NCBI GenBank assembly: GCA_016795285.1 | Contig: JAEUIC010000041.1 | Span: 1 to 64,000, forward strand | Length of the DNA: 64,000 bases | Direction: 5' to 3' | Origin: Planctomycetota bacterium | GTDB taxonomy: Bacteria; Planctomycetota; B15-G4; SIAN01 | In this document: in pieces, positions 1-64,000 of the stretch | Position numbering within the stretch: the stretch's first letter is position 1 | Layout: every line of letters begins with the position of its first letter | The notes under the pieces: model-generated | Told to the model about the DNA's origin: nothing | Seen by the model: only the letters and a program-made list of their open reading frames with translations | Databases searched by the model: none | Translations under genes and position numbers: made by a program

Positions 1-2093
1 TGCAGGAGCGCCACCAGCGTCTCGAGCGCGCGCCGCAGCCCCGCCTCGCCGCCGCCGCCTTGCGCGCGGCCGCTGAAGACGCAGGCATCGCCGCCGACCG
101 CGAAGTCGAGCGCGCCGCCCGCCGTCGCCAGCGCCGCGTCGAGCTCCTCGCGCTTCAGCTTCTTCGTCGCCGCATCGGCCACCACCCGCTCCGCCGCCTT
201 CGCGACGTCGCACTGCGCCGCCTCGAGGCCGAGCAGCCCGCGCCCGACGCGCGCCGTGAAGCGGAAGCGACCGGAGCTCCCCTCCTCCTGCCGCACGATC
301 GCGCGCACGCCGTTGCCGAAGTCGACGCGCCGCGCGCGCAGCTTGGCGAGCTCGACGGTCGTCGTCGGGGTCGCCGGCGCATCGGGCAGCGCGTAGGGGA
401 AGGGGGCGGCCGCGGGTGCCGCGGCGCCCGCCGTCGCGCTGCCGCTGCCGCTCGCGCCGCCGCTCGCAGGCTTCTTCTCCTTCTTCGGCGCGTAGGCGGA
501 GAGGTCGTCGCGCACGATCGGCTTCACGTCGAGATTCGACGCGGCGCCCGCCTTCCACGCCTCCTCGAGCATCTCGCGCGCGGAGTCGCGCAGGTCGAGC
601 TCGCCGACGGTCGCCAGCACGAGCTTCCCGCCCTTCCACTCGGACGCGAACGCCGCGCTCGACCGCGCGCGATCGAGCTTCGCCGCGGCGGCGCGCCACG
701 CCGCTCGGTCGGCCGCCGCCTCCATCGGCACGCGGCGGCCGCGGCAAGCGTCGAGCAGCTGCTCGATCAGCTCGGCCGAGGTCGGCGTCGCCGGCGCGCT
801 CGGCTCGGCGAGCTCCTCGGTCAGGCGCTCGAGCGCGGCGCTCCACTCGGCGTCGCTGATGCCGCGTTCGAGGAAGCGGCGCACCTCGCGCTCGGCCTGC
901 TGCACCGCCATCTGCCAGTGGTTCAAGTCGGTCGCGAGGCGCAGCGACACGCCCTCCATCACCGGATGGCCGACCAAGTCGGTGGCGGGGTGGAAGCGCG
1001 CGCCGCTCGCGACGCTGGCCGTCACGAAGGCGCGTGGCACCATCGCGTTCAGCCGCTCCTCGAGGACGTCGCACGCGACGGCGAGGTCGAGCGTGGCGAG
1101 CCGGCTCTTCGCGTCGTCGCCGACGTCGGCGGGCGGCCGCCCCTTCGCGACGTAGAGCGTGAGGCCGCCGCCGGCCGGCTCGGTGAAGAGCGTCTTCGCG
1201 AAGGTGAGCCCGTCGAGCTCGCCGCCCGGCGGTTCCTCCGCCTTGCCGCGGCCGCGCGCCGTGGCGAACGCCTTCTCGATCGCCGCGGTCGGATCCTGGC
1301 CGCCGAGGTCGCCGACGAGCAGCAGCGTGCAGCGCTCCGGGCGGTACCAGCGGTCGTAGAAGGCGGTGACCCGCTTCTTGTCGAACTGCGCGCGCACCGG
1401 CTGCTCGCCGATCGGCAAGCGCCGCGGGAAGCGCGAGCCGTCCAGAAGCAGTCCGAGCCGCTCGACCATCCGGTCGAATCCCTTGCTGGAGCGCGCCTCC
1501 TGCTCGGCGTCGACGACCCCCTTCTCCGCCTCGATCTCCTTCCCGTCGAGCTTCAGGCCGTCGACCACGTCGCGGAACCAGGCGAGCGCCTGCTCGAGGC
1601 GCGCCGGATCGGCATCCGGGAGGTCGAGTTCGTAGACCGTCTCGTCGAAGCCGGTGTGGGCGTTGACGTCGCTGCCGAAGCGGATGCCCTGCGCCTGGAA
1701 GGTCGGGACGAGCGTGCCCGCCTTGAAGCTCTTCGAGCCGTTGAACGCCATGTGCTCCAGGAAGTGGGCGAGCCCGACCTCGTCGCCGCGCTCGGCGAGG
1801 CTGCCGATCGCGACGAAGAGGCGCACGCGCACCTGGCGCGGCGGATTCGCGTGGTCGGCCCACGCGTAGCGCAGCCCGTTGGCGAACTTCCCGAAATGGA
1901 AGCGCGGGTCGGGCTTCAAGTCGCTCCGCTCGTGCTCCCACGGCGGCGCCTCGGCGGTGTAGCTGGCGGGGGGCTTCTTGGTCGCGGACTGCAGCGCCGC
2001 TGCGGCGGCGGCCGGCTCGCGTGCGAGCAGCGCGGGTGCGAGCGGCGCGAGCAGAGCAGCCAACGCGAGCGCGGGGAGCAGTCGAAGAGTCAT
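1..2093 (-). CDS. M16 (insulinase/pitrilysin) family zinc protease, partial
   Basis: About 697 residues are visible; the gene runs off the left edge of the window. The N terminus is a hydrophobic, Ala/Leu-rich signal peptide, so export is likely. The inverted zinc motif of M16 peptidases is present as HFLEH at residues 110-114, followed by the family blocks NAHTGFDETVYE and, about 70 residues on, an acidic stretch (DAEQEAR) that should supply the third zinc ligand. A second, degenerate M16-like half follows after a Gly/Ser/Ala-rich linker. The ATG overlaps the stop of the upstream ATPase gene by one base (TGATG), which fixes the start and implies translational coupling. M16 enzymes degrade peptides; the substrate here is unknown. 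Confidence 0.9.
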   Translation of the reverse strand, partial: MTLRLLPALALAALLAPLAPALLAREPAAAAAALQSATKKPPASYTAEAPPWEHERSDLKPDPRFHFGKFANGLRYAWADHANPPRQVRVRLFVAIGSLAERGDEVGLAHFLEHMAFNGSKSFKAGTLVPTFQAQGIRFGSDVNAHTGFDETVYELDLPDADPARLEQALAWFRDVVDGLKLDGKEIEAEKGVVDAEQEARSSKGFDRMVERLGLLLDGSRFPRRLPIGEQPVRAQFDKKRVTAFYDRWYRPERCTLLLVGDLGGQDPTAAIEKAFATARGRGKAEEPPGGELDGLTFAKTLFTEPAGGGLTLYVAKGRPPADVGDDAKSRLATLDLAVACDVLEERLNAMVPRAFVTASVASGARFHPATDLVGHPVMEGVSLRLATDLNHWQMAVQQAEREVRRFLERGISDAEWSAALERLTEELAEPSAPATPTSAELIEQLLDACRGRRVPMEAAADRAAWRAAAAKLDRARSSAAFASEWKGGKLVLATVGELDLRDSAREMLEEAWKAGAASNLDVKPIVRDDLSAYAPKKEKKPASGGASGSGSATAGAAAPAAAPFPYALPDAPATPTTTVELAKLRARRVDFGNGVRAIVRQEEGSSGRFRFTARVGRGLLGLEAAQCDVAKAAERVVADAATKKLKREELDAALATAGGALDFAVGGDACVFSGRAQGGGGEAGLRRALETLVALL

Positions 2094-3571
2094 CAGCGCA
2101 GTCCTTCCGTGAGGTCGACGAGGTCTTGCGGAATGAAGCCGGCCGCTTCGATCGCCGCTCGGTCGGCGGGGGCGAGGCGCGGCGCGATCGCCACCTTCTC
2201 GATCCGCCAGTCGGCGAAGCGGGGCTGATCGGCGAGGAAGCGGGCGACGTGCCCCTCTTGGCGCGGCAGATCGGCGATCAGCTTGGCGGGCGCGCGCTTG
2301 CAGGTGCCGAGTCGCACGACGCGCGACTCCTCGTCGAGCGCGACGAGGTCGATCTCGGTGTCGCCGCGATCCCAGAAGCCGCGCACGCGCTGCGTGAGCG
2401 GGAAGTCGCCCAATCCCTTGCGGCTGCGCTCCTCGTAGAGCGTCGCCGCCAGCCGCTCGAGGCCGTGCCCTTCGGCGGCCGCGAGCCGCTCGTCCGCTTG
2501 GTCGAGCAGCTTCGCGAGCGGCAGGAAATGGGTCGACGCCGCCGCCGTCGACAGCGCGGCGAGCCAGCTGCGCAGGAAGTTGTCGCGCACGTAGAAGCGG
2601 CCGGAGCGGCTCGTCGGCTTGGCGAAGATCGGCTGCAGCCGCTCGACCATGCGGTACTTCTCGTCGAGCACTTTCAAGTAGCCGGCCAGCTGCTGCTCGC
2701 GTTCCGGCTCGACCTGGCGCACGTGGTTCAGCACTTCGCCGTTGCTGCAGCCGGGGTGGCGCGAGATGTACTTCAGCACGAGGTCGTAGCGACCGCGCAG
2801 CTCGCCGAGGAACCAGTGGTCCGCCTCGGTGCGCAGCGGCGAGCTGCTGGAGAAGAACATCCGCTGCAGCAGCGCGCGCCGATCGGCGGCCAGTGCCCGT
2901 TGCTCCCAGCAGTCGCGATAGAACTTCGGCACGCCTTCGAAGAGGTTCCAGAGGAAGAGCAGGCGGTGCGGCTCGCGGTCGGCGTGGGCGTCGAGCAGCT
3001 CGAGCAGCGACGCGATGTCGAGGTGGTCGAGTTCGATCTTGTCGGTCACGCGGTGGTAGAGCGGCGCGCTCTGCTCGTCGAGGAGCGCGGTCATCTCGGT
3101 GTGGATCGAGCCGAGCACGATCAGCCCGCCGGTCACCTGGCTCGCGCGCGCCGACAGCCGATCGACCTCCGCCTGCAGCTGCGACGTGAAGGGGTAGAGG
3201 GCCTTGCGCGCGAAATACTGGAACTCGTCGAGCGCGACCACGTAGCCCTGCTCGGCGAGGCGACCGATCGTCGTGGCGAGCGAACGGAGGTCGTGCGGCA
3301 GCTCGTCCCGCACGCCGAACATCTCGAGGAAGTCGCGCGCCGCGGCGACGACTCCCGCCGGGTCGGAGTCGGGGATCTGGATGTAGACGACGCGGGCGGC
3401 GCCGCTCCGCTCGAGCGCCTCGCGGACGAGCGAGGTCTTGCCGATCCGGCGGCGCCCGGTGATCCGGAGGAAGAACCAGCGCCTGCGATCGATCCGATCG
3501 CGAAGCTCTCGGATCTCAGGCTCGCGTCCGTAAAACCCCCATTTGAAAGGAGTTACGTCTTCGTCTGGCAT
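2093..3571 (-). CDS. AAA ATPase with DUF234-like nuclease-fold C terminus
   Basis: A 492-residue protein. The Walker A motif GRRRIGKTS lies at residues 39-47, and Walker B is in VVALDEFQYF near residue 115. A winged-helix-like middle follows, then RSGRFYVRDNFLRSW, typical of archaeal-type ATPases of the DUF234 group. The C terminus carries a PD-(D/E)XK-like pattern (DTEIDLV, then a TCK lysine). These ATPases are common in archaea and patchy in bacteria; their function is poorly defined and defence or mobile-element roles are often proposed. The first 20 codons and the upstream DNA are unusually AT-rich for this window and an inverted repeat abuts the ATG, which may mean horizontal transfer. 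The gene ends in TGATG with the M16 protease gene. The family call is strong; the role is unknown. Confidence 0.85.
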   Translation of the reverse strand: MPDEDVTPFKWGFYGREPEIRELRDRIDRRRWFFLRITGRRRIGKTSLVREALERSGAARVVYIQIPDSDPAGVVAAARDFLEMFGVRDELPHDLRSLATTIGRLAEQGYVVALDEFQYFARKALYPFTSQLQAEVDRLSARASQVTGGLIVLGSIHTEMTALLDEQSAPLYHRVTDKIELDHLDIASLLELLDAHADREPHRLLFLWNLFEGVPKFYRDCWEQRALAADRRALLQRMFFSSSSPLRTEADHWFLGELRGRYDLVLKYISRHPGCSNGEVLNHVRQVEPEREQQLAGYLKVLDEKYRMVERLQPIFAKPTSRSGRFYVRDNFLRSWLAALSTAAASTHFLPLAKLLDQADERLAAAEGHGLERLAATLYEERSRKGLGDFPLTQRVRGFWDRGDTEIDLVALDEESRVVRLGTCKRAPAKLIADLPRQEGHVARFLADQPRFADWRIEKVAIAPRLAPADRAAIEAAGFIPQDLVDLTEGLR

Positions 3572-3591
3572 AAGGTATCAAACTCTACCTT
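3572..3591 (-). promoter_or_regulatory. Inverted repeat directly upstream of the ATPase start codon
   Basis: AAGGTA, an 8-base spacer and TACCTT form a perfect 6-bp inverted repeat whose edge touches the ATG at 3571. It sits in the most AT-rich stretch of the region. It would cover the ribosome-binding position, so it could be an operator or an RNA hairpin limiting translation. Function is inferred from position only. Confidence 0.4.
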
Positions 3592-3654
3592 GATGGTGAT
3601 GACGCGGCTACGGCCCGGTGGCGGCGACCTCCCGAGCGACCGGTCGACGGGCTC

Positions 3655-4704
3655 CTAGCCCCCGCCGACCACCCCCCAGAAGCCGCGCGAGGCGGGATTC
3701 TCGGGGGGCGGACCGGGGAAGTCGGCGGGCGGCGTGAACGGGTCGAGGCGCGTCAGGCGGCGGCCGGCGGTGCGCGCGGCGGCGTGCAGCTTCGCGACGA
3801 GCGCGTCGCGCGTGAAGGTGCGCTGGTTGTGCGAGGCGAGCAGCAGCGCGTCGGGCGCGGCGACGGCGAACGCCAGCGCGGCGAGCTCGTCGTAATGGCG
3901 CTCGACCTGGAAGACGCCGCGCTGCTTGCTGGTCGAGAAGGTCGGCGGGTCGAGCACGAGCGCGTCGAAGCGGCGCCCCTTCTTCGCGGCGATGGCGAGG
4001 TAGGTGAGCGCGTCGCCGCGCGCGAACTCATGCGCCGCCGCGTCGAGCCCGTTCGCCGCGAAGTTGCGCTGCCCCCAATCGAGGTAGCGCGCCGAGAGGT
4101 CGACGCTGGTCGCGCGCGCGCCGGCGGCCGCGGCGACCACGCTGAAGCTGCAGGTGTAGGCGAAGGTGTTGAGCAGCGTCGGCGGCGGCCCGCCGCGCGC
4201 CGCGCGCTGGCGCAGCCACTCGGCGAGCCGCACGCGGTTGTCGCGCTGGTCGAGGAAGAGGCCGTGCGAGTAGCCCTCGCGCGGCCGCACGAGGAAGCGC
4301 CACGACCCCTCCTGCACCGCGAACTCGGGTTCGGCGTCGCCGTCTCGTTCGCCCGCGGTGCCCGCTTCGCCCGTCTCGCCGAAGACGAGCTGCGGCAGCA
4401 GTTCCTCCTTCGCGTGCGCGCGCACGTTCTTCAGCAGCGGCTTCACCCAGATCGAGCGCGGCGACGGCTGGCCGCTGGCGGCGACCACCGCCGGATCGCG
4501 CAACGCCGCGACCAGCGCGGCCGTCGGCGCCCCCTCCTCCGCGTGGACGAAGCGCGCGTCGCCGAGCCGATCGACCAGCAGTCCCGGCACGCCGTCGCCG
4601 ACGCCGTTCAGCCAGCGCACCGCTTCGAGGCGCGGCTCGCGCAGCAACGCCGCTCGACGGGCGAGCGCGGCCTGGAGCCGCTCGGTCAGCGCCGCTCCGC
4701 TCAT
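3655..4704 (-). CDS. Class I SAM-dependent RNA methyltransferase, RlmI-like
   Basis: A 349-residue protein. The N-terminal part has the RlmI/RlmK-type block GVGDGVPGLLVDRLGD. The Rossmann methyltransferase domain follows: SAM-binding motif I region TLLNTFAYTCSFSV, acidic loop SVDLSARYLDW, and motif IV DALVLDPPTFS (DPPTF). The N-terminal PUA domain of E. coli RlmI is not apparent, so the protein is shorter. The family methylates cytosine in 23S rRNA; which base is modified here cannot be told. The ATG overlaps the stop of the LanC-like gene (ATGA), which sets the start and makes it the last gene of a four-gene minus-strand chain. Confidence 0.85.
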   Translation of the reverse strand: MSGAALTERLQAALARRAALLREPRLEAVRWLNGVGDGVPGLLVDRLGDARFVHAEEGAPTAALVAALRDPAVVAASGQPSPRSIWVKPLLKNVRAHAKEELLPQLVFGETGEAGTAGERDGDAEPEFAVQEGSWRFLVRPREGYSHGLFLDQRDNRVRLAEWLRQRAARGGPPPTLLNTFAYTCSFSVVAAAAGARATSVDLSARYLDWGQRNFAANGLDAAAHEFARGDALTYLAIAAKKGRRFDALVLDPPTFSTSKQRGVFQVERHYDELAALAFAVAAPDALLLASHNQRTFTRDALVAKLHAAARTAGRRLTRLDPFTPPADFPGPPPENPASRGFWGVVGGG

Positions 4705-6242
4705 CGCGCGGACGCTCGCTGCGGCGGGGCGAGGAGGCGATCGGGGAAGCGCACGGCGAGTTCGTCGGGCCAGCCGACCGCATGCCATCCGGCGACTGCG
4801 CGCGGCCCTTCCGCCGCGCGCTCCACTGCAACGCGCTCCGTGACGGCGCCGAGGTGGAGCAGCGCGAGGCCGATGCCGGCGGCGCCCTGCATGTAGCCGC
4901 ATTGCGCCTCGATCGCGTCGGGGCGCGTGCGCTGCTCGGCGTGCGGGAAGGAGAGGCCGCGCGGGTCGCGCCGCCCGCGGGCGAGCAGGTCGTCGGCGAG
5001 CCGGCGCGCCAGCTGCATCGCGAGCTCGCGCTCCGCGGCGTTGATCGCGACGACGTCGCTCGCCGCGAGTTCGAGCAGGAACTCGATCACGCCGGCGGAG
5101 CCGCAGCACTGCCCGACGTTGTTCCAGAACCCCGGCAGCTCCGCCGGCAACCCGCTGTCGAGCAGCGACTGCAACGCCCCGCGCGCCGCATCGCCGTAGC
5201 GCTGCGCCGCGTCGCGCTTCGTCGCGCACTGCCGCGCGAGCTGCGCGAAGAGGCGGCCGCTGCCGGCCGGCCCGTGGCACCAGCCGAGGTAGTGGAGCTC
5301 TTCGCCGCCCGGCGAGTGGTGGCCGATCTGGCAGCCGCCGTTGCTGCGATCGGCGAGCGCCAAGAGGTGGTCGGCGCCGTCGCGCGCGGCGTCGAGGAAG
5401 CGCTCCTCGCCGCTCGCTTCGGCGAGGCGCGCCAGGAAGTAGGCGATGCCGGCGGTGCCGTGCGCGAAGTTCGGCATCACGCGCGCGAAGCCCGGCTCCA
5501 TCTCCCACGAGCGGCCGATCGGCTCGCGACGCGAAAGCTGCTCGAGGCGGCGGCCGGTGCGCAGCGCCAGCTCGAGCGCGAGCGGATCGCCCGTCTGCTC
5601 GTGCGCGGCAAGGAGGAAGAGGCCGATGCCGGCGTTGCCGTCGATGACGTCGGTCACCGGGCTCCACTCGACGCCGTGGCCGGCGAGTTCGGCCGCCTGT
5701 TGCAGCAGCGCGACGACGCGCAGCGCACCCGCGACGTAGCGCGGCTCGGCGAGGAGGCGGCCCGCCTCGAGCAGCGTCGCGCCGCTGCCAGCGAGGCCGG
5801 TCCAGAGGCCGCTCGGCTCGCCGGGTCGCGCCGAGGCGGGGAGTCGCGCCAGCAGCTCGTCGGCGCCGCGTCGTGCCAGCGTCGCGAAATGGCGGCGTCC
5901 CGATTCGTTCGCGCCGCAACGCGCGGCGAGCTCCGCGAAGAAGAGGACGACGCCCGCCGAGCCGGAGTAGAGGTCGTGCGGCAGCGCGGCGTCGAGGCCG
6001 GCGGGTCGCGCCGGCGCATCGGGGCGCGGCGGCCAGGCGAGGCCGTCCGGCGTCGCGATCGCCGTCGCCTCGAGCCACGCCGCGACACGCAGCGCGGCGG
6101 AGCGCGGGTGCGCTCGCTCCTGCGCGAGCACGCGCTGTGGATCGAGATCGGAGAGCGGAGCGGCCGGCTGCCCGCAACCGCCGCAAGGCAACGCGGTCAG
6201 CAGCGCGGCCAGCAGCGCGCGACGCGGCTCACATCGGGCCAT
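4701..6242 (-). CDS. LanC-like (lanthionine synthetase C family) exported protein
   Basis: About 513 residues. After a short Cys-containing hydrophobic leader (signal peptide or poor lipobox), the chain shows the alpha/alpha-toroid repeats of LanC and LanC-like proteins with GxxG turns: DLYSGSAGVVLF, GLWTGLAGSGATLL, GNAGIGLFL, PNFAHGTAGIAYFL. The zinc-site region is recognisable, C322 in WCHGPAG and C379-C380 in GQCCGSAGV, but the canonical Cys-Cys-His set has Cys at the third place. No lanthipeptide precursor or LanB/LanM gene lies nearby, so a stand-alone role is more likely than lantibiotic synthesis. The start at 6242 overlaps the dehydrogenase gene by 14 bases; a start 66 bases upstream is possible but would bury the hydrophobic leader. 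ATGA couples it to the methyltransferase gene. Confidence 0.8.
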   Translation of the reverse strand: MARCEPRRALLAALLTALPCGGCGQPAAPLSDLDPQRVLAQERAHPRSAALRVAAWLEATAIATPDGLAWPPRPDAPARPAGLDAALPHDLYSGSAGVVLFFAELAARCGANESGRRHFATLARRGADELLARLPASARPGEPSGLWTGLAGSGATLLEAGRLLAEPRYVAGALRVVALLQQAAELAGHGVEWSPVTDVIDGNAGIGLFLLAAHEQTGDPLALELALRTGRRLEQLSRREPIGRSWEMEPGFARVMPNFAHGTAGIAYFLARLAEASGEERFLDAARDGADHLLALADRSNGGCQIGHHSPGGEELHYLGWCHGPAGSGRLFAQLARQCATKRDAAQRYGDAARGALQSLLDSGLPAELPGFWNNVGQCCGSAGVIEFLLELAASDVVAINAAERELAMQLARRLADDLLARGRRDPRGLSFPHAEQRTRPDAIEAQCGYMQGAAGIGLALLHLGAVTERVAVERAAEGPRAVAGWHAVGWPDELAVRFPDRLLAPPQRASAR

Positions 6243-7119
6243 CGGGGACGTTCCCGCCGCGGCGCACGGTGCGCGCCATCGCCGACATGTCCTCGTCGCC
6301 GTGTCCATTCGCGATCAGCCCATCCTCGACCGCCGCGACGTAGCTCGCGACCGGCAGCGGCAGCTGCACCGCGCGCGCCGTCTCGAGCGCGATCGCCAAG
6401 TCCTTGCGATGGAGACGCACGCGGAAACCCAGCGGATAGCGGTCCTCCCGCATGTTCTTCGAGCGGTTCGCCATCACCCACGACGCCGCGGCGCCGTTCT
6501 CGATGGCGGCGACCACGCGCGCCGGATCGGCGCCCGCCTTCTTCGCGAGGCAGAGCCCCTCCGCGACCGCCTGGTACGTTCCGGCGATCACGACCTGGTT
6601 CACCGCCTTCGCGATCTGCCCGCAGCCGACCGGCCCGACGTGGACGATCGACTTGCCGAGCTTCTCCAGCACCGGCTTGGCGCGCGCGAAGTCCTCTTCG
6701 GTCGCGCCGCACATGATGGCGAGCGTCGCCTTCTGCGCCCCCTCGCTGCCGCCCGAGACCGGCGCGTCGACGTAGCCGATCCGCTTCGCCACCAGCGCCG
6801 CGGCGATCTTGCGCGCGGCCGCCGGCGCGATCGACGAGCAGTCGATCACCAGCGCGCCCGCCGCCGCGCCCGCGATCACGCCCGTCTGCGGATCGAGCGT
6901 CACCTGATCGGCGTCGGGGGTGTCGGAGACGCAGGTCAGCACGACGTCGGCGCCGCTCGCCGCCTCGCGCGGGCTCGCCGCGCGCGTCGCGCCCTGCAGC
7001 GCCAGCGCCTCTTCGCGCGTCCTCGTCCGGTTGTGGACGACCACCTGGCAGCCGCCCTTCAGCAGGTTCGCCGCCATCGGCGCGCCCATCGTCCCGAGCC
7101 CGATCACCGCGACCTTCAT
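6229..7119 (-). CDS. NAD-dependent beta-hydroxyacid dehydrogenase (3-hydroxyisobutyrate dehydrogenase family)
   Basis: 296 residues, the usual length for the family. The N-terminal Rossmann motif is GLGTMGAPMAANL. The substrate-binding signature appears as DAPVSGGSEGA, and the catalytic lysine lies in GQIAKAVNQ. The family includes 3-hydroxyisobutyrate dehydrogenase, tartronate semialdehyde reductase and glyoxylate/succinic semialdehyde reductase; the substrate cannot be told from sequence. Cytosolic, with no signal peptide. It lies 44 bases after the VWA gene and overlaps the LanC-like gene, so the group may be cotranscribed, though no pathway link among the four is obvious. Confidence 0.9.
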   Translation of the reverse strand: MKVAVIGLGTMGAPMAANLLKGGCQVVVHNRTRTREEALALQGATRAASPREAASGADVVLTCVSDTPDADQVTLDPQTGVIAGAAAGALVIDCSSIAPAAARKIAAALVAKRIGYVDAPVSGGSEGAQKATLAIMCGATEEDFARAKPVLEKLGKSIVHVGPVGCGQIAKAVNQVVIAGTYQAVAEGLCLAKKAGADPARVVAAIENGAAASWVMANRSKNMREDRYPLGFRVRLHRKDLAIALETARAVQLPLPVASYVAAVEDGLIANGHGDEDMSAMARTVRRGGNVPDGPM

Positions 7120-7163
7120 CGTCCCGCTCCCTCGCTCTTGTCGTCGATGCGCGCCGGCGCGCG

Positions 7164-8894
7164 CTACTTGTCCTGCCCGATCTGCTTGGTCGTCCCGAGG
7201 CCGATCGCCGCGAGCTGCTCCAGCAACCCCATCGGCGCCTCGCCCGTCCCGACGCAGTGGATCTCGACGCCGCGGAAGAAGTTGAGGCGGCGCACCTCGT
7301 TCACGAGGTGGTGGTGCTCGACGTAGGGGCCGAAGCAGTGCAGCACCGGCTGCTTCGCCAGCGGCGCGCGCGTCTCGGGGTCGCCGATGATGTCGTCGTC
7401 GTCGGGAGCATCGAGCGCGTCGAAGTCGTCCCAGCTCGGCTCGCCGTCGCTGAAGAGGAAGACGGTGTCGGCGCCCGCCTCGATCCGCTCGAGGTCGGTC
7501 CAATCGGCCTTCGCCTCGAGGCCGCTCGTCGTGATGCGGAAGGCGCGATCGAGGCCGCCCTGCAGGTTGGTCTTGCCGAGCAGCGTGCCGTCGGGCCGCT
7601 CGCTGGTCGCCGGTCCCGCGTGCATCGCCGCGAGCTCCGCCTCGACGCGCGCCACGTTCTTCTTGCTGGCCGGCACGAGTTCGGGCGTCGCGGCCATCGG
7701 CTCGGCGCCGTCGCCGAAGAGGACGATCGCGAACTTCTTCGACTCGTCGAGCTGCCGGATCGACGCCAGCACCAGCTCGCGCGCGAGGTCGAAGCGGGTG
7801 TCGACCTTGTCCCAGTTGATGGCGGGCAGCCCGCTGCTGTCGGGCTTCTTCTTCGGGCCGGTGTCGGACGCCTTCTCGCGCGCGCGACCGGCCACCTGCT
7901 TCAACATCGAGTCGGAGCAGTCGATCACGTAGCAGAAGCGCAGTCCGCCCGCCGGGATGCCGGCGAAGCTCGCGCCGTAGCCCGGCCGCTCCGCCTCGCG
8001 CTTCTGCGTCCACGCCCGCGCGGCGAGCTCGCGCTTCCAGACCTCGGGGTTCAGGTCGGGGATGCCCTGCTTGTCGAAGAGGCGGGCGAGATGGCGCGCC
8101 ACCACGCGCTTCGAGGTGGCCGGCAACGTCTTCGACTCGAGCGTCGCGATCAGCGCGCTGCACGCCGGCGGGAACGCCTCGCCGTCGCGCGCCTCCTTCG
8201 CCGCCAGCAGCAGCCCCGCGACGATCTGCGCCAGCGCGCCCGCTTCGGCCGGGTTCGCGCTCTTCGTCGCCAGCAGTGCCGGGATCTTCGCGAGGCAAGC
8301 GGCCGCCTGCTGCGCCTGCGTGCCGCGCGGCGCGGTGGGCGCCAGCGCCGCGATCGCCGCGCAGCGCAGCGCCAGCGACGGCGCGCTCGCGACGGCCGCG
8401 TCGACCGTGGCGAGGTCGTCGTGGCGCGCGTGGAGCCGCAGCGACCGCGTCCAGAGCCACGCGTCTTCGGGCTTCTTCTGCGCCGCGCGCCACTGCGCGT
8501 AGAGCGGCAGCAGCGACGGATCGGTGCAGTGGCTCGTCGTGAGGTCGGCGATCAGCGCGCGGACGCGATCCTTCGGCTCCTCCGGCTTCTGGTAGTCCTC
8601 GATCAGCTGCTCGAGCGCGCGCCGATCGCCGGTGCGGGCGAGCGTCTCGCGGCCGCGCGTCCGCTTGAAGAGGGCGGGCCGCTTCACGCGCTCGCGGTAG
8701 ACGAGGAACGCTTCGTCGACCGGCGAGGGCGGGGCGGGCGGCGCCTTGCCGCTCCCCTTGGCGGGCGGCTTCCCTTGCGGCAGCGCCGCGGGAGAGCTCG
8801 CGGAAAACGGCGCCGGCAACGCCGCGGCGAGCGCGGCGGCGACGACGAGCCAGCGCAACGGCAGCAACGAGTGGACGATCACGTGGCGCTCCAC
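7164..8894 (-). CDS. Secreted von Willebrand factor A domain protein
   Basis: 576 residues starting at GTG, with an N-terminal signal peptide ending in an Ala/Pro-rich stretch. The first 300 residues are helical and contain HEAT-like Ala/Leu-rich repeats. The VWA domain starts near residue 320, with an intact metal-ion adhesion site: DCSDSM at 325-330, a later Thr in the GTLLGKTNLQGG region and a DGEPSWD loop. The C terminus is the last strand/helix of the domain (CVGTGEAPMG). Such planctomycete proteins are usually surface or periplasmic ligand binders of unknown partner. A TAAGCT hexamer 39 bases upstream is the best promoter candidate. It heads the minus-strand chain with the dehydrogenase and LanC-like genes. 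Confidence 0.8.
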   Translation of the reverse strand: MERHVIVHSLLPLRWLVVAAALAAALPAPFSASSPAALPQGKPPAKGSGKAPPAPPSPVDEAFLVYRERVKRPALFKRTRGRETLARTGDRRALEQLIEDYQKPEEPKDRVRALIADLTTSHCTDPSLLPLYAQWRAAQKKPEDAWLWTRSLRLHARHDDLATVDAAVASAPSLALRCAAIAALAPTAPRGTQAQQAAACLAKIPALLATKSANPAEAGALAQIVAGLLLAAKEARDGEAFPPACSALIATLESKTLPATSKRVVARHLARLFDKQGIPDLNPEVWKRELAARAWTQKREAERPGYGASFAGIPAGGLRFCYVIDCSDSMLKQVAGRAREKASDTGPKKKPDSSGLPAINWDKVDTRFDLARELVLASIRQLDESKKFAIVLFGDGAEPMAATPELVPASKKNVARVEAELAAMHAGPATSERPDGTLLGKTNLQGGLDRAFRITTSGLEAKADWTDLERIEAGADTVFLFSDGEPSWDDFDALDAPDDDDIIGDPETRAPLAKQPVLHCFGPYVEHHHLVNEVRRLNFFRGVEIHCVGTGEAPMGLLEQLAAIGLGTTKQIGQDK

Positions 8895-9130
8895 GAACGG
8901 CGCGCCCCGGCGCTCCGTCGACGACGCGGCGGAGCTTAGCTCGACCGGTCGGCGGGACTCCGTTCGGCGGCGCTCCCAATCGGTCGGGCTCCATTCGGTG
9001 GGACTTGGCGACGCCGTCGGGCGAGCAGCACCTTGTGGCTGCGACGTGCCACCGGTAAGCCGCGCGGCTCGCGTCGCCGCCGCATCGCCGGTCGACGCGT
9101 CGTCGCTCGATCGGTCGGAGGAGGGGCTCG
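8895..9130. other. Divergent intergenic region between VWA and cytochrome genes
   Basis: 236 bases separate two genes read outward. A TAAGCT −10-like hexamer serves the minus side. The stretch 8940-9020 repeats short cggtcgg/cggtggg words. A good Shine-Dalgarno (ggaggagggg) precedes the cytochrome ATG. No RNA gene or ORF with coding character was found. Confidence 0.5.
8933..8938 (-). promoter_or_regulatory. Putative −10 element for the VWA gene
   Basis: TAAGCT on the minus strand, 39 bases before the GTG start. It fits the TANNNT pattern seen before several genes here. No clear −35 box. Confidence 0.25.
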
Positions 9131-12007
9131 ATGTCGCTCGCGATCCGCTTGGCGTCCTTCGCCATCGCCCTTGCGGCCTCCCCGCCGCTGATCGCCGGTG
9201 CGTCGGAGGCGATTCCGCCGCTCGCGCCTGCTGCGGACGCGCCGCGCGGCTTCGCGCTCACCTCGCCGGCGCGCGCCGGCTTTGCACTGCGCCTCGACGC
9301 GGCCGCCTTCGCGCTGCAGGAGGGCGAGTCGCTCCATCCGGGGCTTCCGGCGCGCGACCTCGCGGTCGAGTTGGTCGGCGACGTGGACTGCGCGAGCGCG
9401 GGCGACTACGCGTTCCTGCTCGATTGCGAGGGGGGCGCGGCGGCGCTGTCGGCGGCGCCGCTCGGCTGCGGAAGCGGAGGATTGTCGCCGACGGTGAGCG
9501 GACGGCGGCCGGCGCCGGGCGAGCGGGCGCAACTGCAGGCGAGCGTGACGGTGGCGCAGCCCGGCCGCGTGCGCGTGCGCGTCACTTTCGCGCGGCGCGA
9601 CGCCGAGCGGGCGGCGCTGCGCCTCGATTGGCAGCTCTCGAAGGCCGGCGCTGCAAGCTTCGCGCGCGAGCCGCTGCCGTCGCGCGCCGTCGCGCCGCCC
9701 GCGGAGCATGAGTCGGCGTGGCGCAACGAGGAGCGCGCGGCCGCCGGTCGGCAGCTGCTCGGCGAGCGCTGCGTGCAGTGCCACGCGCCCGAGGCGGCGG
9801 CCAACGCCTTCGCGCCGCGCGCGAAGCTCGACCTGTCGCAGGTGGCGGCGCGCGCCGACGGCGAATGGCTCGCGCGCTGGATCGCCGATCCGAGCGCGTT
9901 GAAGCGGGGCGTCGCGATGCCGGCGCTGCTGCCGGCGGAGCCGCGCGAGGCAGCGGCGAGCGCGGCCGATCTGGTCGCCTTCCTGCAGAGCACGGCCTTC
10001 GGCGGCGAGTCGCCCGCGCACGTCGCGGAGGCGGTCGACGCCGCGCAAGCGCGCCGCGGTCGCGAGCTCTTCCACACGGTCGGCTGCGTCGCGTGCCATG
10101 GCCCGCGCGAGGCGCCCGCGACCGTCTTCGGCGACGAGAGCTTCGCGCGCGAAGTGCCGGCCGGCGTAGCGCCGGTCGCGCTCGGCGAGCTGCGCGGCAA
10201 GTGGCGTTTGGCGCCGCTCGCCGCCTACTTGCGCGATCCGGCGGCGGCGCGGCCGGGCAGCGCGATGCCGTCGCTCGCACTCGATGAGGGCGAGGCGCAG
10301 GCGCTCGCGCATTACGTCGTGCAGCAGTTCGGTGGCGCGCCCGCGCGCGAATCAGCGCTGCTCGACGTTGCGGCGGTCGCGCGCGGCAAGGCGCGCTTCA
10401 CGGCGCTCGGCTGCGCGAACTGCCACGAGGTGGCGAGCGGTGGCGAGGGGAGCGGCGTCAGCGGCGGTCTCGTCGAGGCCGCGGTGGTGAGCGGCGGGCC
10501 GCCGCTCGCGAAGCTCGATGCGCGGCGCGGTTGCCTCGCGGAGGAGGCGGCAAGCGCTGGCCGAGCGCCGCGCCACGCGCTCGACGGCGAGACGCGCGCG
10601 ACGCTGCGCGCGGGACTGCAGAGCCTCGCGGCGATCGCGACGGCGGGCGCACCGTCCGCGCCGCTCGAGCGCGGCCGCGCGGCCTTCGCCGAGCAGCACT
10701 GCGCCGCGTGCCACGAGCAGCACGGCCGCGGCGGTCCGGGCGCGTGGGGCGTCTACTTCAGGAGCCGCGTCGAGGCCGACCTCGGCGACGAGGGGCGCAT
10801 GGCGCCGCGGCTCGATGGCGTCGGCGGGAAGCTCGCGTCGCCGTGGCTCGCGCGCGTCGTCGGCGAGGGGGCGCGCGCGCGTCCCTACGTCGCGACGCGG
10901 ATGCCGCGGTTCGGCGCGCCGCTCGGCGAGGCGTTCGCCACTTCGCTCGCTGCCGCAGAAGGGGAGTGGCGCAGCGACGCCACGAGCAACGCAGGGAGCG
11001 ACACCGACCTGCGCGTCACCGTCGGCGGGCCGAGCGCGGAGCAGCGCGCGCTCGACGGCCGCAAGCTCGCCGGCAGCGGCGGCATGAACTGCGTCACCTG
11101 CCACAGCTTCGGCGATCGCCCCTCGGCCGGCACGCCGGGCCTCGACTTCACGCAGTTCGCCACGCGGCTGCGGCGCCGCTGGTGGGAGCGCTACGCGTTG
11201 GCACCGGCGCGCTTCAAGCCGGGCACCCGCATGCCGCGCTACTTCGAGGAGGGCGCGAGCACGGTCGCGCTGCTCGACGGCGATCCGGCGCGCCAGACCG
11301 ACGCGCTGTGGCATTGGTTCGAGCGGGCGGGCGCGATGCCGGCGCCCGAAGGGGTGCCGACCGGCGAGCGGCGCGTGCTGGCGGTCGGCGATCGGCCGGT
11401 CGTCTTCCGGACCTTCCTCGCGCGCGCCGGCAACCGCGGCATCGCGATCGGCACGCCGAGCGGGCTCCATTTCGCGTTCGACGCCGAGCAGATCCGGCTG
11501 TGCGAAGCGTGGCGCGGCGACTTCCTCGACGTCGCGCCGGTGTGGGAGGGGCGCGGCGGCGGCGTCGCGGTGCAACTCGGCGAGGTGGTCTGGAGCGCGG
11601 CGGCGGGGCCGCTGCTGCTGCTCGAGAAGCCGGGCGGCGGTCAGCCCTGGCCGTGGGACAGCGGTCGCGCCCACGGCGTGAAGTTCCTCGGCTACCGGAT
11701 CGAGCCCGACGGCACGCCGGTGTTCGAGTGGGAGTTGCGCGGCGGCAACGCGCCGTTCGATGCGCCGCCGAGCGGCGAAGCGGTGAAGGTGGAGGAGCGC
11801 TTCCTCCCCGATCCGCGACCCGACGTCCTCTTCGTGCGCAAGGTGGTGATCACCGTGCCGCGCGACGGCCTCGCGCTCTGGGTGCAGCCGCAGGGCCCGC
11901 GCGCGCGGCTGCTGATCGGCGGGATGAAGCCGCCGGCGGGCGTCGAGCCGCTGATCGTCACGCCGTCCGCGAGCTCGCCGCTCGAACTCCTGATCGAGGT
12001 GCGCTGA
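9131..12007 (+). CDS. Secreted five-haem cytochrome c protein
   Basis: 958 residues with a signal peptide (SLAIRLASFAIALAASPP) and a strong Shine-Dalgarno 6-8 bases before ATG. Residues 25-190 form a beta-rich, PA14-like domain. Five CxxCH haem-binding motifs follow at 214 (CVQCH), 319 (CVACH), 428 (CANCH), 524 (CAACH) and 654 (CVTCH). Four are followed at cytochrome-like distance by a Met-Pro (AMPALL, AMPSLA, RMPRFG, RMPRYF) that can give the axial methionine; the third motif has none. The last 230 residues are a beta-rich domain without haem. The protein should be periplasmic or extracellular and carry electrons. It ends in TGATG with the propeller protein gene, so the two probably form a dehydrogenase/cytochrome pair. 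Confidence 0.88.
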   Translation: MSLAIRLASFAIALAASPPLIAGASEAIPPLAPAADAPRGFALTSPARAGFALRLDAAAFALQEGESLHPGLPARDLAVELVGDVDCASAGDYAFLLDCEGGAAALSAAPLGCGSGGLSPTVSGRRPAPGERAQLQASVTVAQPGRVRVRVTFARRDAERAALRLDWQLSKAGAASFAREPLPSRAVAPPAEHESAWRNEERAAAGRQLLGERCVQCHAPEAAANAFAPRAKLDLSQVAARADGEWLARWIADPSALKRGVAMPALLPAEPREAAASAADLVAFLQSTAFGGESPAHVAEAVDAAQARRGRELFHTVGCVACHGPREAPATVFGDESFAREVPAGVAPVALGELRGKWRLAPLAAYLRDPAAARPGSAMPSLALDEGEAQALAHYVVQQFGGAPARESALLDVAAVARGKARFTALGCANCHEVASGGEGSGVSGGLVEAAVVSGGPPLAKLDARRGCLAEEAASAGRAPRHALDGETRATLRAGLQSLAAIATAGAPSAPLERGRAAFAEQHCAACHEQHGRGGPGAWGVYFRSRVEADLGDEGRMAPRLDGVGGKLASPWLARVVGEGARARPYVATRMPRFGAPLGEAFATSLAAAEGEWRSDATSNAGSDTDLRVTVGGPSAEQRALDGRKLAGSGGMNCVTCHSFGDRPSAGTPGLDFTQFATRLRRRWWERYALAPARFKPGTRMPRYFEEGASTVALLDGDPARQTDALWHWFERAGAMPAPEGVPTGERRVLAVGDRPVVFRTFLARAGNRGIAIGTPSGLHFAFDAEQIRLCEAWRGDFLDVAPVWEGRGGGVAVQLGEVVWSAAAGPLLLLEKPGGGQPWPWDSGRAHGVKFLGYRIEPDGTPVFEWELRGGNAPFDAPPSGEAVKVEERFLPDPRPDVLFVRKVVITVPRDGLALWVQPQGPRARLLIGGMKPPAGVEPLIVTPSASSPLELLIEVR

Positions 12008-14127
12008 TGAGTTACGAACTGGGATCGGCGCTCGTCGCGGCGCTGCTGCTGGCGACGGACGAAGTGCGCATCGGCGGCGTCGCCTACGAGCGGCTCGCGA
12101 CGCGCGCGGCGACCGAGTCGGCGATGCGCGCGAAGCTGGTCGGCGGCGGCGTCGAGTGGGGGCCGTGGTCCTGCGTCGGTCCGTTCGAGTCGGCGACCGC
12201 GCGCCTGGCCGAACCGTGCAGTCCGGAGCTCGAGCTCGACCGCTTCGCCGCCGGCGGCCCGGGCCCCGATCGGCAGCAGGACCACGTCGACTCGCTCGGC
12301 CGCGTCGTCCGCTGGCGCGAGCTGCCGGCCGAGCCGGGCAGCGGTGGCGCCGACGGCTTCTCGACCATCGACCTGAAGCGCGGCCTGCTGCCGCGGCAGC
12401 ACGACTTCGTCTGCCGTTATCTCCATCGCACGCTCACTTGCAGCGCGCCGCGCACGCTCGAGATCCGCGTCGGCAGCGACGACGGCCTGCGCCTCTGGTG
12501 CAACGGCGAGCTGCTGATCGATGCGGCGGTGGTCCGCGCACTCGACCCGGCCGCCCACACCGTGCAGCTTCGCCTCGAGCAGGGCGTGAACCACCTGCTG
12601 GCGAAGGTGACGCAGGACATGGGCGGCTTCGAGTTCGCCCTCTCGGCCGGCGTCGAGCTGCCGCGCGCCGCGCAGGTCGCGCTCGATTGGCAGCTGCAGC
12701 GCGACTTCCCCGAAGGAGAGGCGGCGGCCTACGCGATCGCCTCGCTGCCGATCGCCGAGTCGGTGGCGCTCGAGGTGGGCGGGCTCGACCTGCTGCCCGA
12801 CGGCCGTCCGGTGGTCTGCACGCGCCGCGGCGACCTCTTCGTGATCGACGGCGCCGAGGCGCTCCCGCCGCGCGAGCCGACGCTGCACCTCTTCGCGAGC
12901 GGGCTGCACGAGCCGCTCGGCGTCGCGGTGCGCCCCGATCCGCGCGCGCGTCTCGGCTGGTCGCTGGTCGTCGCGCAGCGCGGCGAGCTGACGCGGCTGC
13001 TCGACGTCGACGGCGATCTCGTCGCCGACCGCTACGAGACGGTCTGCGACGAGTGGCAGCTCACCGGCAACTACCACGAGTACGCCTTCGGTCCGCGCTA
13101 CGACGACGCCGGCAACGCGTGGGTCACGCTGAACCTCGGCCACACCGGCGGCGACACGGTGATGGGGGCGACGGTGCCGACGCGCGGCACCGCGGTGCGG
13201 ATCGACGCGGCGGGCGCGATGACGGTGATGGCCGACGGACTGCGCTCGCCCGATGCGCTCGGCTGGCTGCCCGGGCTCGGCATGGCCTACACCGACAACC
13301 AGGGCGACTACGTCGCGACCAACAAGCTGGCGCTGCTGCTGCCCGGTTCGTTCCACGGCCATCAGGCGAGCCTGCCGTTCCACCGCCGCGTCGGCGAGCG
13401 CGCTTGGCAGAAGGGCGATCCGGCGCCGGCGCGCCAGGAGCCGGCGATCTGGTTCCCCTACGGCAAGCTCGGCCAGAGCGTCGCCGACTTCGCGGTCGAC
13501 GAGACGGGCGGCAAGTTCGGGCCGTTCACCGGCCAGCTCTTCGTCGGCGATCAGATGCAGGCGATCGTGATGCGCGTCGCGTTCGACACGGTCGTCGCGG
13601 CCGATGGCGCGCGCGTCGTGCAGGGCGCCTGCTTCCCGTTCCGCGCCGGCTTCAAGTCGGGCGTCCATCGCCTGAAGTTCGCCGCCGACGGCACGCTCTG
13701 GTGCGGGCTCACCGACCGCGGTTGGGGCTCGCGCGGCGGCTGGCGCGACGGCCTCGAGCGCGTGCAGTTCACCGGAAGGACCCCCTTCGAGATCGCCGCG
13801 ATCCGCGCACGGCCCGACGGCTTCGTCGTCGAGTTCACCGCGCCGATCGACGCGGCGAGCGCGCTTGATACGAAGTCGTGGCAATCGAGCGCCTGGGGCT
13901 ACCACTACCATCCCGACTACGGCTCGCCCGAGGTCGGCACGCACGCGCTGCCGATCGGCGCGATCGAACGACTCGACGAGCGCGCCGTTCTGCTGCGGAT
14001 GACCGGCCTCGAGCCGCGCACCGTCGTCGAGCTCGGCGCCGCGGGCGTGCGCTCGGCGGGCGGCGCGCCGCTGCTCCACCCGACCGGCTGGTACACGCTG
14101 CAGGAGCTCTCCGCGCGGAGCGAGTGA
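12007..14127 (+). CDS. PA14-like plus beta-propeller protein, partner of the cytochrome
   Basis: 706 residues; ATG overlaps the cytochrome stop by one base (TGATG), which fixes the start. A short N-terminal hydrophobic stretch could be a signal peptide but lacks basic residues. Residues 50-220 resemble a PA14-like carbohydrate-binding domain (IRVGSDDGLRLWCNGELL). Residues 230-600 are a beta-propeller of the glucose/sorbosone dehydrogenase-like type common in planctomycetes, with blades such as GGLDLLPDGRPVVCTRRGDL, LHEPLGVAV and SGVHRLKFAADGTLWCGLTD. In many planctomycetes similar propellers are fused to cytochrome c domains; here the cytochrome is the adjacent gene. A PQQ or other cofactor cannot be proven. 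The C terminus is a small beta domain. Confidence 0.75.
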   Translation: MSYELGSALVAALLLATDEVRIGGVAYERLATRAATESAMRAKLVGGGVEWGPWSCVGPFESATARLAEPCSPELELDRFAAGGPGPDRQQDHVDSLGRVVRWRELPAEPGSGGADGFSTIDLKRGLLPRQHDFVCRYLHRTLTCSAPRTLEIRVGSDDGLRLWCNGELLIDAAVVRALDPAAHTVQLRLEQGVNHLLAKVTQDMGGFEFALSAGVELPRAAQVALDWQLQRDFPEGEAAAYAIASLPIAESVALEVGGLDLLPDGRPVVCTRRGDLFVIDGAEALPPREPTLHLFASGLHEPLGVAVRPDPRARLGWSLVVAQRGELTRLLDVDGDLVADRYETVCDEWQLTGNYHEYAFGPRYDDAGNAWVTLNLGHTGGDTVMGATVPTRGTAVRIDAAGAMTVMADGLRSPDALGWLPGLGMAYTDNQGDYVATNKLALLLPGSFHGHQASLPFHRRVGERAWQKGDPAPARQEPAIWFPYGKLGQSVADFAVDETGGKFGPFTGQLFVGDQMQAIVMRVAFDTVVAADGARVVQGACFPFRAGFKSGVHRLKFAADGTLWCGLTDRGWGSRGGWRDGLERVQFTGRTPFEIAAIRARPDGFVVEFTAPIDAASALDTKSWQSSAWGYHYHPDYGSPEVGTHALPIGAIERLDERAVLLRMTGLEPRTVVELGAAGVRSAGGAPLLHPTGWYTLQELSARSE

Positions 14128-14148
14128 GGAGCGAGCAGGGAGCGAGCG

Positions 14149-16155
14149 ATGGCCGGTTCGTCGCAGTTCGCGCGGTGGTTCCCGGCGCTGCTCTGCGCGC
14201 TGCTCCTTTGGGCGGGCTGGCGAGCGAGCGTGGAGTCGACGGCGCTCCCCGGCTCGCCGATCGAGCGCGCGGCGGCGGCGGAGCGCGTGCGGGAGAGCGA
14301 GCGCGCGGCGGCTCGGCGCGAGGCGAGCGCGCGTGGGAGCGACCGCGCCGCCGAGGCCGCCACGGCTGCTGCCGCTGCCGCCGCTCGCCGCCACTCGTAC
14401 TGCCCGACGTTCCATCGCGCGCCGCCTGCCGAACCGGGAGCGATCGTCGGCGTCGTGGTCGATCCGTTCGGCTGGCCGATCGCGGGGGCGACGGTGCGCA
14501 TCAGTGCGACGCAAGTCGACGCGGCGCCCGACGGCACCTTCCGCATCGCACCGGCCGACACGCGCGCCGCCTTCACGCTCGAGGCGCGCGCGCCGGGCCA
14601 TGCGGCGTCGCGTCGCGTCGGCGTCCACCTCGGCGATGCGCTGCGCATCCCGCTCGCGCCGCTTTACGAGCTGCGCGGCACGGTGCGCGAGTCGGAGGGG
14701 CCGACGATCGCGGGCGCCGTCGTCGAGCTCGAACTCCCTCCCGAGTTCGGGCAAGGCGGGCGCACAGTCACCGATCGCGACGGCCGCTTCACCTTCCCCG
14801 CGTTTCCCTACCTCGCCGACTTCCACCTGCGTCGGGTCAGCTGGGACGAGCCCGAGCTGCCGATCCGCTGGCGCGTCGCGGCGGAGGGGTTCCGGCCGCG
14901 CACCGCCGAACCGAGCGGCATGCGGCGCAACGGCGACGGGACGGTCGAGGTGACGCTCGAACTTGCGCGCGGACTGGTCGTGCGCGGCGTCGTGCGCGAC
15001 TCGGTGACTCGCGAGCCGGTGGCGAACGCGCAGGTGTTCCATCTGATCGGCGCGCCGTACGCGCGGCAGGTCGACCTCGTGCGCAGCGATGCGGACGGAC
15101 GCTTCGAAGTGCGCACCGGCGGCCTGCCGCCGCGCGAGCGCGGCCATCTGCTCGGCGCGCTGGTCGACGGCCGCGTGCTGTCGTTCCGCGAGCTCTCCGG
15201 CAGCGCCGACGTCGTCCACGGCGGCGTCATCGAGCGCGAGCTCCTGGTCGAGCCCGGCGTCCGTTTCACCGGTCAGCTGCTCGGCCCGAACGGCGAGCCG
15301 ATCGCCGGCGCGCGCGTCGTGCCGCAGGCCGATCGCGAGCGGTTCGATCGGCTGCGCGCGGCCGGCCTCGAGCTCGGCACGCGCGACGGTCGCAGCGATG
15401 CGGAGGGGCGCTTCGACATCGGCCCGTTCGACGCCGGCGAGTCGCACTGGATCGCCGCGGAGCTCGACGAGGGGCCGCGCGGGCGCCACTTCACCGGCAG
15501 TCAGCAGCGGCTTGCCGGCGCCGCGGGCGACCTGCCGCCGACGCCGATCCGCATGCGCGAGGAGCCGCGCGCGTGGCTCGCGATCGTCGACCCGCGCGGC
15601 CGGCCGATCGAGGGGGTGAACCGGACGCAGTGGAACGAGCCGTTCGATCGCGAGGGGCGCGGCGCGCTGCCGATCGGCGGCGTCGACCGGCTGCCGATCG
15701 AGGTGAAGTTCTCGGCGCCCGGATTCGCCACGCGGTTCGCGACCGTGGCGCTCACCGGCTCGCCGGAGCTGCCGGTGGTGATCGAGCTCGTGCCGGAGCG
15801 GCGAGTCGACGGTCGCGTGCAGCGCGCGCCATCGAAGCCGGACGCCATCGGCTACGCGAACGGCGAGATCGTCGCCTACGCCACGGCGGCGGAGCGCGAC
15901 CGCGCCGCGGACGAGATCGAGCGGGCGCGTCGCGAGGAGCCGAACCGCAGCACGCACGATCGGCGCGGACCGGGCGTGGTCGCCACCGTGCTGCCCGGTC
16001 GCGACGGTGGGTTCGAGTTGCGCGGGCTCGGCCTCGCGCGGCTCTACCTGCTGTTCGACTCCTCCCGCGACGCGACGGTGCACCGGCTCGACGTCGAGGT
16101 GGAGCGCGGCTTCGTCGAGTGGCTGCTGCCGCCCGAGGCCGCGCTGCGTCACTGA
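14149..16155 (+). CDS. Membrane-anchored protein with carboxypeptidase-regulatory-like repeats
   Basis: 668 residues. One N-terminal transmembrane segment (FPALLCALLLWAGW, about residues 10-24) is followed by an Ala/Arg/Glu-rich helical spacer to about residue 80. The rest is built of beta-sandwich repeats of the CarboxypepD_reg type, each with a G-x-V/L ... G-x-P-I-x-G-A pattern: VGVVVDPFGWPIAGATV, LRGTVRESEGPTIAGAVV, VRGVVRDSVTREPVANAQV, FTGQLLGPNGEPIAGARV, LAIVDPRGRPIEG. No enzyme domain is seen, so a structural or binding role outside the membrane is likely. A GGGAG sequence lies 7 bases before the ATG. It follows the cytochrome/propeller pair by 21 bases and may be in their transcript. 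Confidence 0.7.
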   Translation: MAGSSQFARWFPALLCALLLWAGWRASVESTALPGSPIERAAAAERVRESERAAARREASARGSDRAAEAATAAAAAAARRHSYCPTFHRAPPAEPGAIVGVVVDPFGWPIAGATVRISATQVDAAPDGTFRIAPADTRAAFTLEARAPGHAASRRVGVHLGDALRIPLAPLYELRGTVRESEGPTIAGAVVELELPPEFGQGGRTVTDRDGRFTFPAFPYLADFHLRRVSWDEPELPIRWRVAAEGFRPRTAEPSGMRRNGDGTVEVTLELARGLVVRGVVRDSVTREPVANAQVFHLIGAPYARQVDLVRSDADGRFEVRTGGLPPRERGHLLGALVDGRVLSFRELSGSADVVHGGVIERELLVEPGVRFTGQLLGPNGEPIAGARVVPQADRERFDRLRAAGLELGTRDGRSDAEGRFDIGPFDAGESHWIAAELDEGPRGRHFTGSQQRLAGAAGDLPPTPIRMREEPRAWLAIVDPRGRPIEGVNRTQWNEPFDREGRGALPIGGVDRLPIEVKFSAPGFATRFATVALTGSPELPVVIELVPERRVDGRVQRAPSKPDAIGYANGEIVAYATAAERDRAADEIERARREEPNRSTHDRRGPGVVATVLPGRDGGFELRGLGLARLYLLFDSSRDATVHRLDVEVERGFVEWLLPPEAALRH

Positions 16156-16219
16156 GCGAGCGGTGCGGCGGCGCGGCCGAGGGGGCGCGCGGCTTCATCG
16201 CAACTTCACGCGCGGCCGC

Positions 16220-16225
16220 TACGTT
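16220..16225 (+). promoter_or_regulatory. Putative −10 element for the PhoX-like gene
   Basis: TACGTT lies 28 bases before the ATG in an otherwise GC-only stretch and fits the TANNNT pattern. No clear −35 box. Confidence 0.22.
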
Positions 16226-16252
16226 CGCACCGATCCTGGTGGAGCGGAGCCG

Positions 16253-18142
16253 ATGGATTCGAACGACTCGTCCGTGCTGAACGAAGCGCGCGAGGGCCAC
16301 CGGCCCGGACTGCCGCGCCGCGACGTCTTGAAGCTGGCGCTCGGCAGCGCCGTCGGGGCGCTCTGGCCGCGGCCGCTCGTCTGGCGGCTCGCAGCGGTGG
16401 GCAGCGGGGCGGCCGCGCTGGGCAGCAACGCGGCGTGCGCGGCGGGGGGCGCGGCGCCCTCGCGCGCGTGGCCCTACACGCCGGTCGCGCCGACCCGCGC
16501 CGACGAGTTCGTGCTCGCGCCCGAGCTGCGGGTCGAGCTGCTCGCCGTCGAGGGCGATCCCCTCGCCCTCGCGACGCCGGCGAACGGCCCGGCGCTCTTC
16601 GGCAGCGGCTGCGACCACCTCGCCTTCCTGCCGATCGACCTCCACGAGCGCGGGCCCGACCTCGCGGCGCCGCAGCGCGGCTTCGTCGCGGCCGCGTGCT
16701 CGAGCCGCGAGGGGCTCCTGGTGGTGAACCACGAGGCGCTGACGCCGCGGCTCTTCCACGCCGACTGGCAGGCGGGGGCGAGCGTCGCGAAGAGCGCGGC
16801 GCAACTCGCCGCCGAGCAGCACGCCGTCGGCCTCTCGGTCGTGCACGTGCGGCGCGACGACGCCGGCGCGTGGCGCGTGGTCGAGGGGTCGCGCTTCACG
16901 CGGCGCGTCGACGCGAACGCGCCGCTCCTGCTCTCCGGCCCGGCGGCGACGCTCGATGGCGGCCCGGCGGCGCGCGGCACCTTCGCCAACTGCTCGGGCG
17001 GGCGCACGCCGTGGGGGACGGTCCTCTCCTGCGAGGAGAACTTCCACGAGTTCGCCTCCGACGACGCGGAGTTCGAGTACCGCTGGCCGAAGGAGCCCTA
17101 CGCGACGCGGCGCCACTACGGCTGGGTGGTCGAGATCGACCCGTTCGATCCGCAGAGCACGCCGAGGAAGCAGACGGCGCTCGGCCGCTTCCGCCACGAG
17201 AACGTCGCGGTGCGCGTCGCCGCCGACGGAACGCTCGCCTGCTACATGGGCGACGATCGCAACGACGGCTTCCTCTACAAGTTCGTCGCCGCCGGCAAGG
17301 TGAGCGGCGAGCGGGCGAAGGACCGCGCGCTGCTCGAGAGCGGGACGCTCTACGTCGCGCAGATCGACGGGTGGGGTGCGGCGGGTGCGGCGGGTGCGGC
17401 GGGTGCGGCGGGTGCGGCGGGTGCGGCGGCGGCGAGCCGCGCGCCGAAGCGCGGCCGCTGGCTGCCGCTCGTGCTGGCCGAGCAGGCCGCGTTGCGCGAC
17501 GCGAAGGGAGCCGACGGCAAGCCGCTCTTCGCGAGCGAGGGCGAGCTGCTCGCCGAGGCGCCGGCTGCCGCGAAGCTGCTCGGCGCGACCCCGCTCGAGC
17601 GGCCCGAGGATGCCGAGATCGATCCGCGCGACGGCAGCCTCTTCGTGGCGCTCACCAACCACAAGAAGAAGAGCCCGAAGGACTGGCACGGCCGCATCGT
17701 GCGGCTCGAGGAGGCGGCGGGCGACGCGGCGGCGCGCGAGTTCACCGTCGGCGACTTCGCGGTGGGCGGGCCGGACGCCGGCTTCTCCTGCCCCGACAAC
17801 CTCGCGTTCGACGGCGACGGCGACCTGTGGGTCACCTCCGACATGACCTCGGAGGAGATCGGCGGGCCCGAGTACGGACCGCGCGGCAACAACGGCCTCT
17901 TCTTCTTCCGCACGCGCGGGCCGCAGGCGGGCGTCGCGGTCCAGGTCGCGTCGGGTCCGGTCGATTGCGAGCTGACCGGGCCGTGCTTCACGCCCGACGG
18001 CGCGACGCTCTTCCTCTCGGTGCAGCATCCTGGCGAGACGTCGAAGTCGCGCGAGCAGCTGACCAGCCACTGGCCGCGCGGCGGCGCGGAGTTGCCGCGC
18101 TCGGCCGTGGTGGCGATCACGGGGTTTCCCGCGGCTCGTTGA
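16253..18142 (+). CDS. PhoX-like (DUF839) secreted protein, probable Tat substrate
   Basis: 629 residues. The N terminus has a twin-arginine leader: PRRDVLK at 21-27, then an Ala/Gly/Leu hydrophobic stretch. The body matches the PhoX/DUF839 propeller family, with blocks such as FANCSGGRTPWGTVLSCEE, HENVAVRVAADGTL followed by YMGDDR, PEDAEIDPRDGSLFVALT and CPDNLAFDGDGDLWVTSD. PhoX enzymes are calcium/iron alkaline phosphatases; whether every metal ligand is kept cannot be settled by eye. Between two blades the chain carries six Gly-Ala-Ala units encoded by a perfect 9-bp tandem repeat, an odd flexible insert. The ATG is preferred because a Tat leader follows it directly; GGAGCGGAGCCG precedes it. 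Confidence 0.82.
   Translation: MDSNDSSVLNEAREGHRPGLPRRDVLKLALGSAVGALWPRPLVWRLAAVGSGAAALGSNAACAAGGAAPSRAWPYTPVAPTRADEFVLAPELRVELLAVEGDPLALATPANGPALFGSGCDHLAFLPIDLHERGPDLAAPQRGFVAAACSSREGLLVVNHEALTPRLFHADWQAGASVAKSAAQLAAEQHAVGLSVVHVRRDDAGAWRVVEGSRFTRRVDANAPLLLSGPAATLDGGPAARGTFANCSGGRTPWGTVLSCEENFHEFASDDAEFEYRWPKEPYATRRHYGWVVEIDPFDPQSTPRKQTALGRFRHENVAVRVAADGTLACYMGDDRNDGFLYKFVAAGKVSGERAKDRALLESGTLYVAQIDGWGAAGAAGAAGAAGAAGAAAASRAPKRGRWLPLVLAEQAALRDAKGADGKPLFASEGELLAEAPAAAKLLGATPLERPEDAEIDPRDGSLFVALTNHKKKSPKDWHGRIVRLEEAAGDAAAREFTVGDFAVGGPDAGFSCPDNLAFDGDGDLWVTSDMTSEEIGGPEYGPRGNNGLFFFRTRGPQAGVAVQVASGPVDCELTGPCFTPDGATLFLSVQHPGETSKSREQLTSHWPRGGAELPRSAVVAITGFPAAR
17375..17428 (+). repeat. Six perfect 9-bp tandem repeats (ggtgcggcg)
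   Basis: Six identical copies encode (Gly-Ala-Ala)6 inside the PhoX-like protein. The unit is a multiple of three, so copy-number changes keep the frame. Confidence 0.95.
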
Positions 18143-18274
18143 GGTGAATCGAGCGATTTCGCAGGCGCGGCGGGCCGCGGCGAAGAAGTTTCGCTGGTCG
18201 CCTCGCGCAGCATGCAATCCCGTCACGACGAAGAGGGGACCGCTTCCCCGCTCTCGCGTGAAGGGTGCGCACCG

Positions 18275-19450
18275 ATGGACCTGCTCCTCGAGAACAAGGC
18301 CCCGACGACGCCGATTCGAGCGCTCTTCGTCGACGACGAACCGAAGCTCGTCGAGGCGATCGCGCTGTCGATGCGCCGCGAGCGCTTCGCGATCGCGACG
18401 GCGACGTCGGCGAAGGCGGCGCTCGAGCAGCTCGCGAGCGCCGAGTTCGACGTGGTCGTCTCCGACGAGCGGATGCCGGGCACCAGCGGCAGCTCGTTCC
18501 TCACCGAAGTGCGGCGCCGCTGGCCGCGCACCGCGCGGATCATGCTGTCGGGGCAAGCGGACGTCCGCGCGACGCTGGCCGCCATCAACGAAGCGCACGT
18601 CTTCCGCTTCCTCACCAAGCCGTGCTCGCCGTCCGACCTCGCCTTCTGCATCCGCCAGGCGGTCGCCGCGGCGCACGAGCCGAACGAGGCCGACCCCGCG
18701 ACCGGCGCCGCTCGCTCGCCGGCCGCGGTCGTCGAGCCGCTCGCGCCGTTCGATGCGGCCGAGTTCGAGCGCCTGTGCGGGACGCTCTGGATGGCCTACC
18801 ACTCGATCGTCGACGCGCACCGCGGGACGGTGGTCGCGTGCGAAGCGCTGGTCCGTTCCGACGACGCGACGTTCGGGAACGCCGACCAGTTCATCCGGCG
18901 CGCCGAGCAGGCCGGCGTCGTCGAGGCGGTCGATCGCCGGATCCGCGCGCTGGTGGCCGCCGACCTGCCGCAGCTCGACCCCGCGTGGACCGTGCTGGTC
19001 AACCTCCATCCGCGCTCGCTGCGCGACCCGTCGCTCTACGAGCGCGACGATCCGCTCCATCCGTTCCGCGCGCGCATCGTGCTGGAGATCACCGAACGCG
19101 AGAACCTCGCCGGCATGGCCGACCTCGCGGTGCGCACGCGGCGGCTGCGCGATCTCGGCTACCGCGTCGCGGTCGACGACCTCGGCGCCGGCTACGCCGG
19201 GCTCTCGACCTTCACGACGGTCGTGCCCGACGTGGTGAAGTTCGACCAAGGGCTCGTGCGCGACTGCGACGGCTCGCCGACCAAGCGGAAGCTGCTCGAG
19301 TCGATGGCATCGCTCTGCCGCGAGCTCGACATCCGGACCATCGCGGAAGGGGTCGAGACCGAGGCGGAGCGGCGTTGCGTCGTCGCGGCCGGCTGCGACC
19401 TGATCCAGGGCTACCTGTTCGGCAAGCCGCAGCGTCGCACGTCGCGCTGA
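18275..19450 (+). CDS. Response regulator with EAL domain (c-di-GMP phosphodiesterase)
   Basis: 391 residues. The receiver domain occupies about 14-135, with acidic pocket VDDEP, phospho-acceptor D64 in SDERMPG and lysine in FLTKPCSP. The EAL domain (about 160-390) keeps the motifs used for catalysis: EALVR, NLHPRSL, EITER, DDLGAGY, KFDQGLV, EGVET and QGYLFGKP. It is therefore likely an active phosphodiesterase cleaving c-di-GMP, switched by phosphorylation, like PvrR/RocR-type proteins. The ATG at 18275 has GAAGGG about 10 bases upstream; an in-frame ATG 63 bases earlier lacks one. It heads a plus-strand set with a thioredoxin-like gene, a histidine kinase and receiver-HDOD, so the kinase is the probable partner. 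Confidence 0.88.
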   Translation: MDLLLENKAPTTPIRALFVDDEPKLVEAIALSMRRERFAIATATSAKAALEQLASAEFDVVVSDERMPGTSGSSFLTEVRRRWPRTARIMLSGQADVRATLAAINEAHVFRFLTKPCSPSDLAFCIRQAVAAAHEPNEADPATGAARSPAAVVEPLAPFDAAEFERLCGTLWMAYHSIVDAHRGTVVACEALVRSDDATFGNADQFIRRAEQAGVVEAVDRRIRALVAADLPQLDPAWTVLVNLHPRSLRDPSLYERDDPLHPFRARIVLEITERENLAGMADLAVRTRRLRDLGYRVAVDDLGAGYAGLSTFTTVVPDVVKFDQGLVRDCDGSPTKRKLLESMASLCRELDIRTIAEGVETEAERRCVVAAGCDLIQGYLFGKPQRRTSR

Positions 19451-19514
19451 AACGCGTTCCGCAGCGGGAAACCCCGCTCCCGTCGCCGCCGCCGCGCCAG
19501 CCGATCGAGGGACC

Positions 19515-20180
19515 ATGAGCGCACCCTCCTCCCTCCCGACCGCCGCGAACGCCGCGAACGCCGCTCCTGCGCGCCGCTGCGCCGGCCTCGGCTTCGCGCT
19601 GCTGGCGCTCGGCTGGGTCGCCGCGGTCAGCGGCGCGTTCGCGGCGCTCGCGATCTACAAGGCGACGCCGGGCGTGCTGGCCCCGGCGCCGCTCGATTGG
19701 CCGGAAGCCAGCTCGATCGCGCGGCTCCCCGGGCGCGCGCAGCTGCTCTGCTTCGTGCTGCCGCACTGCCCGTGCGCCGAGGCGACGCTCGCCGAGCTGT
19801 CGCGCCTCCTCTCGGCGCGGCCTGCGCAGGCGGAGGTGCACGTGGTGATCGCGCTGCCGCCGGGCGTCGACCCGAGCTGGCGCGAGACCGCCATCGTCGC
19901 CGCCGCCAGCGAGCTGCCCGGCGCGCACCTCACCTTCGACGTCGACCTCGTCGAGTCGGCCCGCTTCGGCGCGACCACTTCGGGGCAGGTGCTGGTCTAC
20001 GACGGCGCGGGGCGGCTCGCGTTCCGCGGCGGCGTCACGCCGTCGCGCGGCCATCGCGGCGAGAACGCCGGATCCGACGCGGTGGCAGCGCTCGTCCGCG
20101 GCGAGGCCGCCCAGCACTCGGTGTGGCCGGTCTTCGGCTGCGAGCTCGCGACGCCGCTCGCGGAAGAGGCGCCGCCGTGA
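19515..20180 (+). CDS. Membrane-anchored thioredoxin-fold protein with CPC motif
   Basis: 221 residues. One transmembrane helix (GFALLALGWVAAVSGAFAAL, about residues 27-50) is followed by an extracytoplasmic domain. LLCFVLPHCPCAEATLAELS places a Cys-Pro-Cys at the position of the thioredoxin CxxC, and the following strands and helices (EVHVVIALPPG, GQVLVYDGAGRLAFRGGVT) fit a thioredoxin fold ending in a GG(V/I)T-type strand. From memory, similar proteins beside planctomycete sensor kinases are sometimes named RedB; this was not checked. Its stop overlaps the kinase start (GTGA), so it may be a redox-sensing or assembly partner of the kinase. Confidence 0.65.
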   Translation: MSAPSSLPTAANAANAAPARRCAGLGFALLALGWVAAVSGAFAALAIYKATPGVLAPAPLDWPEASSIARLPGRAQLLCFVLPHCPCAEATLAELSRLLSARPAQAEVHVVIALPPGVDPSWRETAIVAAASELPGAHLTFDVDLVESARFGATTSGQVLVYDGAGRLAFRGGVTPSRGHRGENAGSDAVAALVRGEAAQHSVWPVFGCELATPLAEEAPP

Positions 20181-22120
20181 ACGCGGCGCCGCCCGCCGCG
20201 ATCGCGCTGCCGCTCGAGCCGCGCTCCGGGACGGACCCGACGGAGCACGACTTCCAGCTCGACGTCGAGCGCCACCTCGCCGCGCAACTCGACCAGCTGC
20301 GCTGCCGGTGCGATCGGCAGTTCGCGTGGCTCATGGCGTGCCAGTGGGTCATCGCGCTGGCGGTCGCGCTGGTCGTCTCGCCGCGCGCCTGGGAGGGCGC
20401 GACGAGCTCGATCCATGTCCACGTCTGGTTCGCGGGGCTGGTCGGCGGCGTGCTCACCCTGCCGGTCGCATGGCTCGCGCGCTGGCGTCCGGGCGCCGCG
20501 ACCACGCGGCATGCCGTCGCGATCGCGCAGATGCTCTGGTCGGCGATCCTGATCCACCTGACCGGCGGCCGGATCGAGACGCACTTCCACGTGTTCGGAT
20601 CGATCGCGTTCCTCGCGTTCTATCGCGACCGCAGCGTGATCCTGACCGCGACGCTGGTCGTCGTGGCCGACCACCTGCTGCGCGGACTCGCCTTCCCGCA
20701 GTCGGTCTACGGCGTGCCGAACCCGGAGTGGTGGCGCTTCCTCGAACACGCCGGCTGGGTGCTCTTCGAGATCGCGGTGCTGGTCGCCGGGATCGCCGGC
20801 GCGCAGCGCGACATGCGGTCGCTCGCGGTCGGCGACGCGAAGCTCGAGGCGACCAACGACTCGATCGAGCGCACCGTCCTGCTGCGCACGCGCGAGCTCG
20901 CCGAGAGCCGCGAGCAGCTGCGCGGGCTGCTCGAGACGACGCGCGCCATCCCGTGGGAGCTCGACGCGGGCACCTTCCAGTTCGGCTACGTCGGGCCGCA
21001 GGCGGCGCGGCTCCTCGACCTGCCGCCCGAAGCGTGGACGGCGCCCACCTTCTGGCAGGAGCGGGTCGTCCCCGAGGATCGCGAGCGGACGCTGGCCGCG
21101 TTGCGTCGCGTGGCGGCGACGCGCGCCGACGAGGAGGTCGAGTTCCGGCTGCGGTGCGCCGACGGACGGGTCGCGTGGGTGCGCAGCGTCGTCTCCGCCT
21201 CCGAGCAGGGCAGCCGCCTGCGCGGCGTGCTGGTCGACGTGACCGAGCGGCGGCGGCTCGAGCTCGAGCTGCAGCAGTCGCAGAAGCTCGAGTCGGTGGG
21301 GCGTCTCGCCGCCGGCGTCGCCCACGAGATCAACACGCCGGTGCAGTTCGTCTGCGACAGCATCCACTACGTGCGCGGCAGCTGCGACGACCTCTTCAGC
21401 CTGATCGCGCGCTACCGGGAGGCGACCGACGCCGCGCGCGCCGAGCGGATCGACGCGACGACGCTCCGCGCGCTCGCGGAGGCCGAGCGGGTGGCCGACG
21501 TCGAGTACGCGCTCGAGCACGTGCCGCGCGCGCTCGACCGCTCGCTCGAGGGGCTCGGGCGCATCGCCACGATCGTGAGCTCGATGAAGGAGTTCGCCCA
21601 CCCCGACCAGCGCGAGATGGTCGCGATCGACCTGAACCGCGCCATCGAGAGCACCCTCGCCATCGCGCGCGGCGAGTACAAGTACGTCGCCGACGTCGCC
21701 ACCGACCTCGGCGAGCTGCCGCCGGTGGTCTGCCACGCCGGCGAGGTGAACCAGGTCGTGCTCAACCTGCTGGTCAACGCCGCCCACGCGATCGCCGACG
21801 CGGTGCGCGGCAGCGAGCGGCGCGGTCGCATCGCCGTCCGCACGCGCAAGGACGGCGACGACGTGGTCGTCTCGATCGCCGACGACGGTGCCGGCATCCC
21901 GCTCGAGGTGCGCCCGCGCCTCTTCGAGCCCTTCTTCACCACCAAGGAGGTCGGGCGCGGGACGGGCCAGGGGCTCGCCATCGCGCGCGCGATCGTCGTC
22001 GAGCGGCACGGAGGCTCGATCTCGTTCGAGTCGGCGGTCGGCGTCGGGACCACCTTCACCTTCCGCCTGCCGGTGCACGGCGCGTCGCGCGCGGCCGTCG
22101 TCGCGAGCGTGCCGTCATGA
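20177..22120 (+). CDS. Membrane sensor histidine kinase with PAS domain
   Basis: 647 residues from a GTG that overlaps the upstream stop (GTGA). About five hydrophobic segments lie between 48 and 210 with a His-rich block (IHLTGGRIETHFHVFG). A coiled linker and a PAS/PAC domain (about 245-355, ending VLVDVTERRRLELEL) follow. The phosphorylated His is H383 in AAGVAHEINTPVQFV. The ATPase domain is complete: N box NQVVLNLLVNAAHAI, G1 SIADDGAGIP, F box LFEPFFTTK and G2 GTGQGLAIA. It lacks its own receiver domain. It is an active kinase, most likely phosphorylating the receiver-HDOD protein encoded directly after (ATGA) and perhaps the receiver-EAL protein. The membrane signal is unknown. Confidence 0.9.
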   Translation: MNAAPPAAIALPLEPRSGTDPTEHDFQLDVERHLAAQLDQLRCRCDRQFAWLMACQWVIALAVALVVSPRAWEGATSSIHVHVWFAGLVGGVLTLPVAWLARWRPGAATTRHAVAIAQMLWSAILIHLTGGRIETHFHVFGSIAFLAFYRDRSVILTATLVVVADHLLRGLAFPQSVYGVPNPEWWRFLEHAGWVLFEIAVLVAGIAGAQRDMRSLAVGDAKLEATNDSIERTVLLRTRELAESREQLRGLLETTRAIPWELDAGTFQFGYVGPQAARLLDLPPEAWTAPTFWQERVVPEDRERTLAALRRVAATRADEEVEFRLRCADGRVAWVRSVVSASEQGSRLRGVLVDVTERRRLELELQQSQKLESVGRLAAGVAHEINTPVQFVCDSIHYVRGSCDDLFSLIARYREATDAARAERIDATTLRALAEAERVADVEYALEHVPRALDRSLEGLGRIATIVSSMKEFAHPDQREMVAIDLNRAIESTLAIARGEYKYVADVATDLGELPPVVCHAGEVNQVVLNLLVNAAHAIADAVRGSERRGRIAVRTRKDGDDVVVSIADDGAGIPLEVRPRLFEPFFTTKEVGRGTGQGLAIARAIVVERHGGSISFESAVGVGTTFTFRLPVHGASRAAVVASVPS

Positions 22121-23304
22121 GCGCGCCGCGGCTGCTCTTCGTCGACGACGAGCCGCACTTCCTCGAGGGGCTGCGCGACCTGCTGCGCCGCCGCCGCCAC
22201 GAATGGGAGGCGCGCTTCGTGCGCAGCGGCGCCGCGGCGCTCGAGGAGCTGGCGCGCGACCCGTTCGACCTGGTGCTGACCGACCTGCAGATGCCGGGCA
22301 TGGGCGGCGTCGAGCTGCTGCAGCGGGTCCGCTCGCTGCAACCGGGAGCGACGCGCCTCGTGCTCTCCGGGGCGACCGACCGCGCCGTGCTCGGGCGCGC
22401 GCTCCTCGTGGCGCATCGATTCGTCGCCAAGCCGTGCGATGCCGGGCGCCTGCAGGCGGTGATCGAGCGCACGTTGGCGCTCCGTGCGCTGCTCGGCGAC
22501 CCGGCCCTGCGCCGTCGCATCGGCGACGTCGAGCGCCTCCCGTCGCCGCCCGCCATCTACGGCGAGCTGCTCGCGGTGGCGGCGCGCCCCGACTCGGGCG
22601 CGTCCGACGTCGCCGCCGTGCTGCAGCGCGATCCGGCGATGGCGGCGAAGGTGCTGCAGGTGGTGAACAGCGCCGCCGTCGGCCTCTGCGAACGCGTGGT
22701 GACCGTCGGGCGCGCCGTCTCGTTCCTCGGGGTCGAGCTGGTGAAGGGGCTCGCGCTGGCGAGCGACGCCTTCGGCTGCGCGGCGCTCGGCACGCTCGAG
22801 CACGGCTTCGTCGAGTCGACGCAACGCCACTCGCTCGCCGTGGCGCAGGTCGCGCGGCGCATCGTGGTCGATCGCGCGCGCGCCGACGAGGCGTTCGTGG
22901 CGGGGATCGTGCACGAGGTCGGCGCGCTGCTGCTCGCCGCGCAGGGAGCGCTGCCGGCCGGCTTCGCGCTGCAGCTCGGCTCCGCCGCGCTGCTCGAGCG
23001 CGAGCGGGCGGAGTGGGGCGTCACGCACGGCGAGGTGGGGGCCTACCTGCTCGGCAGCTGGGGGCTGCCCCACGCGATCGTCGATGCGGTCGCCCGCCAC
23101 CATCGACCGGTGGTGCGCGCGGGGCCGCCCGATGCGGTCGAACTCGCGCTGCACGTCGCCGATGCGCTGGTGGAGGAGCTCGAAGCGGAGGGCGAGCCGG
23201 CGCGCCTCGACCGCGCGGCTCTCGAGGCGGCCGGGGTCGTCGAGCGGCTCCCCGACTGGCGCGCGGTCGCGTCGGCGGTGGTCGCGCCGAGCCGCGTCGC
23301 CTAG
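22117..23304 (+). CDS. Response regulator with HDOD output domain
   Basis: 395 residues. The receiver domain (about 1-120) has the acidic pair in FVDDEP, phospho-acceptor D56 in LTDLQMPG and lysine in FVAKPCD. An HDOD domain spans about 140-340 (RLPSPPAIYGELLAVA, VLQRDPAMAAKVLQVVNSAA, AVSFLGVELVKGLAL, GIVHEVGALLL). HDOD domains resemble HD hydrolases but lack the metal site and act in signalling. The start codon overlaps the kinase stop (ATGA), so kinase and regulator are translationally coupled and very likely cognate. The minus-strand gene downstream ends only 12 bases away. Confidence 0.9.
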   Translation: MSAPRLLFVDDEPHFLEGLRDLLRRRRHEWEARFVRSGAAALEELARDPFDLVLTDLQMPGMGGVELLQRVRSLQPGATRLVLSGATDRAVLGRALLVAHRFVAKPCDAGRLQAVIERTLALRALLGDPALRRRIGDVERLPSPPAIYGELLAVAARPDSGASDVAAVLQRDPAMAAKVLQVVNSAAVGLCERVVTVGRAVSFLGVELVKGLALASDAFGCAALGTLEHGFVESTQRHSLAVAQVARRIVVDRARADEAFVAGIVHEVGALLLAAQGALPAGFALQLGSAALLERERAEWGVTHGEVGAYLLGSWGLPHAIVDAVARHHRPVVRAGPPDAVELALHVADALVEELEAEGEPARLDRAALEAAGVVERLPDWRAVASAVVAPSRVA

Positions 23305-23315
23305 CCGCGCGGCGC

Positions 23316-25967
23316 TCAGCGCTTGGCGGGCTTGCCGTCGAAGAGCGCGGCGAGCTCCTGCTCGAGCCACGCTTCGCGGCGGCGGGCGAGCTCGGTCGGG
23401 TCGAGGCTCGCCTCGAGGACGAGCAGGTCGAGCGTGACCTCGACGTCGCTGTAGGTCATGACGCCGAACTGGCCCGACTGGCGCGTGCCGACCGGCACCT
23501 GGCGCTGCGGGAAGCCCTCGCAGCGGAGCGTCGCCTGCTTGCCGTCGTGGGTCAGCGTCACGTCGTACGCCACGTCCCAGTCGGTGCGCGTCGCGTCGTT
23601 GTCGCTCTCGAACTTGGCGCCGTCGCGCGCCTCGACTCCCGCCATGTCGAGCGTGTTGATCAGCCGCTTGCCGCCGTCGTCGCAGACGAGGATCGAGACG
23701 CTGCAGCGGCAGTTCTCGATGTAGGGCTTCGGCTCGACGTAGCTGAACTGGTAGCGGCAGGTGAGCGGCGCCGCGAACGCCACCTTGCAGCGCCACGCCG
23801 CCTTGCCGCGCATCCGCAGCGCCCCCTTCTCGACCTTCAAGTAGGAGTCGGCGATCGGGTACTGCAGCGCGTAGCTCCCGTGCAGCTCGACGCGCACCGG
23901 CGCCGGCTCGAAGTCTTGCGCCTGCTTCGCGTCCTCGAAGTCCCACGTCACGCGCAGGCGCCCCTCGCCGAGCGACTCCACCTTGCCGGCGAGCCCGAGG
24001 CCCGGCAGCCCGCGCGCCTCGAAGAGCGGCGCCGCGGCGAAGGCGGCGAGCGTCCGCAGCGCCGGCAGCCGCGCGAGGACGAGCGGCTCGCTGCGATGCT
24101 GCGTCAGCAGCGCGCGCACCTGCTCCAGCGCCGCCTCGCCGTGCGCGACGGTCGCCGGTCGCGGCGCGCGCGCGAGCGACTCGATCAGCGCCGCCGCCGC
24201 GCCGCTCTTCAGCAGCGCCGCCGCCTGCGCGCCGTCGTCGCGCAGCGCCACCTCGGGCGGCGTCGCGCCGGCGATCCCCTTCGCCCACGCCTTGCGCCCG
24301 GCGAGCAGCGCCGCGAAGGCGCGCGCCGTCGCGCTGCCCGTCTCGCGCTTCCACTCGCTCATCGTGCGCAGCAGCTCCTCGCAGCCGATCGCCGCGAGCG
24401 GCACGCGCTCGACCACTCCCTTCGCGCCCGACAGCAGCAGCACGTCGCCTTCCACCTCTTGCGCGGTGCCGCTGCGCGCGGCGCCGTCGTGGTCGAACTT
24501 GAGCTTCCGCTTGTCGCCCTTCGCCGCGAGCAGGAACTCGCGCCGCGCGGCCGACAGCTCGACCAGCCGCTCGACGTCGCGCTGCGCCCGCTGCGCCAGC
24601 GGATCGCCCGCCGGCAGCTCGGCCCGCAGCGCCTCGAGCGCGCCCTTCGCGCCGTCGAGGTCGCCGTCGCCCGCGCGCCGCAGCGCCATTCCAAGGCGCG
24701 CTTCCGGCGGCAGCGGCTCCTCGAGCAGCAGCGCCGGCTCGAACGCCGGATCGAGCAGCTTGCTGGTGAAGCCGCTCGCGTTCGCGTCGCCGCCGCTGCG
24801 CCCGCGCTCGGCCGCGCCCGCGGCGCCGCTGCGGGCCGCGCTCGCCGACCCGCCGTCGCCCTTCGCCAGCGCCGCCGCCAGCTCCGGCGAGAGCTGCAGC
24901 TCCTTCTCCAACGAGCCCTTCGCGGCACGCGCCAGGAACTGCGCGAAGCCCGCCTGCAGCGCCGCGGCGTCGACGGCGACCGGCGCCGCCTTCAGCTTCT
25001 CGCGCGTGCCGAGCAGCGCGGCGAGCCGCTCGACCAGCAACGGCCGCAACTTGCCGCCCTCCTCGCGCAGCAGCCAGTGGACGAAGAGCGACGACTCGGC
25101 GAGGAAGGCGTAGCGCACCTCGACCGCCGCGTCGCTGCTCGCGTCGATCGTCGCTCCGGTGCGCTTCGACTGCAGCGCCAGCAGCCCGTTCCAATCGGCG
25201 ACGCGCAGCAGCTCCTCGATCGGCAGCCAGGCGAGCGCGCGCTGCTCCGCATCGAGCAGCCGCGCGACGTACCAGCGCAGCGTCCCGGTCCGCAGCGTGG
25301 CGACGCGCGCCGCCTGGGCGTCACCGTCGTGGCCGGCGAGCGCGAAGGAGAGCCCCTCGCGCACCCAGAGTTCGCGCCCCGGCGCCGCCGGATCGCCTTG
25401 CGCCAGGCCATCGAGCAGCGAGCGCCCCAGCACGTAGAGCGCCTCGGCGCGGTCGCGCGCGTCGTCGGGCGTCTCGAAGATGTCGCGCTTCACCACGCCG
25501 ACGTCGAGCTCGCCGTTCCAGTGGTTCATCCCGCTCGAGTCGGGAGTGCCGCAGAGCTTCCAGTAGTTGCCGAAGTCGCCTTCGCTCGCCAGCACGACGA
25601 GCGTGTCGAGCGCGCGACCGGGCCGACGCGCGGCCGGCAGCGCCGCACCGAGCTCGTCGCGCAGCAGCGCGCGCGCGGCGGCGACCCACGGCTCGCAGAG
25701 CGCCGCGAAGTCGCGCTCGAAGCCGGGCTTCGCGTTGGCCGGGCGCTGCACCAGCCAGAGCGTCGGCGCGAAGTCGCTGCAGGCGGCGAGCTCGACGCGC
25801 TGGAAGTAGGGATGCGTCGGCAGCCGCGCGAGCAGCGCCTCGCGCTCGGCGGCCTGCGCGGCGTCGAGCGGAGCGGCGGACTGCGCGGGCAGCGGAGCGG
25901 CGTCGAGCGGAGCGGCGGAGACGACGGCCGCGGTGATCGTCGCGAAGAGCAGGCGGAGCATCCCCAT
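23316..25967 (-). CDS. Large secreted protein of unknown function
   Basis: 883 residues with a signal peptide (GMLRLLFATITAAVVSAAP) and GGAGAG 6 bases before ATG. Residues 40-330 have the feel of a metallopeptidase-like or DUF1570-like domain (LDTLVVLASEGDFGNYW; ELWVREGLSFALAGHDGD), but no HExxH motif is present, so activity is doubtful. A Ser/Gly/Ala-rich linker and helical region follow. The last 220 residues are a beta-sandwich resembling a concanavalin/LamG-type domain (VTWDFEDAKQAQDFE ... GQFGVMTYSDVEVTLDLL). A 22-bp direct repeat duplicates SAAPLDAA near the signal peptide. The upstream MFS gene ends 42 bases before the start, so cotranscription is possible. No named family was recognised. 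Confidence 0.6.
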   Translation of the reverse strand: MGMLRLLFATITAAVVSAAPLDAAPLPAQSAAPLDAAQAAEREALLARLPTHPYFQRVELAACSDFAPTLWLVQRPANAKPGFERDFAALCEPWVAAARALLRDELGAALPAARRPGRALDTLVVLASEGDFGNYWKLCGTPDSSGMNHWNGELDVGVVKRDIFETPDDARDRAEALYVLGRSLLDGLAQGDPAAPGRELWVREGLSFALAGHDGDAQAARVATLRTGTLRWYVARLLDAEQRALAWLPIEELLRVADWNGLLALQSKRTGATIDASSDAAVEVRYAFLAESSLFVHWLLREEGGKLRPLLVERLAALLGTREKLKAAPVAVDAAALQAGFAQFLARAAKGSLEKELQLSPELAAALAKGDGGSASAARSGAAGAAERGRSGGDANASGFTSKLLDPAFEPALLLEEPLPPEARLGMALRRAGDGDLDGAKGALEALRAELPAGDPLAQRAQRDVERLVELSAARREFLLAAKGDKRKLKFDHDGAARSGTAQEVEGDVLLLSGAKGVVERVPLAAIGCEELLRTMSEWKRETGSATARAFAALLAGRKAWAKGIAGATPPEVALRDDGAQAAALLKSGAAAALIESLARAPRPATVAHGEAALEQVRALLTQHRSEPLVLARLPALRTLAAFAAAPLFEARGLPGLGLAGKVESLGEGRLRVTWDFEDAKQAQDFEPAPVRVELHGSYALQYPIADSYLKVEKGALRMRGKAAWRCKVAFAAPLTCRYQFSYVEPKPYIENCRCSVSILVCDDGGKRLINTLDMAGVEARDGAKFESDNDATRTDWDVAYDVTLTHDGKQATLRCEGFPQRQVPVGTRQSGQFGVMTYSDVEVTLDLLVLEASLDPTELARRREAWLEQELAALFDGKPAKR
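25859..25919 (-). repeat. 22-bp direct repeat in the signal-peptide region
   Basis: The same 22 bases occur at 25859-25880 and 25898-25919, 39 bases apart (in frame). They encode a repeated Ala-Ala-Pro-Leu-Asp-Ala-Ala stretch at the start of the mature protein, apparently a recent short duplication. Confidence 0.85.
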
Positions 25968-26009
25968 GCGATCTCTCCGAGTTCCGTGCGCGGAGCGGGC
26001 CGCGGCAGC

Positions 26010-27401
26010 CTACCGCTCGCCGTGGCGGCGCGGGCGCTCCTCGGGCAGCTCGACTTCGTGCGCGAGGCCGCCCGACGGCACCACGCCGACCACGCGCAGC
26101 AGCAGCGCCTTCGCTCCGGTGTCGCCGCCGCCCGGCCGCGGCCGCACGAGGCGCGGCAGCAGCAGCACGAAGAGGCAACGCGCCACGATGCTGATGGCGA
26201 AGAGGCGCCGGAACGTCGCGCCGTCGAGCGACAGGAAGAGGCCGCCCGCCACGCTGCCGAGCAGCTGCGCGACGCCGTTCAGGCTGCTCTGCGCGGCGAT
26301 CGCGTGGGGTCGCGTGGCGCGGAAGGTCGTGTGCAGCACCAGCACGAACAGTCCGATCTCGAGGCAGCCCCAGGTGATGCCGGCGGCGAACTGCGAGGCG
26401 TAGACCCACGGCCAGCCGTCCGCCCACAGGTAGGGCAGCGGCACGAGCGCGCAGCCGAGCACGCCGAGCAGCCAGACGGCGCGCGCGCCGTGGCGATCGA
26501 TCCACTCGCCGAAGCGCACCTGCAGCACCGACTTCAACGCGATCTGCAGCGCGAAGGCGCCCATCAGCAGCAGGTAGGAGAAGTGGAGCTCGCGCGCCAT
26601 GAAGGGGAGGAAGAAGGGGCTCGCGAGGTAGACGACCGCGTAGTAGCCGGCGCTGCCGACGATGAGGCGCCACGCGTTGCTGCCGCGCGACGTGCGCAGG
26701 AACTGGAGGACGCGCGCGGCGGGCGCGAGTCCCTGGAAGGCCGGTTCGGGCGAGCGCAGCAGCAGCAGCGTCGAGGCGAGCCGCGAGAGGCCGGCGATCA
26801 GGAAGATCAGCGCGAAGCCGCGGCCGGAGGCGGCGAGCGCCGGCCACCACGCCGAGGTCGCCGCGCCGTAGACGAGGTGCGGCTCGAGCAGCTGCAGCGT
26901 GACGCCCGCCACCACCATCGAGGCGCAGATGGTCGCCTGCACCGCCTTCATGCGCCGCGCGAAGTAGTTGCCGCGGATCCGCTCGGGCACGAGGTCGCCG
27001 TACCACGAGGTCCAGCCGGGCGAGGCGCCCTGGCCGGCGACGTGGTAGAGGCTCGCGCCGACGACCAGCAGCGTCGGCGTCTGCCGCCCGAGCGCATCAA
27101 GAAGCGCGAGCGCCAGCAGCGCCAGCGCCTGCAGCGCGGTGAAGCTCGCCACCAGGAGGCGGCGCGAGGCGACGTGGTGCATCAGGCGCAGCGCGGCGAG
27201 CGAACCGAGTGCGCCGACACCGAGCGGCAGCCCGACCACCAGCGCCTGCTCGAACGGACTCGCGCCGAGCCGGATGGCGTCGACCACGAACCACGTCTCC
27301 GCGCAGCCGACCATGCCGGCGTAGAGCATCCCCTCGGGCACGGCGAGGCCGAGCGAGCGGCGGACGGCGGAGCGCGGCAAGGACGAGCGGGGCGACGGCA
27401 T
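26010..27401 (-). CDS. Major facilitator superfamily transporter
   Basis: 463 residues with about eleven or twelve hydrophobic helices. It has the MFS layout: conserved loop residues after helix 2 (LRLMHHVASRRLL), a central loop (LRSPEPAFQGLAPAAR) and the repeated half with FGEWIDRHGARAVWLLG, matching the G-x(3)-D-R/K-x-G-R-R-like loop. No substrate can be inferred. The start ATG at 27401 is in frame and precedes an Arg/Ser-rich cytosolic tail; TATCAT 30-40 bases upstream could be a −10 element. It is divergent from the TPR regulator gene, with 46 bases between starts. Its stop codon TAG lies 43 bases before the unknown secreted gene. Confidence 0.82.
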   Translation of the reverse strand: MPSPRSSLPRSAVRRSLGLAVPEGMLYAGMVGCAETWFVVDAIRLGASPFEQALVVGLPLGVGALGSLAALRLMHHVASRRLLVASFTALQALALLALALLDALGRQTPTLLVVGASLYHVAGQGASPGWTSWYGDLVPERIRGNYFARRMKAVQATICASMVVAGVTLQLLEPHLVYGAATSAWWPALAASGRGFALIFLIAGLSRLASTLLLLRSPEPAFQGLAPAARVLQFLRTSRGSNAWRLIVGSAGYYAVVYLASPFFLPFMARELHFSYLLLMGAFALQIALKSVLQVRFGEWIDRHGARAVWLLGVLGCALVPLPYLWADGWPWVYASQFAAGITWGCLEIGLFVLVLHTTFRATRPHAIAAQSSLNGVAQLLGSVAGGLFLSLDGATFRRLFAISIVARCLFVLLLPRLVRPRPGGGDTGAKALLLRVVGVVPSGGLAHEVELPEERPRRHGER

Positions 27402-27447
27402 GGAGGGCAGGCTGCCAGGAGGGGCGGCGGATGATACGGTCGGGCGC

Positions 27448-29247
27448 ATGGCCCTCGCGCGCACCCTCGCCGTCCTGCCGTTCCGCGCCTTCGACGACGC
27501 GTCGAGCGAGTGGTTCGCGCGCGGCTTCGCCGAGGAGCTCTGCACCGAGCTCGGCCGCTGCGCCGCGCTCGAGGTGGTCCATCCGTGGAGCTCGTTCGCG
27601 CCGCGGCCGGACGACGCGACGCCGGCGGCGATCGGCGCAGAGCTCGGTGCCGCGCACCTGCTCGACGGCAGCGTGCGGCGCGAGGGGGAGCAGCTGGTCG
27701 TCGCCGCGCGGCTGATCGAGGCGCCGAGCGGACGGCAGGCGTGGGCCGATCGCTTCGCGCGGCCGGCCGCCGACCTGCCGGCGCTGCAGCGCGACATCGC
27801 GGTCGAGGTGGCGGGCGCGCTGGCCGCGGCGTTCGATCGCAAGCTGCTCGCCGAGGCGCGCCGTCGCCCGCTGCAGAGCCTCGCGGCGTACGAGTGCTGG
27901 CTGCGCGGCAACGAGCTGCTGCGCGGCGGCACCGTCGCCCACGACGACCGGGCGCGCGCGCTGTTCGAGCGGGCGCTCGAGCTCGATCCCGGCTTCGCGC
28001 GGGCGTGGGCCGGCATCTCGCTCTCGCACTTCAACGAGTGGAGCTGCCAGGCGTGGGAGCGGTGGGACGCGACCGAGCGGCTCGCCTACGACGCGGCGCG
28101 GCGCGCGGTCGACCTCGACGACTCCGACCACGTCACGCAGCTGATCCTCGGCCGCATCCATCTCTATCGCCGCGAGTTCGACGCCGGCGAGCGGCGGCTC
28201 GCGCTGGCGCTGCAGCTGAACCAGAGCGACGCCGATGCGCTGGCGCAGGCGGCGCTGGGCTTCACCTACCTCGGCCGCCACGCGGAGGCGGTGGCGCTGG
28301 TCGAGAAGGCGATGCGCCTCCATCCGCGCCATCCCGAGTGGTACGGGCTCGTGCTGGCCTACCCGAAGTTCCTGCAGGGCGAGTGGGAGGAGAGCCTGCG
28401 CCTCGCCGGTCGCGCCGACGGCTTCGCGGTCGACCTGCCCGCCTATGCGGCGGCGGCGCACGCGCTGCTGGGGCGACCCGATGCGGCGCGCCGCAGCGTG
28501 CAGCAGTTCCGCGACGAGTTCCGCCAGAAGATCCTCTTCGGCCGCGCGCCGGAGCCGGGGGAGGAGCTGCGCTGGCTGCTCCACGTCAGCCCGTTCCGCG
28601 CCGCGCGCGACCTCGAGCTGCTGATCGACGGCTTCCGCCGCGCCGGGCTGGTCGACGAGGCGGCGCCGGCCACGCCGATCGCGCCGGCGGCGCCGAGCGG
28701 GCCGATCGCGACGCTCCGGCAGCGCCCGCGGCTGCGTTGCGAAGGGGAGGCGTGGAGCTTCCGCTTCGAGGGGCGCGAGGTGCGCCTCGTCGCGCTGAAG
28801 GGGTTCGCCGACCTCGCGACGCTGCTCGGCGCGCCCGGTCGCGAGTTCCACTGCCTCGAGCTCGCCGGTCGGCCGGAGGCGAGCGATCGCGGCGAGGCGG
28901 CGCTCGATGCCACGGCGCGGCGCGCTCTCGAGGCGCGCGTGCGCGAGCTGCAGGAGGAGATCGACCTCGCGGCGGAGCGCCACGACGCCGCCACCGACGA
29001 ACGGGCGCGCCTCGAGCTCGACGCCATCGCCGATTCGCTGCGCGGCGCGCTCGGCATCGGCGGCAAGGCGCGGCGCGTCGGCGACTCGATCGAGAAGGCG
29101 CGCACGGCTGTCACGTGGCGCATCCGCAGCGCCATCCGCAAGCTCGCCACCGCGCTGCCGCCGCTCGGCGCCCACCTCGAGCGAGCGATCCGCACCGGCA
29201 CCTTCTGCAGCTACGCCCCCGAGCGGCCGCTCGACTGGGAGCGCTGA
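27448..29247 (+). CDS. TolB/FlgO-like plus TPR protein with a LuxR/AAA-regulator-type C-terminal domain
   Basis: 599 residues in three parts. Residues 1-125 resemble the FlgO/TolB-like domain found with adenylate cyclases and TPR regulators (LAVLPFRAF, WFARGFAEELCTELG, GAELGAAHLLDGSVRREGEQL). Residues 150-390 are TPR-type helix pairs (LELDPGFARAWAGISL, ALQLNQSDADALAQAALGF). Residues 430-599 match the conserved tail of large actinobacterial and myxobacterial AAA/LuxR or cyclase regulators: FEGREVRLVALKGFADLATL, a helical hairpin with EEIDLAAERHDA, ALGIGGKARR, and the ending HLERAIRTGTFCSYAP. No cyclase, kinase or helix-turn-helix domain is visible, so this looks like the back half of such regulators standing alone. 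Function unknown. An ATG 48 bases upstream is possible. Confidence 0.72.
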   Translation: MALARTLAVLPFRAFDDASSEWFARGFAEELCTELGRCAALEVVHPWSSFAPRPDDATPAAIGAELGAAHLLDGSVRREGEQLVVAARLIEAPSGRQAWADRFARPAADLPALQRDIAVEVAGALAAAFDRKLLAEARRRPLQSLAAYECWLRGNELLRGGTVAHDDRARALFERALELDPGFARAWAGISLSHFNEWSCQAWERWDATERLAYDAARRAVDLDDSDHVTQLILGRIHLYRREFDAGERRLALALQLNQSDADALAQAALGFTYLGRHAEAVALVEKAMRLHPRHPEWYGLVLAYPKFLQGEWEESLRLAGRADGFAVDLPAYAAAAHALLGRPDAARRSVQQFRDEFRQKILFGRAPEPGEELRWLLHVSPFRAARDLELLIDGFRRAGLVDEAAPATPIAPAAPSGPIATLRQRPRLRCEGEAWSFRFEGREVRLVALKGFADLATLLGAPGREFHCLELAGRPEASDRGEAALDATARRALEARVRELQEEIDLAAERHDAATDERARLELDAIADSLRGALGIGGKARRVGDSIEKARTAVTWRIRSAIRKLATALPPLGAHLERAIRTGTFCSYAPERPLDWER

Positions 29248-29470
29248 GGGCGCGAGCGGGCCTCCCGGACCGAGCCCGACGAAGCGCCGCGCCGTGGCCG
29301 GCGCTCGGCAGCCGCGGCCGGTCATCGGCGAGCGAGCGGCGAACGCGGTCGAGGCGATGGCGCGGCGCGCCGCCTCGGGGGCGCCCCGCTCGATCGGGTT
29401 GGCACCGCCGTTGCCAAGAGGAACCCGGCGACGGCGCGCGGAGCGCCGCGCGTTCGCGATGGAGCCTCCG

Positions 29471-29686
29471 ATGGCGCGCTTCTGCTTCCGACTGGCGAGC
29501 TTCGCCGCTGCCGCTGCCTTCGGCTACGTCGCCTTCGCTCCCGTCGCGGCCCCGAAGGGGCGTGCGACTTCCTCGATGCCACGAACCACCGAAGCGCGCA
29601 GCGCTCCGGCGCCTGACCGAGATCGCCCGGGTGACTCAGAACTGCGACCCTGTGACATCCCGCGATCTCGGTCGGGCACTTCCTGA
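29471..29686 (+). CDS. Small possible secreted protein, 71 residues
   Basis: A short frame with a Shine-Dalgarno GGAG about 7 bases before ATG. It encodes a hydrophobic Ala/Phe-rich N terminus (ARFCFRLASFAAAAAFGYVA) like a signal peptide, then a hydrophilic Pro/Arg/Ser-rich tail with one Cys. A strong stem-loop followed by TCTTT starts 24 bases after the stop. No homologue was recognised and a spurious ORF remains possible; the SD, leader and terminator together make it plausible. Confidence 0.4.
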   Translation: MARFCFRLASFAAAAAFGYVAFAPVAAPKGRATSSMPRTTEARSAPAPDRDRPGDSELRPCDIPRSRSGTS

Positions 29687-29709
29687 GAAGAGCTTGGCTG
29701 CTGGGTAGG

Positions 29710-29747
29710 AGCGGGGCCTGCGCTTGGCGGCGCGGGCCCCGCTTCTT
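29710..29747 (+). terminator. Rho-independent terminator
   Basis: AGCGGGGCC and GGCCCCGCT (29710-29718, 29735-29743) form a perfect 9-bp stem with further GC pairs inside, followed by TCTTT. It closes the small secreted-protein frame and/or the TPR regulator transcript. Confidence 0.7.
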
Positions 29748-30037
29748 TCGCGTCGGCTCTTGCGTCCCGCGCCTTCCGATGTGAGGCGCGGCCTCACGCC
29801 TCCACGGCAGGAACGCGTGGAGCGGTCGATGGCCTTCATCCGCGGATGCTTCGGCGGCAGCGACGCCGCTCCTTCGCCCGAGTGCGGCGAGGGAGCGACG
29901 TCGGCGGCGCCGCCGGCGACCGCGAGGGCGAGGGAGAGCGCCGGCCCGACGCCGCCGGCGATCGATCCGCCGCCCGCTCCGCGTGCTCCCGCGGCCGCCG
30001 ATCCGGCGCCCGCTCCCCCCAATTCCGGGAGCTCGTC
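29748..30037. other. Hairpin-rich spacer upstream of the fatty acid hydroxylase gene
   Basis: No convincing gene. Three further inverted repeats follow the terminator: GTGAGGC-GCG-GCCTCAC (29781-29797, perfect), CTCCACG/CGTGGAG with 9-base loop (29800-29822, perfect) and an 11-bp arm pair with one wobble (29868-29896). The rest is Pro/Ala-biased GC-rich sequence, with a GGGAG Shine-Dalgarno just before 30038. The 17-bp palindrome at 29781 could be an operator; the set could also be a structured leader RNA. Confidence 0.4.
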
Positions 30038-30910
30038 ATGAACTGGTTCGATACGGTCGCCGAGTACCTCGCCTCGCTCGGGTCCGATTTCTTCCTCGCC
30101 TTCCCGATCGCGCTGTTCGCCGGCTTCGCGCTGGCGGAGCGGCTCTGGCCGGCGCGCGTGCAAGCGGCGGTGCGCGGCTGGAAGCTGCATGGCGTGCTGG
30201 CCTTCGCGGTGACGCTCACGCTGTCGCTGAAGGCGCCGCTCCTGTGGGACGAGTGGCTCGCGGGGCACACGCTGATCGACGCGCGCGGGCTCGGCCATGC
30301 GGGCGGCGCGGCGCTCGCGTTCGTGGTGCTGCAGCTCGCCATCTACGCGTGGCATCGCGCGCTGCATCGCGTCGACTTCCTTTGGCGCCACTTCCACCAG
30401 ATGCACCACAGCGCGGAGCGGGTCGACGTGTTCGGCGCCTTCCTCTTCCATCCGCTCGACATCACGGCGTTCGCCTTCGTCGGCAGCCTCGTGCTGGTCG
30501 GCGGCGTCGGCGTCACCGCGCCGGCGGCGATGGCGGCGGGCGCGCTCACGACCTTCTGCAGCTTCTTCCAGCACGCGAACCTGCGCACGCCGCGCTGGCT
30601 CGGCTTCCTGCTGCAGCGGCCCGAGAGCCACGCGCTCCACCATCGCCGCGGCGTGCACGCCTGGAACTACGCCGACTTCCCGCTCTGGGACCTCGTGTTC
30701 GGGACGTTCCGCAAGCCGGCCCGCTTCGAGGGGGTGGGCGGCTTCTGGGACGGCGCGTCGCGGCAGATCGGCGCGCTACTGATCGGTCGCGACGTGAGCG
30801 TGCCGCCGCACGTGCGGAGCGAGCCGATCGCGCCCGCGAACGAGCCCGCGAACGAGCCGGTGGCCGCGCCGACGACCGCGCCGCGCCGCGATCTCGAGTG
30901 CGCCGTGTGA
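30038..30910 (+). CDS. Sterol desaturase / fatty acid hydroxylase family membrane enzyme
   Basis: 290 residues with several transmembrane helices (for example FLAFPIALFAGFALAE and LAFVVLQLAIYAWH). The di-iron His clusters of the family are present: HRALHR, HFHQMHH, and HALHHRRG toward the C terminus. Enzymes of this family hydroxylate or desaturate sterols, carotenoids, fatty acids or alkyl glycerols in the membrane; the substrate cannot be inferred. The C terminus carries a short duplicated Pro-Ala-Asn-Glu unit and a soluble Pro/Ala tail. GGGAG lies 7 bases before the ATG. It converges on the receiver gene with a GC-rich hairpin between. Confidence 0.88.
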   Translation: MNWFDTVAEYLASLGSDFFLAFPIALFAGFALAERLWPARVQAAVRGWKLHGVLAFAVTLTLSLKAPLLWDEWLAGHTLIDARGLGHAGGAALAFVVLQLAIYAWHRALHRVDFLWRHFHQMHHSAERVDVFGAFLFHPLDITAFAFVGSLVLVGGVGVTAPAAMAAGALTTFCSFFQHANLRTPRWLGFLLQRPESHALHHRRGVHAWNYADFPLWDLVFGTFRKPARFEGVGGFWDGASRQIGALLIGRDVSVPPHVRSEPIAPANEPANEPVAAPTTAPRRDLECAV

Positions 30911-30911
30911 C

Positions 30912-30941
30912 GGGTGCGCGGGCGGCCGGCCGCGAGCACCC
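30912..30941. terminator. GC-rich hairpin between convergent genes
   Basis: GGGTGC/GCACCC outer arms enclose a self-complementary GCGGCCGGCCGC core. It sits in the 35-base gap between hydroxylase and receiver stop codons. No U-tract, so bidirectional termination is inferred from position. Confidence 0.5.
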
Positions 30942-30945
30942 TTCG

Positions 30946-31590
30946 CTACGCGGTCGGCTTGCCCGCGCGCGGCTTGCTGGAGTCGTTGAACGCCTTCATC
31001 TCCTCGAGCAGCTTGCTCATGTCCAGCGCCTCGACCGGCTCGAGGACGATGTTGCCCTCGTCGTCGCGATCGACCTGGCCGAGCGCGTCGCCGCCCGTCG
31101 CGCGACGCGCGGGTGCGATCGCGTCGTCGGCATCGTCGAGATCGCCGACGAGCGGATCCGCCTGGCGCGCCGCCTGCCGCTTCGCCGCTTCGAGCAGCCG
31201 CCGGCTCTCGACCAGCAGCGCGTGGTGGTCGAGCGCGCTGCGGATGCTCTGCTTCAGGTCGGACGGGTCGGTCGGCTTGAGGAAGAAGCGCCAGATGCCG
31301 CCGTCGTTCACCGCCTTCATGGCGTCGTGGAGGGTCGCCTGGCCGGTCAGCATCATGCGGATGGTGAGCGGCCAGCGCTTCGCGACCTGCGTGAGGAAGT
31401 CGGCACCGCTCATGCCCGGCATGCGCTCGTCGGAGATCACCACCGATGCAGCGCGCTCCTGCAGCAGCTTGAGCCCCGCCTCGCCGCCGGTCGCGGTCAC
31501 GATCTCCCACGGCTCCTTGCGCAGCGCGATGGCGAGCGTCGCGGTGATCGAGGGCTCGTCGTCGACGAGCAGGATGCGCGGCTTGTTCAT
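30946..31590 (-). CDS. Response regulator, receiver domain with helical tail
   Basis: 214 residues. The receiver domain (about 1-125) is complete: acidic pair in LLVDDEP, phospho-acceptor D54 in ISDERMPGMSG, Thr in LTGQAT and lysine in FLKPTDP. The last 90 residues are charged and helical (ESRRLLEAAKRQAARQAD; then MSKLLEEMKAF), without a known output domain. Its SDERMPG and L(S/T)GQA blocks closely match those of the receiver-EAL protein near 18.4 kb, suggesting paralogy. The start overlaps the stop of the degraded kinase gene (TGATG), so the pair was built as a coupled kinase/regulator operon; the partner is now damaged. Confidence 0.87.
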   Translation of the reverse strand: MNKPRILLVDDEPSITATLAIALRKEPWEIVTATGGEAGLKLLQERAASVVISDERMPGMSGADFLTQVAKRWPLTIRMMLTGQATLHDAMKAVNDGGIWRFFLKPTDPSDLKQSIRSALDHHALLVESRRLLEAAKRQAARQADPLVGDLDDADDAIAPARRATGGDALGQVDRDDEGNIVLEPVEALDMSKLLEEMKAFNDSSKPRAGKPTA

Positions 31591-32801
31591 CACTTCGACT
31601 CCGTGGCAAGCGGGAGGCGGAGCACGATGGTGCTGCCGCCGTCCTGCTTGTCGATCTGCTGGATGACGCCGCCGTGGCGGCGCACGATGACTCGCTCGAG
31701 CGGGTCGAGCGCTGGCGTGGTAGCGACGCTGCAGGAGACGCTGAGCTCGACGTGGAAGCCGCGGCGCGACGTGCCGAGCACGATCTTGCCGCGCGCGCCG
31801 GCGCCTGGCTGCTCGGCGATCGCGGCGCTCGCGCATTCGAGCAGCGCGATCAACGCTTCGGACAGCTCGCCGATCTGGCAGCGCACCTTCGGCAGCCCCG
31901 CGGCGAGGTGCAGCTCGACGGCGGAGTGCGGCTCCCAGCCGTGGCGCGTGAGGCTCACGCAGTGGTGGACTAGCGCGTTCAAGTCGATCGGGGCGGCTTC
32001 GCGCCCGCCCCCGTCGGCCACCGCGCGCGTCGAGTCGACCACCGTGGCGATGCGGCGCAGCCCCTCGAGCGCGCGCTCGGCGGCGGCCGGCACCTCGCGT
32101 TGCGCGAAGGGGAAGTCGGCGTCGGCGATCGCCTTCGTCGCGAACCGCGCCGTGTCGGCCGTCTCCGGGTCGCGGCTCGCGGAGTCGATCAGGCGCGGCA
32201 ACGTGGCGTGCAGGGGCGCGAGCTCGACGTAGCTGTCGCGCAGGAAGCGCAGCGTGTCGCCGACGAACTGGAGCGGCGTGTTGATCTCGTGGGCGATGCC
32301 GTCGGCCAGCCGGCCGAGCGCCGCCGAGCGCTGTTGCTGCGCGCGCGCCTCGACCACCTCGCGGCGCAGGTCGAGCTCGACCGCGGCGAGCAGGTAGCCG
32401 CTCGGTTCGCCGGCCTCCTGCGAGAGCACGGTGAGCGCGCAGTGGACCGCGACGCGCGCGCCGTCGGGCCGCACGAAGGCGCGCGGCTCGCCGTCGAAGA
32501 GCCCGGCACCGTCGCGGGCGGCCTGCTGCAGCGGCGCGAAACCGCCCTCGATCAGCTCGGAGAGGATCGTCCCGTCGAGCAGCGCCGGCTCGCGACCGAG
32601 CAGCTCCGCCGCCTAGGCGTTGGCGAACGTGACGTAGCCGTCGCCGTCCGCCACCAGCAGCGCCGCGCAGCGCGCGCCATCGAGCGCGGCGCGCAGCGCC
32701 TCGAGCGCGCGGCACTTGCGCCGCTCGGCGGCGAGTTCGCGCTTCAACTCGGCGACGCCGGGCTCGGCGGTCGTGAGAGGTGGTTCGGGACGGTCGGTCA
32801 T
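31590..32801 (-). pseudogene. PAS histidine kinase gene with internal TAG and lost ATP-binding motifs
   Basis: The frame starts at ATG 32801 (TDRPEPPLTT...), with a coiled coil and the beginning of a PAS domain (LLVADGDGYVTFANA). Codon 63 (32613-32615) is TAG, after which the same frame continues as AAELLGREPALL, the expected rest of the PAS domain. Downstream, GIAHEINTPLQFVGDTLRFL keeps the phospho-acceptor His region. The ATPase part is degenerate: the N box reads EALIALLECASAAI without its Asn residues, and the DxGxG, F and G2 boxes are missing. A protein could restart at ATG 32474 but should not bind ATP normally. It is either a decaying kinase or a non-catalytic adaptor with a read-through or sequencing-error stop. 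TGATG links it to the receiver gene. Confidence 0.75.
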
Positions 32802-32847
32802 CGCGAGCTCCGGAAGCGACGCCTCCATCCGCGAACTGCTGCGCGGG

Positions 32848-32853
32848 TAGGCT
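32848..32853 (+). promoter_or_regulatory. Putative −10 element for the U32 gene
   Basis: TAGGCT, 67 bases before the GTG start, in the divergent gap between the degraded kinase and the U32 gene. It fits the TANNNT pattern; no −35 seen. Confidence 0.25.
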
Positions 32854-32919
32854 GATCCGCAGCGCGCTAGATCGACTCCCGATCCCCGTGCGCTCCAGTG
32901 CGAAAAAAAGGCCCCTCCC

Positions 32920-35589
32920 GTGCATTCGCCCGAGCCGTTCCAATTCCCCGGTCCGCGCCGCGCCGCCGAGCTGCTCGCTCCGGCGGGCGACATGGAGTGC
33001 GTGCGGGCCGCCATCGAGAACGGCGCCGACGCCGTCTACTTCGGCCTGCAGGACGGCTTCAACGCGCGCGCTCGCGCCACCAACCTCGCGTTGGCGACGC
33101 TGCCCGACGTGCTGCAGGAACTGCACCGCCGCGGCGTGAAGGGCTACGTCGCCTTCAACACGCTGGTCTTCGAGCACGAGCTCGCGGCCGCCGAGGAGAA
33201 GCTGCGCCGGATCGCCGAGGCGGGGGCCGACGCGATCATCGTGCAGGACCTCGGCATCGCCCGCCTCGCGCGCGCCGTCTCGCCCGACCTGCCGCTGCAC
33301 GCCTCGACGCAGATGACGCTGTCGACCGCCGAGGGCTGCGAGTTCGCGCGCCGCTGCGGCGTCTCGCGCGCGATCCTGGCGCGCGAGCTCAGCGTCGAGG
33401 AGATCGCCCGCATCCACGCCGCGACCGACCTCGAGCTCGAGGTCTTCGTCCACGGCGCGCTCTGCGTCAGCTGGAGCGGGCAGTGCCTCACCAGCGAGGT
33501 GTGGGGCGGCCGCTCGGCCAACCGCGGCGAGTGCGCGCAGGCGTGCCGCATGCCCTACACGCTCGACGTCGACGGGCAGCACCAGGAGCTCGGGGCGGTG
33601 CGCTACCTCCTGTCGCCGAAGGACCTCTCGGCGCTCGACCTGCTGCCGGAGCTGCTCGCGGCGGGCGTCGTCTCGTTCAAGGTCGAGGGGCGGTTGAAGA
33701 CGCCCGAGTACGTCGCGCAGGTGACCGCGACCTATCGGCGCGCACTCGATCAGGCGCTGCGCAGCGGCACCGTCGAGTTGCGCGACAGCGAGCGGCGCGA
33801 CCTCGAGCAGACCTTCTCCCGCGGCCTCGCGCCCGGCTTCCTCGCCGGCGTGAACCACCAGCGGTTGGTCGAGGGGCGCAACCCGAAGAAGCGCGGCGTC
33901 TTCCTCGGCTGGGTCGCCGACGCGAACCTGCCGCTCCATCGCGTGACGATCGCGCTCGAGGCGCCGTTGAAGCGCGGCGACGGCGTCGTCTTCGAGGGGC
34001 CCGATCCCGAGGCGGGCGAGGCGGGCGGCTCGATCGTCGACGTGCGCGTCGGCGGGCGCGTGCTGCAGGGCGAGGCGGCGCCGCCGTCGCCGTCGGAGGT
34101 CGCGCGTGCCGCTCGGCCGGGCGAGCCGTGGCTGGTCGAGCTGCAGTTCGCGCGCGACCACGGCCCCGACCTCGCGCAGGTCGAGATCGGGGCGCGCGTC
34201 TTCAAGACCAAGGATCCCGAGCTCGAGAAGCGGCTGCGCGCCACCTTCGAGGGCGACCCGCGCCGCCGCATCAAGATCGAGCTGTCGGTGCGCGGGGCCG
34301 CCGGTGCGCCGCTCGAGGTGACGGCGCGCGATGGCGACGGGAACGAGGCGACGGTGGCGTCGACCATGGCGCTCGAGCCGGCGCGCAACCGGCCGCTCAC
34401 GCCGGCGGTGCTGGCCGAGCAGTTCGGCCGCCTCGGCGGGACGATCTTCGAGCTGGCGCACGGCCACGCCTCGGTGGCGAGCGAGCTGGCGGAGCCGCTG
34501 ATCGCGCCGCTCTCCGAGCTCTCGCGCATGCGGCGCCAGCTGGTAGAGCAGCTCGCCGCGGTGCGCGCCGCGAGCGTCCGCTGGCAGGTGGTCGCCGAGC
34601 CGGCGTTGGCGCGGCTGGCGCCGGCGACCGCGCGGGTCGGGGCGCCGGCGGTGGTGCCCGCCGCGGCGCCGCCCTCGTCCGCGGCGGCGTCCCGCGACGC
34701 GCGCGACGGCTTCGAGCTCTCCGTGCTGGTGCGCGACGACGCGCAGGTCGAGGCGGCGCTGGCGGCCGGCGTGCAGCGGATCTACCTCGATTACCTCGAC
34801 CTGGTCGGCCTCGGCCACGCGGTGGAGCGGGTGCGGGCGGCGGGGTGCCACGCGCTGCCGGCGTCGACGCGGATCGCCAAGCCGGGCGAGGAGAAGACGC
34901 TCGCGCGGTTGCTGGCGCTGGCGCAGGACGGCCTGCTGGCGCGCCACCTCGGGGCGCTCGAGGAGGTGGCGACGCGCCGCGCCGCGGGCGATGCGGCGGC
35001 GCGCGCGCTGCAGCTGGTCGGCGACTTCAGCTTGAACGCGGCCAACGGGCTCACCGCCGAGGTGCTGCTCGACCGCGGCGTCGACCTGCTGACGCCGAGC
35101 TTCGACCTGAACGCCGAGCAGCTGCTGGCGCTGCTCGACCACGTGGCGGCCGAGCGGCTCGAGGTGGTGATCCACCAGCACCTGCCGCTCTTCCACATGG
35201 AGCACTGCGTCTTCGCCCACCTGCTGTCGAACGGCGCCGACTTCCGGACCTGCGGCCGCCCGTGCGAGCGCCACGCGATCGGGTTGAAGGACGACAAGGG
35301 GTGGCTCCATCCGGTGCTGGCCGACGTCGGCTGCCGCAACACGCTCTTCCACCACCGACCGCAGAGTGCCGCCGAATGGCTGCCGCGCTTCCGCGACGCC
35401 GGCCTCGCCCGCTTCCGCATCGAGCTGCTGCGCGAGTCGCGCGACCAGGCGGAGGCGGTGATCGAGCTCTACCGAGCGGCGCTCCGCGGCGAGGTGGAGC
35501 CGAAGGCGCTGTTCAAGGAGCTGAATGCCGAGGGGAAGTTCGGCGTCGTCGGGGTGACGCGCGGGACGCTGCCGGTCGTCGGGCGGTGA
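32920..35589 (+). CDS. U32 family protein (RlhA/YdcP-like) with extended C terminus
   Basis: 889 residues from a GTG preceded by an A-rich Shine-Dalgarno (aaaaaaagg, 7 bases away). The N-terminal TIM-barrel-like U32 domain starts ELLAPAGDMECVRAAIENGAD. The U32 signature E-x-F-x2-G-A-L-C-x4-G-x-C lies at 174-189 with one departure at its end, followed by NRGECAQACRMPY. The middle contains a DUF3656-like part, and the C terminus has the Cys cluster seen in RlhA-type proteins (MEHC, RTCGRPCERHAIGLKDD, DVGC). E. coli RlhA hydroxylates C2501 of 23S rRNA; other U32 proteins act on tRNA or ubiquinone precursors. Fe-S binding and RNA hydroxylation are plausible here but inferred. It is longer than RlhA (about 650 residues). 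Confidence 0.85.
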   Translation: MHSPEPFQFPGPRRAAELLAPAGDMECVRAAIENGADAVYFGLQDGFNARARATNLALATLPDVLQELHRRGVKGYVAFNTLVFEHELAAAEEKLRRIAEAGADAIIVQDLGIARLARAVSPDLPLHASTQMTLSTAEGCEFARRCGVSRAILARELSVEEIARIHAATDLELEVFVHGALCVSWSGQCLTSEVWGGRSANRGECAQACRMPYTLDVDGQHQELGAVRYLLSPKDLSALDLLPELLAAGVVSFKVEGRLKTPEYVAQVTATYRRALDQALRSGTVELRDSERRDLEQTFSRGLAPGFLAGVNHQRLVEGRNPKKRGVFLGWVADANLPLHRVTIALEAPLKRGDGVVFEGPDPEAGEAGGSIVDVRVGGRVLQGEAAPPSPSEVARAARPGEPWLVELQFARDHGPDLAQVEIGARVFKTKDPELEKRLRATFEGDPRRRIKIELSVRGAAGAPLEVTARDGDGNEATVASTMALEPARNRPLTPAVLAEQFGRLGGTIFELAHGHASVASELAEPLIAPLSELSRMRRQLVEQLAAVRAASVRWQVVAEPALARLAPATARVGAPAVVPAAAPPSSAAASRDARDGFELSVLVRDDAQVEAALAAGVQRIYLDYLDLVGLGHAVERVRAAGCHALPASTRIAKPGEEKTLARLLALAQDGLLARHLGALEEVATRRAAGDAAARALQLVGDFSLNAANGLTAEVLLDRGVDLLTPSFDLNAEQLLALLDHVAAERLEVVIHQHLPLFHMEHCVFAHLLSNGADFRTCGRPCERHAIGLKDDKGWLHPVLADVGCRNTLFHHRPQSAAEWLPRFRDAGLARFRIELLRESRDQAEAVIELYRAALRGEVEPKALFKELNAEGKFGVVGVTRGTLPVVGR

Positions 35590-35883
35590 AGCTCGGAAGC
35601 CGAGCCGCGCTGCGCGGTCTGCCGTCGCGCTGTGTGGCGCCGCGCCGGTCGCGGGGCGCATCCGCTCGCGAGGAGGGCTGAACGGAGTTCCGAGCGGCGG
35701 CCGGTCTCGTCCGCCCGCCCGGGGCGCTCCGGCGCGCGGCGGGGCATCCTCGGTGTAGTCGAACCGGCACGGCGCGTGCACAATGGGTCGCGGCCCCCGC
35801 CGCCCCCCGATGCCCCCAGGGCCCCCCCCGGGCTGTTCGTTAGCTGCGGCTGCCGCACTTGGCGCCGCGAGGAGTGTCCGGAC

Positions 35884-38800
35884 ATGAGGACCAACCGTTC
35901 TGAACTCGTCTCCGCCGCGCTGGCCGCGGGCACGCGCCGCGCTTCGGCGGTGGCCTGGGTGACGGCCCTGGGTGCCGGCGCGACGCTCTGCCTCACGGCG
36001 TGCGGCGGCAGCGGCGGCACCGGCAGCGGGCCCGCCGCGTACGCGCGCCAGGCGACGCTCCTCTCGGTCCGCTTCCCGGATCCCAACGACGTCAACTTCG
36101 AGGCGGAGGAGAGCGCGCCGCAGAACGCGCCGGTGGTGCAGACCATCGAGTTCACGTTCAGCGGCAGCCCCGATCCCAACCGCATCAACGCGACGGTGCT
36201 GCCGATCGTCGATCCGCAGAACCGACCGGTGCGCGGTCACTACGACGTCGACGGCGCGATCGTCACCTTCATCCCCGATCTGCCGGTCCGCCCGATCTCG
36301 ACGCTGCCGAGCGGCGCCTTGGACAACGGCGGCGCGGGCCTCGAATTCAACACCGCGTACACGTTGCGCGCCGGGCCGCTCACCTTCGCGTTCGTCGCGG
36401 CCGTCGATCCGGCGCTGCTCGCCGCCTATCCCGATGCGACCGACCCGGCGGGCATCTACCTGCCGTTCCGGACCATGGCGACGCCGACGGCCGATGCCTT
36501 CCGCGCGATCGCGGCGACGGCGCCGCAGCTCGTCGAGGTGTCGCCGCTCGACGGCGCGACCGGCGTCTCGCCGAACTTCTTCAGCGATCCCGACGGCCTC
36601 TTCGCCGAGCGTCCCGTCTTCACGCTCGTCTTCGACGGCCCGCTCAATCCCGACTCGACCAACATCAACGACACGATCTTCGAGCTGATCGACCTCGACG
36701 ACCGTCCGACGATCTTCCCCGACGGCCTGCCGCTCGGCATCGACGTCGAGCTGGTCGAGAACGCGATCGACCGCGCGGTCGTCGCGGTGCGCCCCTCCGG
36801 CATCCTGCCGTTCGGCCACCTGCTGGCGCTGCAGCACGACCTCGAGCTGAAGGGGCTGGCGGAGAACGGCTCGCCCGCCGGCGGTCCGGTGGTCGCGACC
36901 ACGTTCACGGTCGCCGCCGATCCCTCCGGCACGCTGCGCGATGCGCTCGTCGAGGATTTCGACGGCGACGAACGCGAGGAGACCGACATCGACCAGATCG
37001 GCTCGGGCAACGTGCTGGCCGACTGGGACCGGCGCGACTCGAACGTCCTGCAGGCGGCGCTCGAGTTCGACGGCGACGGCAGCATCGGCCGCTTCCTGCC
37101 CAATGCTCCGGCGACCGGCGACACGGTGACCATCGTGCTCGACACGACGGAGCAGCTCTTCCCGCTGCTCGACGGCTCCACGCCCGATGCCATCCCGGGC
37201 ACCAGGGCGACGAACGGCGTGTTCCACTTCACCGACATCGACATCCCCGACGGCGTGATCATCGTGCCGCAGGGCAACAACCCGCTGGTCTTCAAGGCGA
37301 GCGGCTCGGTGCGCATCGCCGGCGACATCCTGCTGAGCGGCGACGACGGCTCGAGCGAGTTCGCCTACGACTCCTCGATCACCTCGATCCCGGGCGGCCC
37401 GGCGCGCGCCGGCGGCGGTCGCGGCGGCGATTCCCACCCGGTCACCTTCTTCCCGGCCGACACCATCAACTACCTCACGCTCGTGTCGCCCACCTTCGCG
37501 AAGACGGGACTCGGGATGAACCCGGTCACCGGCGCGATGGAGGCGATCGGCGGCACCGGCGCGCAGAGCGGCGCGCTCGACACCAAGGACAGCAAGGGCA
37601 AGTACCAGACGAATGACGAGATGGGGAACTGCGACGAGTTCCGCCAGATCAGCACGGCCGCGAAGATCGCGGGCGGCGGCGGCGGCTCGATGTTCCGCGC
37701 CGGCGCGACGCCGAAGGACACGAGCGGCAACATCCTGCACGGCATCGCCAACGTCCATCCCGACGGCACCGGCAAGTGGATCCTCGACACCACCAGCAAC
37801 ACCTGCCTCGCCGGCGTCGGCGGTTCCCACCCGTTCGCGGCGGACGGCACGAACACCAACGACTTCTTCGGCAAGCTCGGCCAGCTCACCCGCCTGATCG
37901 GCGGCCAGGGCGGCGGCGGCGGCGGGACGCAGTGCGACTCCTACTTCTGCGGCAACTGGTGCGACATCGACACCGATCCGGCCAACGACGGCTGCTGCGC
38001 GAACGAGGACAACCTGCCGGCGCAGGGGCGCTCGCCCTCGGTCGGCGACTCGCGCGGCGGCGGCGGCGGCGGTGGCGGCGGCTCCTTCATGCTCCAGGCG
38101 CTCGGTGACATCACGCTGGTGTCGACCGCGCTGATCGAGGCGTCGGGCGGCAACGGCGGCGGCGGCGAAGGCATCGCCTGCTCCTACTGGGGCGGCGGCG
38201 GCGGCGGCGGCGCGGGCGGGATGATCATCCTGCAGTCGGCGTCGACGATCCTCGTCGAGTCGGGCGCGGTGCTCGACGTGCGGCGCGGCCTCGGCGACAA
38301 CGCGGCGCCCAACAACGACTACGCCGACTGCAGCAACTCGAGCAACGGCGTGGCGGGCGACGGCGGCGACGGCGGCCACGGGATGATCCAGCTGCAGGTG
38401 CCGATCGGTTCGAAGGCGACGGTCGTGAACCCGGGCACCGACGTGAACGGCAGCGTGCGGCCGATCGCCTCGTGGGTCGATCCGAACAACACGCTCGCGC
38501 CCGTCGAGTTCACCCCGCTCAGCGTCGCGCTGTCGCGGTGGCACGACTTCGGTCGCGTCATCGCGCGCGGGCCGACCGGCACCAACCCGGTCTTCAGCTT
38601 CAGCGGCCTCGACGGCAGCGGTTACGTGGCGACCGATGGTTCGGGCAACGTGCTCTCGCCCGCGACCACCGACATCGTGGTCGGCTACCTCGGCCAGATC
38701 GACACGCTGACCGGGACCTACGCGCCGGGCGAGGAGCCGCGCGCCAACTTCGTCCCGACCAACGCGAAGGTGAAGGTCGAGTTCCAGGGCGCCGACGCGA

Positions 38801-38988
38801 TCGTCGAGGGCTCGAAGGAGGTCGACCCCGCGTCGCTCACCAGCTGGTCGTCCGACGTCACCGTCGCCAACGGCAAGCAGTTCCTCCGCTGGCGGATCAC
38901 CTTCGACACCACCTTCGACGGCAGCCCGCTCACCCCGAACACCCGGCGGCCGATCGTCGAGCGGATCGAGGTGCACGCCGAGTTCTGA
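35884..38988 (+). CDS. Large Gly-rich surface lipoprotein with Ig-like N-terminal domains
   Basis: 1034 residues. The signal ends in a lipobox (CLTACGGSG). Two SbsA/Big_5-like domains follow (VVQTIEFTFSGSPDPNRINA; PQLVEVSPLDGATGVSPNFF). The middle contains glycine runs of 6-9 residues alternating with short beta segments (SFMLQALGDITLVSTALIEA, GMIILQSASTILVESGAVLD), which suggests a stacked or beta-helical surface structure. A Cys-rich insert (CDSYFCGNWCDIDTD ... CCANED) lies near residue 690. The C terminus is a beta domain (FLRWRITFDTTFDG). No enzymatic motif; adhesin or envelope component is a guess. GAGGAG precedes the ATG. The 294-base gap before it holds runs of C (8 at 35822-35829) and a CACAAT hexamer at 35779 that could be a −10 element. 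Confidence 0.78.
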   Translation: MRTNRSELVSAALAAGTRRASAVAWVTALGAGATLCLTACGGSGGTGSGPAAYARQATLLSVRFPDPNDVNFEAEESAPQNAPVVQTIEFTFSGSPDPNRINATVLPIVDPQNRPVRGHYDVDGAIVTFIPDLPVRPISTLPSGALDNGGAGLEFNTAYTLRAGPLTFAFVAAVDPALLAAYPDATDPAGIYLPFRTMATPTADAFRAIAATAPQLVEVSPLDGATGVSPNFFSDPDGLFAERPVFTLVFDGPLNPDSTNINDTIFELIDLDDRPTIFPDGLPLGIDVELVENAIDRAVVAVRPSGILPFGHLLALQHDLELKGLAENGSPAGGPVVATTFTVAADPSGTLRDALVEDFDGDEREETDIDQIGSGNVLADWDRRDSNVLQAALEFDGDGSIGRFLPNAPATGDTVTIVLDTTEQLFPLLDGSTPDAIPGTRATNGVFHFTDIDIPDGVIIVPQGNNPLVFKASGSVRIAGDILLSGDDGSSEFAYDSSITSIPGGPARAGGGRGGDSHPVTFFPADTINYLTLVSPTFAKTGLGMNPVTGAMEAIGGTGAQSGALDTKDSKGKYQTNDEMGNCDEFRQISTAAKIAGGGGGSMFRAGATPKDTSGNILHGIANVHPDGTGKWILDTTSNTCLAGVGGSHPFAADGTNTNDFFGKLGQLTRLIGGQGGGGGGTQCDSYFCGNWCDIDTDPANDGCCANEDNLPAQGRSPSVGDSRGGGGGGGGGSFMLQALGDITLVSTALIEASGGNGGGGEGIACSYWGGGGGGGAGGMIILQSASTILVESGAVLDVRRGLGDNAAPNNDYADCSNSSNGVAGDGGDGGHGMIQLQVPIGSKATVVNPGTDVNGSVRPIASWVDPNNTLAPVEFTPLSVALSRWHDFGRVIARGPTGTNPVFSFSGLDGSGYVATDGSGNVLSPATTDIVVGYLGQIDTLTGTYAPGEEPRANFVPTNAKVKVEFQGADAIVEGSKEVDPASLTSWSSDVTVANGKQFLRWRITFDTTFDGSPLTPNTRRPIVERIEVHAEF

Positions 38989-39060
38989 GCTTCGCGCGCA
39001 GTGATCGAACGACTCCCGGAACGGCCCGGGCTCCCGCGAGGGGGTCCGGGTCGCTCCATG

Positions 39061-39120
39061 CCCGTCCAGCGCCGTCCAGCGCTATCCAGCTCGGTCGAGC
39101 GCCGTCGAGCGCCGTCGAGC
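39061..39120. repeat. Six tandem decamers upstream of the CRTAC1 gene
   Basis: Sixty bases divide exactly into six 10-base units that vary around gccgtccagc / gccgtcgagc. The first, third and fourth units differ most. They end 83 bases before the CRTAC1 start and lie just upstream of its putative −10 element. A 10-bp period puts each copy on the same DNA face. Confidence 0.8.
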
Positions 39121-39145
39121 GCAGCAGACATCGGGAGCGGCGCTC

Positions 39146-39151
39146 TAAGCT
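39146..39151 (+). promoter_or_regulatory. Putative −10 element for the CRTAC1 gene
   Basis: TAAGCT, 52 bases before the GTG start and 26 bases after the decamer repeats. Same hexamer as before the VWA gene. No −35 recognised. Confidence 0.28.
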
Positions 39152-39202
39152 CGTCGCGCTGATCGCCGGCGGACGGCGATCGTCCCGCGGGGCTCTTCGC
39201 GC

Positions 39203-41080
39203 GTGAACCCGGAACCGACCGTCGACCCGACTGCCCCGCCGAGCGCGCCGCGCTCCCCGCTGCCGCAAGCGGCGCGTCCCCTGCGGCGGGCTTGGCCGCT
39301 GCTCGTCGCGGCGTTCGCCGGCTGCGGCGAGGAGCCCGCCGGCGGCGGCGCATCGTCGCCTCCCTCGGGCAGCGCGGCCGGAAGCGCGTCGACGCCCTCG
39401 TCGGTACCGCCGCCGGCCCCGATCGCGCTGCGGTTCGCGCTGCGCGACGAGGCGGCGGCGCGCGGCGTCGTGGCGGTGAACCACTGCGGTGCGCCGCTCG
39501 ACAAGCGCTACGCGCTCGAGGAGATCGGCCAGGGCTGCGCGCTCTTCGACAAGGAGGGCGACGGCGACCTCGACCTCTACCTCGTCGACGCGTGCGGGCT
39601 GGTGGCGCCGGCGGACGGGAAGGGCGATTGGACGCTCGACCGGAAGGGGCGCTGCACGCTGCTCGAGAACGACGGCAGCGGCCGCTTCACCGACGTCACC
39701 GAGGCGGCCGGCGACGCCGGGCTGCGGGTGTTCGGCGCCGGGGCGATCGCCGCCGACTACGACGGCGACGGCGACGTCGACCTCTACGTCACCTGCTACG
39801 GCGAGAACAAGCTGCTGCAGAACGACGGCAGCGGCCGCTTCGCCGACGTCACCGCGGCGGCCGGCGTCGGCGAGACGCGCTGGAGCACCGGCGCGGCCTT
39901 CTTCGATGCCGACGGCGACGACGACCTCGACCTCTACGTCGGCAACTACTTCGCCATGACCATCGCCGGCGACCCCGACTGCTGGAACAAGGTCGACTGC
40001 CCCTACTTCGAGCTGAAGGCGGCGTGCGGCCCGAAGGGCATGGTGCCCGAGCCCGATCGCTACTACGCCAACAACGGCGACGGCACCTTCCGCGACGCGA
40101 CCGCGGACGCCGGTTTCGCCGCCGTCGAGCCGCGCTACTCGCTCGGCATCGCGGCGTTCGACGCCGACGGGGACGGCGACCAGGACCTCTACGTCGCCAA
40201 CGACTCGCGCGGGAACTACCTGTTCGTGAACGACGGCAAGGGGCGCTTCAGCGAGGAGGCCGATCTCGCCGGCGCCGCGCTGTCGGGCGCCGGCCTCGCG
40301 CAGGCCGGGATGGGCGTCGCGATCGGCGACTGGGACGGCGACCTCGACCTCGATCTCTTCTGCACGAACTTCTCGCACGACGACAACACGCTCTACCAGA
40401 ACGACGGCAGCGGGACCTTCCTCGACGTCACGGCGCGCCACGCGTGGGGGACCGAGACGTGGCTCGCGCTCGGGTGGGGGACGGCGTTCGAGGACTTCGA
40501 TCTCGACGGCGACCAGGACCTCTTCGTCGCCAACGGCCACGTCTACCCGGGCGCCGACGCGCGCGCGCCGGAGCTCACCTACAAGCAGCTCTGCCGCGCC
40601 TACGAGTTCGACGGCCGCTATCGCGACGTCACCGTCGCCGCGTTCCCCGGCGCGCCGCCGCGCAAGTCGTTCCGCGGCGCCGCGTTCGGCGACGTCGATG
40701 GCGATGGCGACGGCGACGTGGTGGTGATGGCGCAGAACGAGTCGCCGGCGCTCTTCGTCAACGACGCAGCGCAGCGCGCGAGCGGGCAGCAGGTCGCCTT
40801 CGTGCTGGAACAGCCGGGGATGAACCGCTTCGCGATCGGCGCGCGCATCGTCGTCGAGGCGGGCGGCCGTCGCCAGCTGCGCCTCGTGCAGGCGGGCAGC
40901 TCGTTCCAGAGCAGCAACGAGGCCGCGGCGCGCTTCGGCCTCGGCGGCGCGACCCGCCTCGAGCGGGTCACCGTCACCTGGCCGGATGGCGTGGTCGAGG
41001 AGGCGCGCGACCTCGCCGCCGGCACGCGCTGGCGCTGGCGGCGCGGCACGCCGCCGCAACCGTGGAGCCGCGGATCATGA
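39203..41080 (+). CDS. CRTAC1-family lipoprotein (FG-GAP/VCBS repeats plus ASPIC/UnbV)
   Basis: 625 residues starting at GTG. After a Pro-rich N terminus the hydrophobic segment LLVAAFAGCGEEP gives a probable lipobox, so the protein is likely lipid-anchored. Seven calcium-loop repeats of the FG-GAP/VCBS type follow (DKEGDGDLDLYLVD, DYDGDGDVDLYVTC, DADGDDDLDLYVGN, DADGDGDQDLYVAN, DWDGDLDLDLFCTN, DLDGDQDLFVAN, DVDGDGDGDVVVMA). The C terminus is an ASPIC/UnbV domain (NRFAIGARIVVEAGGRRQLR; VTVTWPDGVVEEA). Such proteins form beta-propellers and are abundant in planctomycetes; ligand unknown. It overlaps the TPR gene (ATGA). A paralogue lies at 45-46.8 kb on the other strand with the same CGEEP start of the mature chain. 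Confidence 0.87.
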   Translation: MNPEPTVDPTAPPSAPRSPLPQAARPLRRAWPLLVAAFAGCGEEPAGGGASSPPSGSAAGSASTPSSVPPPAPIALRFALRDEAAARGVVAVNHCGAPLDKRYALEEIGQGCALFDKEGDGDLDLYLVDACGLVAPADGKGDWTLDRKGRCTLLENDGSGRFTDVTEAAGDAGLRVFGAGAIAADYDGDGDVDLYVTCYGENKLLQNDGSGRFADVTAAAGVGETRWSTGAAFFDADGDDDLDLYVGNYFAMTIAGDPDCWNKVDCPYFELKAACGPKGMVPEPDRYYANNGDGTFRDATADAGFAAVEPRYSLGIAAFDADGDGDQDLYVANDSRGNYLFVNDGKGRFSEEADLAGAALSGAGLAQAGMGVAIGDWDGDLDLDLFCTNFSHDDNTLYQNDGSGTFLDVTARHAWGTETWLALGWGTAFEDFDLDGDQDLFVANGHVYPGADARAPELTYKQLCRAYEFDGRYRDVTVAAFPGAPPRKSFRGAAFGDVDGDGDGDVVVMAQNESPALFVNDAAQRASGQQVAFVLEQPGMNRFAIGARIVVEAGGRRQLRLVQAGSSFQSSNEAAARFGLGGATRLERVTVTWPDGVVEEARDLAAGTRWRWRRGTPPQPWSRGS

Positions 41081-42093
41081 GTCGTCGCGGAACGTTCGCG
41101 CGGCTGGTCGTCGCGTGGGTGGGGGCGGTCGGCGCCGGCGCGCCGCTGCACGGCCAGGCGCCCGCGCAGGGCGGCCTCGACCCGGCGCTGCGCGACGCCT
41201 TCGCGCGCTTCGACGCCGGCGATCGCGACGCCGCACGCGCCGCCGTCGAGGCGCTCGCGGCCGCGAAGCGCGCCGATCCGGGCTACACGATGCTGGTCGG
41301 CACGCTCTGGCTGATGCGCGCCGAATGGAAGCAGGCCGAGCCGCACGTGCGCGCCGCGCTGCAGAAGCTGCCCGACTTCGCGCCGGCGCACAACGCGCTG
41401 GCGGTCGTGCTGCTGCAGACGTCGCGCCCCGAGGAGGCGGAGAAGGTGCTGCGACCGGCCGTCGCCCGCTTCGCTGCCGACCCGGTCTTCGGCGAGCTCG
41501 CCTTCCACCTCGCGATGGCGTGCGCGATGGTCAACAAGCGGCTCGAGGCGAGCGACTGGTTCGAGAAGGCGATCGCGCTCTCGCCCGGCAACGCGATCAA
41601 CCACTTCTCGCTGGCCGAGAACGAGCTGAACCTCCATCGCCTCGAGCGCGCCGAGCAGTCGTTCCGCCGCGCGATGGAGCTCGACCCGCCGCATCCCGAC
41701 GCGCGCTGGAAGCTGGCGGTGACGCTCGCCGAGGCGGGGCGCCCGGCCGACGCGGAGCCGCTCTTCGCCGCCGCGCTGTCGAGCGGCCCGCCGAAGAGCC
41801 GCCTCTCGGCCGCCTACCGCTTCGGCGTCTTCCTCTTCGAGCGCGAGCGCCACGCGGAGGCGCTCCCGCTGCTGCAGTCGGTCACCAAGGGCAAGCCCGA
41901 CGACCGCATGGCGTGGAACTACCAGGCGCGCACGCTGCGCGCGCTCGGGCGCAAGGAGGAGGCGGCGGCGGCGCTGGTGCGCTACCGCGAGCTGCAGGCG
42001 GCGGCCGATCGCGACGAGAACGAGTTCCTGCTCTCGCTCATCCGCGACAAGCTGGCGCCTCCCGACGGGAAAGTGGTGCCCGAACGCGGATGA
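41077..42093 (+). CDS. Secreted TPR protein
   Basis: 338 residues with a signal peptide (RLVVAWVGAVGAGAPLHGQA). The rest is a row of tetratricopeptide repeats (for example ALQKLPDFAPAHNALAVVLL, FEKAIALSPGNAINHFSLAE, FRRAMELDPPHPDARWKLAV), suited to protein-protein contacts in the periplasm. The ATG overlaps the CRTAC1 stop (ATGA), so the two are made together and may form a complex; CRTAC1/TPR pairs recur in planctomycetes and acidobacteria. No enzymatic motif was seen. Confidence 0.82.
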   Translation: MSRRGTFARLVVAWVGAVGAGAPLHGQAPAQGGLDPALRDAFARFDAGDRDAARAAVEALAAAKRADPGYTMLVGTLWLMRAEWKQAEPHVRAALQKLPDFAPAHNALAVVLLQTSRPEEAEKVLRPAVARFAADPVFGELAFHLAMACAMVNKRLEASDWFEKAIALSPGNAINHFSLAENELNLHRLERAEQSFRRAMELDPPHPDARWKLAVTLAEAGRPADAEPLFAAALSSGPPKSRLSAAYRFGVFLFERERHAEALPLLQSVTKGKPDDRMAWNYQARTLRALGRKEEAAAALVRYRELQAAADRDENEFLLSLIRDKLAPPDGKVVPERG

Positions 42094-42151
42094 TCGATTC
42101 GCCGCGGAGCCGAACGGATCGTTGAATCGTCGCACTCGGAGTCGCTCGCCC

Positions 42152-43252
42152 ATGTCGATCCTCCCGCTCGCGTTCGCGCTGCTCGCGATGGCGCCCCAAT
42201 CGGCGCCGCCGCTCGCGCTCCGTCCCGCGCCGGTCGAGCGGCTGCTCGCGGAGATCGGCCGCGCGCCGGCCGACAACGCCGCTCGCGAGGCGCGCCTCGT
42301 CGAGCTGTTCCGCGCCGCGGGCGCCGAAGCGGAGGACGTCGCGACCGTCCCGCTCGATCGCGCGCTGCTCGAGCCGCGCCTCGCGGCGGCGCGCACCGCG
42401 ATCGTCGCGCGCCTCGACGCGGCGGGCGCCGGCGAGTCGGAGCGCGCCGCCGCGCTCGAGCGGCAGGAGGCGCGCTGGCGCGACGTCGGCCGCAACGTGA
42501 TCGCGGTGCTGCCCGGCACCACCAAGCGCGTGATCGGCTTCGCCGCGCACTACGACACCGCCGCCGGCTCGCGCGGCGCCATCGACAACTGGTCGGGCTG
42601 CGTGCTGCTCGCCGAGCTCTACCGCGCGCTGAAGGGGCAGCCGCACGAGCACACTTTCTGGTTCCTCGGCTTCGCCGGCCAGGAGGAGGGGTGCCTCGGC
42701 GCGGCGTCGTGGGTCAGCACCGTGCGCGAGAAGCAGGCGGCGAAGATCGATGCGCTGGTGACGGTCGAGTGCGCCGGCCTCGTCGCGCCGCGCGCGTGGT
42801 GGAGCGGCTCGTCGGCCGGCATCCTCGAGATCGTCGCCGACGCCGCGCGGCAGGTGCAGGTTCCGCTGCAGGTGGTCGATTTTCCCGGCGATGCATCGGA
42901 CAGCTGCGAGTTGAAGCGCGCCTTCCTGCCGGTCGCCTGCCTGTTCGGGATCGGCTTCGAGCACGCGTCGCTGCTGCACGGACCGCGCGATCGCGTCGAG
43001 GCGATCGTGCCCGAGCATCTCGCGCAGATGCACGCTCTGACGCTCGCGCTCGCCGCCGAGTTCGATCGCCATCGCCAACCCTTGCGCTGGGACTACGTGC
43101 AGGACAAGCTGCGCCTCGCCGATCCGGCGAGCGGCCGCACGCCCCTCGTGCCGACCCCGATCGACGTTCCGCGGGCCGCGCCGGCCGCTGCGCCGCCGAC
43201 GCCCGCTCCGGCGCGTTCGCCTTCGCCCGCCCGTGATGGGAGCCACCCGTGA
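42152..43252 (+). CDS. Secreted M28-family zinc aminopeptidase
   Basis: 366 residues. A signal peptide (SILPLAFALLAMAPQ) follows the ATG; a TTG ten codons upstream is an alternative start. The M28 metal ligands are in place: His and first Asp in GFAAHYDTAAGSRGAIDNWSG, the catalytic/bridging Glu pair in GFAGQEEGCLGA, an acidic residue in VTVECAG, and the final His in LLHGPRDRVEAI. It should hydrolyse N-terminal residues from peptides outside the cytoplasm, related to glutaminyl cyclase-like and Ap1-type enzymes. The C terminus is a Pro/Ala-rich tail. It follows the CRTAC1 and TPR genes and runs into a second TPR gene (TGATG), so it is part of the same putative transcript. Confidence 0.87.
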   Translation: MSILPLAFALLAMAPQSAPPLALRPAPVERLLAEIGRAPADNAAREARLVELFRAAGAEAEDVATVPLDRALLEPRLAAARTAIVARLDAAGAGESERAAALERQEARWRDVGRNVIAVLPGTTKRVIGFAAHYDTAAGSRGAIDNWSGCVLLAELYRALKGQPHEHTFWFLGFAGQEEGCLGAASWVSTVREKQAAKIDALVTVECAGLVAPRAWWSGSSAGILEIVADAARQVQVPLQVVDFPGDASDSCELKRAFLPVACLFGIGFEHASLLHGPRDRVEAIVPEHLAQMHALTLALAAEFDRHRQPLRWDYVQDKLRLADPASGRTPLVPTPIDVPRAAPAAAPPTPAPARSPSPARDGSHP

Positions 43253-44928
43253 TGTCGAGGACCTTCGTCTCCGCGCTGCTGCTCGCCCTCGCCCCCGGCC
43301 TCGATGCCGTGGCGCTCGCGCAGCAGCCGCAGGTCAACGTGAACGAGCTGCCGGAAGAGGTGAAGAAGATCCGGCAGGCCTACCTCGCCTACGACGTCGA
43401 TACGTCGCTCGCGCTGTCGAACGACTGGCTGGTGAGCCACCCCGGCGATCCGCTCGTGCTCGAGCTGCGCGCCCGGTCGCTGCGCCAGCTCGGTCGTCTC
43501 GAGGATGCGGTGAAGACCGCCGAGCAGATCAACCCGCGTTCGGTGCGCGTGAAGCTCTTCATCGCGGAGTGCCTCGGCGCCAATCCGGCGACGGTGGCGC
43601 AGGCGCAGGCGCTCGTCGACGAGGTGGCGGCCGACGATCCGAACGCCGTCGACCCGCACCTGACGCGAGCGCGCATCTACCTCGCGCAGGGGCGCCTCAA
43701 GGAGGCCTCCTCCGAGCTGAACTACGTGCGCGTCACCAAGCCGAAGAGCTACGAGGGGATGCTCCTCTCGGGGATCCTCGCCGAGATGGGCGGCGCCAAC
43801 GAGGAAGCGGCGCGCCTCTACCTGCAGCTGGTCACCAAGCCCGCCGACTGGGAGCGCACCGACACGCACCACGAGCGCGACGCGGTGGTCGGCCTCGCCG
43901 GCGTCTACACCAAGCTGCAGAAGTACGAGGACGCGGTCCGCCTCTACCAGCAGCTCACCGAGAAGATGCCGCGCTCGCCGCTGCTCTTCGCGCAGCTCGG
44001 CATGGCGCAGTCGATGCTGGAGCGCAACGCCGACGCCATCGCGAGCTTCGAGAAGGCGGTCGACCTCTCGCCCGGCTCGCCGGAGCTGCTCGGCCGGCTC
44101 GCCGATCTCTACCGCGGCGCCGGGCGGCTCGACGACGCCGCCGCGCGCTACAAGCGGATCCTCGAAGCGACCGCGCCCGGACCCGGCCACATGGTCGCCG
44201 ACCTGCGCCTCGCCGAGATCCACCTCGATCGCTCGGAACTCGACAAGGCGAAGCTCCACTCCGATGCCGCGCTGACCGTGGCGGCGACCCATCCCGAGGC
44301 GCTGCTGATCGGCGCGCGCGTTCGGGAGAAGGTGGGCGACGCGCCCGCTGCGAAGGAGCTCTACCGCAAGGCGCTCGCGCAGGACCCGATGCTCTTCGAC
44401 GCGGTCTATCGCCTCGCGCTGCTGCTGGCGCGCTCGACCGACGCCACCGAGCAGGCGGAGGGGCAGCGCCTGCTGGCGCGCCACCAGAAGATCGAGCCGC
44501 TGCTGCAGGACCTCACGCGCACGCGCCGCGAACTCGAGATGGCGCCGCGCAGCCCGGCATTGCTGACGAGGCTGGCCGGGCTCCTGAACCTCGCCGGCGA
44601 GTACGAGCAGGCCAAGCTCTGGGGCGGGCGCGCCGAGCAGGTCGCGCCGCGCAGCCCGTCGACCTGCATGCAGCTCGGCTACATCTCGGCCAACCTCGGC
44701 GACAAGGCGGCGGCGCTCAAGTACTTCGAGCGCGCGCAGAAGGCGCTGCCGCCCAACGCGGTGCCGAAGCTCGACGAGTACGTCGCGAAGCTGAAGAAGG
44801 GCGAGGAGCTGCCGCTGCCGATGGGCGAGATGTTCCGGCCGTCGCAGCAGGCGCCGGCGGACGGGGCCGCACCGGCGGCTGGAGCGCCGGCCGGCGGCGC
44901 GGCGCCCACCAAGCCCGCGGGCGGCTGA
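43252..44928 (+). CDS. Secreted TPR-repeat protein, 558 residues
   Basis: A signal peptide (RTFVSALLLALAPGLDAVALA) is followed by about eleven TPR units: WLVSHPGDPLVLELRARSLR, YQQLTEKMPRSPLLFAQLGM, FEKAVDLSPGSPELLGRLAD, YRKALAQDPMLFDAVYRLAL, GGRAEQVAPRSPSTCMQLGY. The C terminus is low-complexity Ala/Gly/Pro. ATG is preferred over a GTG one codon upstream because it overlaps the M28 stop (TGATG). It closes the plus-strand CRTAC1-TPR-M28-TPR set and converges on the second CRTAC1 gene 21 bases away. Function is probably scaffolding in the periplasm; unknown partner. Confidence 0.82.
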   Translation: MSRTFVSALLLALAPGLDAVALAQQPQVNVNELPEEVKKIRQAYLAYDVDTSLALSNDWLVSHPGDPLVLELRARSLRQLGRLEDAVKTAEQINPRSVRVKLFIAECLGANPATVAQAQALVDEVAADDPNAVDPHLTRARIYLAQGRLKEASSELNYVRVTKPKSYEGMLLSGILAEMGGANEEAARLYLQLVTKPADWERTDTHHERDAVVGLAGVYTKLQKYEDAVRLYQQLTEKMPRSPLLFAQLGMAQSMLERNADAIASFEKAVDLSPGSPELLGRLADLYRGAGRLDDAAARYKRILEATAPGPGHMVADLRLAEIHLDRSELDKAKLHSDAALTVAATHPEALLIGARVREKVGDAPAAKELYRKALAQDPMLFDAVYRLALLLARSTDATEQAEGQRLLARHQKIEPLLQDLTRTRRELEMAPRSPALLTRLAGLLNLAGEYEQAKLWGGRAEQVAPRSPSTCMQLGYISANLGDKAAALKYFERAQKALPPNAVPKLDEYVAKLKKGEELPLPMGEMFRPSQQAPADGAAPAAGAPAGGAAPTKPAGG

Positions 44929-44937
44929 GCGAGCCGC
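44921..44937. terminator. Short hairpin over the TPR gene stop codon
   Basis: GCGGCT-GAGCG-AGCCGC, six paired bases, between convergent genes and including the TGA stop. No U-tract; weak evidence. Confidence 0.35.
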
Positions 44938-44949
44938 GCGGCCAGCTGA

Positions 44950-46836
44950 TCAGCGCTTGAGCTCGCGCCGCGCGACGGGCGCCGGGTCGCCCTGCGTCCA
45001 GGCCCACTCGAAACCGGCGTCGAGCGGCCCGTGCTGCTGCGTCGTGCCGTCGGGCCAGCGCACGACGAGCAGCTCGGCGCGCGGCGCGCCGGCGGCGCCG
45101 AAGTGGACGCGCAGGTCGTTGCGCGAGGCGTAGGAGGAGCCGGCGCGCACCTCCTCGCTGCGCGCCTTGCCGGCGACCGTCAGCGTCAGCTTCGCGCCGA
45201 TCGCGTCGCGGTTCTTGCCGCGCGTCGAGAGCGCGAAGAGGAAGGCGTCGGCGCGCTGCCCGGCCGCCACGTGGTTGTTGCGCAGCAGGACGGCCGGCTC
45301 GTCGCGCGCGACGATCACCGCGTCGAGGTCGCCGTCGCCGTCGAGGTCGCCGGTGGCGAGCCCCCGCGCGGCGTTGCGCACCGTGAAATAGGCGCCCGCC
45401 TGCTCCGGCTTCACCAGCGCGAAGCGGCCGCTGCCGTCGTTCTCGAGCAGCTGGTCGGCCTGCATGTACCACGCGCCGCCGCGCGACTTGTGGACGTTGA
45501 ACAGCACGTGGCCGTTGGCGATCAGCAGGTCGAGGTCGCCGTCGTGGTCGTGGTCGAGGAAGTCGATGCCGAAGCCGACCTCGCCGCGATCGACGGCCAT
45601 GAAGCCGGCGGCGCGATGCTCGTCGGAGAACCAGCCGCGCCCGTCGTTCTGGTAGAGGCTGTTCATCTCGGAGGAGAGGTTGACGCAGAGCAGGTCGAAG
45701 TCGCCGTCGCCGTCGTAGTCGCCGGCGTCGACGCCCATGCCGGCGAGGCTGCGACCGTCCTCGCCGTAGGCGCAGCCGCGCAGCGCGCCGCACTCCTCGA
45801 AATGGCCCTTGCCGTCGTTGACGAACAGGAAGTTCGGCGTGCCGTCGTTGGCCGCGTAGAGATCGGGGTCGCCGTCGTCGTCGACGTCGCACGCCACCAC
45901 CCCGAGCCCCTTCGAGTGGTCGGAGAGCGGCGCGGTGATGCCCATGCCGACCTCGCGCGACCGCTCGACGAAGGTGCCGTCGCCCTTGCCCTGGAAGAAC
46001 CAGTGCTGCACGCCGAGGTACTCCTTCGGCGCGCAGTAGTCGCGCACGCCGGTCACCTCGACGCCGCACGGATGGGCGCGGTTCACCTCGATCGAGAACT
46101 CGACGTAGTTGGCGACGTAGAGGTCGAGCGCGCCGTCGCGGTCGGCGTCGAAGAAGCAGGCGCTCGAGCTCCACTTGCCGCCGCCGGCGACGCCGGCCGC
46201 CTCGGCGCGCTCGGTGAAGCGCCCCTTGCCGTCGTTCACGTAGAGGAAGTTCCGCCCCCAACCGGTGACCAGCAGGTCCTGGTCGCCGTCGCCGTCGATG
46301 TCGGCTGCCGCGCCGCCGGTGCAGTAGCTGCCGTCGACGCCGCGCACGCCCGCCTCGCTCGCGATGTCGGTGAAGCGCAGGTCGCCGTCGTTGCGGAAGA
46401 GCGCGTGGCCGGGGAAGGGCGCCTCGGGGGCGACATCGCGCCAGACGCCGGCGTTCACCAGGAAGACGTCCTGGTCGAGGTCGCCATCGACGTCGAGCAG
46501 CACGACGCCGCCCGCGACGATCTCGGGCAGGCGGTACTCGCCGCTCGGCGAGGTCTGGTGGCACCAGCCCGGCAGCGCCTCGCGCATCCAGGTGAACCGC
46601 TCGCCGGGGAACGGGGCGACGTCGCGTGGCGTGAGGACGCCATCGGCGCCGGCGATCGCGACATCGAGCGGGGCAGCCTGCGGGCGGACGGCGGCGGGCG
46701 ATGCGGTCGCGCCCTGCGCGCTCGGTGGCGCGTTCGAGTCGGTCGCGCTCGACGGCGGCGGTGCGCCGTGGCGCGGCTCCTCGCCGCAGGCGGCCAGCAG
46801 CAGCGGCGCGAGCAACGCGCGGCGCGCGGGAATCAC
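44950..46836 (-). CDS. CRTAC1-family lipoprotein, second copy
   Basis: 628 residues from a GTG that overlaps the upstream stop by four bases (GTGA). The leader RRALLAPLLLAACGEEP contains a good lipobox (LAAC). Calcium-loop repeats follow (DVDGDLDQDVFLVN, DIDGDGDQDLLVTG, DADRDGALDLYVAN, DVDDDGDPDLYAAN, DYDGDGDFDLLCVN, DHDHDGDLDLLIAN, DLDGDGDLDAVIVA). The C terminus is an ASPIC/UnbV domain (NRDAIGAKLTLTVAGKAR; LLVVRWPDGTTQQH). It has the same architecture and mature N terminus (CGEEP) as the copy at 39.2 kb but faces it, with the TPR/M28 genes between. Likely envelope-located; ligand unknown. Confidence 0.88.
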   Translation of the reverse strand: MIPARRALLAPLLLAACGEEPRHGAPPPSSATDSNAPPSAQGATASPAAVRPQAAPLDVAIAGADGVLTPRDVAPFPGERFTWMREALPGWCHQTSPSGEYRLPEIVAGGVVLLDVDGDLDQDVFLVNAGVWRDVAPEAPFPGHALFRNDGDLRFTDIASEAGVRGVDGSYCTGGAAADIDGDGDQDLLVTGWGRNFLYVNDGKGRFTERAEAAGVAGGGKWSSSACFFDADRDGALDLYVANYVEFSIEVNRAHPCGVEVTGVRDYCAPKEYLGVQHWFFQGKGDGTFVERSREVGMGITAPLSDHSKGLGVVACDVDDDGDPDLYAANDGTPNFLFVNDGKGHFEECGALRGCAYGEDGRSLAGMGVDAGDYDGDGDFDLLCVNLSSEMNSLYQNDGRGWFSDEHRAAGFMAVDRGEVGFGIDFLDHDHDGDLDLLIANGHVLFNVHKSRGGAWYMQADQLLENDGSGRFALVKPEQAGAYFTVRNAARGLATGDLDGDGDLDAVIVARDEPAVLLRNNHVAAGQRADAFLFALSTRGKNRDAIGAKLTLTVAGKARSEEVRAGSSYASRNDLRVHFGAAGAPRAELLVVRWPDGTTQQHGPLDAGFEWAWTQGDPAPVARRELKR

Positions 46837-48161
46837 GAGCGGCTCACGACGACGGTGACGGTGGTCGGCGACGCGCCGCTCACGCGGGTGCGCACGAAGG
46901 CGTGGCTCGCGCTGCGCCGATAGGGGCCGGCCGGCTCGAGGAGCCGCTCCTCCTCGTCGAGCGGCACCGCCACCTCGACGTCGAGCGGCTCGCTGCGCGT
47001 GCTCTCGAGCGTCACTTGCCAGCGCGCGCGGCCCGGCGCCTCGCGCGCCTGCAGCTGCGCGACGCCGCGCACGCCGACCACTGGCGCACCGAAGAAGGAG
47101 GGGAGCGCCGTGCCGCGCGTCGCCGCCACGTCGCCGCTCGCGCCGAGCCACGGCCGGTTCTTCGCGTCCAGCACGATCGCCTGCGCCGCGCCGCCCGGCA
47201 GCGCGCGGCCGATCCGCGCCGCGGCGTCGCTCGCGAAGTCGAACCGCTCGCGCAACGGGGCGGGAGCGGCGGCGGCCGCGAGCGCCTCGGCCGGCGCATC
47301 GGGGCGCGGCAGCGCGAAGGTCGGCGTGCGGGTGAGCGGCGCGTCGCGCAACTGCGCCAGCACCACCTGCAGCGTCGACTCGCGCGCGAGCGTCGCGCCG
47401 TCGGCCACCGGATGGAGCGTCGTGCCGTCCTGCACGGCGAGCCGCGCGCCCCGGAAGGCCTGCCCGCAGCCGTTGGTGATCGAGGCGACCACGGAGAGGT
47501 CGCCGCGCTCGTGCTCGACGCTCGCGCGCAGGAGCCAGTCGCAGCGCCACGCGAGGCCGCGCGTCGCGTAGAGCAGCTCGAAGCGGTAGCGATCGGCGCG
47601 CTCGCAGTCGACGCGCCAATCGAGCCGCATGCGGTTCCAGTCGCCGCTCGGCAGCGCGTCCAGCACGACCTCGGCGTCGTCGAGCAGCCGGATCTGGCCG
47701 TCGCCCTGCTCGAGGTAGAGCGGCAGCCGCCGCTCGCCGGTCGGGCTGCCGACCACCGGCGGGAAGAGGAGGCGCCCCTCGAGCTTCTCGACGGTCGACT
47801 CGTGGAAGCGCAGCAGCTCGACCGGGCGGCCGGCGAGGTGTTCGAGCGCCTTCGCGACGTCGAGCACCTCGAACCACGCGGCCTGCTCGGCGAGGCGCAG
47901 CAGCTCCGGCTGCGACAGCGCGCGCAAGCTCACCGTCTCGGGCAGGAGCTGCGGCGCGACGTCGAGCACGCGCAGCGACGAGCGGCCCGCCGCGAGCTGC
48001 GCGCTCCTCACCTCGCGCACGACCGAGCGGCCGTCGGCGCCGACGGTCAGCGCGACCTCCTCGGGCGTCGAGGCGTCCTGCGCGGCGGCGCGCGCGGCGG
48101 GGCCGGCCTCGAGCAGCGCGGCGGCGATGACGACGGCGAGCGCGGCGAGCGGCGTTCTCAT
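46833..48161 (-). CDS. Secreted DUF4139-like protein
   Basis: 442 residues with a signal peptide (RTPLAALAVVIAAALLEAG). The body reads like the DUF4139/mucoidy-inhibitor-A-like family: an N-terminal strand-rich part (VVREVRSAQLAAGRSSLRVL, then VAPQLLPETVSLRAL), and the block RFELLYATRGLAWRCDWLLR equivalent to the family's Y-x(3)-G-L-x-W-x-x-x-Y block, then SITNGCGQAFRGARLAVQDG. The C terminus (RWQVTLESTRSEPLDVEVAV; ATTV-type strand end) fits the same family. Function of the family is unknown. It is coupled to the CRTAC1 gene by GTGA, so a shared envelope role is likely. The promoter is probably the mirrored element 3 bases upstream of its ATG. Confidence 0.65.
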   Translation of the reverse strand: MRTPLAALAVVIAAALLEAGPAARAAAQDASTPEEVALTVGADGRSVVREVRSAQLAAGRSSLRVLDVAPQLLPETVSLRALSQPELLRLAEQAAWFEVLDVAKALEHLAGRPVELLRFHESTVEKLEGRLLFPPVVGSPTGERRLPLYLEQGDGQIRLLDDAEVVLDALPSGDWNRMRLDWRVDCERADRYRFELLYATRGLAWRCDWLLRASVEHERGDLSVVASITNGCGQAFRGARLAVQDGTTLHPVADGATLARESTLQVVLAQLRDAPLTRTPTFALPRPDAPAEALAAAAAPAPLRERFDFASDAAARIGRALPGGAAQAIVLDAKNRPWLGASGDVAATRGTALPSFFGAPVVGVRGVAQLQAREAPGRARWQVTLESTRSEPLDVEVAVPLDEEERLLEPAGPYRRSASHAFVRTRVSGASPTTVTVVVSRS

Positions 48162-48163
48162 GG

Positions 48164-48218
48164 CGCGGGAGGATAGCCGCGTGCTCCGCTCGGCAGGGCA
48201 CGGCGATATCCTCCCGCG
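48164..48218. promoter_or_regulatory. Mirror-image divergent promoter: 12-bp inverted repeat with TATCCT in each arm
   Basis: The 63-base gap between two outward genes contains a perfect inverted repeat: arms at 48164-48175 and 48207-48218, each reading TATCCTCCCGCG toward its gene. TATCCT fits a −10 box in both directions and would place transcription starts at or within a few bases of the ATGs, so both mRNAs may be leaderless. Alternatively the arms are an operator shared by both genes. Confidence 0.5.
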
Positions 48219-48224
48219 TCCCTC

Positions 48225-48962
48225 ATGGCTTCCTCGCGATTCCTCTTCGTCCACGGCGCCTGGCACGGCGCGTGGAGCTTCGACCTGCTGCGGCTCGAAC
48301 TCGAGCGGCGCGCGGTCGCATGCGAGGCGATCGACCTGCCGGCGCTCGGCGACGACATGACGGCGCTGGCCGAGGCGACCTTCGAGCGCGGCGTCGAGCG
48401 GCTCGTCGAGCGGATCGGCGCGTGGCGCAACTGGACCGTGGTCGGCCACAGCTTCGGCGGCTTCTACGCGACCGAGGCGGCGCTGCGCGCGTCGGGGAAG
48501 GTGAAGAGCCTCGTCTACCTCGCCGGCTGGGTGCCGAAGGTCGGCGACGACTTCGCGGCGATGGCGGCGGCGGCGCCGCTCTCCGACGGCTTCAAGGCGT
48601 GCTTCCGGAAGGACGAGGCGGGCGAGGCGCTGCTGCTCGATGCCGCGAAGGCGACGCCCTACCTCTGGCACGACGTCGCGCCGGGGATCGCCGCGGCGGC
48701 GGCGATGCGCGTGCGCCCGCAGCCGGCCGAGCCGTTCGCGTCGGCGAAGATCGGCGGCAACAACGCGGTCGGTGGCGTCGAGCTGCTGAAGAGGATCCCG
48801 CGCCTCGCGCTGGTCGCCGCGCAGGATCGCGTGATCGCCGCCGAGAAGCTGAAGGAGCTCGCCGCGCGCGCCGAAGTGCCGTGCGAGGAGCTCCCGACCG
48901 GCCACTGCCCGTTCCTGTCGGCGCCGAAGAAGGTCGCCGATGCGCTGCTCGGAGTGAAGTGA
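48225..48962 (+). CDS. Alpha/beta hydrolase (esterase family)
   Basis: 245 residues, cytosolic. The fold starts with FLFVHGAWHGAWSFDLL (oxyanion HG). The nucleophile elbow is GHSFGG, the acid is probably Asp in LVAAQDRVI, and the catalytic His lies in GHCPFLSAPKK. This pattern is that of small EstC/methyl-esterase or hydroxynitrile-lyase-like hydrolases. Substrate unknown. There is no Shine-Dalgarno before the ATG; with TATCCT only 13-18 bases upstream the message is probably leaderless. A methyltransferase gene follows after 32 bases. Confidence 0.85.
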   Translation: MASSRFLFVHGAWHGAWSFDLLRLELERRAVACEAIDLPALGDDMTALAEATFERGVERLVERIGAWRNWTVVGHSFGGFYATEAALRASGKVKSLVYLAGWVPKVGDDFAAMAAAAPLSDGFKACFRKDEAGEALLLDAAKATPYLWHDVAPGIAAAAAMRVRPQPAEPFASAKIGGNNAVGGVELLKRIPRLALVAAQDRVIAAEKLKELAARAEVPCEELPTGHCPFLSAPKKVADALLGVK

Positions 48963-48994
48963 GCGCGGCTGCGAGGCCGCGCGAGAGGTCGACG

Positions 48995-49837
48995 ATGGCT
49001 CGCCAGAAGACGTCCGCCGCTGCGCCGCGCGAGGGCGGCTACCTCCACGGCTACAGCTCGGCCGAGCGCGCCCGCCTGCGCCGCCAGGCGCTCGTGCTCG
49101 AGCCGATGGTGCACGACCACCTGCCGTTCCACCGCCGCCGCCGCTGCATCGAGATCGGCTCGGGCGTCGGCGCGCAGACCGAGATCCTGCTGCGCCACTT
49201 CCCCGGCCTGCACGTCACCTGCGTCGAGCGCAGCCCCACGCAGATCGGCGAGGCGCGCAAGTTCCTGCGCACCGTGCCGTGGGCGAAGGGGCGCTACGAG
49301 CTCGCTGAAGCGGACGCCACGCGGCTGCCGTTCGAGCGCGAGCGGTTCGACGCCGGCTTCCTCTGCTGGATCCTCGAGCACGTCGCCGATCCGGCGCGCA
49401 TCCTCTCCGAGCTGCGCCGCGTGCTGGTGGCCGGCTCGCCGGTGGTGATCAACGAGGTGCTGAACGCCACGTTCTTCATCGATCCCTACAGCCCGAAGAC
49501 GCTGCAGTACTGGATGGCGTTCAACGACCACCAGCTCGAGCTCGGCGGCGATCCGTTCGTCGGCGCGAAGCTCGGCAACCTGCTGCAGCAGGTCGGCTAC
49601 CACGACGTGCAGACCTTCGTGAAGACCTTCCACCTCGACAACCGCTCGCCCGGCGAGCGCGCCGAGTTCCTCTCCTACTGGACCGAGCTGCTGCTGTCGG
49701 GCGCGCCGCAGCTGCTGGCCGCGAAGAAGGTGAGCCCCGACGTCGTCGAGGGGATGAAGGCGGAGCTCGACCGCGTGGCGCGCGACGCCAACTCGGTCTT
49801 CTTCTATTCGTTCATCCAGGCGCGCGCCCGCGCGTGA
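48995..49837 (+). CDS. Class I SAM-dependent methyltransferase
   Basis: 280 residues. SAM-binding motif I is CIEIGSGVGAQTEILLRHFP; motif II acidic residue in VTCVERSPTQI; motif III/IV ADATRLPFERERFDAGFLCW followed by ILEHVADPARILSEL, all typical of methyltransferase-11/25 proteins. The C-terminal 110 residues give substrate specificity and match no named enzyme that I recognise. GAGAGG lies 6 bases before the ATG. Probably cotranscribed with the hydrolase gene. Small-molecule substrate likely. Confidence 0.87.
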   Translation: MARQKTSAAAPREGGYLHGYSSAERARLRRQALVLEPMVHDHLPFHRRRRCIEIGSGVGAQTEILLRHFPGLHVTCVERSPTQIGEARKFLRTVPWAKGRYELAEADATRLPFERERFDAGFLCWILEHVADPARILSELRRVLVAGSPVVINEVLNATFFIDPYSPKTLQYWMAFNDHQLELGGDPFVGAKLGNLLQQVGYHDVQTFVKTFHLDNRSPGERAEFLSYWTELLLSGAPQLLAAKKVSPDVVEGMKAELDRVARDANSVFFYSFIQARARA

Positions 49838-49842
49838 CGATC

Positions 49843-49858
49843 GCGGCGGGCGCGCCGC
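49843..49858. terminator. GC-rich hairpin between convergent genes
   Basis: GCGGCG-GGCG-CGCCGC, six-bp stem and four-base loop, in the 25-base gap between methyltransferase and propeller gene stops. No U-tract. Confidence 0.4.
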
Positions 49859-49862
49859 CCCG

Positions 49863-51215
49863 TCAGAACGAGCGGGTGATCAGGCGCAACGGGTTGCTGA
49901 GCGAGTAGCCCGAGTTGTCCGGCGTGGGGTCGTCGCAGAACGCCTGCAGGTACCACTCGACGCAGTCGAGCGCCGGATCGACGCCGATGTCGTCGGTGTA
50001 GTCGAGGTCGCCGTCGCCGGCGACTCCTGGCGTGCCGCCGACGGTGATCTGCAGCACCGTGTAGTCGCCCGGCGTCAGGCTGACGAAGAAGGTCCCGTTG
50101 CCCTGCGTCTGCGGATCCTCGTTGTACCCGGTGACGACCGACACGAGCCCGCCGCCGACGAAGTCGCGCAGCTCGAGCGTCATCGACTCGCCGAACACCG
50201 GGTGACCCGAGGCGTCGATCGACGGGAAGACGCCGCCGGTGCCCGACTCGCGCGCGTCGTAGCGGTAGTCGTGGATGCCGATGTCGTCGTGGCCGCCCAC
50301 CACCTCGAGTCCGAGCGGCGAGCCGAGCGAGCCCGCCGGCAGCACCTCGGTCACCGAGCCCGTGGTCGGATCGATCAGCGCGAGGTTGCCCTTGCCCGAC
50401 GAGGTGAACAGCAGCTTCGAGTAGTCGCGGTTGAAGCGGATGACCGGCGTGGCGAGCTTGCGGCCGAAGCCGACGAGCTTGCGCCGCAGCGACGCCTTGT
50501 GGTCCTGGTACTTGTAGACGTCGCCGTAGAGGCAGGCGACGTAGAGGCAGCCGTCCGGATGGAGCGCGATCGACATCGGCTGGTCGGGCAGCGTGTCGAA
50601 CACGGCGACGTTGCCGCCGGGCGTGACCTGCAGCACGTTCTTGCCGTCGCGGTTGGCGAGGTAGAGGTTCTTGCAGGGACCGGCGATGAAGCCGTCGGGG
50701 TGGGCGATCGAGTCGGCGGCGTCGGCGAGGACCGTGGCGGCGCCGCCGAGCGGGATCTCGAGCAGCTCGCGGTTGTCCCAGTTGGCGACGTAGGTGAGGC
50801 CGCCGACGGTGCAGGCCAGCCCGTTCTGGCCGAACGGCCCGTTGAGTCCGTTCGCGGCGGTCCACTTCGCCGTGGCGACGCCGGCCGAGTCGAAGCTGAA
50901 GACGGTGTCGTTGTAGTAGCTCAGCACCAGCAGCTCGTCGTTCGGGTGCCAGACGAGGCCGCTCACGCCGTCGATGCCGTCGGCTTGGTCGGCGAACGTG
51001 GTGACCGCCCAGGTGGTCGGGTCGACCTTGTAGATGGTCTTCTTCCACGACGCGACGTAGATGTCGCCGGGCGTGAACTGCGCTTGCGCGGGAGCGGCGA
51101 GCGCGACGAGCAGCGGGAGCGCGCCGATCGAGGCGATCAGCGGCAGAGCGCCGCGGCGCGAGACGAGCGCGGAGTCGAGTGCGGAGACGAGCGCGGCGAC
51201 GAGACGGCGAGCCAT
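49863..51215 (-). CDS. Secreted NHL/SMP-30-like beta-propeller protein
   Basis: 450 residues. GGAGG six bases before the ATG at 51215 and a signal peptide ending GALPLLVALAAPAQAQ set the start. The mature chain is a propeller of about six blades (GDIYVASWKKTIYKVDPTTW, GVSGLVWHPNDELLVLSYYN, NGLACTVGGLTYVANWDNRE, PMSIALHPDGCLYVACLYGD). A C-terminal beta domain follows (GNGTFFVSLTPGDYTVLQIT), with Cys pairs, ending NPLRLITRSF. No catalytic motif is evident; a binding or surface role is likely. The gene upstream on the same strand is the M32 carboxypeptidase, but 310 bases holding inverted repeats lie between. Confidence 0.72.
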   Translation of the reverse strand: MARRLVAALVSALDSALVSRRGALPLIASIGALPLLVALAAPAQAQFTPGDIYVASWKKTIYKVDPTTWAVTTFADQADGIDGVSGLVWHPNDELLVLSYYNDTVFSFDSAGVATAKWTAANGLNGPFGQNGLACTVGGLTYVANWDNRELLEIPLGGAATVLADAADSIAHPDGFIAGPCKNLYLANRDGKNVLQVTPGGNVAVFDTLPDQPMSIALHPDGCLYVACLYGDVYKYQDHKASLRRKLVGFGRKLATPVIRFNRDYSKLLFTSSGKGNLALIDPTTGSVTEVLPAGSLGSPLGLEVVGGHDDIGIHDYRYDARESGTGGVFPSIDASGHPVFGESMTLELRDFVGGGLVSVVTGYNEDPQTQGNGTFFVSLTPGDYTVLQITVGGTPGVAGDGDLDYTDDIGVDPALDCVEWYLQAFCDDPTPDNSGYSLSNPLRLITRSF

Positions 51216-51314
51216 GGGCATCCTCCAGAGGGCAGGTCGGATGCCCTCCGATCGGAATTCTCGTCCCACGTGCTCAAGCCACGCGGCCGCCCGATCGCCC
51301 ATCGCCGTCCGGCA

Positions 51315-51470
51315 GGTGCCGGGGAGTTTCCATCCGGTGCGCCCGCCGATGAAACGCTGACGTCGATCGACCGGTGCCGGGGAGTTTCCGTCCGGAAGCG
51401 CGCGGGGGCGGCAGGTCGTGGCGGACGGAAACTCCCCGGCACCGGTCGAGATGGAAACTCCCCGGCACCG
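51315..51470. repeat. Four copies of a ggtgccggggagtttcc repeat, two direct and two inverted
   Basis: Copies at 51315-51337 (+), 51373-51395 (+), 51422-51446 (−) and 51451-51470 (−). The inner pair forms a perfect 25-bp inverted repeat (51370-51394 with 51422-51446) around a 27-base loop. The layout resembles REP/BIME elements. It fills much of the 310-base gap 51216-51525, in which no gene is seen. No transposase gene lies nearby. Confidence 0.85.
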
Positions 51471-51525
51471 CGCCCCACCGTGGCGGAAGAATCAACCCCG
51501 CCACCGTCGGCTGCAATCGCGACCG

Positions 51526-53031
51526 TCAGTCGAGGGAGTAGACGGCGGTGAGCTTGGTGCGGAGGTAGCGGAGGAACGGCTCGGCGGAGGGGGGCGCGCC
51601 GGTCGCGCGCTCGATCAGCTCGGCGGCGGGGTAGCGGCGGCCGTGGGCGTGGACCTTCGCTCGCAGCCACTCGCGCAGCGGGAGCAGCTCGCCGCGCTCG
51701 ATCGAGGCGTCGAGGCCGGGCAGCTCGCGCTGCGCCGCTTCCCAGAGCTGCGCCGAGTAGAGGTTGCCGAGCGTGTAGGTCGGGAAGTAGCCGAGCGCGC
51801 CCATCGACCAGTGGATGTCCTGCAGGCACCCCTCGGCGTCGTTGCCCGGCACCATGCCGAGCAGCTCCTTCATCTGCCCGTTCCACGCCGCCGGCACGTC
51901 GGCCACCGCGAGGTCGCCGCGCACCAGCGCGCGCTCGATCTCGAAGCGCACGGCCACGTGCAGGTTGTAGGTCAGCTCGTCGGCCTCGACGCGGATCAGC
52001 GACCGCTCGACCCGGTTCGCCGCGCGCCAGAGCTGCTCCGGCGCCACGCCGCAGAGCGACGGGAAGAGCCGCGCCGCCGTCGGCGCGAACGCGCGCCAGA
52101 ACGGCAGGCTGCGGCCGACGATGTTCTCCCACAGCCGCGACTGCGACTCGTGGATGCCGAGCGAGCACGCCTCGCCGAGCGGCGTGCGCGCCAGCTCGAC
52201 GCCGATCCCCTGCTCGTAGAGGCCGTGGCCCGCCTCGTGGATGACGCCGTAGAGCGCCGGCCGCAGGTCGTCCTCGACGAAGCGGCGGGTGAGGCGCGTG
52301 TCGCCCTCCGCGATGCCGCTGCAGAACGGATGGGACGAGCGGTCGATGCGCCCCGCGTCGAGGTCGAACCCCATCGCGCGCACCACGACATCGGCGAGCT
52401 GCTCCTGCTTCGCGATCTCGAACGCCCCCTTCACGCAGCTCGCGTCGGCGCGATCGGCCCGCTCCAGCACCTCGCCGACCAGCGGCGCGAGACGGCTTCG
52501 CAGGTCGGCGAAGAGCGTGACGAGCGACGCCTCGGTCGCCCCCTTCTCGTAGTCGTCGAGCAGTCCGTCGTAGCGGCGCGCCCCGAAGCCGAGCACCTCG
52601 CACTTGCGGCGCAGCAGCTCGAGCAGCCGGCTCAAGTGGGGGGCGAACGCCGGCCAGTCGCTCTTCGCGCGCGCGTCGCGCCACCCTTCGAGCGCGGCGC
52701 TCTCGGCGGCGGCGAACTGCTCGACGAGCTCCTTCGGCAGCTTGGTCGCGCGGTCGAAATCGGTCGTCAGCTCCCGCAGCTGCGCCTTCTGCAGCTCGTC
52801 GAAGCTGTCGAAATCGGCGCGGCACTCCGCCAGCAGCTCGCCCACGCGCGGGTCGGTGAAGCGCTCGTGCCGGACGCCGGCCAAGGTGGCGAGCTGCTGC
52901 CCGCGCGCTGCGGCCCCCTTGCGCGGCAGCATCGTCTCCTGGTCCCAGGAGAGCAGCGCCGCGGCCGACGAGAGGTCGCGCACCTCGGCGTAGCGGCGGA
53001 GCAGTTCGGCGTAGGCGGCGCGCGCGTCCAT
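51526..53031 (-). CDS. M32 family metallocarboxypeptidase (Taq carboxypeptidase type)
   Basis: 501 residues, the standard M32 length. The zinc-binding HEAGH is at 265-269 in VIHEAGHGLYEQG, with the third ligand and signature LGIHESQSRLWENIVGRS downstream. Other family blocks are HPFCSGIAEGDTRLTRR (HPF and DTR motifs), ADELTYNLHVAVRFEIERAL and QDIHWSMGALGYFPTYTLGN (the GYFP-YTLG block). It removes C-terminal residues from peptides with broad specificity and should be cytosolic. A TAACGT hexamer 25 bases upstream is the promoter candidate. Confidence 0.93.
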   Translation of the reverse strand: MDARAAYAELLRRYAEVRDLSSAAALLSWDQETMLPRKGAAARGQQLATLAGVRHERFTDPRVGELLAECRADFDSFDELQKAQLRELTTDFDRATKLPKELVEQFAAAESAALEGWRDARAKSDWPAFAPHLSRLLELLRRKCEVLGFGARRYDGLLDDYEKGATEASLVTLFADLRSRLAPLVGEVLERADRADASCVKGAFEIAKQEQLADVVVRAMGFDLDAGRIDRSSHPFCSGIAEGDTRLTRRFVEDDLRPALYGVIHEAGHGLYEQGIGVELARTPLGEACSLGIHESQSRLWENIVGRSLPFWRAFAPTAARLFPSLCGVAPEQLWRAANRVERSLIRVEADELTYNLHVAVRFEIERALVRGDLAVADVPAAWNGQMKELLGMVPGNDAEGCLQDIHWSMGALGYFPTYTLGNLYSAQLWEAAQRELPGLDASIERGELLPLREWLRAKVHAHGRRYPAAELIERATGAPPSAEPFLRYLRTKLTAVYSLD

Positions 53032-53055
53032 CTCGTCCCCCCGAATTTGGCGGGA

Positions 53056-53061
53056 ACGTTA
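53056..53061 (-). promoter_or_regulatory. Putative −10 element for the M32 gene
   Basis: TAACGT on the minus strand, 25 bases before the ATG, in the gap after the membrane glycosyltransferase gene. TANNNT pattern. Confidence 0.25.
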
Positions 53062-53075
53062 GCGGGCGCGCTCGC

Positions 53076-54662
53076 TCAGCCGCCGCTCGCTTTCGGGACC
53101 CAGATCACCGACTTGCCCGACGGGTGGCCGCTGAAGGAGGGCAGCCGGAAGGTGCGACCGTCCGGAGCGGGCTCGTAGCTCGCGCCGATCACCGCGCGGA
53201 TGCGCGGGTCCCAGTCGGCGATGACGATCGCGGCGTACCAACGCTGCGCGATCTTCTCGACCAGGTCCTTCGGCAGCTCGACGCCGGTCGGGTCGCCGTA
53301 GTAGCCGCCCATCAAGTCGGAGAGCGCGCCGAAGTGGAGGTGGTAGGGCTCGTCGGGGACGCCGCCGTAGCTCGCGGCGTGGAGGGTGATCCAGGTGCGC
53401 TCGCGCGGGCCGTACTTCGCCAGCTCGGCATGCAGCGCGCGCCACTCCTCTGCGTCCTCGGCGACCGGACGGAACGGGCGCGGATCGGTGAAGCCGAGCG
53501 CGACGCACGCGGTCAGCGCGAGCCAGCCCGCCTGCGTGCCGAGCGTCCGGCGCGCGGGCGTGAGCGCCGCGACGGCTCGCTCGAAGACGATCGGCAGGAA
53601 GGGCGCGCTCGCCACGGCGCACGAGACCCAGACGTTCTTCACGGCGAGCACCTGCGTCGAGCTCGCCACCGAGAAGGCGAGGCCGCCGAGCGCGCTTGAG
53701 AAGAGGGCGTGGGCCGCGAGCTCGCGCGACCGCTCGTCGGCCGCCGCCGCGTCGGGCAGCGCGAGCAGCAGGTGGCCGCTGCGCCAGCGCTCTAGGAGCT
53801 GGCGCGCGAGCACGAGCGCCGCTCCGCTGATCAGCAGCGCCGGCACCAGGAAGCCGCCGAGCAGCTGGTCGCGCAGCAGGTTGGCGAACCCCTTGTGGTC
53901 GAAGTGGTGGGTCGCCGGGATGTTCCAGACGTAGTTCGAGAGCCAGCCGCCGGTGCGCGCGTCGAGGACGAAGTAGATCGGCGCCGAGAGCGCGGCGAGC
54001 AGCGCGCCCGCGGCCAGCGCCACCTGCGGCCGCAGGAAGAAGTGCCAGCCGAGCAGGCCGGCGAGGAAGACGAGCGACGACTGCTTGGTGAAGAAGGCGA
54101 GCGTGCCGGCCGCGACGAAGAGGACGATCGCCGGCATCGCGCGCGGCAGCGCCAGCGCGAGGGTGGCGAGCGCCAGGAAGAGCGACATCAGGTTGTCGGG
54201 ACGCGCCTGGTCGTAGAAGCACTCGACGTCGAAGTAGCGCGCGATCACCAGCAGCGGCACCAGCGCCGCCAGCCAGCGCGTCCGCAGCGCGCGCGCGCAG
54301 AGCGCGGTGAGGAGCGCCGTCGCCAGCAGCAGCGACGCGATCGAGAGCAGCCGCGTCGCCGCGTAGCCGTCGAGCCCGGCGCGGACCAGCCAGCCGGCCA
54401 CCACGTGGGCGAGCGGCATGTAGAGGAACGAGGCGAACTCGGAGGTCGGCGCCGCATGGATCGGCAGGCCGTTCGCCGCGCGCCGCGCGTGGTCGACGAA
54501 GCCGCCCTCCATCTTCGAGAGCTCGAACTCCCACGGCAGGCGCGCCGTCGTGCACCAGAGGAAGAGCGCCAGCGCGACGAGCGCCGCCGCGGCGAACAGC
54601 AGCGGGAGGAGCCGCAGGTGCCCGGCGATCGGCCGGCTCGCGTCGTCTCGTGGGTCGACCAT
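53076..54662 (-). CDS. Multi-pass membrane glycosyltransferase-like protein (GT39/GT-C type)
   Basis: 528 residues with about ten transmembrane helices. The first lumenal loop has the acidic GT-C pattern EFELSKMEGGFVDHARRAAN. Then come FASFLYMPLAHVVAGWLVRA and AATRLLSIASLLLAT, as in dolichyl/polyprenyl-phosphate-mannose-type transferases, and the block FYDQARPDNLMSLFLALATL. The C-terminal 140 residues are soluble. It probably transfers a sugar from a lipid-linked donor on the outer face of the membrane; acceptor unknown. The GT2 polyprenyl-sugar synthase 1.5 kb away could supply the donor. A CACAAT hexamer only 7 bases before the ATG suggests a leaderless mRNA. Confidence 0.7.
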   Translation of the reverse strand: MVDPRDDASRPIAGHLRLLPLLFAAAALVALALFLWCTTARLPWEFELSKMEGGFVDHARRAANGLPIHAAPTSEFASFLYMPLAHVVAGWLVRAGLDGYAATRLLSIASLLLATALLTALCARALRTRWLAALVPLLVIARYFDVECFYDQARPDNLMSLFLALATLALALPRAMPAIVLFVAAGTLAFFTKQSSLVFLAGLLGWHFFLRPQVALAAGALLAALSAPIYFVLDARTGGWLSNYVWNIPATHHFDHKGFANLLRDQLLGGFLVPALLISGAALVLARQLLERWRSGHLLLALPDAAAADERSRELAAHALFSSALGGLAFSVASSTQVLAVKNVWVSCAVASAPFLPIVFERAVAALTPARRTLGTQAGWLALTACVALGFTDPRPFRPVAEDAEEWRALHAELAKYGPRERTWITLHAASYGGVPDEPYHLHFGALSDLMGGYYGDPTGVELPKDLVEKIAQRWYAAIVIADWDPRIRAVIGASYEPAPDGRTFRLPSFSGHPSGKSVIWVPKASGG

Positions 54663-54740
54663 GGGAGGATTGTGCCCCAGGTGGCTCGACGCGCAATCGC
54701 GAGGATTGACTGCCGGACCCGATGGGATAGGAAAAGGTCG

Positions 54741-56090
54741 ATGCTCGCGCGCTGCACCGCTTCCCTGCTGGCCGTCCTGGCGAGCCTGCTGCTCGGACTG
54801 GCGGCGCTCGCCACGCCGCCGCTGCTCGGCCGCTTCGTGCTGGCGGCGGGCCCGCTGCCCGGACGGCGCTCCCAGTTCCTCGCGTGGATCGCGGCGCTGA
54901 TGCTGCTGGCCGCGGCGTTCCTCTGCGCCCGCTTCAGCATGGGCGTCTGGCGTCGCCGCGGCAGTCGCGCCGTGCACCGCGGACTGCTCGTGGCGCTGAC
55001 GACGTTCCTCGCGGGCGGGCTGGCGCTCGAGATGGTCGCGCGCACGCTGCTGATCGACCCGCTGCAGAAGTACGAGCGGCTGCTGCCCGAGGATGCCTGG
55101 TGGCGCGCGCGCTTCGTCATGGCGCAGCCTCCGGAGCTGCGCGTCCATCGCCTCGACGCGCGCCTCGGCTGGGAGCCGCAGCCGGGCCACCGCAGCGAGG
55201 GCATCACCATCAACGCGCTCGGCGCGCGCAGCGCCGAACTGCCGGTCGAGCGTCCGGCCGGCGAGCGGCGCATCGTGGTGGTCGGCGACTCGTTCACGTT
55301 CGGCGAGGGCGTCCACGACGGCGAGACGTGGATCGCGCGCATGGAGCGCGATCTCGCGGTCGCGCTCTCGAGCCGCGAGCCGGGCGCATCGGTGCGCACG
55401 CTCAACTTCGGCGTGATGGGCTACGGCCTCGATCAGCAGGTGCTGCGCCTCGAGGAGCGCGCGCTCGATCACGGCCCCGACCTCGTGCTGCTGGCGCTGT
55501 TCGGCCCCGACCTCGACCGCAACGAGCTGTCGTTCCGCGACTTCGCGAAGCCGCATTTCGAGCTGGTCGAGCGCGGCGGCGCGCTCGATCGCGGCGACGG
55601 CGTCGAGGATGGCCTGCGCCTCGTGCTGCCCGATCCGGCGCACGCCGATCCGCCGCGCGGCGTCCTGCTGGAGCAGCTCGGCGAGCACCTCGAACTGCCG
55701 CTGCCGCGCAGCGCCGCGCTCGGCCTGTTGCGGCGCGCGATCGACGACCTCTACGACACGACCGTCTACTCGCCGAAATGGGAGGTCGCGCGCCGGCTGC
55801 TCGATCGCGCGCTGGCCTCGACGCGCGCCCGCGGCAGCCGCTTCGCCATGGCCTACTTCCCGACCAAGGCGAACTCGTTCGACGCGCTGCCCGATGCGCA
55901 CGAGCGCTGCGTCGTCGAATGGGCGGCGGCGAACGGCGTCGAGCTGGTGAACGTGCGTCCCGTCTTCCGGGCGCTCGGCTCGAAGCGCTTCCACGAGGTG
56001 TGGAGCGGCCATTGGACCGTGTTCGGCAACGACGTGGTCGGCGCCGCGATCGCCGAGCAGCTGCTCGCGCGTGGGCTGCTCGAGCGGTGA
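54741..56090 (+). CDS. Membrane-anchored SGNH/GDSL-type hydrolase-like protein
   Basis: 449 residues. Three hydrophobic helices at the N terminus (about 5-35, 48-70, 85-110). The soluble domain begins with a polar loop and the SGNH block I as RIVVVGDSFTFGEGV (GDS serine). Block II glycine is in LNFGVMGYGLDQQVL, a block-III-like segment is PDLVLLALFGPDLDRNE, and the terminal His is in WSGHWTVFGN. This set matches SGNH proteins of the DUF1574/AlgX-like type that (de)acylate polysaccharides. A Shine-Dalgarno AAAAGG precedes the ATG. It is divergent from the membrane glycosyltransferase gene and convergent with the GT2 gene, so an envelope glycan role fits. Confidence 0.75.
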   Translation: MLARCTASLLAVLASLLLGLAALATPPLLGRFVLAAGPLPGRRSQFLAWIAALMLLAAAFLCARFSMGVWRRRGSRAVHRGLLVALTTFLAGGLALEMVARTLLIDPLQKYERLLPEDAWWRARFVMAQPPELRVHRLDARLGWEPQPGHRSEGITINALGARSAELPVERPAGERRIVVVGDSFTFGEGVHDGETWIARMERDLAVALSSREPGASVRTLNFGVMGYGLDQQVLRLEERALDHGPDLVLLALFGPDLDRNELSFRDFAKPHFELVERGGALDRGDGVEDGLRLVLPDPAHADPPRGVLLEQLGEHLELPLPRSAALGLLRRAIDDLYDTTVYSPKWEVARRLLDRALASTRARGSRFAMAYFPTKANSFDALPDAHERCVVEWAAANGVELVNVRPVFRALGSKRFHEVWSGHWTVFGNDVVGAAIAEQLLARGLLER

Positions 56091-56110
56091 GCGGCGCGCT
56101 GGCGCGCCGC
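56091..56110. terminator. Perfect GC hairpin between convergent genes
   Basis: GCGGCGCG-CTGG-CGCGCCGC starts right after the SGNH gene stop: 8-bp perfect stem, 4-base loop. Likely a bidirectional terminator although no U-tract follows. Confidence 0.5.
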
Positions 56111-56121
56111 GCCGCCGGTCG

Positions 56122-57099
56122 TCACTCCGCGGCGGGCTTGCGGAGGCTGCGCACCTCGCGGATCACGTAGGTCGGGCGCATCTTCGTCTCCTGGTAGATG
56201 CGGCCGAGGTACTCGCCGACGATGCCGATCGAGATGAGCTGCAGCCCGCTGAAGAAGAGGATGACGAGCAGCAGCGTCGTGAAGCCGGGCGCGTGGCCGG
56301 GCGCGTAGCCGAAGATCGGCAGGTCGACGACGTGGCAGAACAGGTAGATGGCGCCGGCGACCACCGACAAGACGGCCGTCAGCGCGCCGATCGCGAAGAT
56401 CAGGCTGAGCGGCGCGGTCGAGAAGTTGACGATCCCGTCGAAGGCGAGGCGCACCAGCTTGCGGAAGCTGTACTTCGTCTCGCCGGCCGCGCGCGACTGG
56501 CGCTCGTAGGTGACGCTCGCCTGGCGGAAGCCCGACCAGCTGCGCAGCCCGCGCACGAAGCGGTTCTTCTCCGGCAGCGCGTTCATCACGTCGACGACGC
56601 GCCGGTCCATCAGCGCGAAGTCGCCGCTGTCGAGCGGGACGTCGATGCTCGCGAGCTTCCGGTAGAGCCGATAGAAGACGGCGTACGCCAGCCGCTTGGC
56701 GACGTTCTCCTTGCGCTGCGCGCGGACCGCGTTCACGACGTCGAATCCCTCGCGCCACTTGGCGATCAGCTGCAGGACCACTTCGGGCGGATCCTGCAGG
56801 TCGGCGTCGATGACGGCCACCACGTCGCCGGTCGCCTGCCGCATGCCGGCCGAGACGGCGGGCTGGTGGCCGAAGTTGCGCGTGAAGGAGACGACGGTCA
56901 CGCGCGGGTCGCCATCGGCCAGCGCGAAGAGCTGCTCCTCGGTGCGGTCGCGGCTGCCGTCGTTGACGTACACGATCTCGAGCTCGATCCCCTCGTGGCC
57001 GCCGAGGCTCTCGATCAGCCGCTGGTGGGTGAGCGAGAGCACCGCTTCCTCGTTGAAGCAGGGCACCACCACCGACAGGCGCAGCTTGCGGACGCTCAT
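56122..57099 (-). CDS. GT2 polyprenyl-phosphate sugar synthase (DPMS/ArnC/GtrB-like)
   Basis: 325 residues, typical length. The GT2 domain has SVVVPCFNEEAVL, VYVNDGSRDRT, VVSFTRNFGHQPAVSAGM and the DxD-type VAVIDADLQDPPEVV, followed by the conserved SGDFALMDRRVVDVMNAL and KYSFRKLVRLAFDGIVNFS. Two C-terminal transmembrane helices (SLIFAIGALTAVLSVVAGAI; FTTLLLVILFFSGLQLISIG) then GEYLGRIYQETKMRPTYVI. These enzymes attach a sugar to undecaprenyl phosphate on the cytoplasmic side. AAGGGGG lies 5 bases before the ATG. Confidence 0.93.
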   Translation of the reverse strand: MSVRKLRLSVVVPCFNEEAVLSLTHQRLIESLGGHEGIELEIVYVNDGSRDRTEEQLFALADGDPRVTVVSFTRNFGHQPAVSAGMRQATGDVVAVIDADLQDPPEVVLQLIAKWREGFDVVNAVRAQRKENVAKRLAYAVFYRLYRKLASIDVPLDSGDFALMDRRVVDVMNALPEKNRFVRGLRSWSGFRQASVTYERQSRAAGETKYSFRKLVRLAFDGIVNFSTAPLSLIFAIGALTAVLSVVAGAIYLFCHVVDLPIFGYAPGHAPGFTTLLLVILFFSGLQLISIGIVGEYLGRIYQETKMRPTYVIREVRSLRKPAAE

Positions 57100-57167
57100 G
57101 GCGCCCCCTTCTAGGAGGGGGGCGGATCAATTCCAGCCGTCGCTGCGGTGGGTGGGGGCAGAGGGGC

Positions 57168-57194
57168 GCGTTCCGGAAGAGGCTTCCGGAGCGC
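57168..57194 (+). promoter_or_regulatory. Stem-loop upstream of the orphan lipoprotein gene
   Basis: GCGTTCCGGAAG-AGG-CTTCCGGAGCGC: a 12-bp stem with one U·G wobble if read on the plus strand and a 3-base loop. It lies in the 150-base divergent gap, just upstream of a TAGGCT element. It may be an operator; it would be in the transcript only if the promoter is upstream of it. Confidence 0.4.
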
Positions 57195-57209
57195 GAGCGG
57201 CCCCCGCGT

Positions 57210-57215
57210 TAGGCT
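57210..57215 (+). promoter_or_regulatory. Putative −10 element for the orphan lipoprotein gene
   Basis: TAGGCT, 34 bases before the ATG; same hexamer as before the U32 gene. Confidence 0.28.
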
Positions 57216-57249
57216 GCGACGCTTCGCTGCAGAAGACGGAGCCCGCCCG

Positions 57250-58497
57250 ATGTCGCACTCGTTCGCTTGCATTCCGCCGCCCGCTCCGCGCCGCGCACCG
57301 GCCGCGCCCGCCGCCCTGGCCCTCGCCTTCGCACTGCTGCCGCTCGGCTGCGCCACGGAGCGGCCGCGCGCGGAGGGCGAGGGAGCGCCCGTCGCGACCG
57401 CCGCTCCGCCGCCGGGGCGGTGGCGTTCGTTGCCCGAAGTGGCGCCGCAAGGGACGCTCGCCGCGACCGGTTCGTACGTCGTCGCTGACCGCGCCAGCGC
57501 ACCGTTCGAGCGGCCGCTCGTGGTCGACGACCCGCGCGTCACCACCGGTCGCAAGAAGAGCCGCGTCGCGCTGCTGATCTACGACCCGATCCTCGAGAGC
57601 GAGGGCGGCAAGCGGCTGACCGAGCTGCTGGACGCCGCCGACCCGGTCGAGTGGAGCCACATCCTCGTCAACGTCGTGCGCGAGGCGAGCTGGGGCTACG
57701 TCAACTACGAGATCGCCGAGGTGCTCCGCATCGACGGCTTCCCGCGGAAGGTCGACGGCTTCCGCTACGACGACGCGAGCTTCCTGGCGGCGCGCGAGAA
57801 GCAGGAGTGGCAGCCGGCCACGTCGAGCTACCGCGCGATGCTCGAGGAGAACGGGCTGCTCGAGAAGGTGCAGCGCGGCGAGCTGCACGAGGTGTGGATC
57901 TGGGGCGCGGGCGGGATGCACTTCGACGAGTTCGCGATGTTCCTGCCCAATCGCTACGCGCGCTTCGGGCCGACCGACAACGAATGGCTCTACCGGCCCT
58001 ACGACATCCCGCCCGAGTGCGGCCGCACGCTCTGGATGATGGGGTTCAACTACGAGTGCGGGCCCGACAACATGGTGCACAGCTACTCGCACCGCGTGGA
58101 GTCGATGGCGGCGCTGCAGTTCGGCGACGGCATCTGGGACACGCAGCGGCGCGACGACCCGTGGAACCGCTTCTCGCGGGTCGAGATGGACGCGCGCGGC
58201 ACCGTCTCGGAGGTCGGCAACTGCCACGTGCCGCCCAACGGCGAGTCGGGCTACGACTACGACAACCCGCGCCGGGTCCTCTCGAACGCCGATGCGTGGA
58301 GCCGCTATCCGCAGTTGGTCGGGACGCCGCGCCTCGTCTCCGCCGAGGAGTGGGGGCGCACTCACTTCGGCTACCAGAAGTGGTTCCTCGAGCACCTGCC
58401 GAAGTTCCCAGGAGCGGATGCCGCGGGCTACTTCAACTGGTGGGTCTACGTCGCCAACCCCGACGAGGAGCTGCCCGACGACGTCTCGGCGCGCTGA
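57250..58497 (+). CDS. Lipoprotein of unrecognised family
   Basis: 415 residues. The leader ends in LALAFALLPLGCATE, a clear lipobox (LPLGC). The mature protein starts with a Pro/Glu-rich linker and then a single globular domain of about 340 residues rich in Trp, Tyr and Asp: RVALLIYDPILESEGGKRL, WSHILVNVVREASWGYVNYE, HEVWIWGAGGMHFDEFAMFL, GFNYECGPDNMVHSYSHRVE, GNCHVPPNGESGYDYDNPRR. The His, Glu and Asp residues in the last blocks could make a metal or active site, but no known catalytic pattern was matched. GGAG lies 9 bases before the ATG. It stands alone between divergent and convergent neighbours, so context does not help. Confidence 0.7.
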   Translation: MSHSFACIPPPAPRRAPAAPAALALAFALLPLGCATERPRAEGEGAPVATAAPPPGRWRSLPEVAPQGTLAATGSYVVADRASAPFERPLVVDDPRVTTGRKKSRVALLIYDPILESEGGKRLTELLDAADPVEWSHILVNVVREASWGYVNYEIAEVLRIDGFPRKVDGFRYDDASFLAAREKQEWQPATSSYRAMLEENGLLEKVQRGELHEVWIWGAGGMHFDEFAMFLPNRYARFGPTDNEWLYRPYDIPPECGRTLWMMGFNYECGPDNMVHSYSHRVESMAALQFGDGIWDTQRRDDPWNRFSRVEMDARGTVSEVGNCHVPPNGESGYDYDNPRRVLSNADAWSRYPQLVGTPRLVSAEEWGRTHFGYQKWFLEHLPKFPGADAAGYFNWWVYVANPDEELPDDVSAR

Positions 58498-58566
58498 CCG
58501 TCGCCGCGGCGCCGCTCCGCTGCAACTCTTCGCTGCGCCTCTTTCGCGGCATCTCGCCGCGGCGCG

Positions 58567-60051
58567 CTACCGCTCGCTGCTGGTCACCGAGCCGCGCAGC
58601 GTCGCGCGCTTCAAGAAGAGCAGCGCGAAGCAGGTGTTGACCAGCTCGTCGTCGTAGCCGCCCGACTCGAACGAGCCGTCCGCGCGTTGTCGGCGGATCA
58701 GCTCCTCGGCGCCCTCGCGATACCAGTCGTGGCGGCCGATCCACTTGCGCTGCGTGAGCGAGCCGACCCGCTCCATCGCGTACATGTAGTAGTAGTAGAA
58801 GCCGGCACCTTGGCCCGCGGCGCCCCCCGGCGGCCCGCCTGCTCCGCCCGCGCCGCCCGGTCCGCCCGCGCCGCCGGGTCCACCCGGTGGCCCGCCGCCA
58901 CCCGGTCCGCCCGGCGGCCCGCCGAAGCCGCCGCCGGGTGGTCCGCCTCCACCCGGTCCGCCGAAGCCGCCCGGCGGCCCGCCGAAGCCGTTGCCGCCAT
59001 CCGCCGTCGGGTTGATCGTGACCGAGAAGTGCTCCTGCAGCCACGCGAGGTGGGAGTCGACCGCGGCCGCCGCGTCGCGCCGCCGCTTGCGCGCGCGCGC
59101 CTGCGCCTCGCCCTTCCCCTTGGTCATCAGCTCGTCCATCGCGAGCTCGATGCAGGCGATCGCGATGCAGGCGCGCGAGCCGCAGAGCTCCGGCCCGTCG
59201 CGCGTCCCGTAGGTGTAGCCGAAGCCGCGGGCGTCGACCTTGCGCGCGTACTCCTTGCTCTTGCCGTCGTTCCCCTCGCGCACGTCGATCAGCTTGACGC
59301 TCTTGCCCTTCGTCTCGGCGTGGTCGAGCACGTAGTCGAGCAGGTCGGCGAAGAGCTTGCGGTCGAAGTCGAGCCCGAGGCGCGAGCCCGCCTTGAGGCC
59401 GAGCGCCGCGTACTGCGTGTTGCTCATGTCGGCGGTGGTGAGCGCGAAGGCCTGGCCGGGGTTGCCGTAGCTCCAGCACTCCGCGTAGCGCTCGCGCACC
59501 AGCCGATCGACGAGCGCTTGGAGGTACTCGCGATCGCCCGGCTGCAGGCTGCGCGGGAAGGTGTACTTCGCCAACTGCGCCGCGTTCATCCGCTCGACCT
59601 GCTGCCACTCGCCGACCGGCGCGCAGCGCGCGTCGAACGCCATCAACGTGAGGCCGACCTCGTAGGTGTACTTCGGCGGATGGCTCCGCAGGTACGCGTA
59701 CATCCGCTCGAGCGGCTCGCTGTACTGGTTCTCGCCGGCGGCGATGCGCGCCAGCACAGCCAGCGCGGTCTTGCCGGCGACGTAGTCGCGGTCGCCGTGG
59801 AAATGGAAGACGCCGTAGCTGCCGTCCGGCTGCTGCTGCTTCGCGAGCCAGGCCGCCGCGCGATCGACCGCCGAGTTGACCGCCTTCACGAAGCCGGCGT
59901 CCTTCGCCGGCAGCACCTCGGGGCCGAGCTCGGGCGGCGCCTCTTGCGCTGGCAGCGGCGCCAGCAGCGGCGCCAGCAGCGGGATGGCCAGCGACGCGGC
60001 GAGAGCGGCGCGGCAGAGCGACGATCGCAGCGGGCGCGGAGCGGTCGGCAT
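58567..60051 (-). CDS. Secreted terpene-cyclase-like alpha/alpha-toroid protein with Gly/Pro insert
   Basis: 494 residues; signal peptide (CRAALAASLAIPLLAPLLAP) and GGGAG seven bases before ATG. The body shows squalene-cyclase/prenyltransferase-type repeats: AAAWLAKQQQPDGSYGVFHF, VGLTLMAFDA, CWSYGNPGQAFALTTADMSN, RADGSFESGGYDDELVNTCF. The DxDD catalytic motif of cyclases is absent, so it is likely a binding protein with the same fold, as seen in many planctomycete secreted proteins. Between two repeats there is an insert of about 60 residues made almost only of Gly, Pro and Ala. Cys pairs (PELCGSRACIAIACIELA) suggest disulfides. Ligand unknown. Confidence 0.75.
   Translation of the reverse strand: MPTAPRPLRSSLCRAALAASLAIPLLAPLLAPLPAQEAPPELGPEVLPAKDAGFVKAVNSAVDRAAAWLAKQQQPDGSYGVFHFHGDRDYVAGKTALAVLARIAAGENQYSEPLERMYAYLRSHPPKYTYEVGLTLMAFDARCAPVGEWQQVERMNAAQLAKYTFPRSLQPGDREYLQALVDRLVRERYAECWSYGNPGQAFALTTADMSNTQYAALGLKAGSRLGLDFDRKLFADLLDYVLDHAETKGKSVKLIDVREGNDGKSKEYARKVDARGFGYTYGTRDGPELCGSRACIAIACIELAMDELMTKGKGEAQARARKRRRDAAAAVDSHLAWLQEHFSVTINPTADGGNGFGGPPGGFGGPGGGGPPGGGFGGPPGGPGGGGPPGGPGGAGGPGGAGGAGGPPGGAAGQGAGFYYYYMYAMERVGSLTQRKWIGRHDWYREGAEELIRRQRADGSFESGGYDDELVNTCFALLFLKRATLRGSVTSSER
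58813..58998 (-). repeat. Gly/Pro-coding low-complexity tract
   Basis: Imperfect GGPPGG/GGPGG units coded by cgg-ccg-cc-type repeats inside the toroid gene. Unit lengths are multiples of three, so expansions would keep the frame. Confidence 0.85.
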
Positions 60052-60233
60052 CGCGCGTCTCCCATGGCGCGCGGGCAGCGTTGGCGGCGCCCCCTGTCGC
60101 GCAAGCGGCGCAGCATGCCAAGCGGCCGGCGACCGCGCACGGGGGCGATTGCGACGGTGCAGCGCGGTCCTCCGTCGGCGCCCACGCGCGGCTTTGATGG
60201 TGCACGGATCGTGGTTCGCGCGGAGGGACGGGG
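60052..60233. other. Divergent intergenic region, toroid and M23 genes
   Basis: 182 bases between outward genes. A CATGCT hexamer on the minus side and GGAGGGACGGGG before the plus ATG are the only signals. No RNA gene seen. Confidence 0.4.
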
Positions 60234-61460
60234 ATGGCGGGGACGATCGATCGGCTGGCCATCGCGCGCGGCTCGCGGCGCCTCGCGCGATCGGTCGCGC
60301 GCGGCGTTGCCGGCGCTGCGACCATCGTCACTGCCATCGCCACCGTCGCGATCGCGGCGCCGCTCGACGCGCCGCCCTGCTACCTGCCGTTCGAGTTCGG
60401 CCGCAAGGTGACGGTCTTCCTCGGCAACGGCGAGGGGTCGCACTCCGACGTCTGGAACTGGAACGCCATCGACTTCTCGCCGCTGCCGATCGGCACGCCG
60501 ATCCACGCGATGGCGTCGGGCAAGGTCGTCTTCGTCAAGGAGGACACCATCGGCCCGACCGGCCGCATCGAGGACAACAACGAGATCGCCATCGCGCTCG
60601 CCGACGGCTCGGTGCACGTCTACCTCCACCTCCTGCACGACGGCGCGAGCGTCGCCGTGGGCGACGAGGTGCTGGCCGGCGACCCGATCGGCTTCTCGGG
60701 CGACACCGGCAAGTCGGGCGGCGCTCACCTGCACGTCGATCGGCGCGAAGGGTCGCGCAAGGGCAAGAGCGTGCCGCTTCGCTTCGTCGAGGCGCCGCGT
60801 GCCGATGGCGTGCTGCAGCGCGGCGACGTCGTCGTCTCGCGCAACCGGCTGCGGGTCGGGCCGCTCGGCGAGCTGCTCGAGGTGGCCGACGACTACGAGT
60901 TCTGCGCGAAGCTCGCCGCGCGCGGCGCGCTGGCGACGGAGTTGGCGCGTCTGGCCGATCCGGCGACGGCGAAGAAGGAGCAGGCAGCGATGCGCGCGGC
61001 GAAGGGGCGCACCGATCTCGTCGAGCTCTACGACGACGAGCGGCGCCAGCTGCTCGAGCGGTGGCGCGCCGATGCGGCCGCCGCCCTGGCGCAGGTCGAG
61101 CGCGCGATCGCTGAGTTCACTGCGGAAGACGCTCTGCCGCTCGCACGCGCGGCGCTGCAGGACTACGCGGGCAGCGAGGTCGAGCCGAAGCTGCGCGACC
61201 ACGCGGCGACCTTGCGCGGCCGCGTCACCGCTCCGGCCGCGGCCGCCGCCATCGAGCGCACCGTCACGCAGCGCGCCGCGTTCCTGAAGGCGCTCGGGAC
61301 GGCGCTCGCCGCCGAGCGAAGCGCCAAGCGTGCCGCGCGCGACGGCAAAGCGCCCGACTGGAAGGGCGTCGCGAAGGCCTACCGCGCCGCGCTCGAGAAG
61401 GGGAAGGGGCTTTGCGACCTCGCGCCGCTCGAGGCGCGCGCCGCGGCGGCGGGGAGATGA
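60234..61460 (+). CDS. Secreted M23 family peptidase-like protein
   Basis: 408 residues. An Arg-rich start and hydrophobic segment (GAATIVTAIATVAIAAPLDA) make a signal peptide. The lysostaphin-type zinc residues are H70 and D80 in HSDVWNWNAIDF, with HLHV at 165-168 giving the distal His ligands; VYLHLLHDG is the central strand with its His. M23 enzymes cut peptidoglycan cross-bridges or act as divisome scaffolds; planctomycetes have thin peptidoglycan, so remodelling is plausible. The last 230 residues are charged and helical (KKEQAAMRAAKGRTDLVELY), with no named family. GGAGG precedes the ATG by 8 bases. Confidence 0.85.
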   Translation: MAGTIDRLAIARGSRRLARSVARGVAGAATIVTAIATVAIAAPLDAPPCYLPFEFGRKVTVFLGNGEGSHSDVWNWNAIDFSPLPIGTPIHAMASGKVVFVKEDTIGPTGRIEDNNEIAIALADGSVHVYLHLLHDGASVAVGDEVLAGDPIGFSGDTGKSGGAHLHVDRREGSRKGKSVPLRFVEAPRADGVLQRGDVVVSRNRLRVGPLGELLEVADDYEFCAKLAARGALATELARLADPATAKKEQAAMRAAKGRTDLVELYDDERRQLLERWRADAAAALAQVERAIAEFTAEDALPLARAALQDYAGSEVEPKLRDHAATLRGRVTAPAAAAAIERTVTQRAAFLKALGTALAAERSAKRAARDGKAPDWKGVAKAYRAALEKGKGLCDLAPLEARAAAAGR

Positions 61461-61531
61461 ACCGGGCGGCACGGCGCTCCGAGCCACTTCGTTGAACCAT
61501 CGCGGCCGTGAGCGGGCTCTCGGATGGCACC

Positions 61532-63259
61532 ATGAGCAACGCTGATTCGAGTGAACCCGTCATCGGCACCGACGCGCTGTTGGCGCAGGTGGCGTGGGTT
61601 CGACGGCTTGCGGCGCGCCTCTGCTCCGGCGCCGACGACGCGGAGGACGTCGCGCAGCAGACGCTGCTGATCGCGTGGCCGCGTGCGCCGCGCGAGCCGA
61701 CGCACCTGCGCGGTTGGTTGGCGGCGATCGCCCGCAGCGTGGTGCGACGGCGGGTGCGCAGCGACACGCGGCGAGCGGCTCGCGAACGGAAGGGGTCGCT
61801 CGACGAGGCTCTGCCGTCGAGCGTCGACCTGGTCGCGCGGGCGGAGCTGCAGCGCGCCGTCGTCGACGCCGTGCTGGAGCTGACGGAACCCTATCGCTCG
61901 ACCGTGCTGCTCCGCTTCTTCGAGGAGCGATCGGCCGAGGAGATCGCCCACCGCCGTGGTGAGCCGATCGAGACGGTGCGGACGCGGCTGAAACGGGGGA
62001 TGGCGCAACTGCGCGAGCGGCTGGGGCGGACGCTCGACGTCGAGACGGCAGGTGGCGCGCGGCGGCTCGGACTCGAGGCGTTGGTGTGGTGGGTGACGCC
62101 GGCCGGCGAAGGCGTGGTGGCCGCGGCGAGTGCCGCGGGAGTCGGTGCCGCGGGTGCCGCGAGCGCAGTGGGCGTGGTGGGGATCGCGATGAAGACGAAG
62201 CTGGCGCTGGTCGTGGCGGTGGTGGCCGCGAGCAGCTGGATGGGCTGGCAGCGATGGGGGCCTGATGAGCCGACGGAGCGCGGGGACGAAGTCGCCGCGG
62301 CAGCTGCGCCCGTGCCTGCACCGAGCCCGACCGACGAACCGACCGTCGCCGAGCGGCAGCTGCTGCCAGCCGAAGAGCGCGACGAGGCCGAGCCCGTGCC
62401 CCCGAGCGACGCACCGGCGACCGTGCCGCTCTCGCCGCGAATGGCGAAGCTGCGTGAGACGCTCACGTTCGTGAACCTCTTCGAAGGCGGCAACGTCGTC
62501 GAGGATCTCGGTCCGGAGATGAAAGCGTTGTTGCGCGGCTTGACGACCGACTCGCTGGATCTGCTCGCGCTGCTCGACTACCTCGAGGCCTGCGAAGCGT
62601 CAGCGTGGGTGGTGCGCGGCTCGCTCGAGTCGACGCTCCAGGGCTTCGACGGCCGCGCCACTGGTTGGAGGCAGGCGTACGAGAACTCGAGCGGCGCAGC
62701 ATCGGTCCTCTTCGCCGACGTCGAGCACGCTCCCGATGGTCGTGGCCGCATCACGCTGATGGCACCGCTGGGACAGCTTCGGGACGAGTTCACGGCGCAG
62801 CTCGGTGACGTGAGCGCGATCAACCCGTTGCTGGTGGTGAATGTGTTCGCGGGGAAGAACGGCGTGAACGCGGGGATGCTGCAGCTCAACTTGCAGGAGG
62901 GGCGGTTCGCCGACGCGCCCGTCCCGGAGGGTGTCTCCGAGGAGCGGTTGGTGCCGATGAAGCGAATCCGAGAGGCCTCGGCGCGGGCGAGGGATCGAAT
63001 CGAGGAGCTTCGCAGTGTCGGCGGATTGCCGTCGCTGGTGCGCTGGCAGGTGACCGAGGGCCGTGGCGAACTCACCTACTACCGCTACGGCTCGCGATCG
63101 AAGGAGGAGTTCGCATCGGGGCAACGCGGCGGGCGCCCTCTCAGCGTCGAGGAGATTGCCTCGATCGGCCGTCTCTACGAGCGGCTGCAAGCGGCTGCCG
63201 AATGCCACGTCGTCGACGCGGGCTTGACGGCCGCGCAGGAGAACCCGCGGGAGAAGTGA
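61532..63259 (+). CDS. ECF-type sigma factor fused to transmembrane and extracytoplasmic domain
   Basis: 575 residues from ATG 61532 (a GTG eight codons upstream is possible). Residues 15-75 are sigma region 2 (AARLCSGADDAEDVAQQTLL, HLRGWLAAIARSVVRRR). Residues 110-165 are region 4 (LELTEPYRSTVLLRFFEERS, AEEIAHRRGEPIETVRTRLK). A Gly/Ala/Val stretch leads to MKTKLALVVAVVAASSWMGW at 220-239, a transmembrane helix, then a Pro/Glu-rich linker and about 260 residues with no recognised family. A single chain thus joins promoter recognition to a possible outside sensor, replacing the usual separate anti-sigma factor. The topology is inferred from hydrophobicity. It stands alone with a hairpin after the stop. 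Confidence 0.82.
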   Translation: MSNADSSEPVIGTDALLAQVAWVRRLAARLCSGADDAEDVAQQTLLIAWPRAPREPTHLRGWLAAIARSVVRRRVRSDTRRAARERKGSLDEALPSSVDLVARAELQRAVVDAVLELTEPYRSTVLLRFFEERSAEEIAHRRGEPIETVRTRLKRGMAQLRERLGRTLDVETAGGARRLGLEALVWWVTPAGEGVVAAASAAGVGAAGAASAVGVVGIAMKTKLALVVAVVAASSWMGWQRWGPDEPTERGDEVAAAAAPVPAPSPTDEPTVAERQLLPAEERDEAEPVPPSDAPATVPLSPRMAKLRETLTFVNLFEGGNVVEDLGPEMKALLRGLTTDSLDLLALLDYLEACEASAWVVRGSLESTLQGFDGRATGWRQAYENSSGAASVLFADVEHAPDGRGRITLMAPLGQLRDEFTAQLGDVSAINPLLVVNVFAGKNGVNAGMLQLNLQEGRFADAPVPEGVSEERLVPMKRIREASARARDRIEELRSVGGLPSLVRWQVTEGRGELTYYRYGSRSKEEFASGQRGGRPLSVEEIASIGRLYERLQAAAECHVVDAGLTAAQENPREK

Positions 63260-63279
63260 ATGCCGCTCGAATGCGGCAT
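63260..63279. terminator. Hairpin between sigma-fusion gene and small convergent gene
   Basis: ATGCCGC-TCGAAT-GCGGCAT starts at the base after the TGA stop; 7-bp perfect stem, 6-base loop. No U-tract. Confidence 0.5.
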
Positions 63280-63328
63280 CGTGCGTCACATCGCCGCCCG
63301 CAGCACCTCCTCCCAGTCGATCGGCGGG

Positions 63329-63556
63329 TCAACCACGGCGCCACTTCTCCAGGCAGGCGGCGATCAGCTGCGGGTAGCCGTACACCGCCGAACGCGCCGC
63401 GGCGGCTTCGGCGGCAACCGCTGCCGGGCCGAACGGGTCGCGCTGCAGCTCCGCGAGGAGCATGCGCACGTCGCTGGCGCCACCGCGCTCGAGGATCGAA
63501 TCCACGATCGCGATGGACCACTGACCCGGTGCGACGTCGAGGTGGCGATGCTCCAT
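63329..63556 (-). CDS. Small orphan protein, 75 residues
   Basis: The frame begins MEHRHLDVAPGQWSIAIVDS, with GGGA five bases upstream, and continues as an amphipathic helical protein (ASDVRMLLAELQRDPFGP; SAVYGYPQLIAACLEKW). It ends at TGA 63329-63331. In another frame the sequence continues as VVDPPIDWEEVLRAAM up to a TGA at 63286, next to the hairpin, so either the gene is frameshifted near its end or a very short overlapping frame exists. The helical, acidic character recalls antitoxins, but no partner toxin gene is present. No family recognised. Confidence 0.45.
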   Translation of the reverse strand: MEHRHLDVAPGQWSIAIVDSILERGGASDVRMLLAELQRDPFGPAAVAAEAAAARSAVYGYPQLIAACLEKWRRG

Positions 63557-63673
63557 GGCAATCCCGTGCGCGCGGCGTAGCGGCGACGCGGGCACCATAG
63601 CCTCATGGCAGCGAGCGCGCCGCTCGTCGCCGGCGGCCCGCTGCTGTCCGCTGCTTCCCGCCGCCCGCCCCCT

Positions 63674-63697
63674 CGCCTACGCGCTCGCCTACGCGCT
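63674..63697 (-). repeat. 12-bp tandem duplication over the clpB stop codon
   Basis: Two copies of cgcctacgcgct in tandem duplicate the end of clpB: read on the minus strand, the Ala-Ser-Ala-TAG ending occurs twice. The first TAG ends translation. Confidence 0.8.
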
Positions 63698-64000
63698 CGC
63701 CACGGCCTCCCGCGGCTGCTCGACGGTCACCTCGAGCTCGAACTTGCCGGCATCCACCGTCACCTTCGAGCCGTCGGGGATCTCGCCGGCGATCAGCTTC
63801 TTCGCCAGCAGGTTCTCGAGCGAGCTCTGCAGGTAGCGCTTGAGCGGCCGCGCGCCGTAGAGCGGGTCGTAGCCCTCGGTGGCGATGTGCTCGCGCGCCT
63901 CCTTGGTGAGGTCGAGCGTGATGCGCCGGTCCTCGAGCCGCTTCTTCAGCTCCTTCAGCAGGAGCTCCACGATGCGGCCGATCTGCTCCTGCGTGAGCGG
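63689..64000 (-). CDS. clpB: ClpB-type AAA+ disaggregase, C-terminal end
   Basis: The last 103 residues of a ClpB-type chaperone; the gene continues beyond the right edge. The C-terminal small domain of the second AAA module is diagnostic: PLTQEQIGRIVELLLKELKK, ITLDLTKEAREHIATEGYDP and YGARPLKRYLQSSLENLLA (the YGARPLKR sensor-2 arginine block). The closing segment IAGEIPDGSKVTVDAGKFEL is as in ClpB. ClpB works with DnaK to dissolve protein aggregates in the cytosol. The stop is TAG at 63689-63691, inside a 12-bp duplication. Confidence 0.92.
   Translation of the reverse strand, partial: PLTQEQIGRIVELLLKELKKRLEDRRITLDLTKEAREHIATEGYDPLYGARPLKRYLQSSLENLLAKKLIAGEIPDGSKVTVDAGKFELEVTVEQPREAVASA

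Follow-up and report, generated by a model that had tools for sequence, protein, structure and literature searches.

The gene at positions 31590–32801 of the window (the 64,000-nucleotide stretch of Planctomycetota contig JAEUIC010000041.1 that was analysed) reads as a histidine kinase gene, carries a stop codon within its frame, and overlaps an intact receiver gene. The locus raises the question of whether this gene is simply decaying or had become a non-catalytic partner of the receiver before it acquired the stop. A preliminary description of the DNA offered decay and a surviving phospho-adaptor as alternatives; the evidence fits both when they are placed in sequence, with catalytic loss while the phosphoacceptor was kept, and then the stop.

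The kinase gene and its in-frame TAG

The features of the gene and of its downstream neighbor are listed here.

31590–32801, minus strand: degenerate histidine kinase gene, with ATG at 32801 and TGA at 31592–31590 (403 codons if read through), in the order PAS domain, His helix, lid-less ATPase remnant
32361–32696, minus strand: PAS domain, codons 36–147, broken by the TAG (Pfam PAS_4, E = 5e-7, with X at codon 63)
32613–32615, minus strand: in-frame TAG, codon 63 of the kinase, within the PAS domain
32472–32474, minus strand: GTG in mid-PAS, the first possible restart codon past the TAG, with no clear Shine-Dalgarno sequence
30946–31590, minus strand: receiver-domain response regulator of 214 aa (Pfam Response_reg, E = 7e-21)

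The kinase ATG at 32801 is preceded by GGAG. With the TAG written as X, Pfam PAS models crossed codon 63 (PAS_4 over residues 46–147 and PAS over residues 36–138); therefore, the TAG breaks one domain and does not mark a boundary between two genes. Third-position GC was 0.90 upstream of the TAG and 0.94–0.98 downstream; the two sides are thus alike in coding character. The coordinates, the PAS models, and third-position GC all agree with the earlier observation of a TAG at codon 63 within a PAS domain, in a frame that continues as a kinase. No frameshift was found across the 403 codons, and third-position GC was maintained. Judged by its sequence as assembled, the gene would be classed as a pseudogene, with a disabling TAG in the PAS domain of an otherwise homologous coding frame; it does not have the frame open through sensor and transmitter that is expected of a catalytic HisKA kinase.

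The TAG is uncommon for this genome and beyond chance. An in-frame stop was present in none of the 45 HATPase_c domains and none of the 56 receiver domains of the genome, and of more than 100 relatives in 392 genomes just one contained an internal stop. It is possible that the TAG is a single consensus error in the draft assembly. Because the block containing the kinase is missing from both same-genus genomes and the kinase has no ortholog in the same genus or class, no relative is able to date the TAG. A member of the family elsewhere in the phylum (G273:C48:10261–11055) has a single in-frame TGA in its transmitter region.

The window DNA is ~74% GC, and spurious frames stay open for up to 2676 aa. 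Because long spurious frames are usual in DNA this rich in GC, we did not accept that an open frame shows the gene to be functional. The 2676-aa frame itself (30946–38976, minus strand) is antisense to the U32 gene and the genes following it; it has the same stop and frame as the receiver, and is a very-high-GC artefact that could mislead automatic annotation.

The phosphoacceptor helix and the ATPase remnant

Conservation was scored in an alignment with 36 relatives, in which columns conserved in ≥90% were counted as conserved. The parts of the transmitter are as follows.

32220–32333, minus strand: phosphoacceptor (DHp alpha1) helix with an intact H box, GIAHEINTPLQFVGD; 14 of 16 family-conserved columns kept
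31605–31997, minus strand: ATPase (CA) remnant without G1, F, and G2 by alignment, predicted with homologs to be a lid-less Bergerat sandwich
31818–31862, minus strand: degenerate N box
31689–31724, minus strand: site of an in-frame deletion, seen in alignments, of ~23 residues relative to the family, comprising most of the F box, the ATP lid, and G2

The phosphoacceptor His is codon 171 (32289–32291) and lies in the H-box motif GIAHEINTP. The His helix is nearly unaltered, reading GIAHEINTPLQFVGDTLRFL in the focal protein vs. GIAHEINTPTQFVGDNxRFL in the 36 aligned relatives; the Pfam HisKA match had an E value of 0.003, below the Pfam cut-off. The ATPase part is greatly changed. Its N box is IALLECASAAI in place of LNLLVNAAHAI (ALLECASAAI vs. 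the alignment consensus NLIVNAAHAI), the asparagines having been lost by substitution; G1 is SCSVATTP vs. DTGxGIP; the F box is LDPL vs. FDPFFTTK; and G2 is deleted. The HATPase_c match covered the last third of the domain only and had an E value of 0.13; the 45 HATPase_c domains found in the genome do not include this one. The alignment and this match bear out the earlier reading that N, G1, F, and G2 are absent and the His box is kept. The loss of catalytic residues is as expected of a pseudo-histidine kinase.

The focal gene kept 14 of the 16 conserved columns in the His helix (14–16 in other members) and 11 of the 36 in the ATPase part (31–36 in other members), a difference with a Fisher p of 2e-4, or of 0.0095 when the deleted columns were excluded. 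The excess length of its terminal branch was 4.3 times the median for the ATPase part and 2.7 times for the His/linker part. In simulations of neutral decay that were matched to the N-box loss and took a paralog rather than an ancestor as the starting sequence, only 0.3–1.3% of runs retained at least 8 of 9 H-box residues. With GC-biased mutation, a median of 1 stop was expected. Because one stop is what GC-biased decay would give, the open frame argues little for function, and H-box retention is the better argument.

AlphaFold2 run with homologs gave a confident model of a lid-less Bergerat sandwich (pLDDT 86.7) that leans on the intact homologs; the fold predicted from the single sequence was uninformative (pLDDT 49.8). 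ChpT, a histidine phosphotransferase discussed below, was not named among the 50 Foldseek matches listed.

Relatives, receiver, and surrounding block

All of the ~50 distinct relatives that we read kept N, G1, F, and G2; those in which regular expressions missed a box contained box variants (YDPFF, FELFF, NSAH), not losses. Because these relatives keep their boxes, we conclude that the loss is specific to the focal gene. No ortholog was found in the same genus or class, nor in 392 phylum genomes and GTDB contigs, which yielded only boxed kinases, mostly 26–37% identical. Two further features are needed here.

19451–22120, plus strand: intact kinase of the HEINTP family, with all four boxes (the kinase at 20.2 kb)
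27447–32966 (approximate limits), no strand assigned: block of ~5.5 kb containing a TPR gene, a fatty-acid hydroxylase gene, the receiver gene, and the kinase gene

The focal gene shares its H-box signature, linker, and gene partnership with kinases of the HEINTPxQ(F/Y)VGDN type, such as that at 19451–22120 and those of the G004 and G008 clusters. Their cluster partners are REC-HDOD, REC-HD, or REC-EAL proteins plus single-domain receivers. These kinases retain N, G1, F, and G2, whereas the focal gene lost all four and has a stop. The receivers most closely related to the focal one lie beside such kinases, and in many phylum genomes the kinases and receivers that best match the focal two are co-located, together with REC-HDOD/HD genes.

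The kinase nearest to the focal kinase in the tree, on a split with a UFBoot value of 96, is that of L079 (CALCXM010000169, uncultured bacterium, 5440–6831, plus strand), which is 33% identical over the His and ATPase parts. Because both are long branches, long-branch attraction is possible for this grouping. The two have the residues LGRL, NTPLQ, VD..R, and AVE..LAA.LP in common, but the input domain of the L079 kinase is REC and that of the focal kinase is PAS. The boxes of the L079 kinase are mostly retained (HATPase E = 2e-19), with His in place of the first N-box Asn and GKG in place of GTG in G2. Next to this divergent REC-HisKA-HATPase kinase, in a back-to-back arrangement, lies a standard cluster of the HEINTP family.

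The receiver keeps D10/D11, D54, T82, and K105 and has its own GGAG upstream. Its ATG overlaps the kinase TGA, so that the TGATG coupling reported previously between the kinase stop and an intact receiver gene was seen here also.

The 5.5-kb block is missing in both same-genus genomes, in which the MFS and U32 genes are adjacent with ~140 bp between them. By this sequence comparison, the block is species-specific among the genomes at hand. Inspected for signs of a mobile element, its edges had no notable repeats and no clear GC shift, a plasmid search gave short weak matches only, and a promoter and terminator scan found none. Beside the MFS gene, the gene at 23316–25967 has ~47% identity to its same-genus counterpart; the MFS and U32 proteins have ~70–72%.

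Proposed course of events and alternatives

The reading that we prefer, with a probability of roughly 0.5, is that the gene became a pseudo-histidine kinase: catalysis was lost, the phosphoacceptor was kept, and the TAG followed, either as a recent nonsense mutation or as a single consensus error. The retention of 14/16 columns in the His helix vs. 11/36 in the ATPase part suggests this order. A kinase of the HEINTP/QFVGDN family would have lost ATP catalysis by substitution of the N-box asparagines and in-frame deletion of the F box, lid, and G2, the phosphoacceptor helix and the frame being retained meanwhile. Because helix and frame were kept, the lid-less protein would then probably have served the adjoining receiver as a non-catalytic partner, in docking, phosphotransfer, or phosphatase activity fed by phosphate from another kinase. 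The TAG would have come last and, if it is a mutation, would have ended this role in the lineage that was sequenced. From the gene as assembled, no full-length protein would be made, and the receiver would be translated from its own start. The asymmetric conservation supports selection on a putative non-catalytic form, for which no ortholog was found, and the deletion preserves the frame with third-position GC kept throughout. Against this reading, no part of the family is more constrained than its H-box columns. In addition, the His/linker part of the focal gene evolves fastest among the 37 members, which fits general relaxation as well.

Plain decay is the next most probable explanation, a serious one that we nevertheless regard as doubtful. 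The gene would be a pseudogene in a species-specific block, decaying ever since the loss of ATP binding, with the TAG as its latest lesion and the receiver left an orphan. This explanation stays alive because the focal branch is the fastest in both domains, being the longest of the family in each. It is also consistent with the absence of the block from both same-genus genomes and with the ~1 stop expected under GC-biased mutation after such change. Failed horizontal transfers, moreover, are reported to be a major source of pseudogenes in prokaryotes (PMC522871). Against simple decay are the phosphoacceptor helix, which is far better kept than the ATPase part, the H box, which rarely survived in simulated neutral decay, and the 403 codons without a frameshift and with third-position GC intact.

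It is unlikely that the gene works as assembled, by restart at an internal codon such as GTG 32474, which would give a PAS-less phosphoacceptor protein of 294 aa. This GTG is in frame, precedes the entire His helix, and is the sole restart codon ahead of it; the coupling of the receiver start with the kinase stop makes it conceivable that there is some selection for translating the gene to its end. Yet the GTG lies in mid-PAS, 46 codons past the TAG, and without a clear Shine-Dalgarno sequence, and the RNA structure between TAG and GTG was the same as in shuffles; thus survival by restart, as proposed earlier, looks weak. Slightly less probable still is a more specific version in which the TAG is real and fixed and internal initiation yields a phosphoacceptor protein with neither PAS domain nor lid; this protein would pass phosphate from a hybrid or paralogous kinase on to the adjoining receiver, as a ChpT-like adaptor of independent origin in the HEINTP family.

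A chimeric or collapsed consensus that made both the deletion and the TAG would be an assembly artefact, which we consider very improbable. The assembly is a draft of 47 contigs, but a simple assembly error would not yield a deletion that keeps the frame and lies among substituted boxes, and no stop occurs in any of the 45 other HATPase domains or the 56 receiver domains. Least probable is the read-through or recoding of the TAG as an amino acid, also raised previously: although the frame and coding statistics are unaltered across codon 63, TAG is the ordinary stop of 3 of the 26 called genes in the window, a pattern search of the ~91% complete genome for a tRNA with anticodon CUA matched only tRNA-Arg(UCU) and tRNA-Leu(CAG), and the RNA 3′ of the TAG was no more structured than shuffles (z 0.24).

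Three known proteins resemble the pseudo-histidine kinase that we propose; these likenesses are analogies, not membership. ChpT, a histidine phosphotransferase of Caulobacter, is a dimer with a His-helix hairpin and a C-terminal Bergerat-like domain; it does not bind ATP, is missing the usual lid, and passes phosphate on by way of its His (PMC3433190). The focal protein, as modeled, would likewise combine a phosphoacceptor hairpin with a lid-less ATPase-like domain; unlike ChpT, it has a PAS domain, and the likeness is one of predicted architecture with a putative phosphorelay role. The pseudokinase DivL, which binds a receiver, also has PAS domains and reuses the kinase fold without catalysis (PMC4211667). 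In DivL, the His is replaced by Tyr, and because Y550H restores autokinase activity its ATPase part is usable (PMC4211667), whereas in the focal gene the His remains and the ATP site is gone. ChrS of C. glutamicum, like the focal gene, is a paired kinase that lost its ATPase part, in its case by a laboratory-evolved frameshift in the CA domain and in the focal gene by substitutions plus an in-frame deletion. The His of ChrS is not needed for its effect, and a paralogous kinase drives the ChrS receiver instead (PMC9491836). If the lid-less form was selected, the locus would be a fresh and probably independent case of a kinase turned phosphoacceptor or docking partner, with its receiver; if it was not, the locus shows decay of a kinase–receiver pair in a species-specific block, the ATP site going before the phosphoacceptor. 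Either way the event is of an ordinary type, involves no new mechanism, and leaves the understanding of two-component signalling unchanged.

For a non-catalytic partner, phosphate would come from elsewhere. Against at least 15 hybrid kinases, the genome contains only 2 Hpt domains, which leaves room for an unorthodox phosphotransfer partner, and the hybrid kinases are possible donors. The kinase at 20.2 kb, previously suggested as the donor, found no support; it is flanked by receivers of its own, in a REC-EAL gene (18212–19450) and a receiver gene (from ~22135), and the focal gene has a closer relative elsewhere. As a partner of the focal gene it had family membership only to recommend it, and the tree places the focal gene elsewhere. 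This kinase has a long, possibly membrane-bound N-terminus. Together, the REC-EAL, HEINTP-family kinase, and receiver genes at 18212–22464 form a conserved type of two-component cluster, which in other genomes of the phylum occurs with REC-HDOD/HD outputs.
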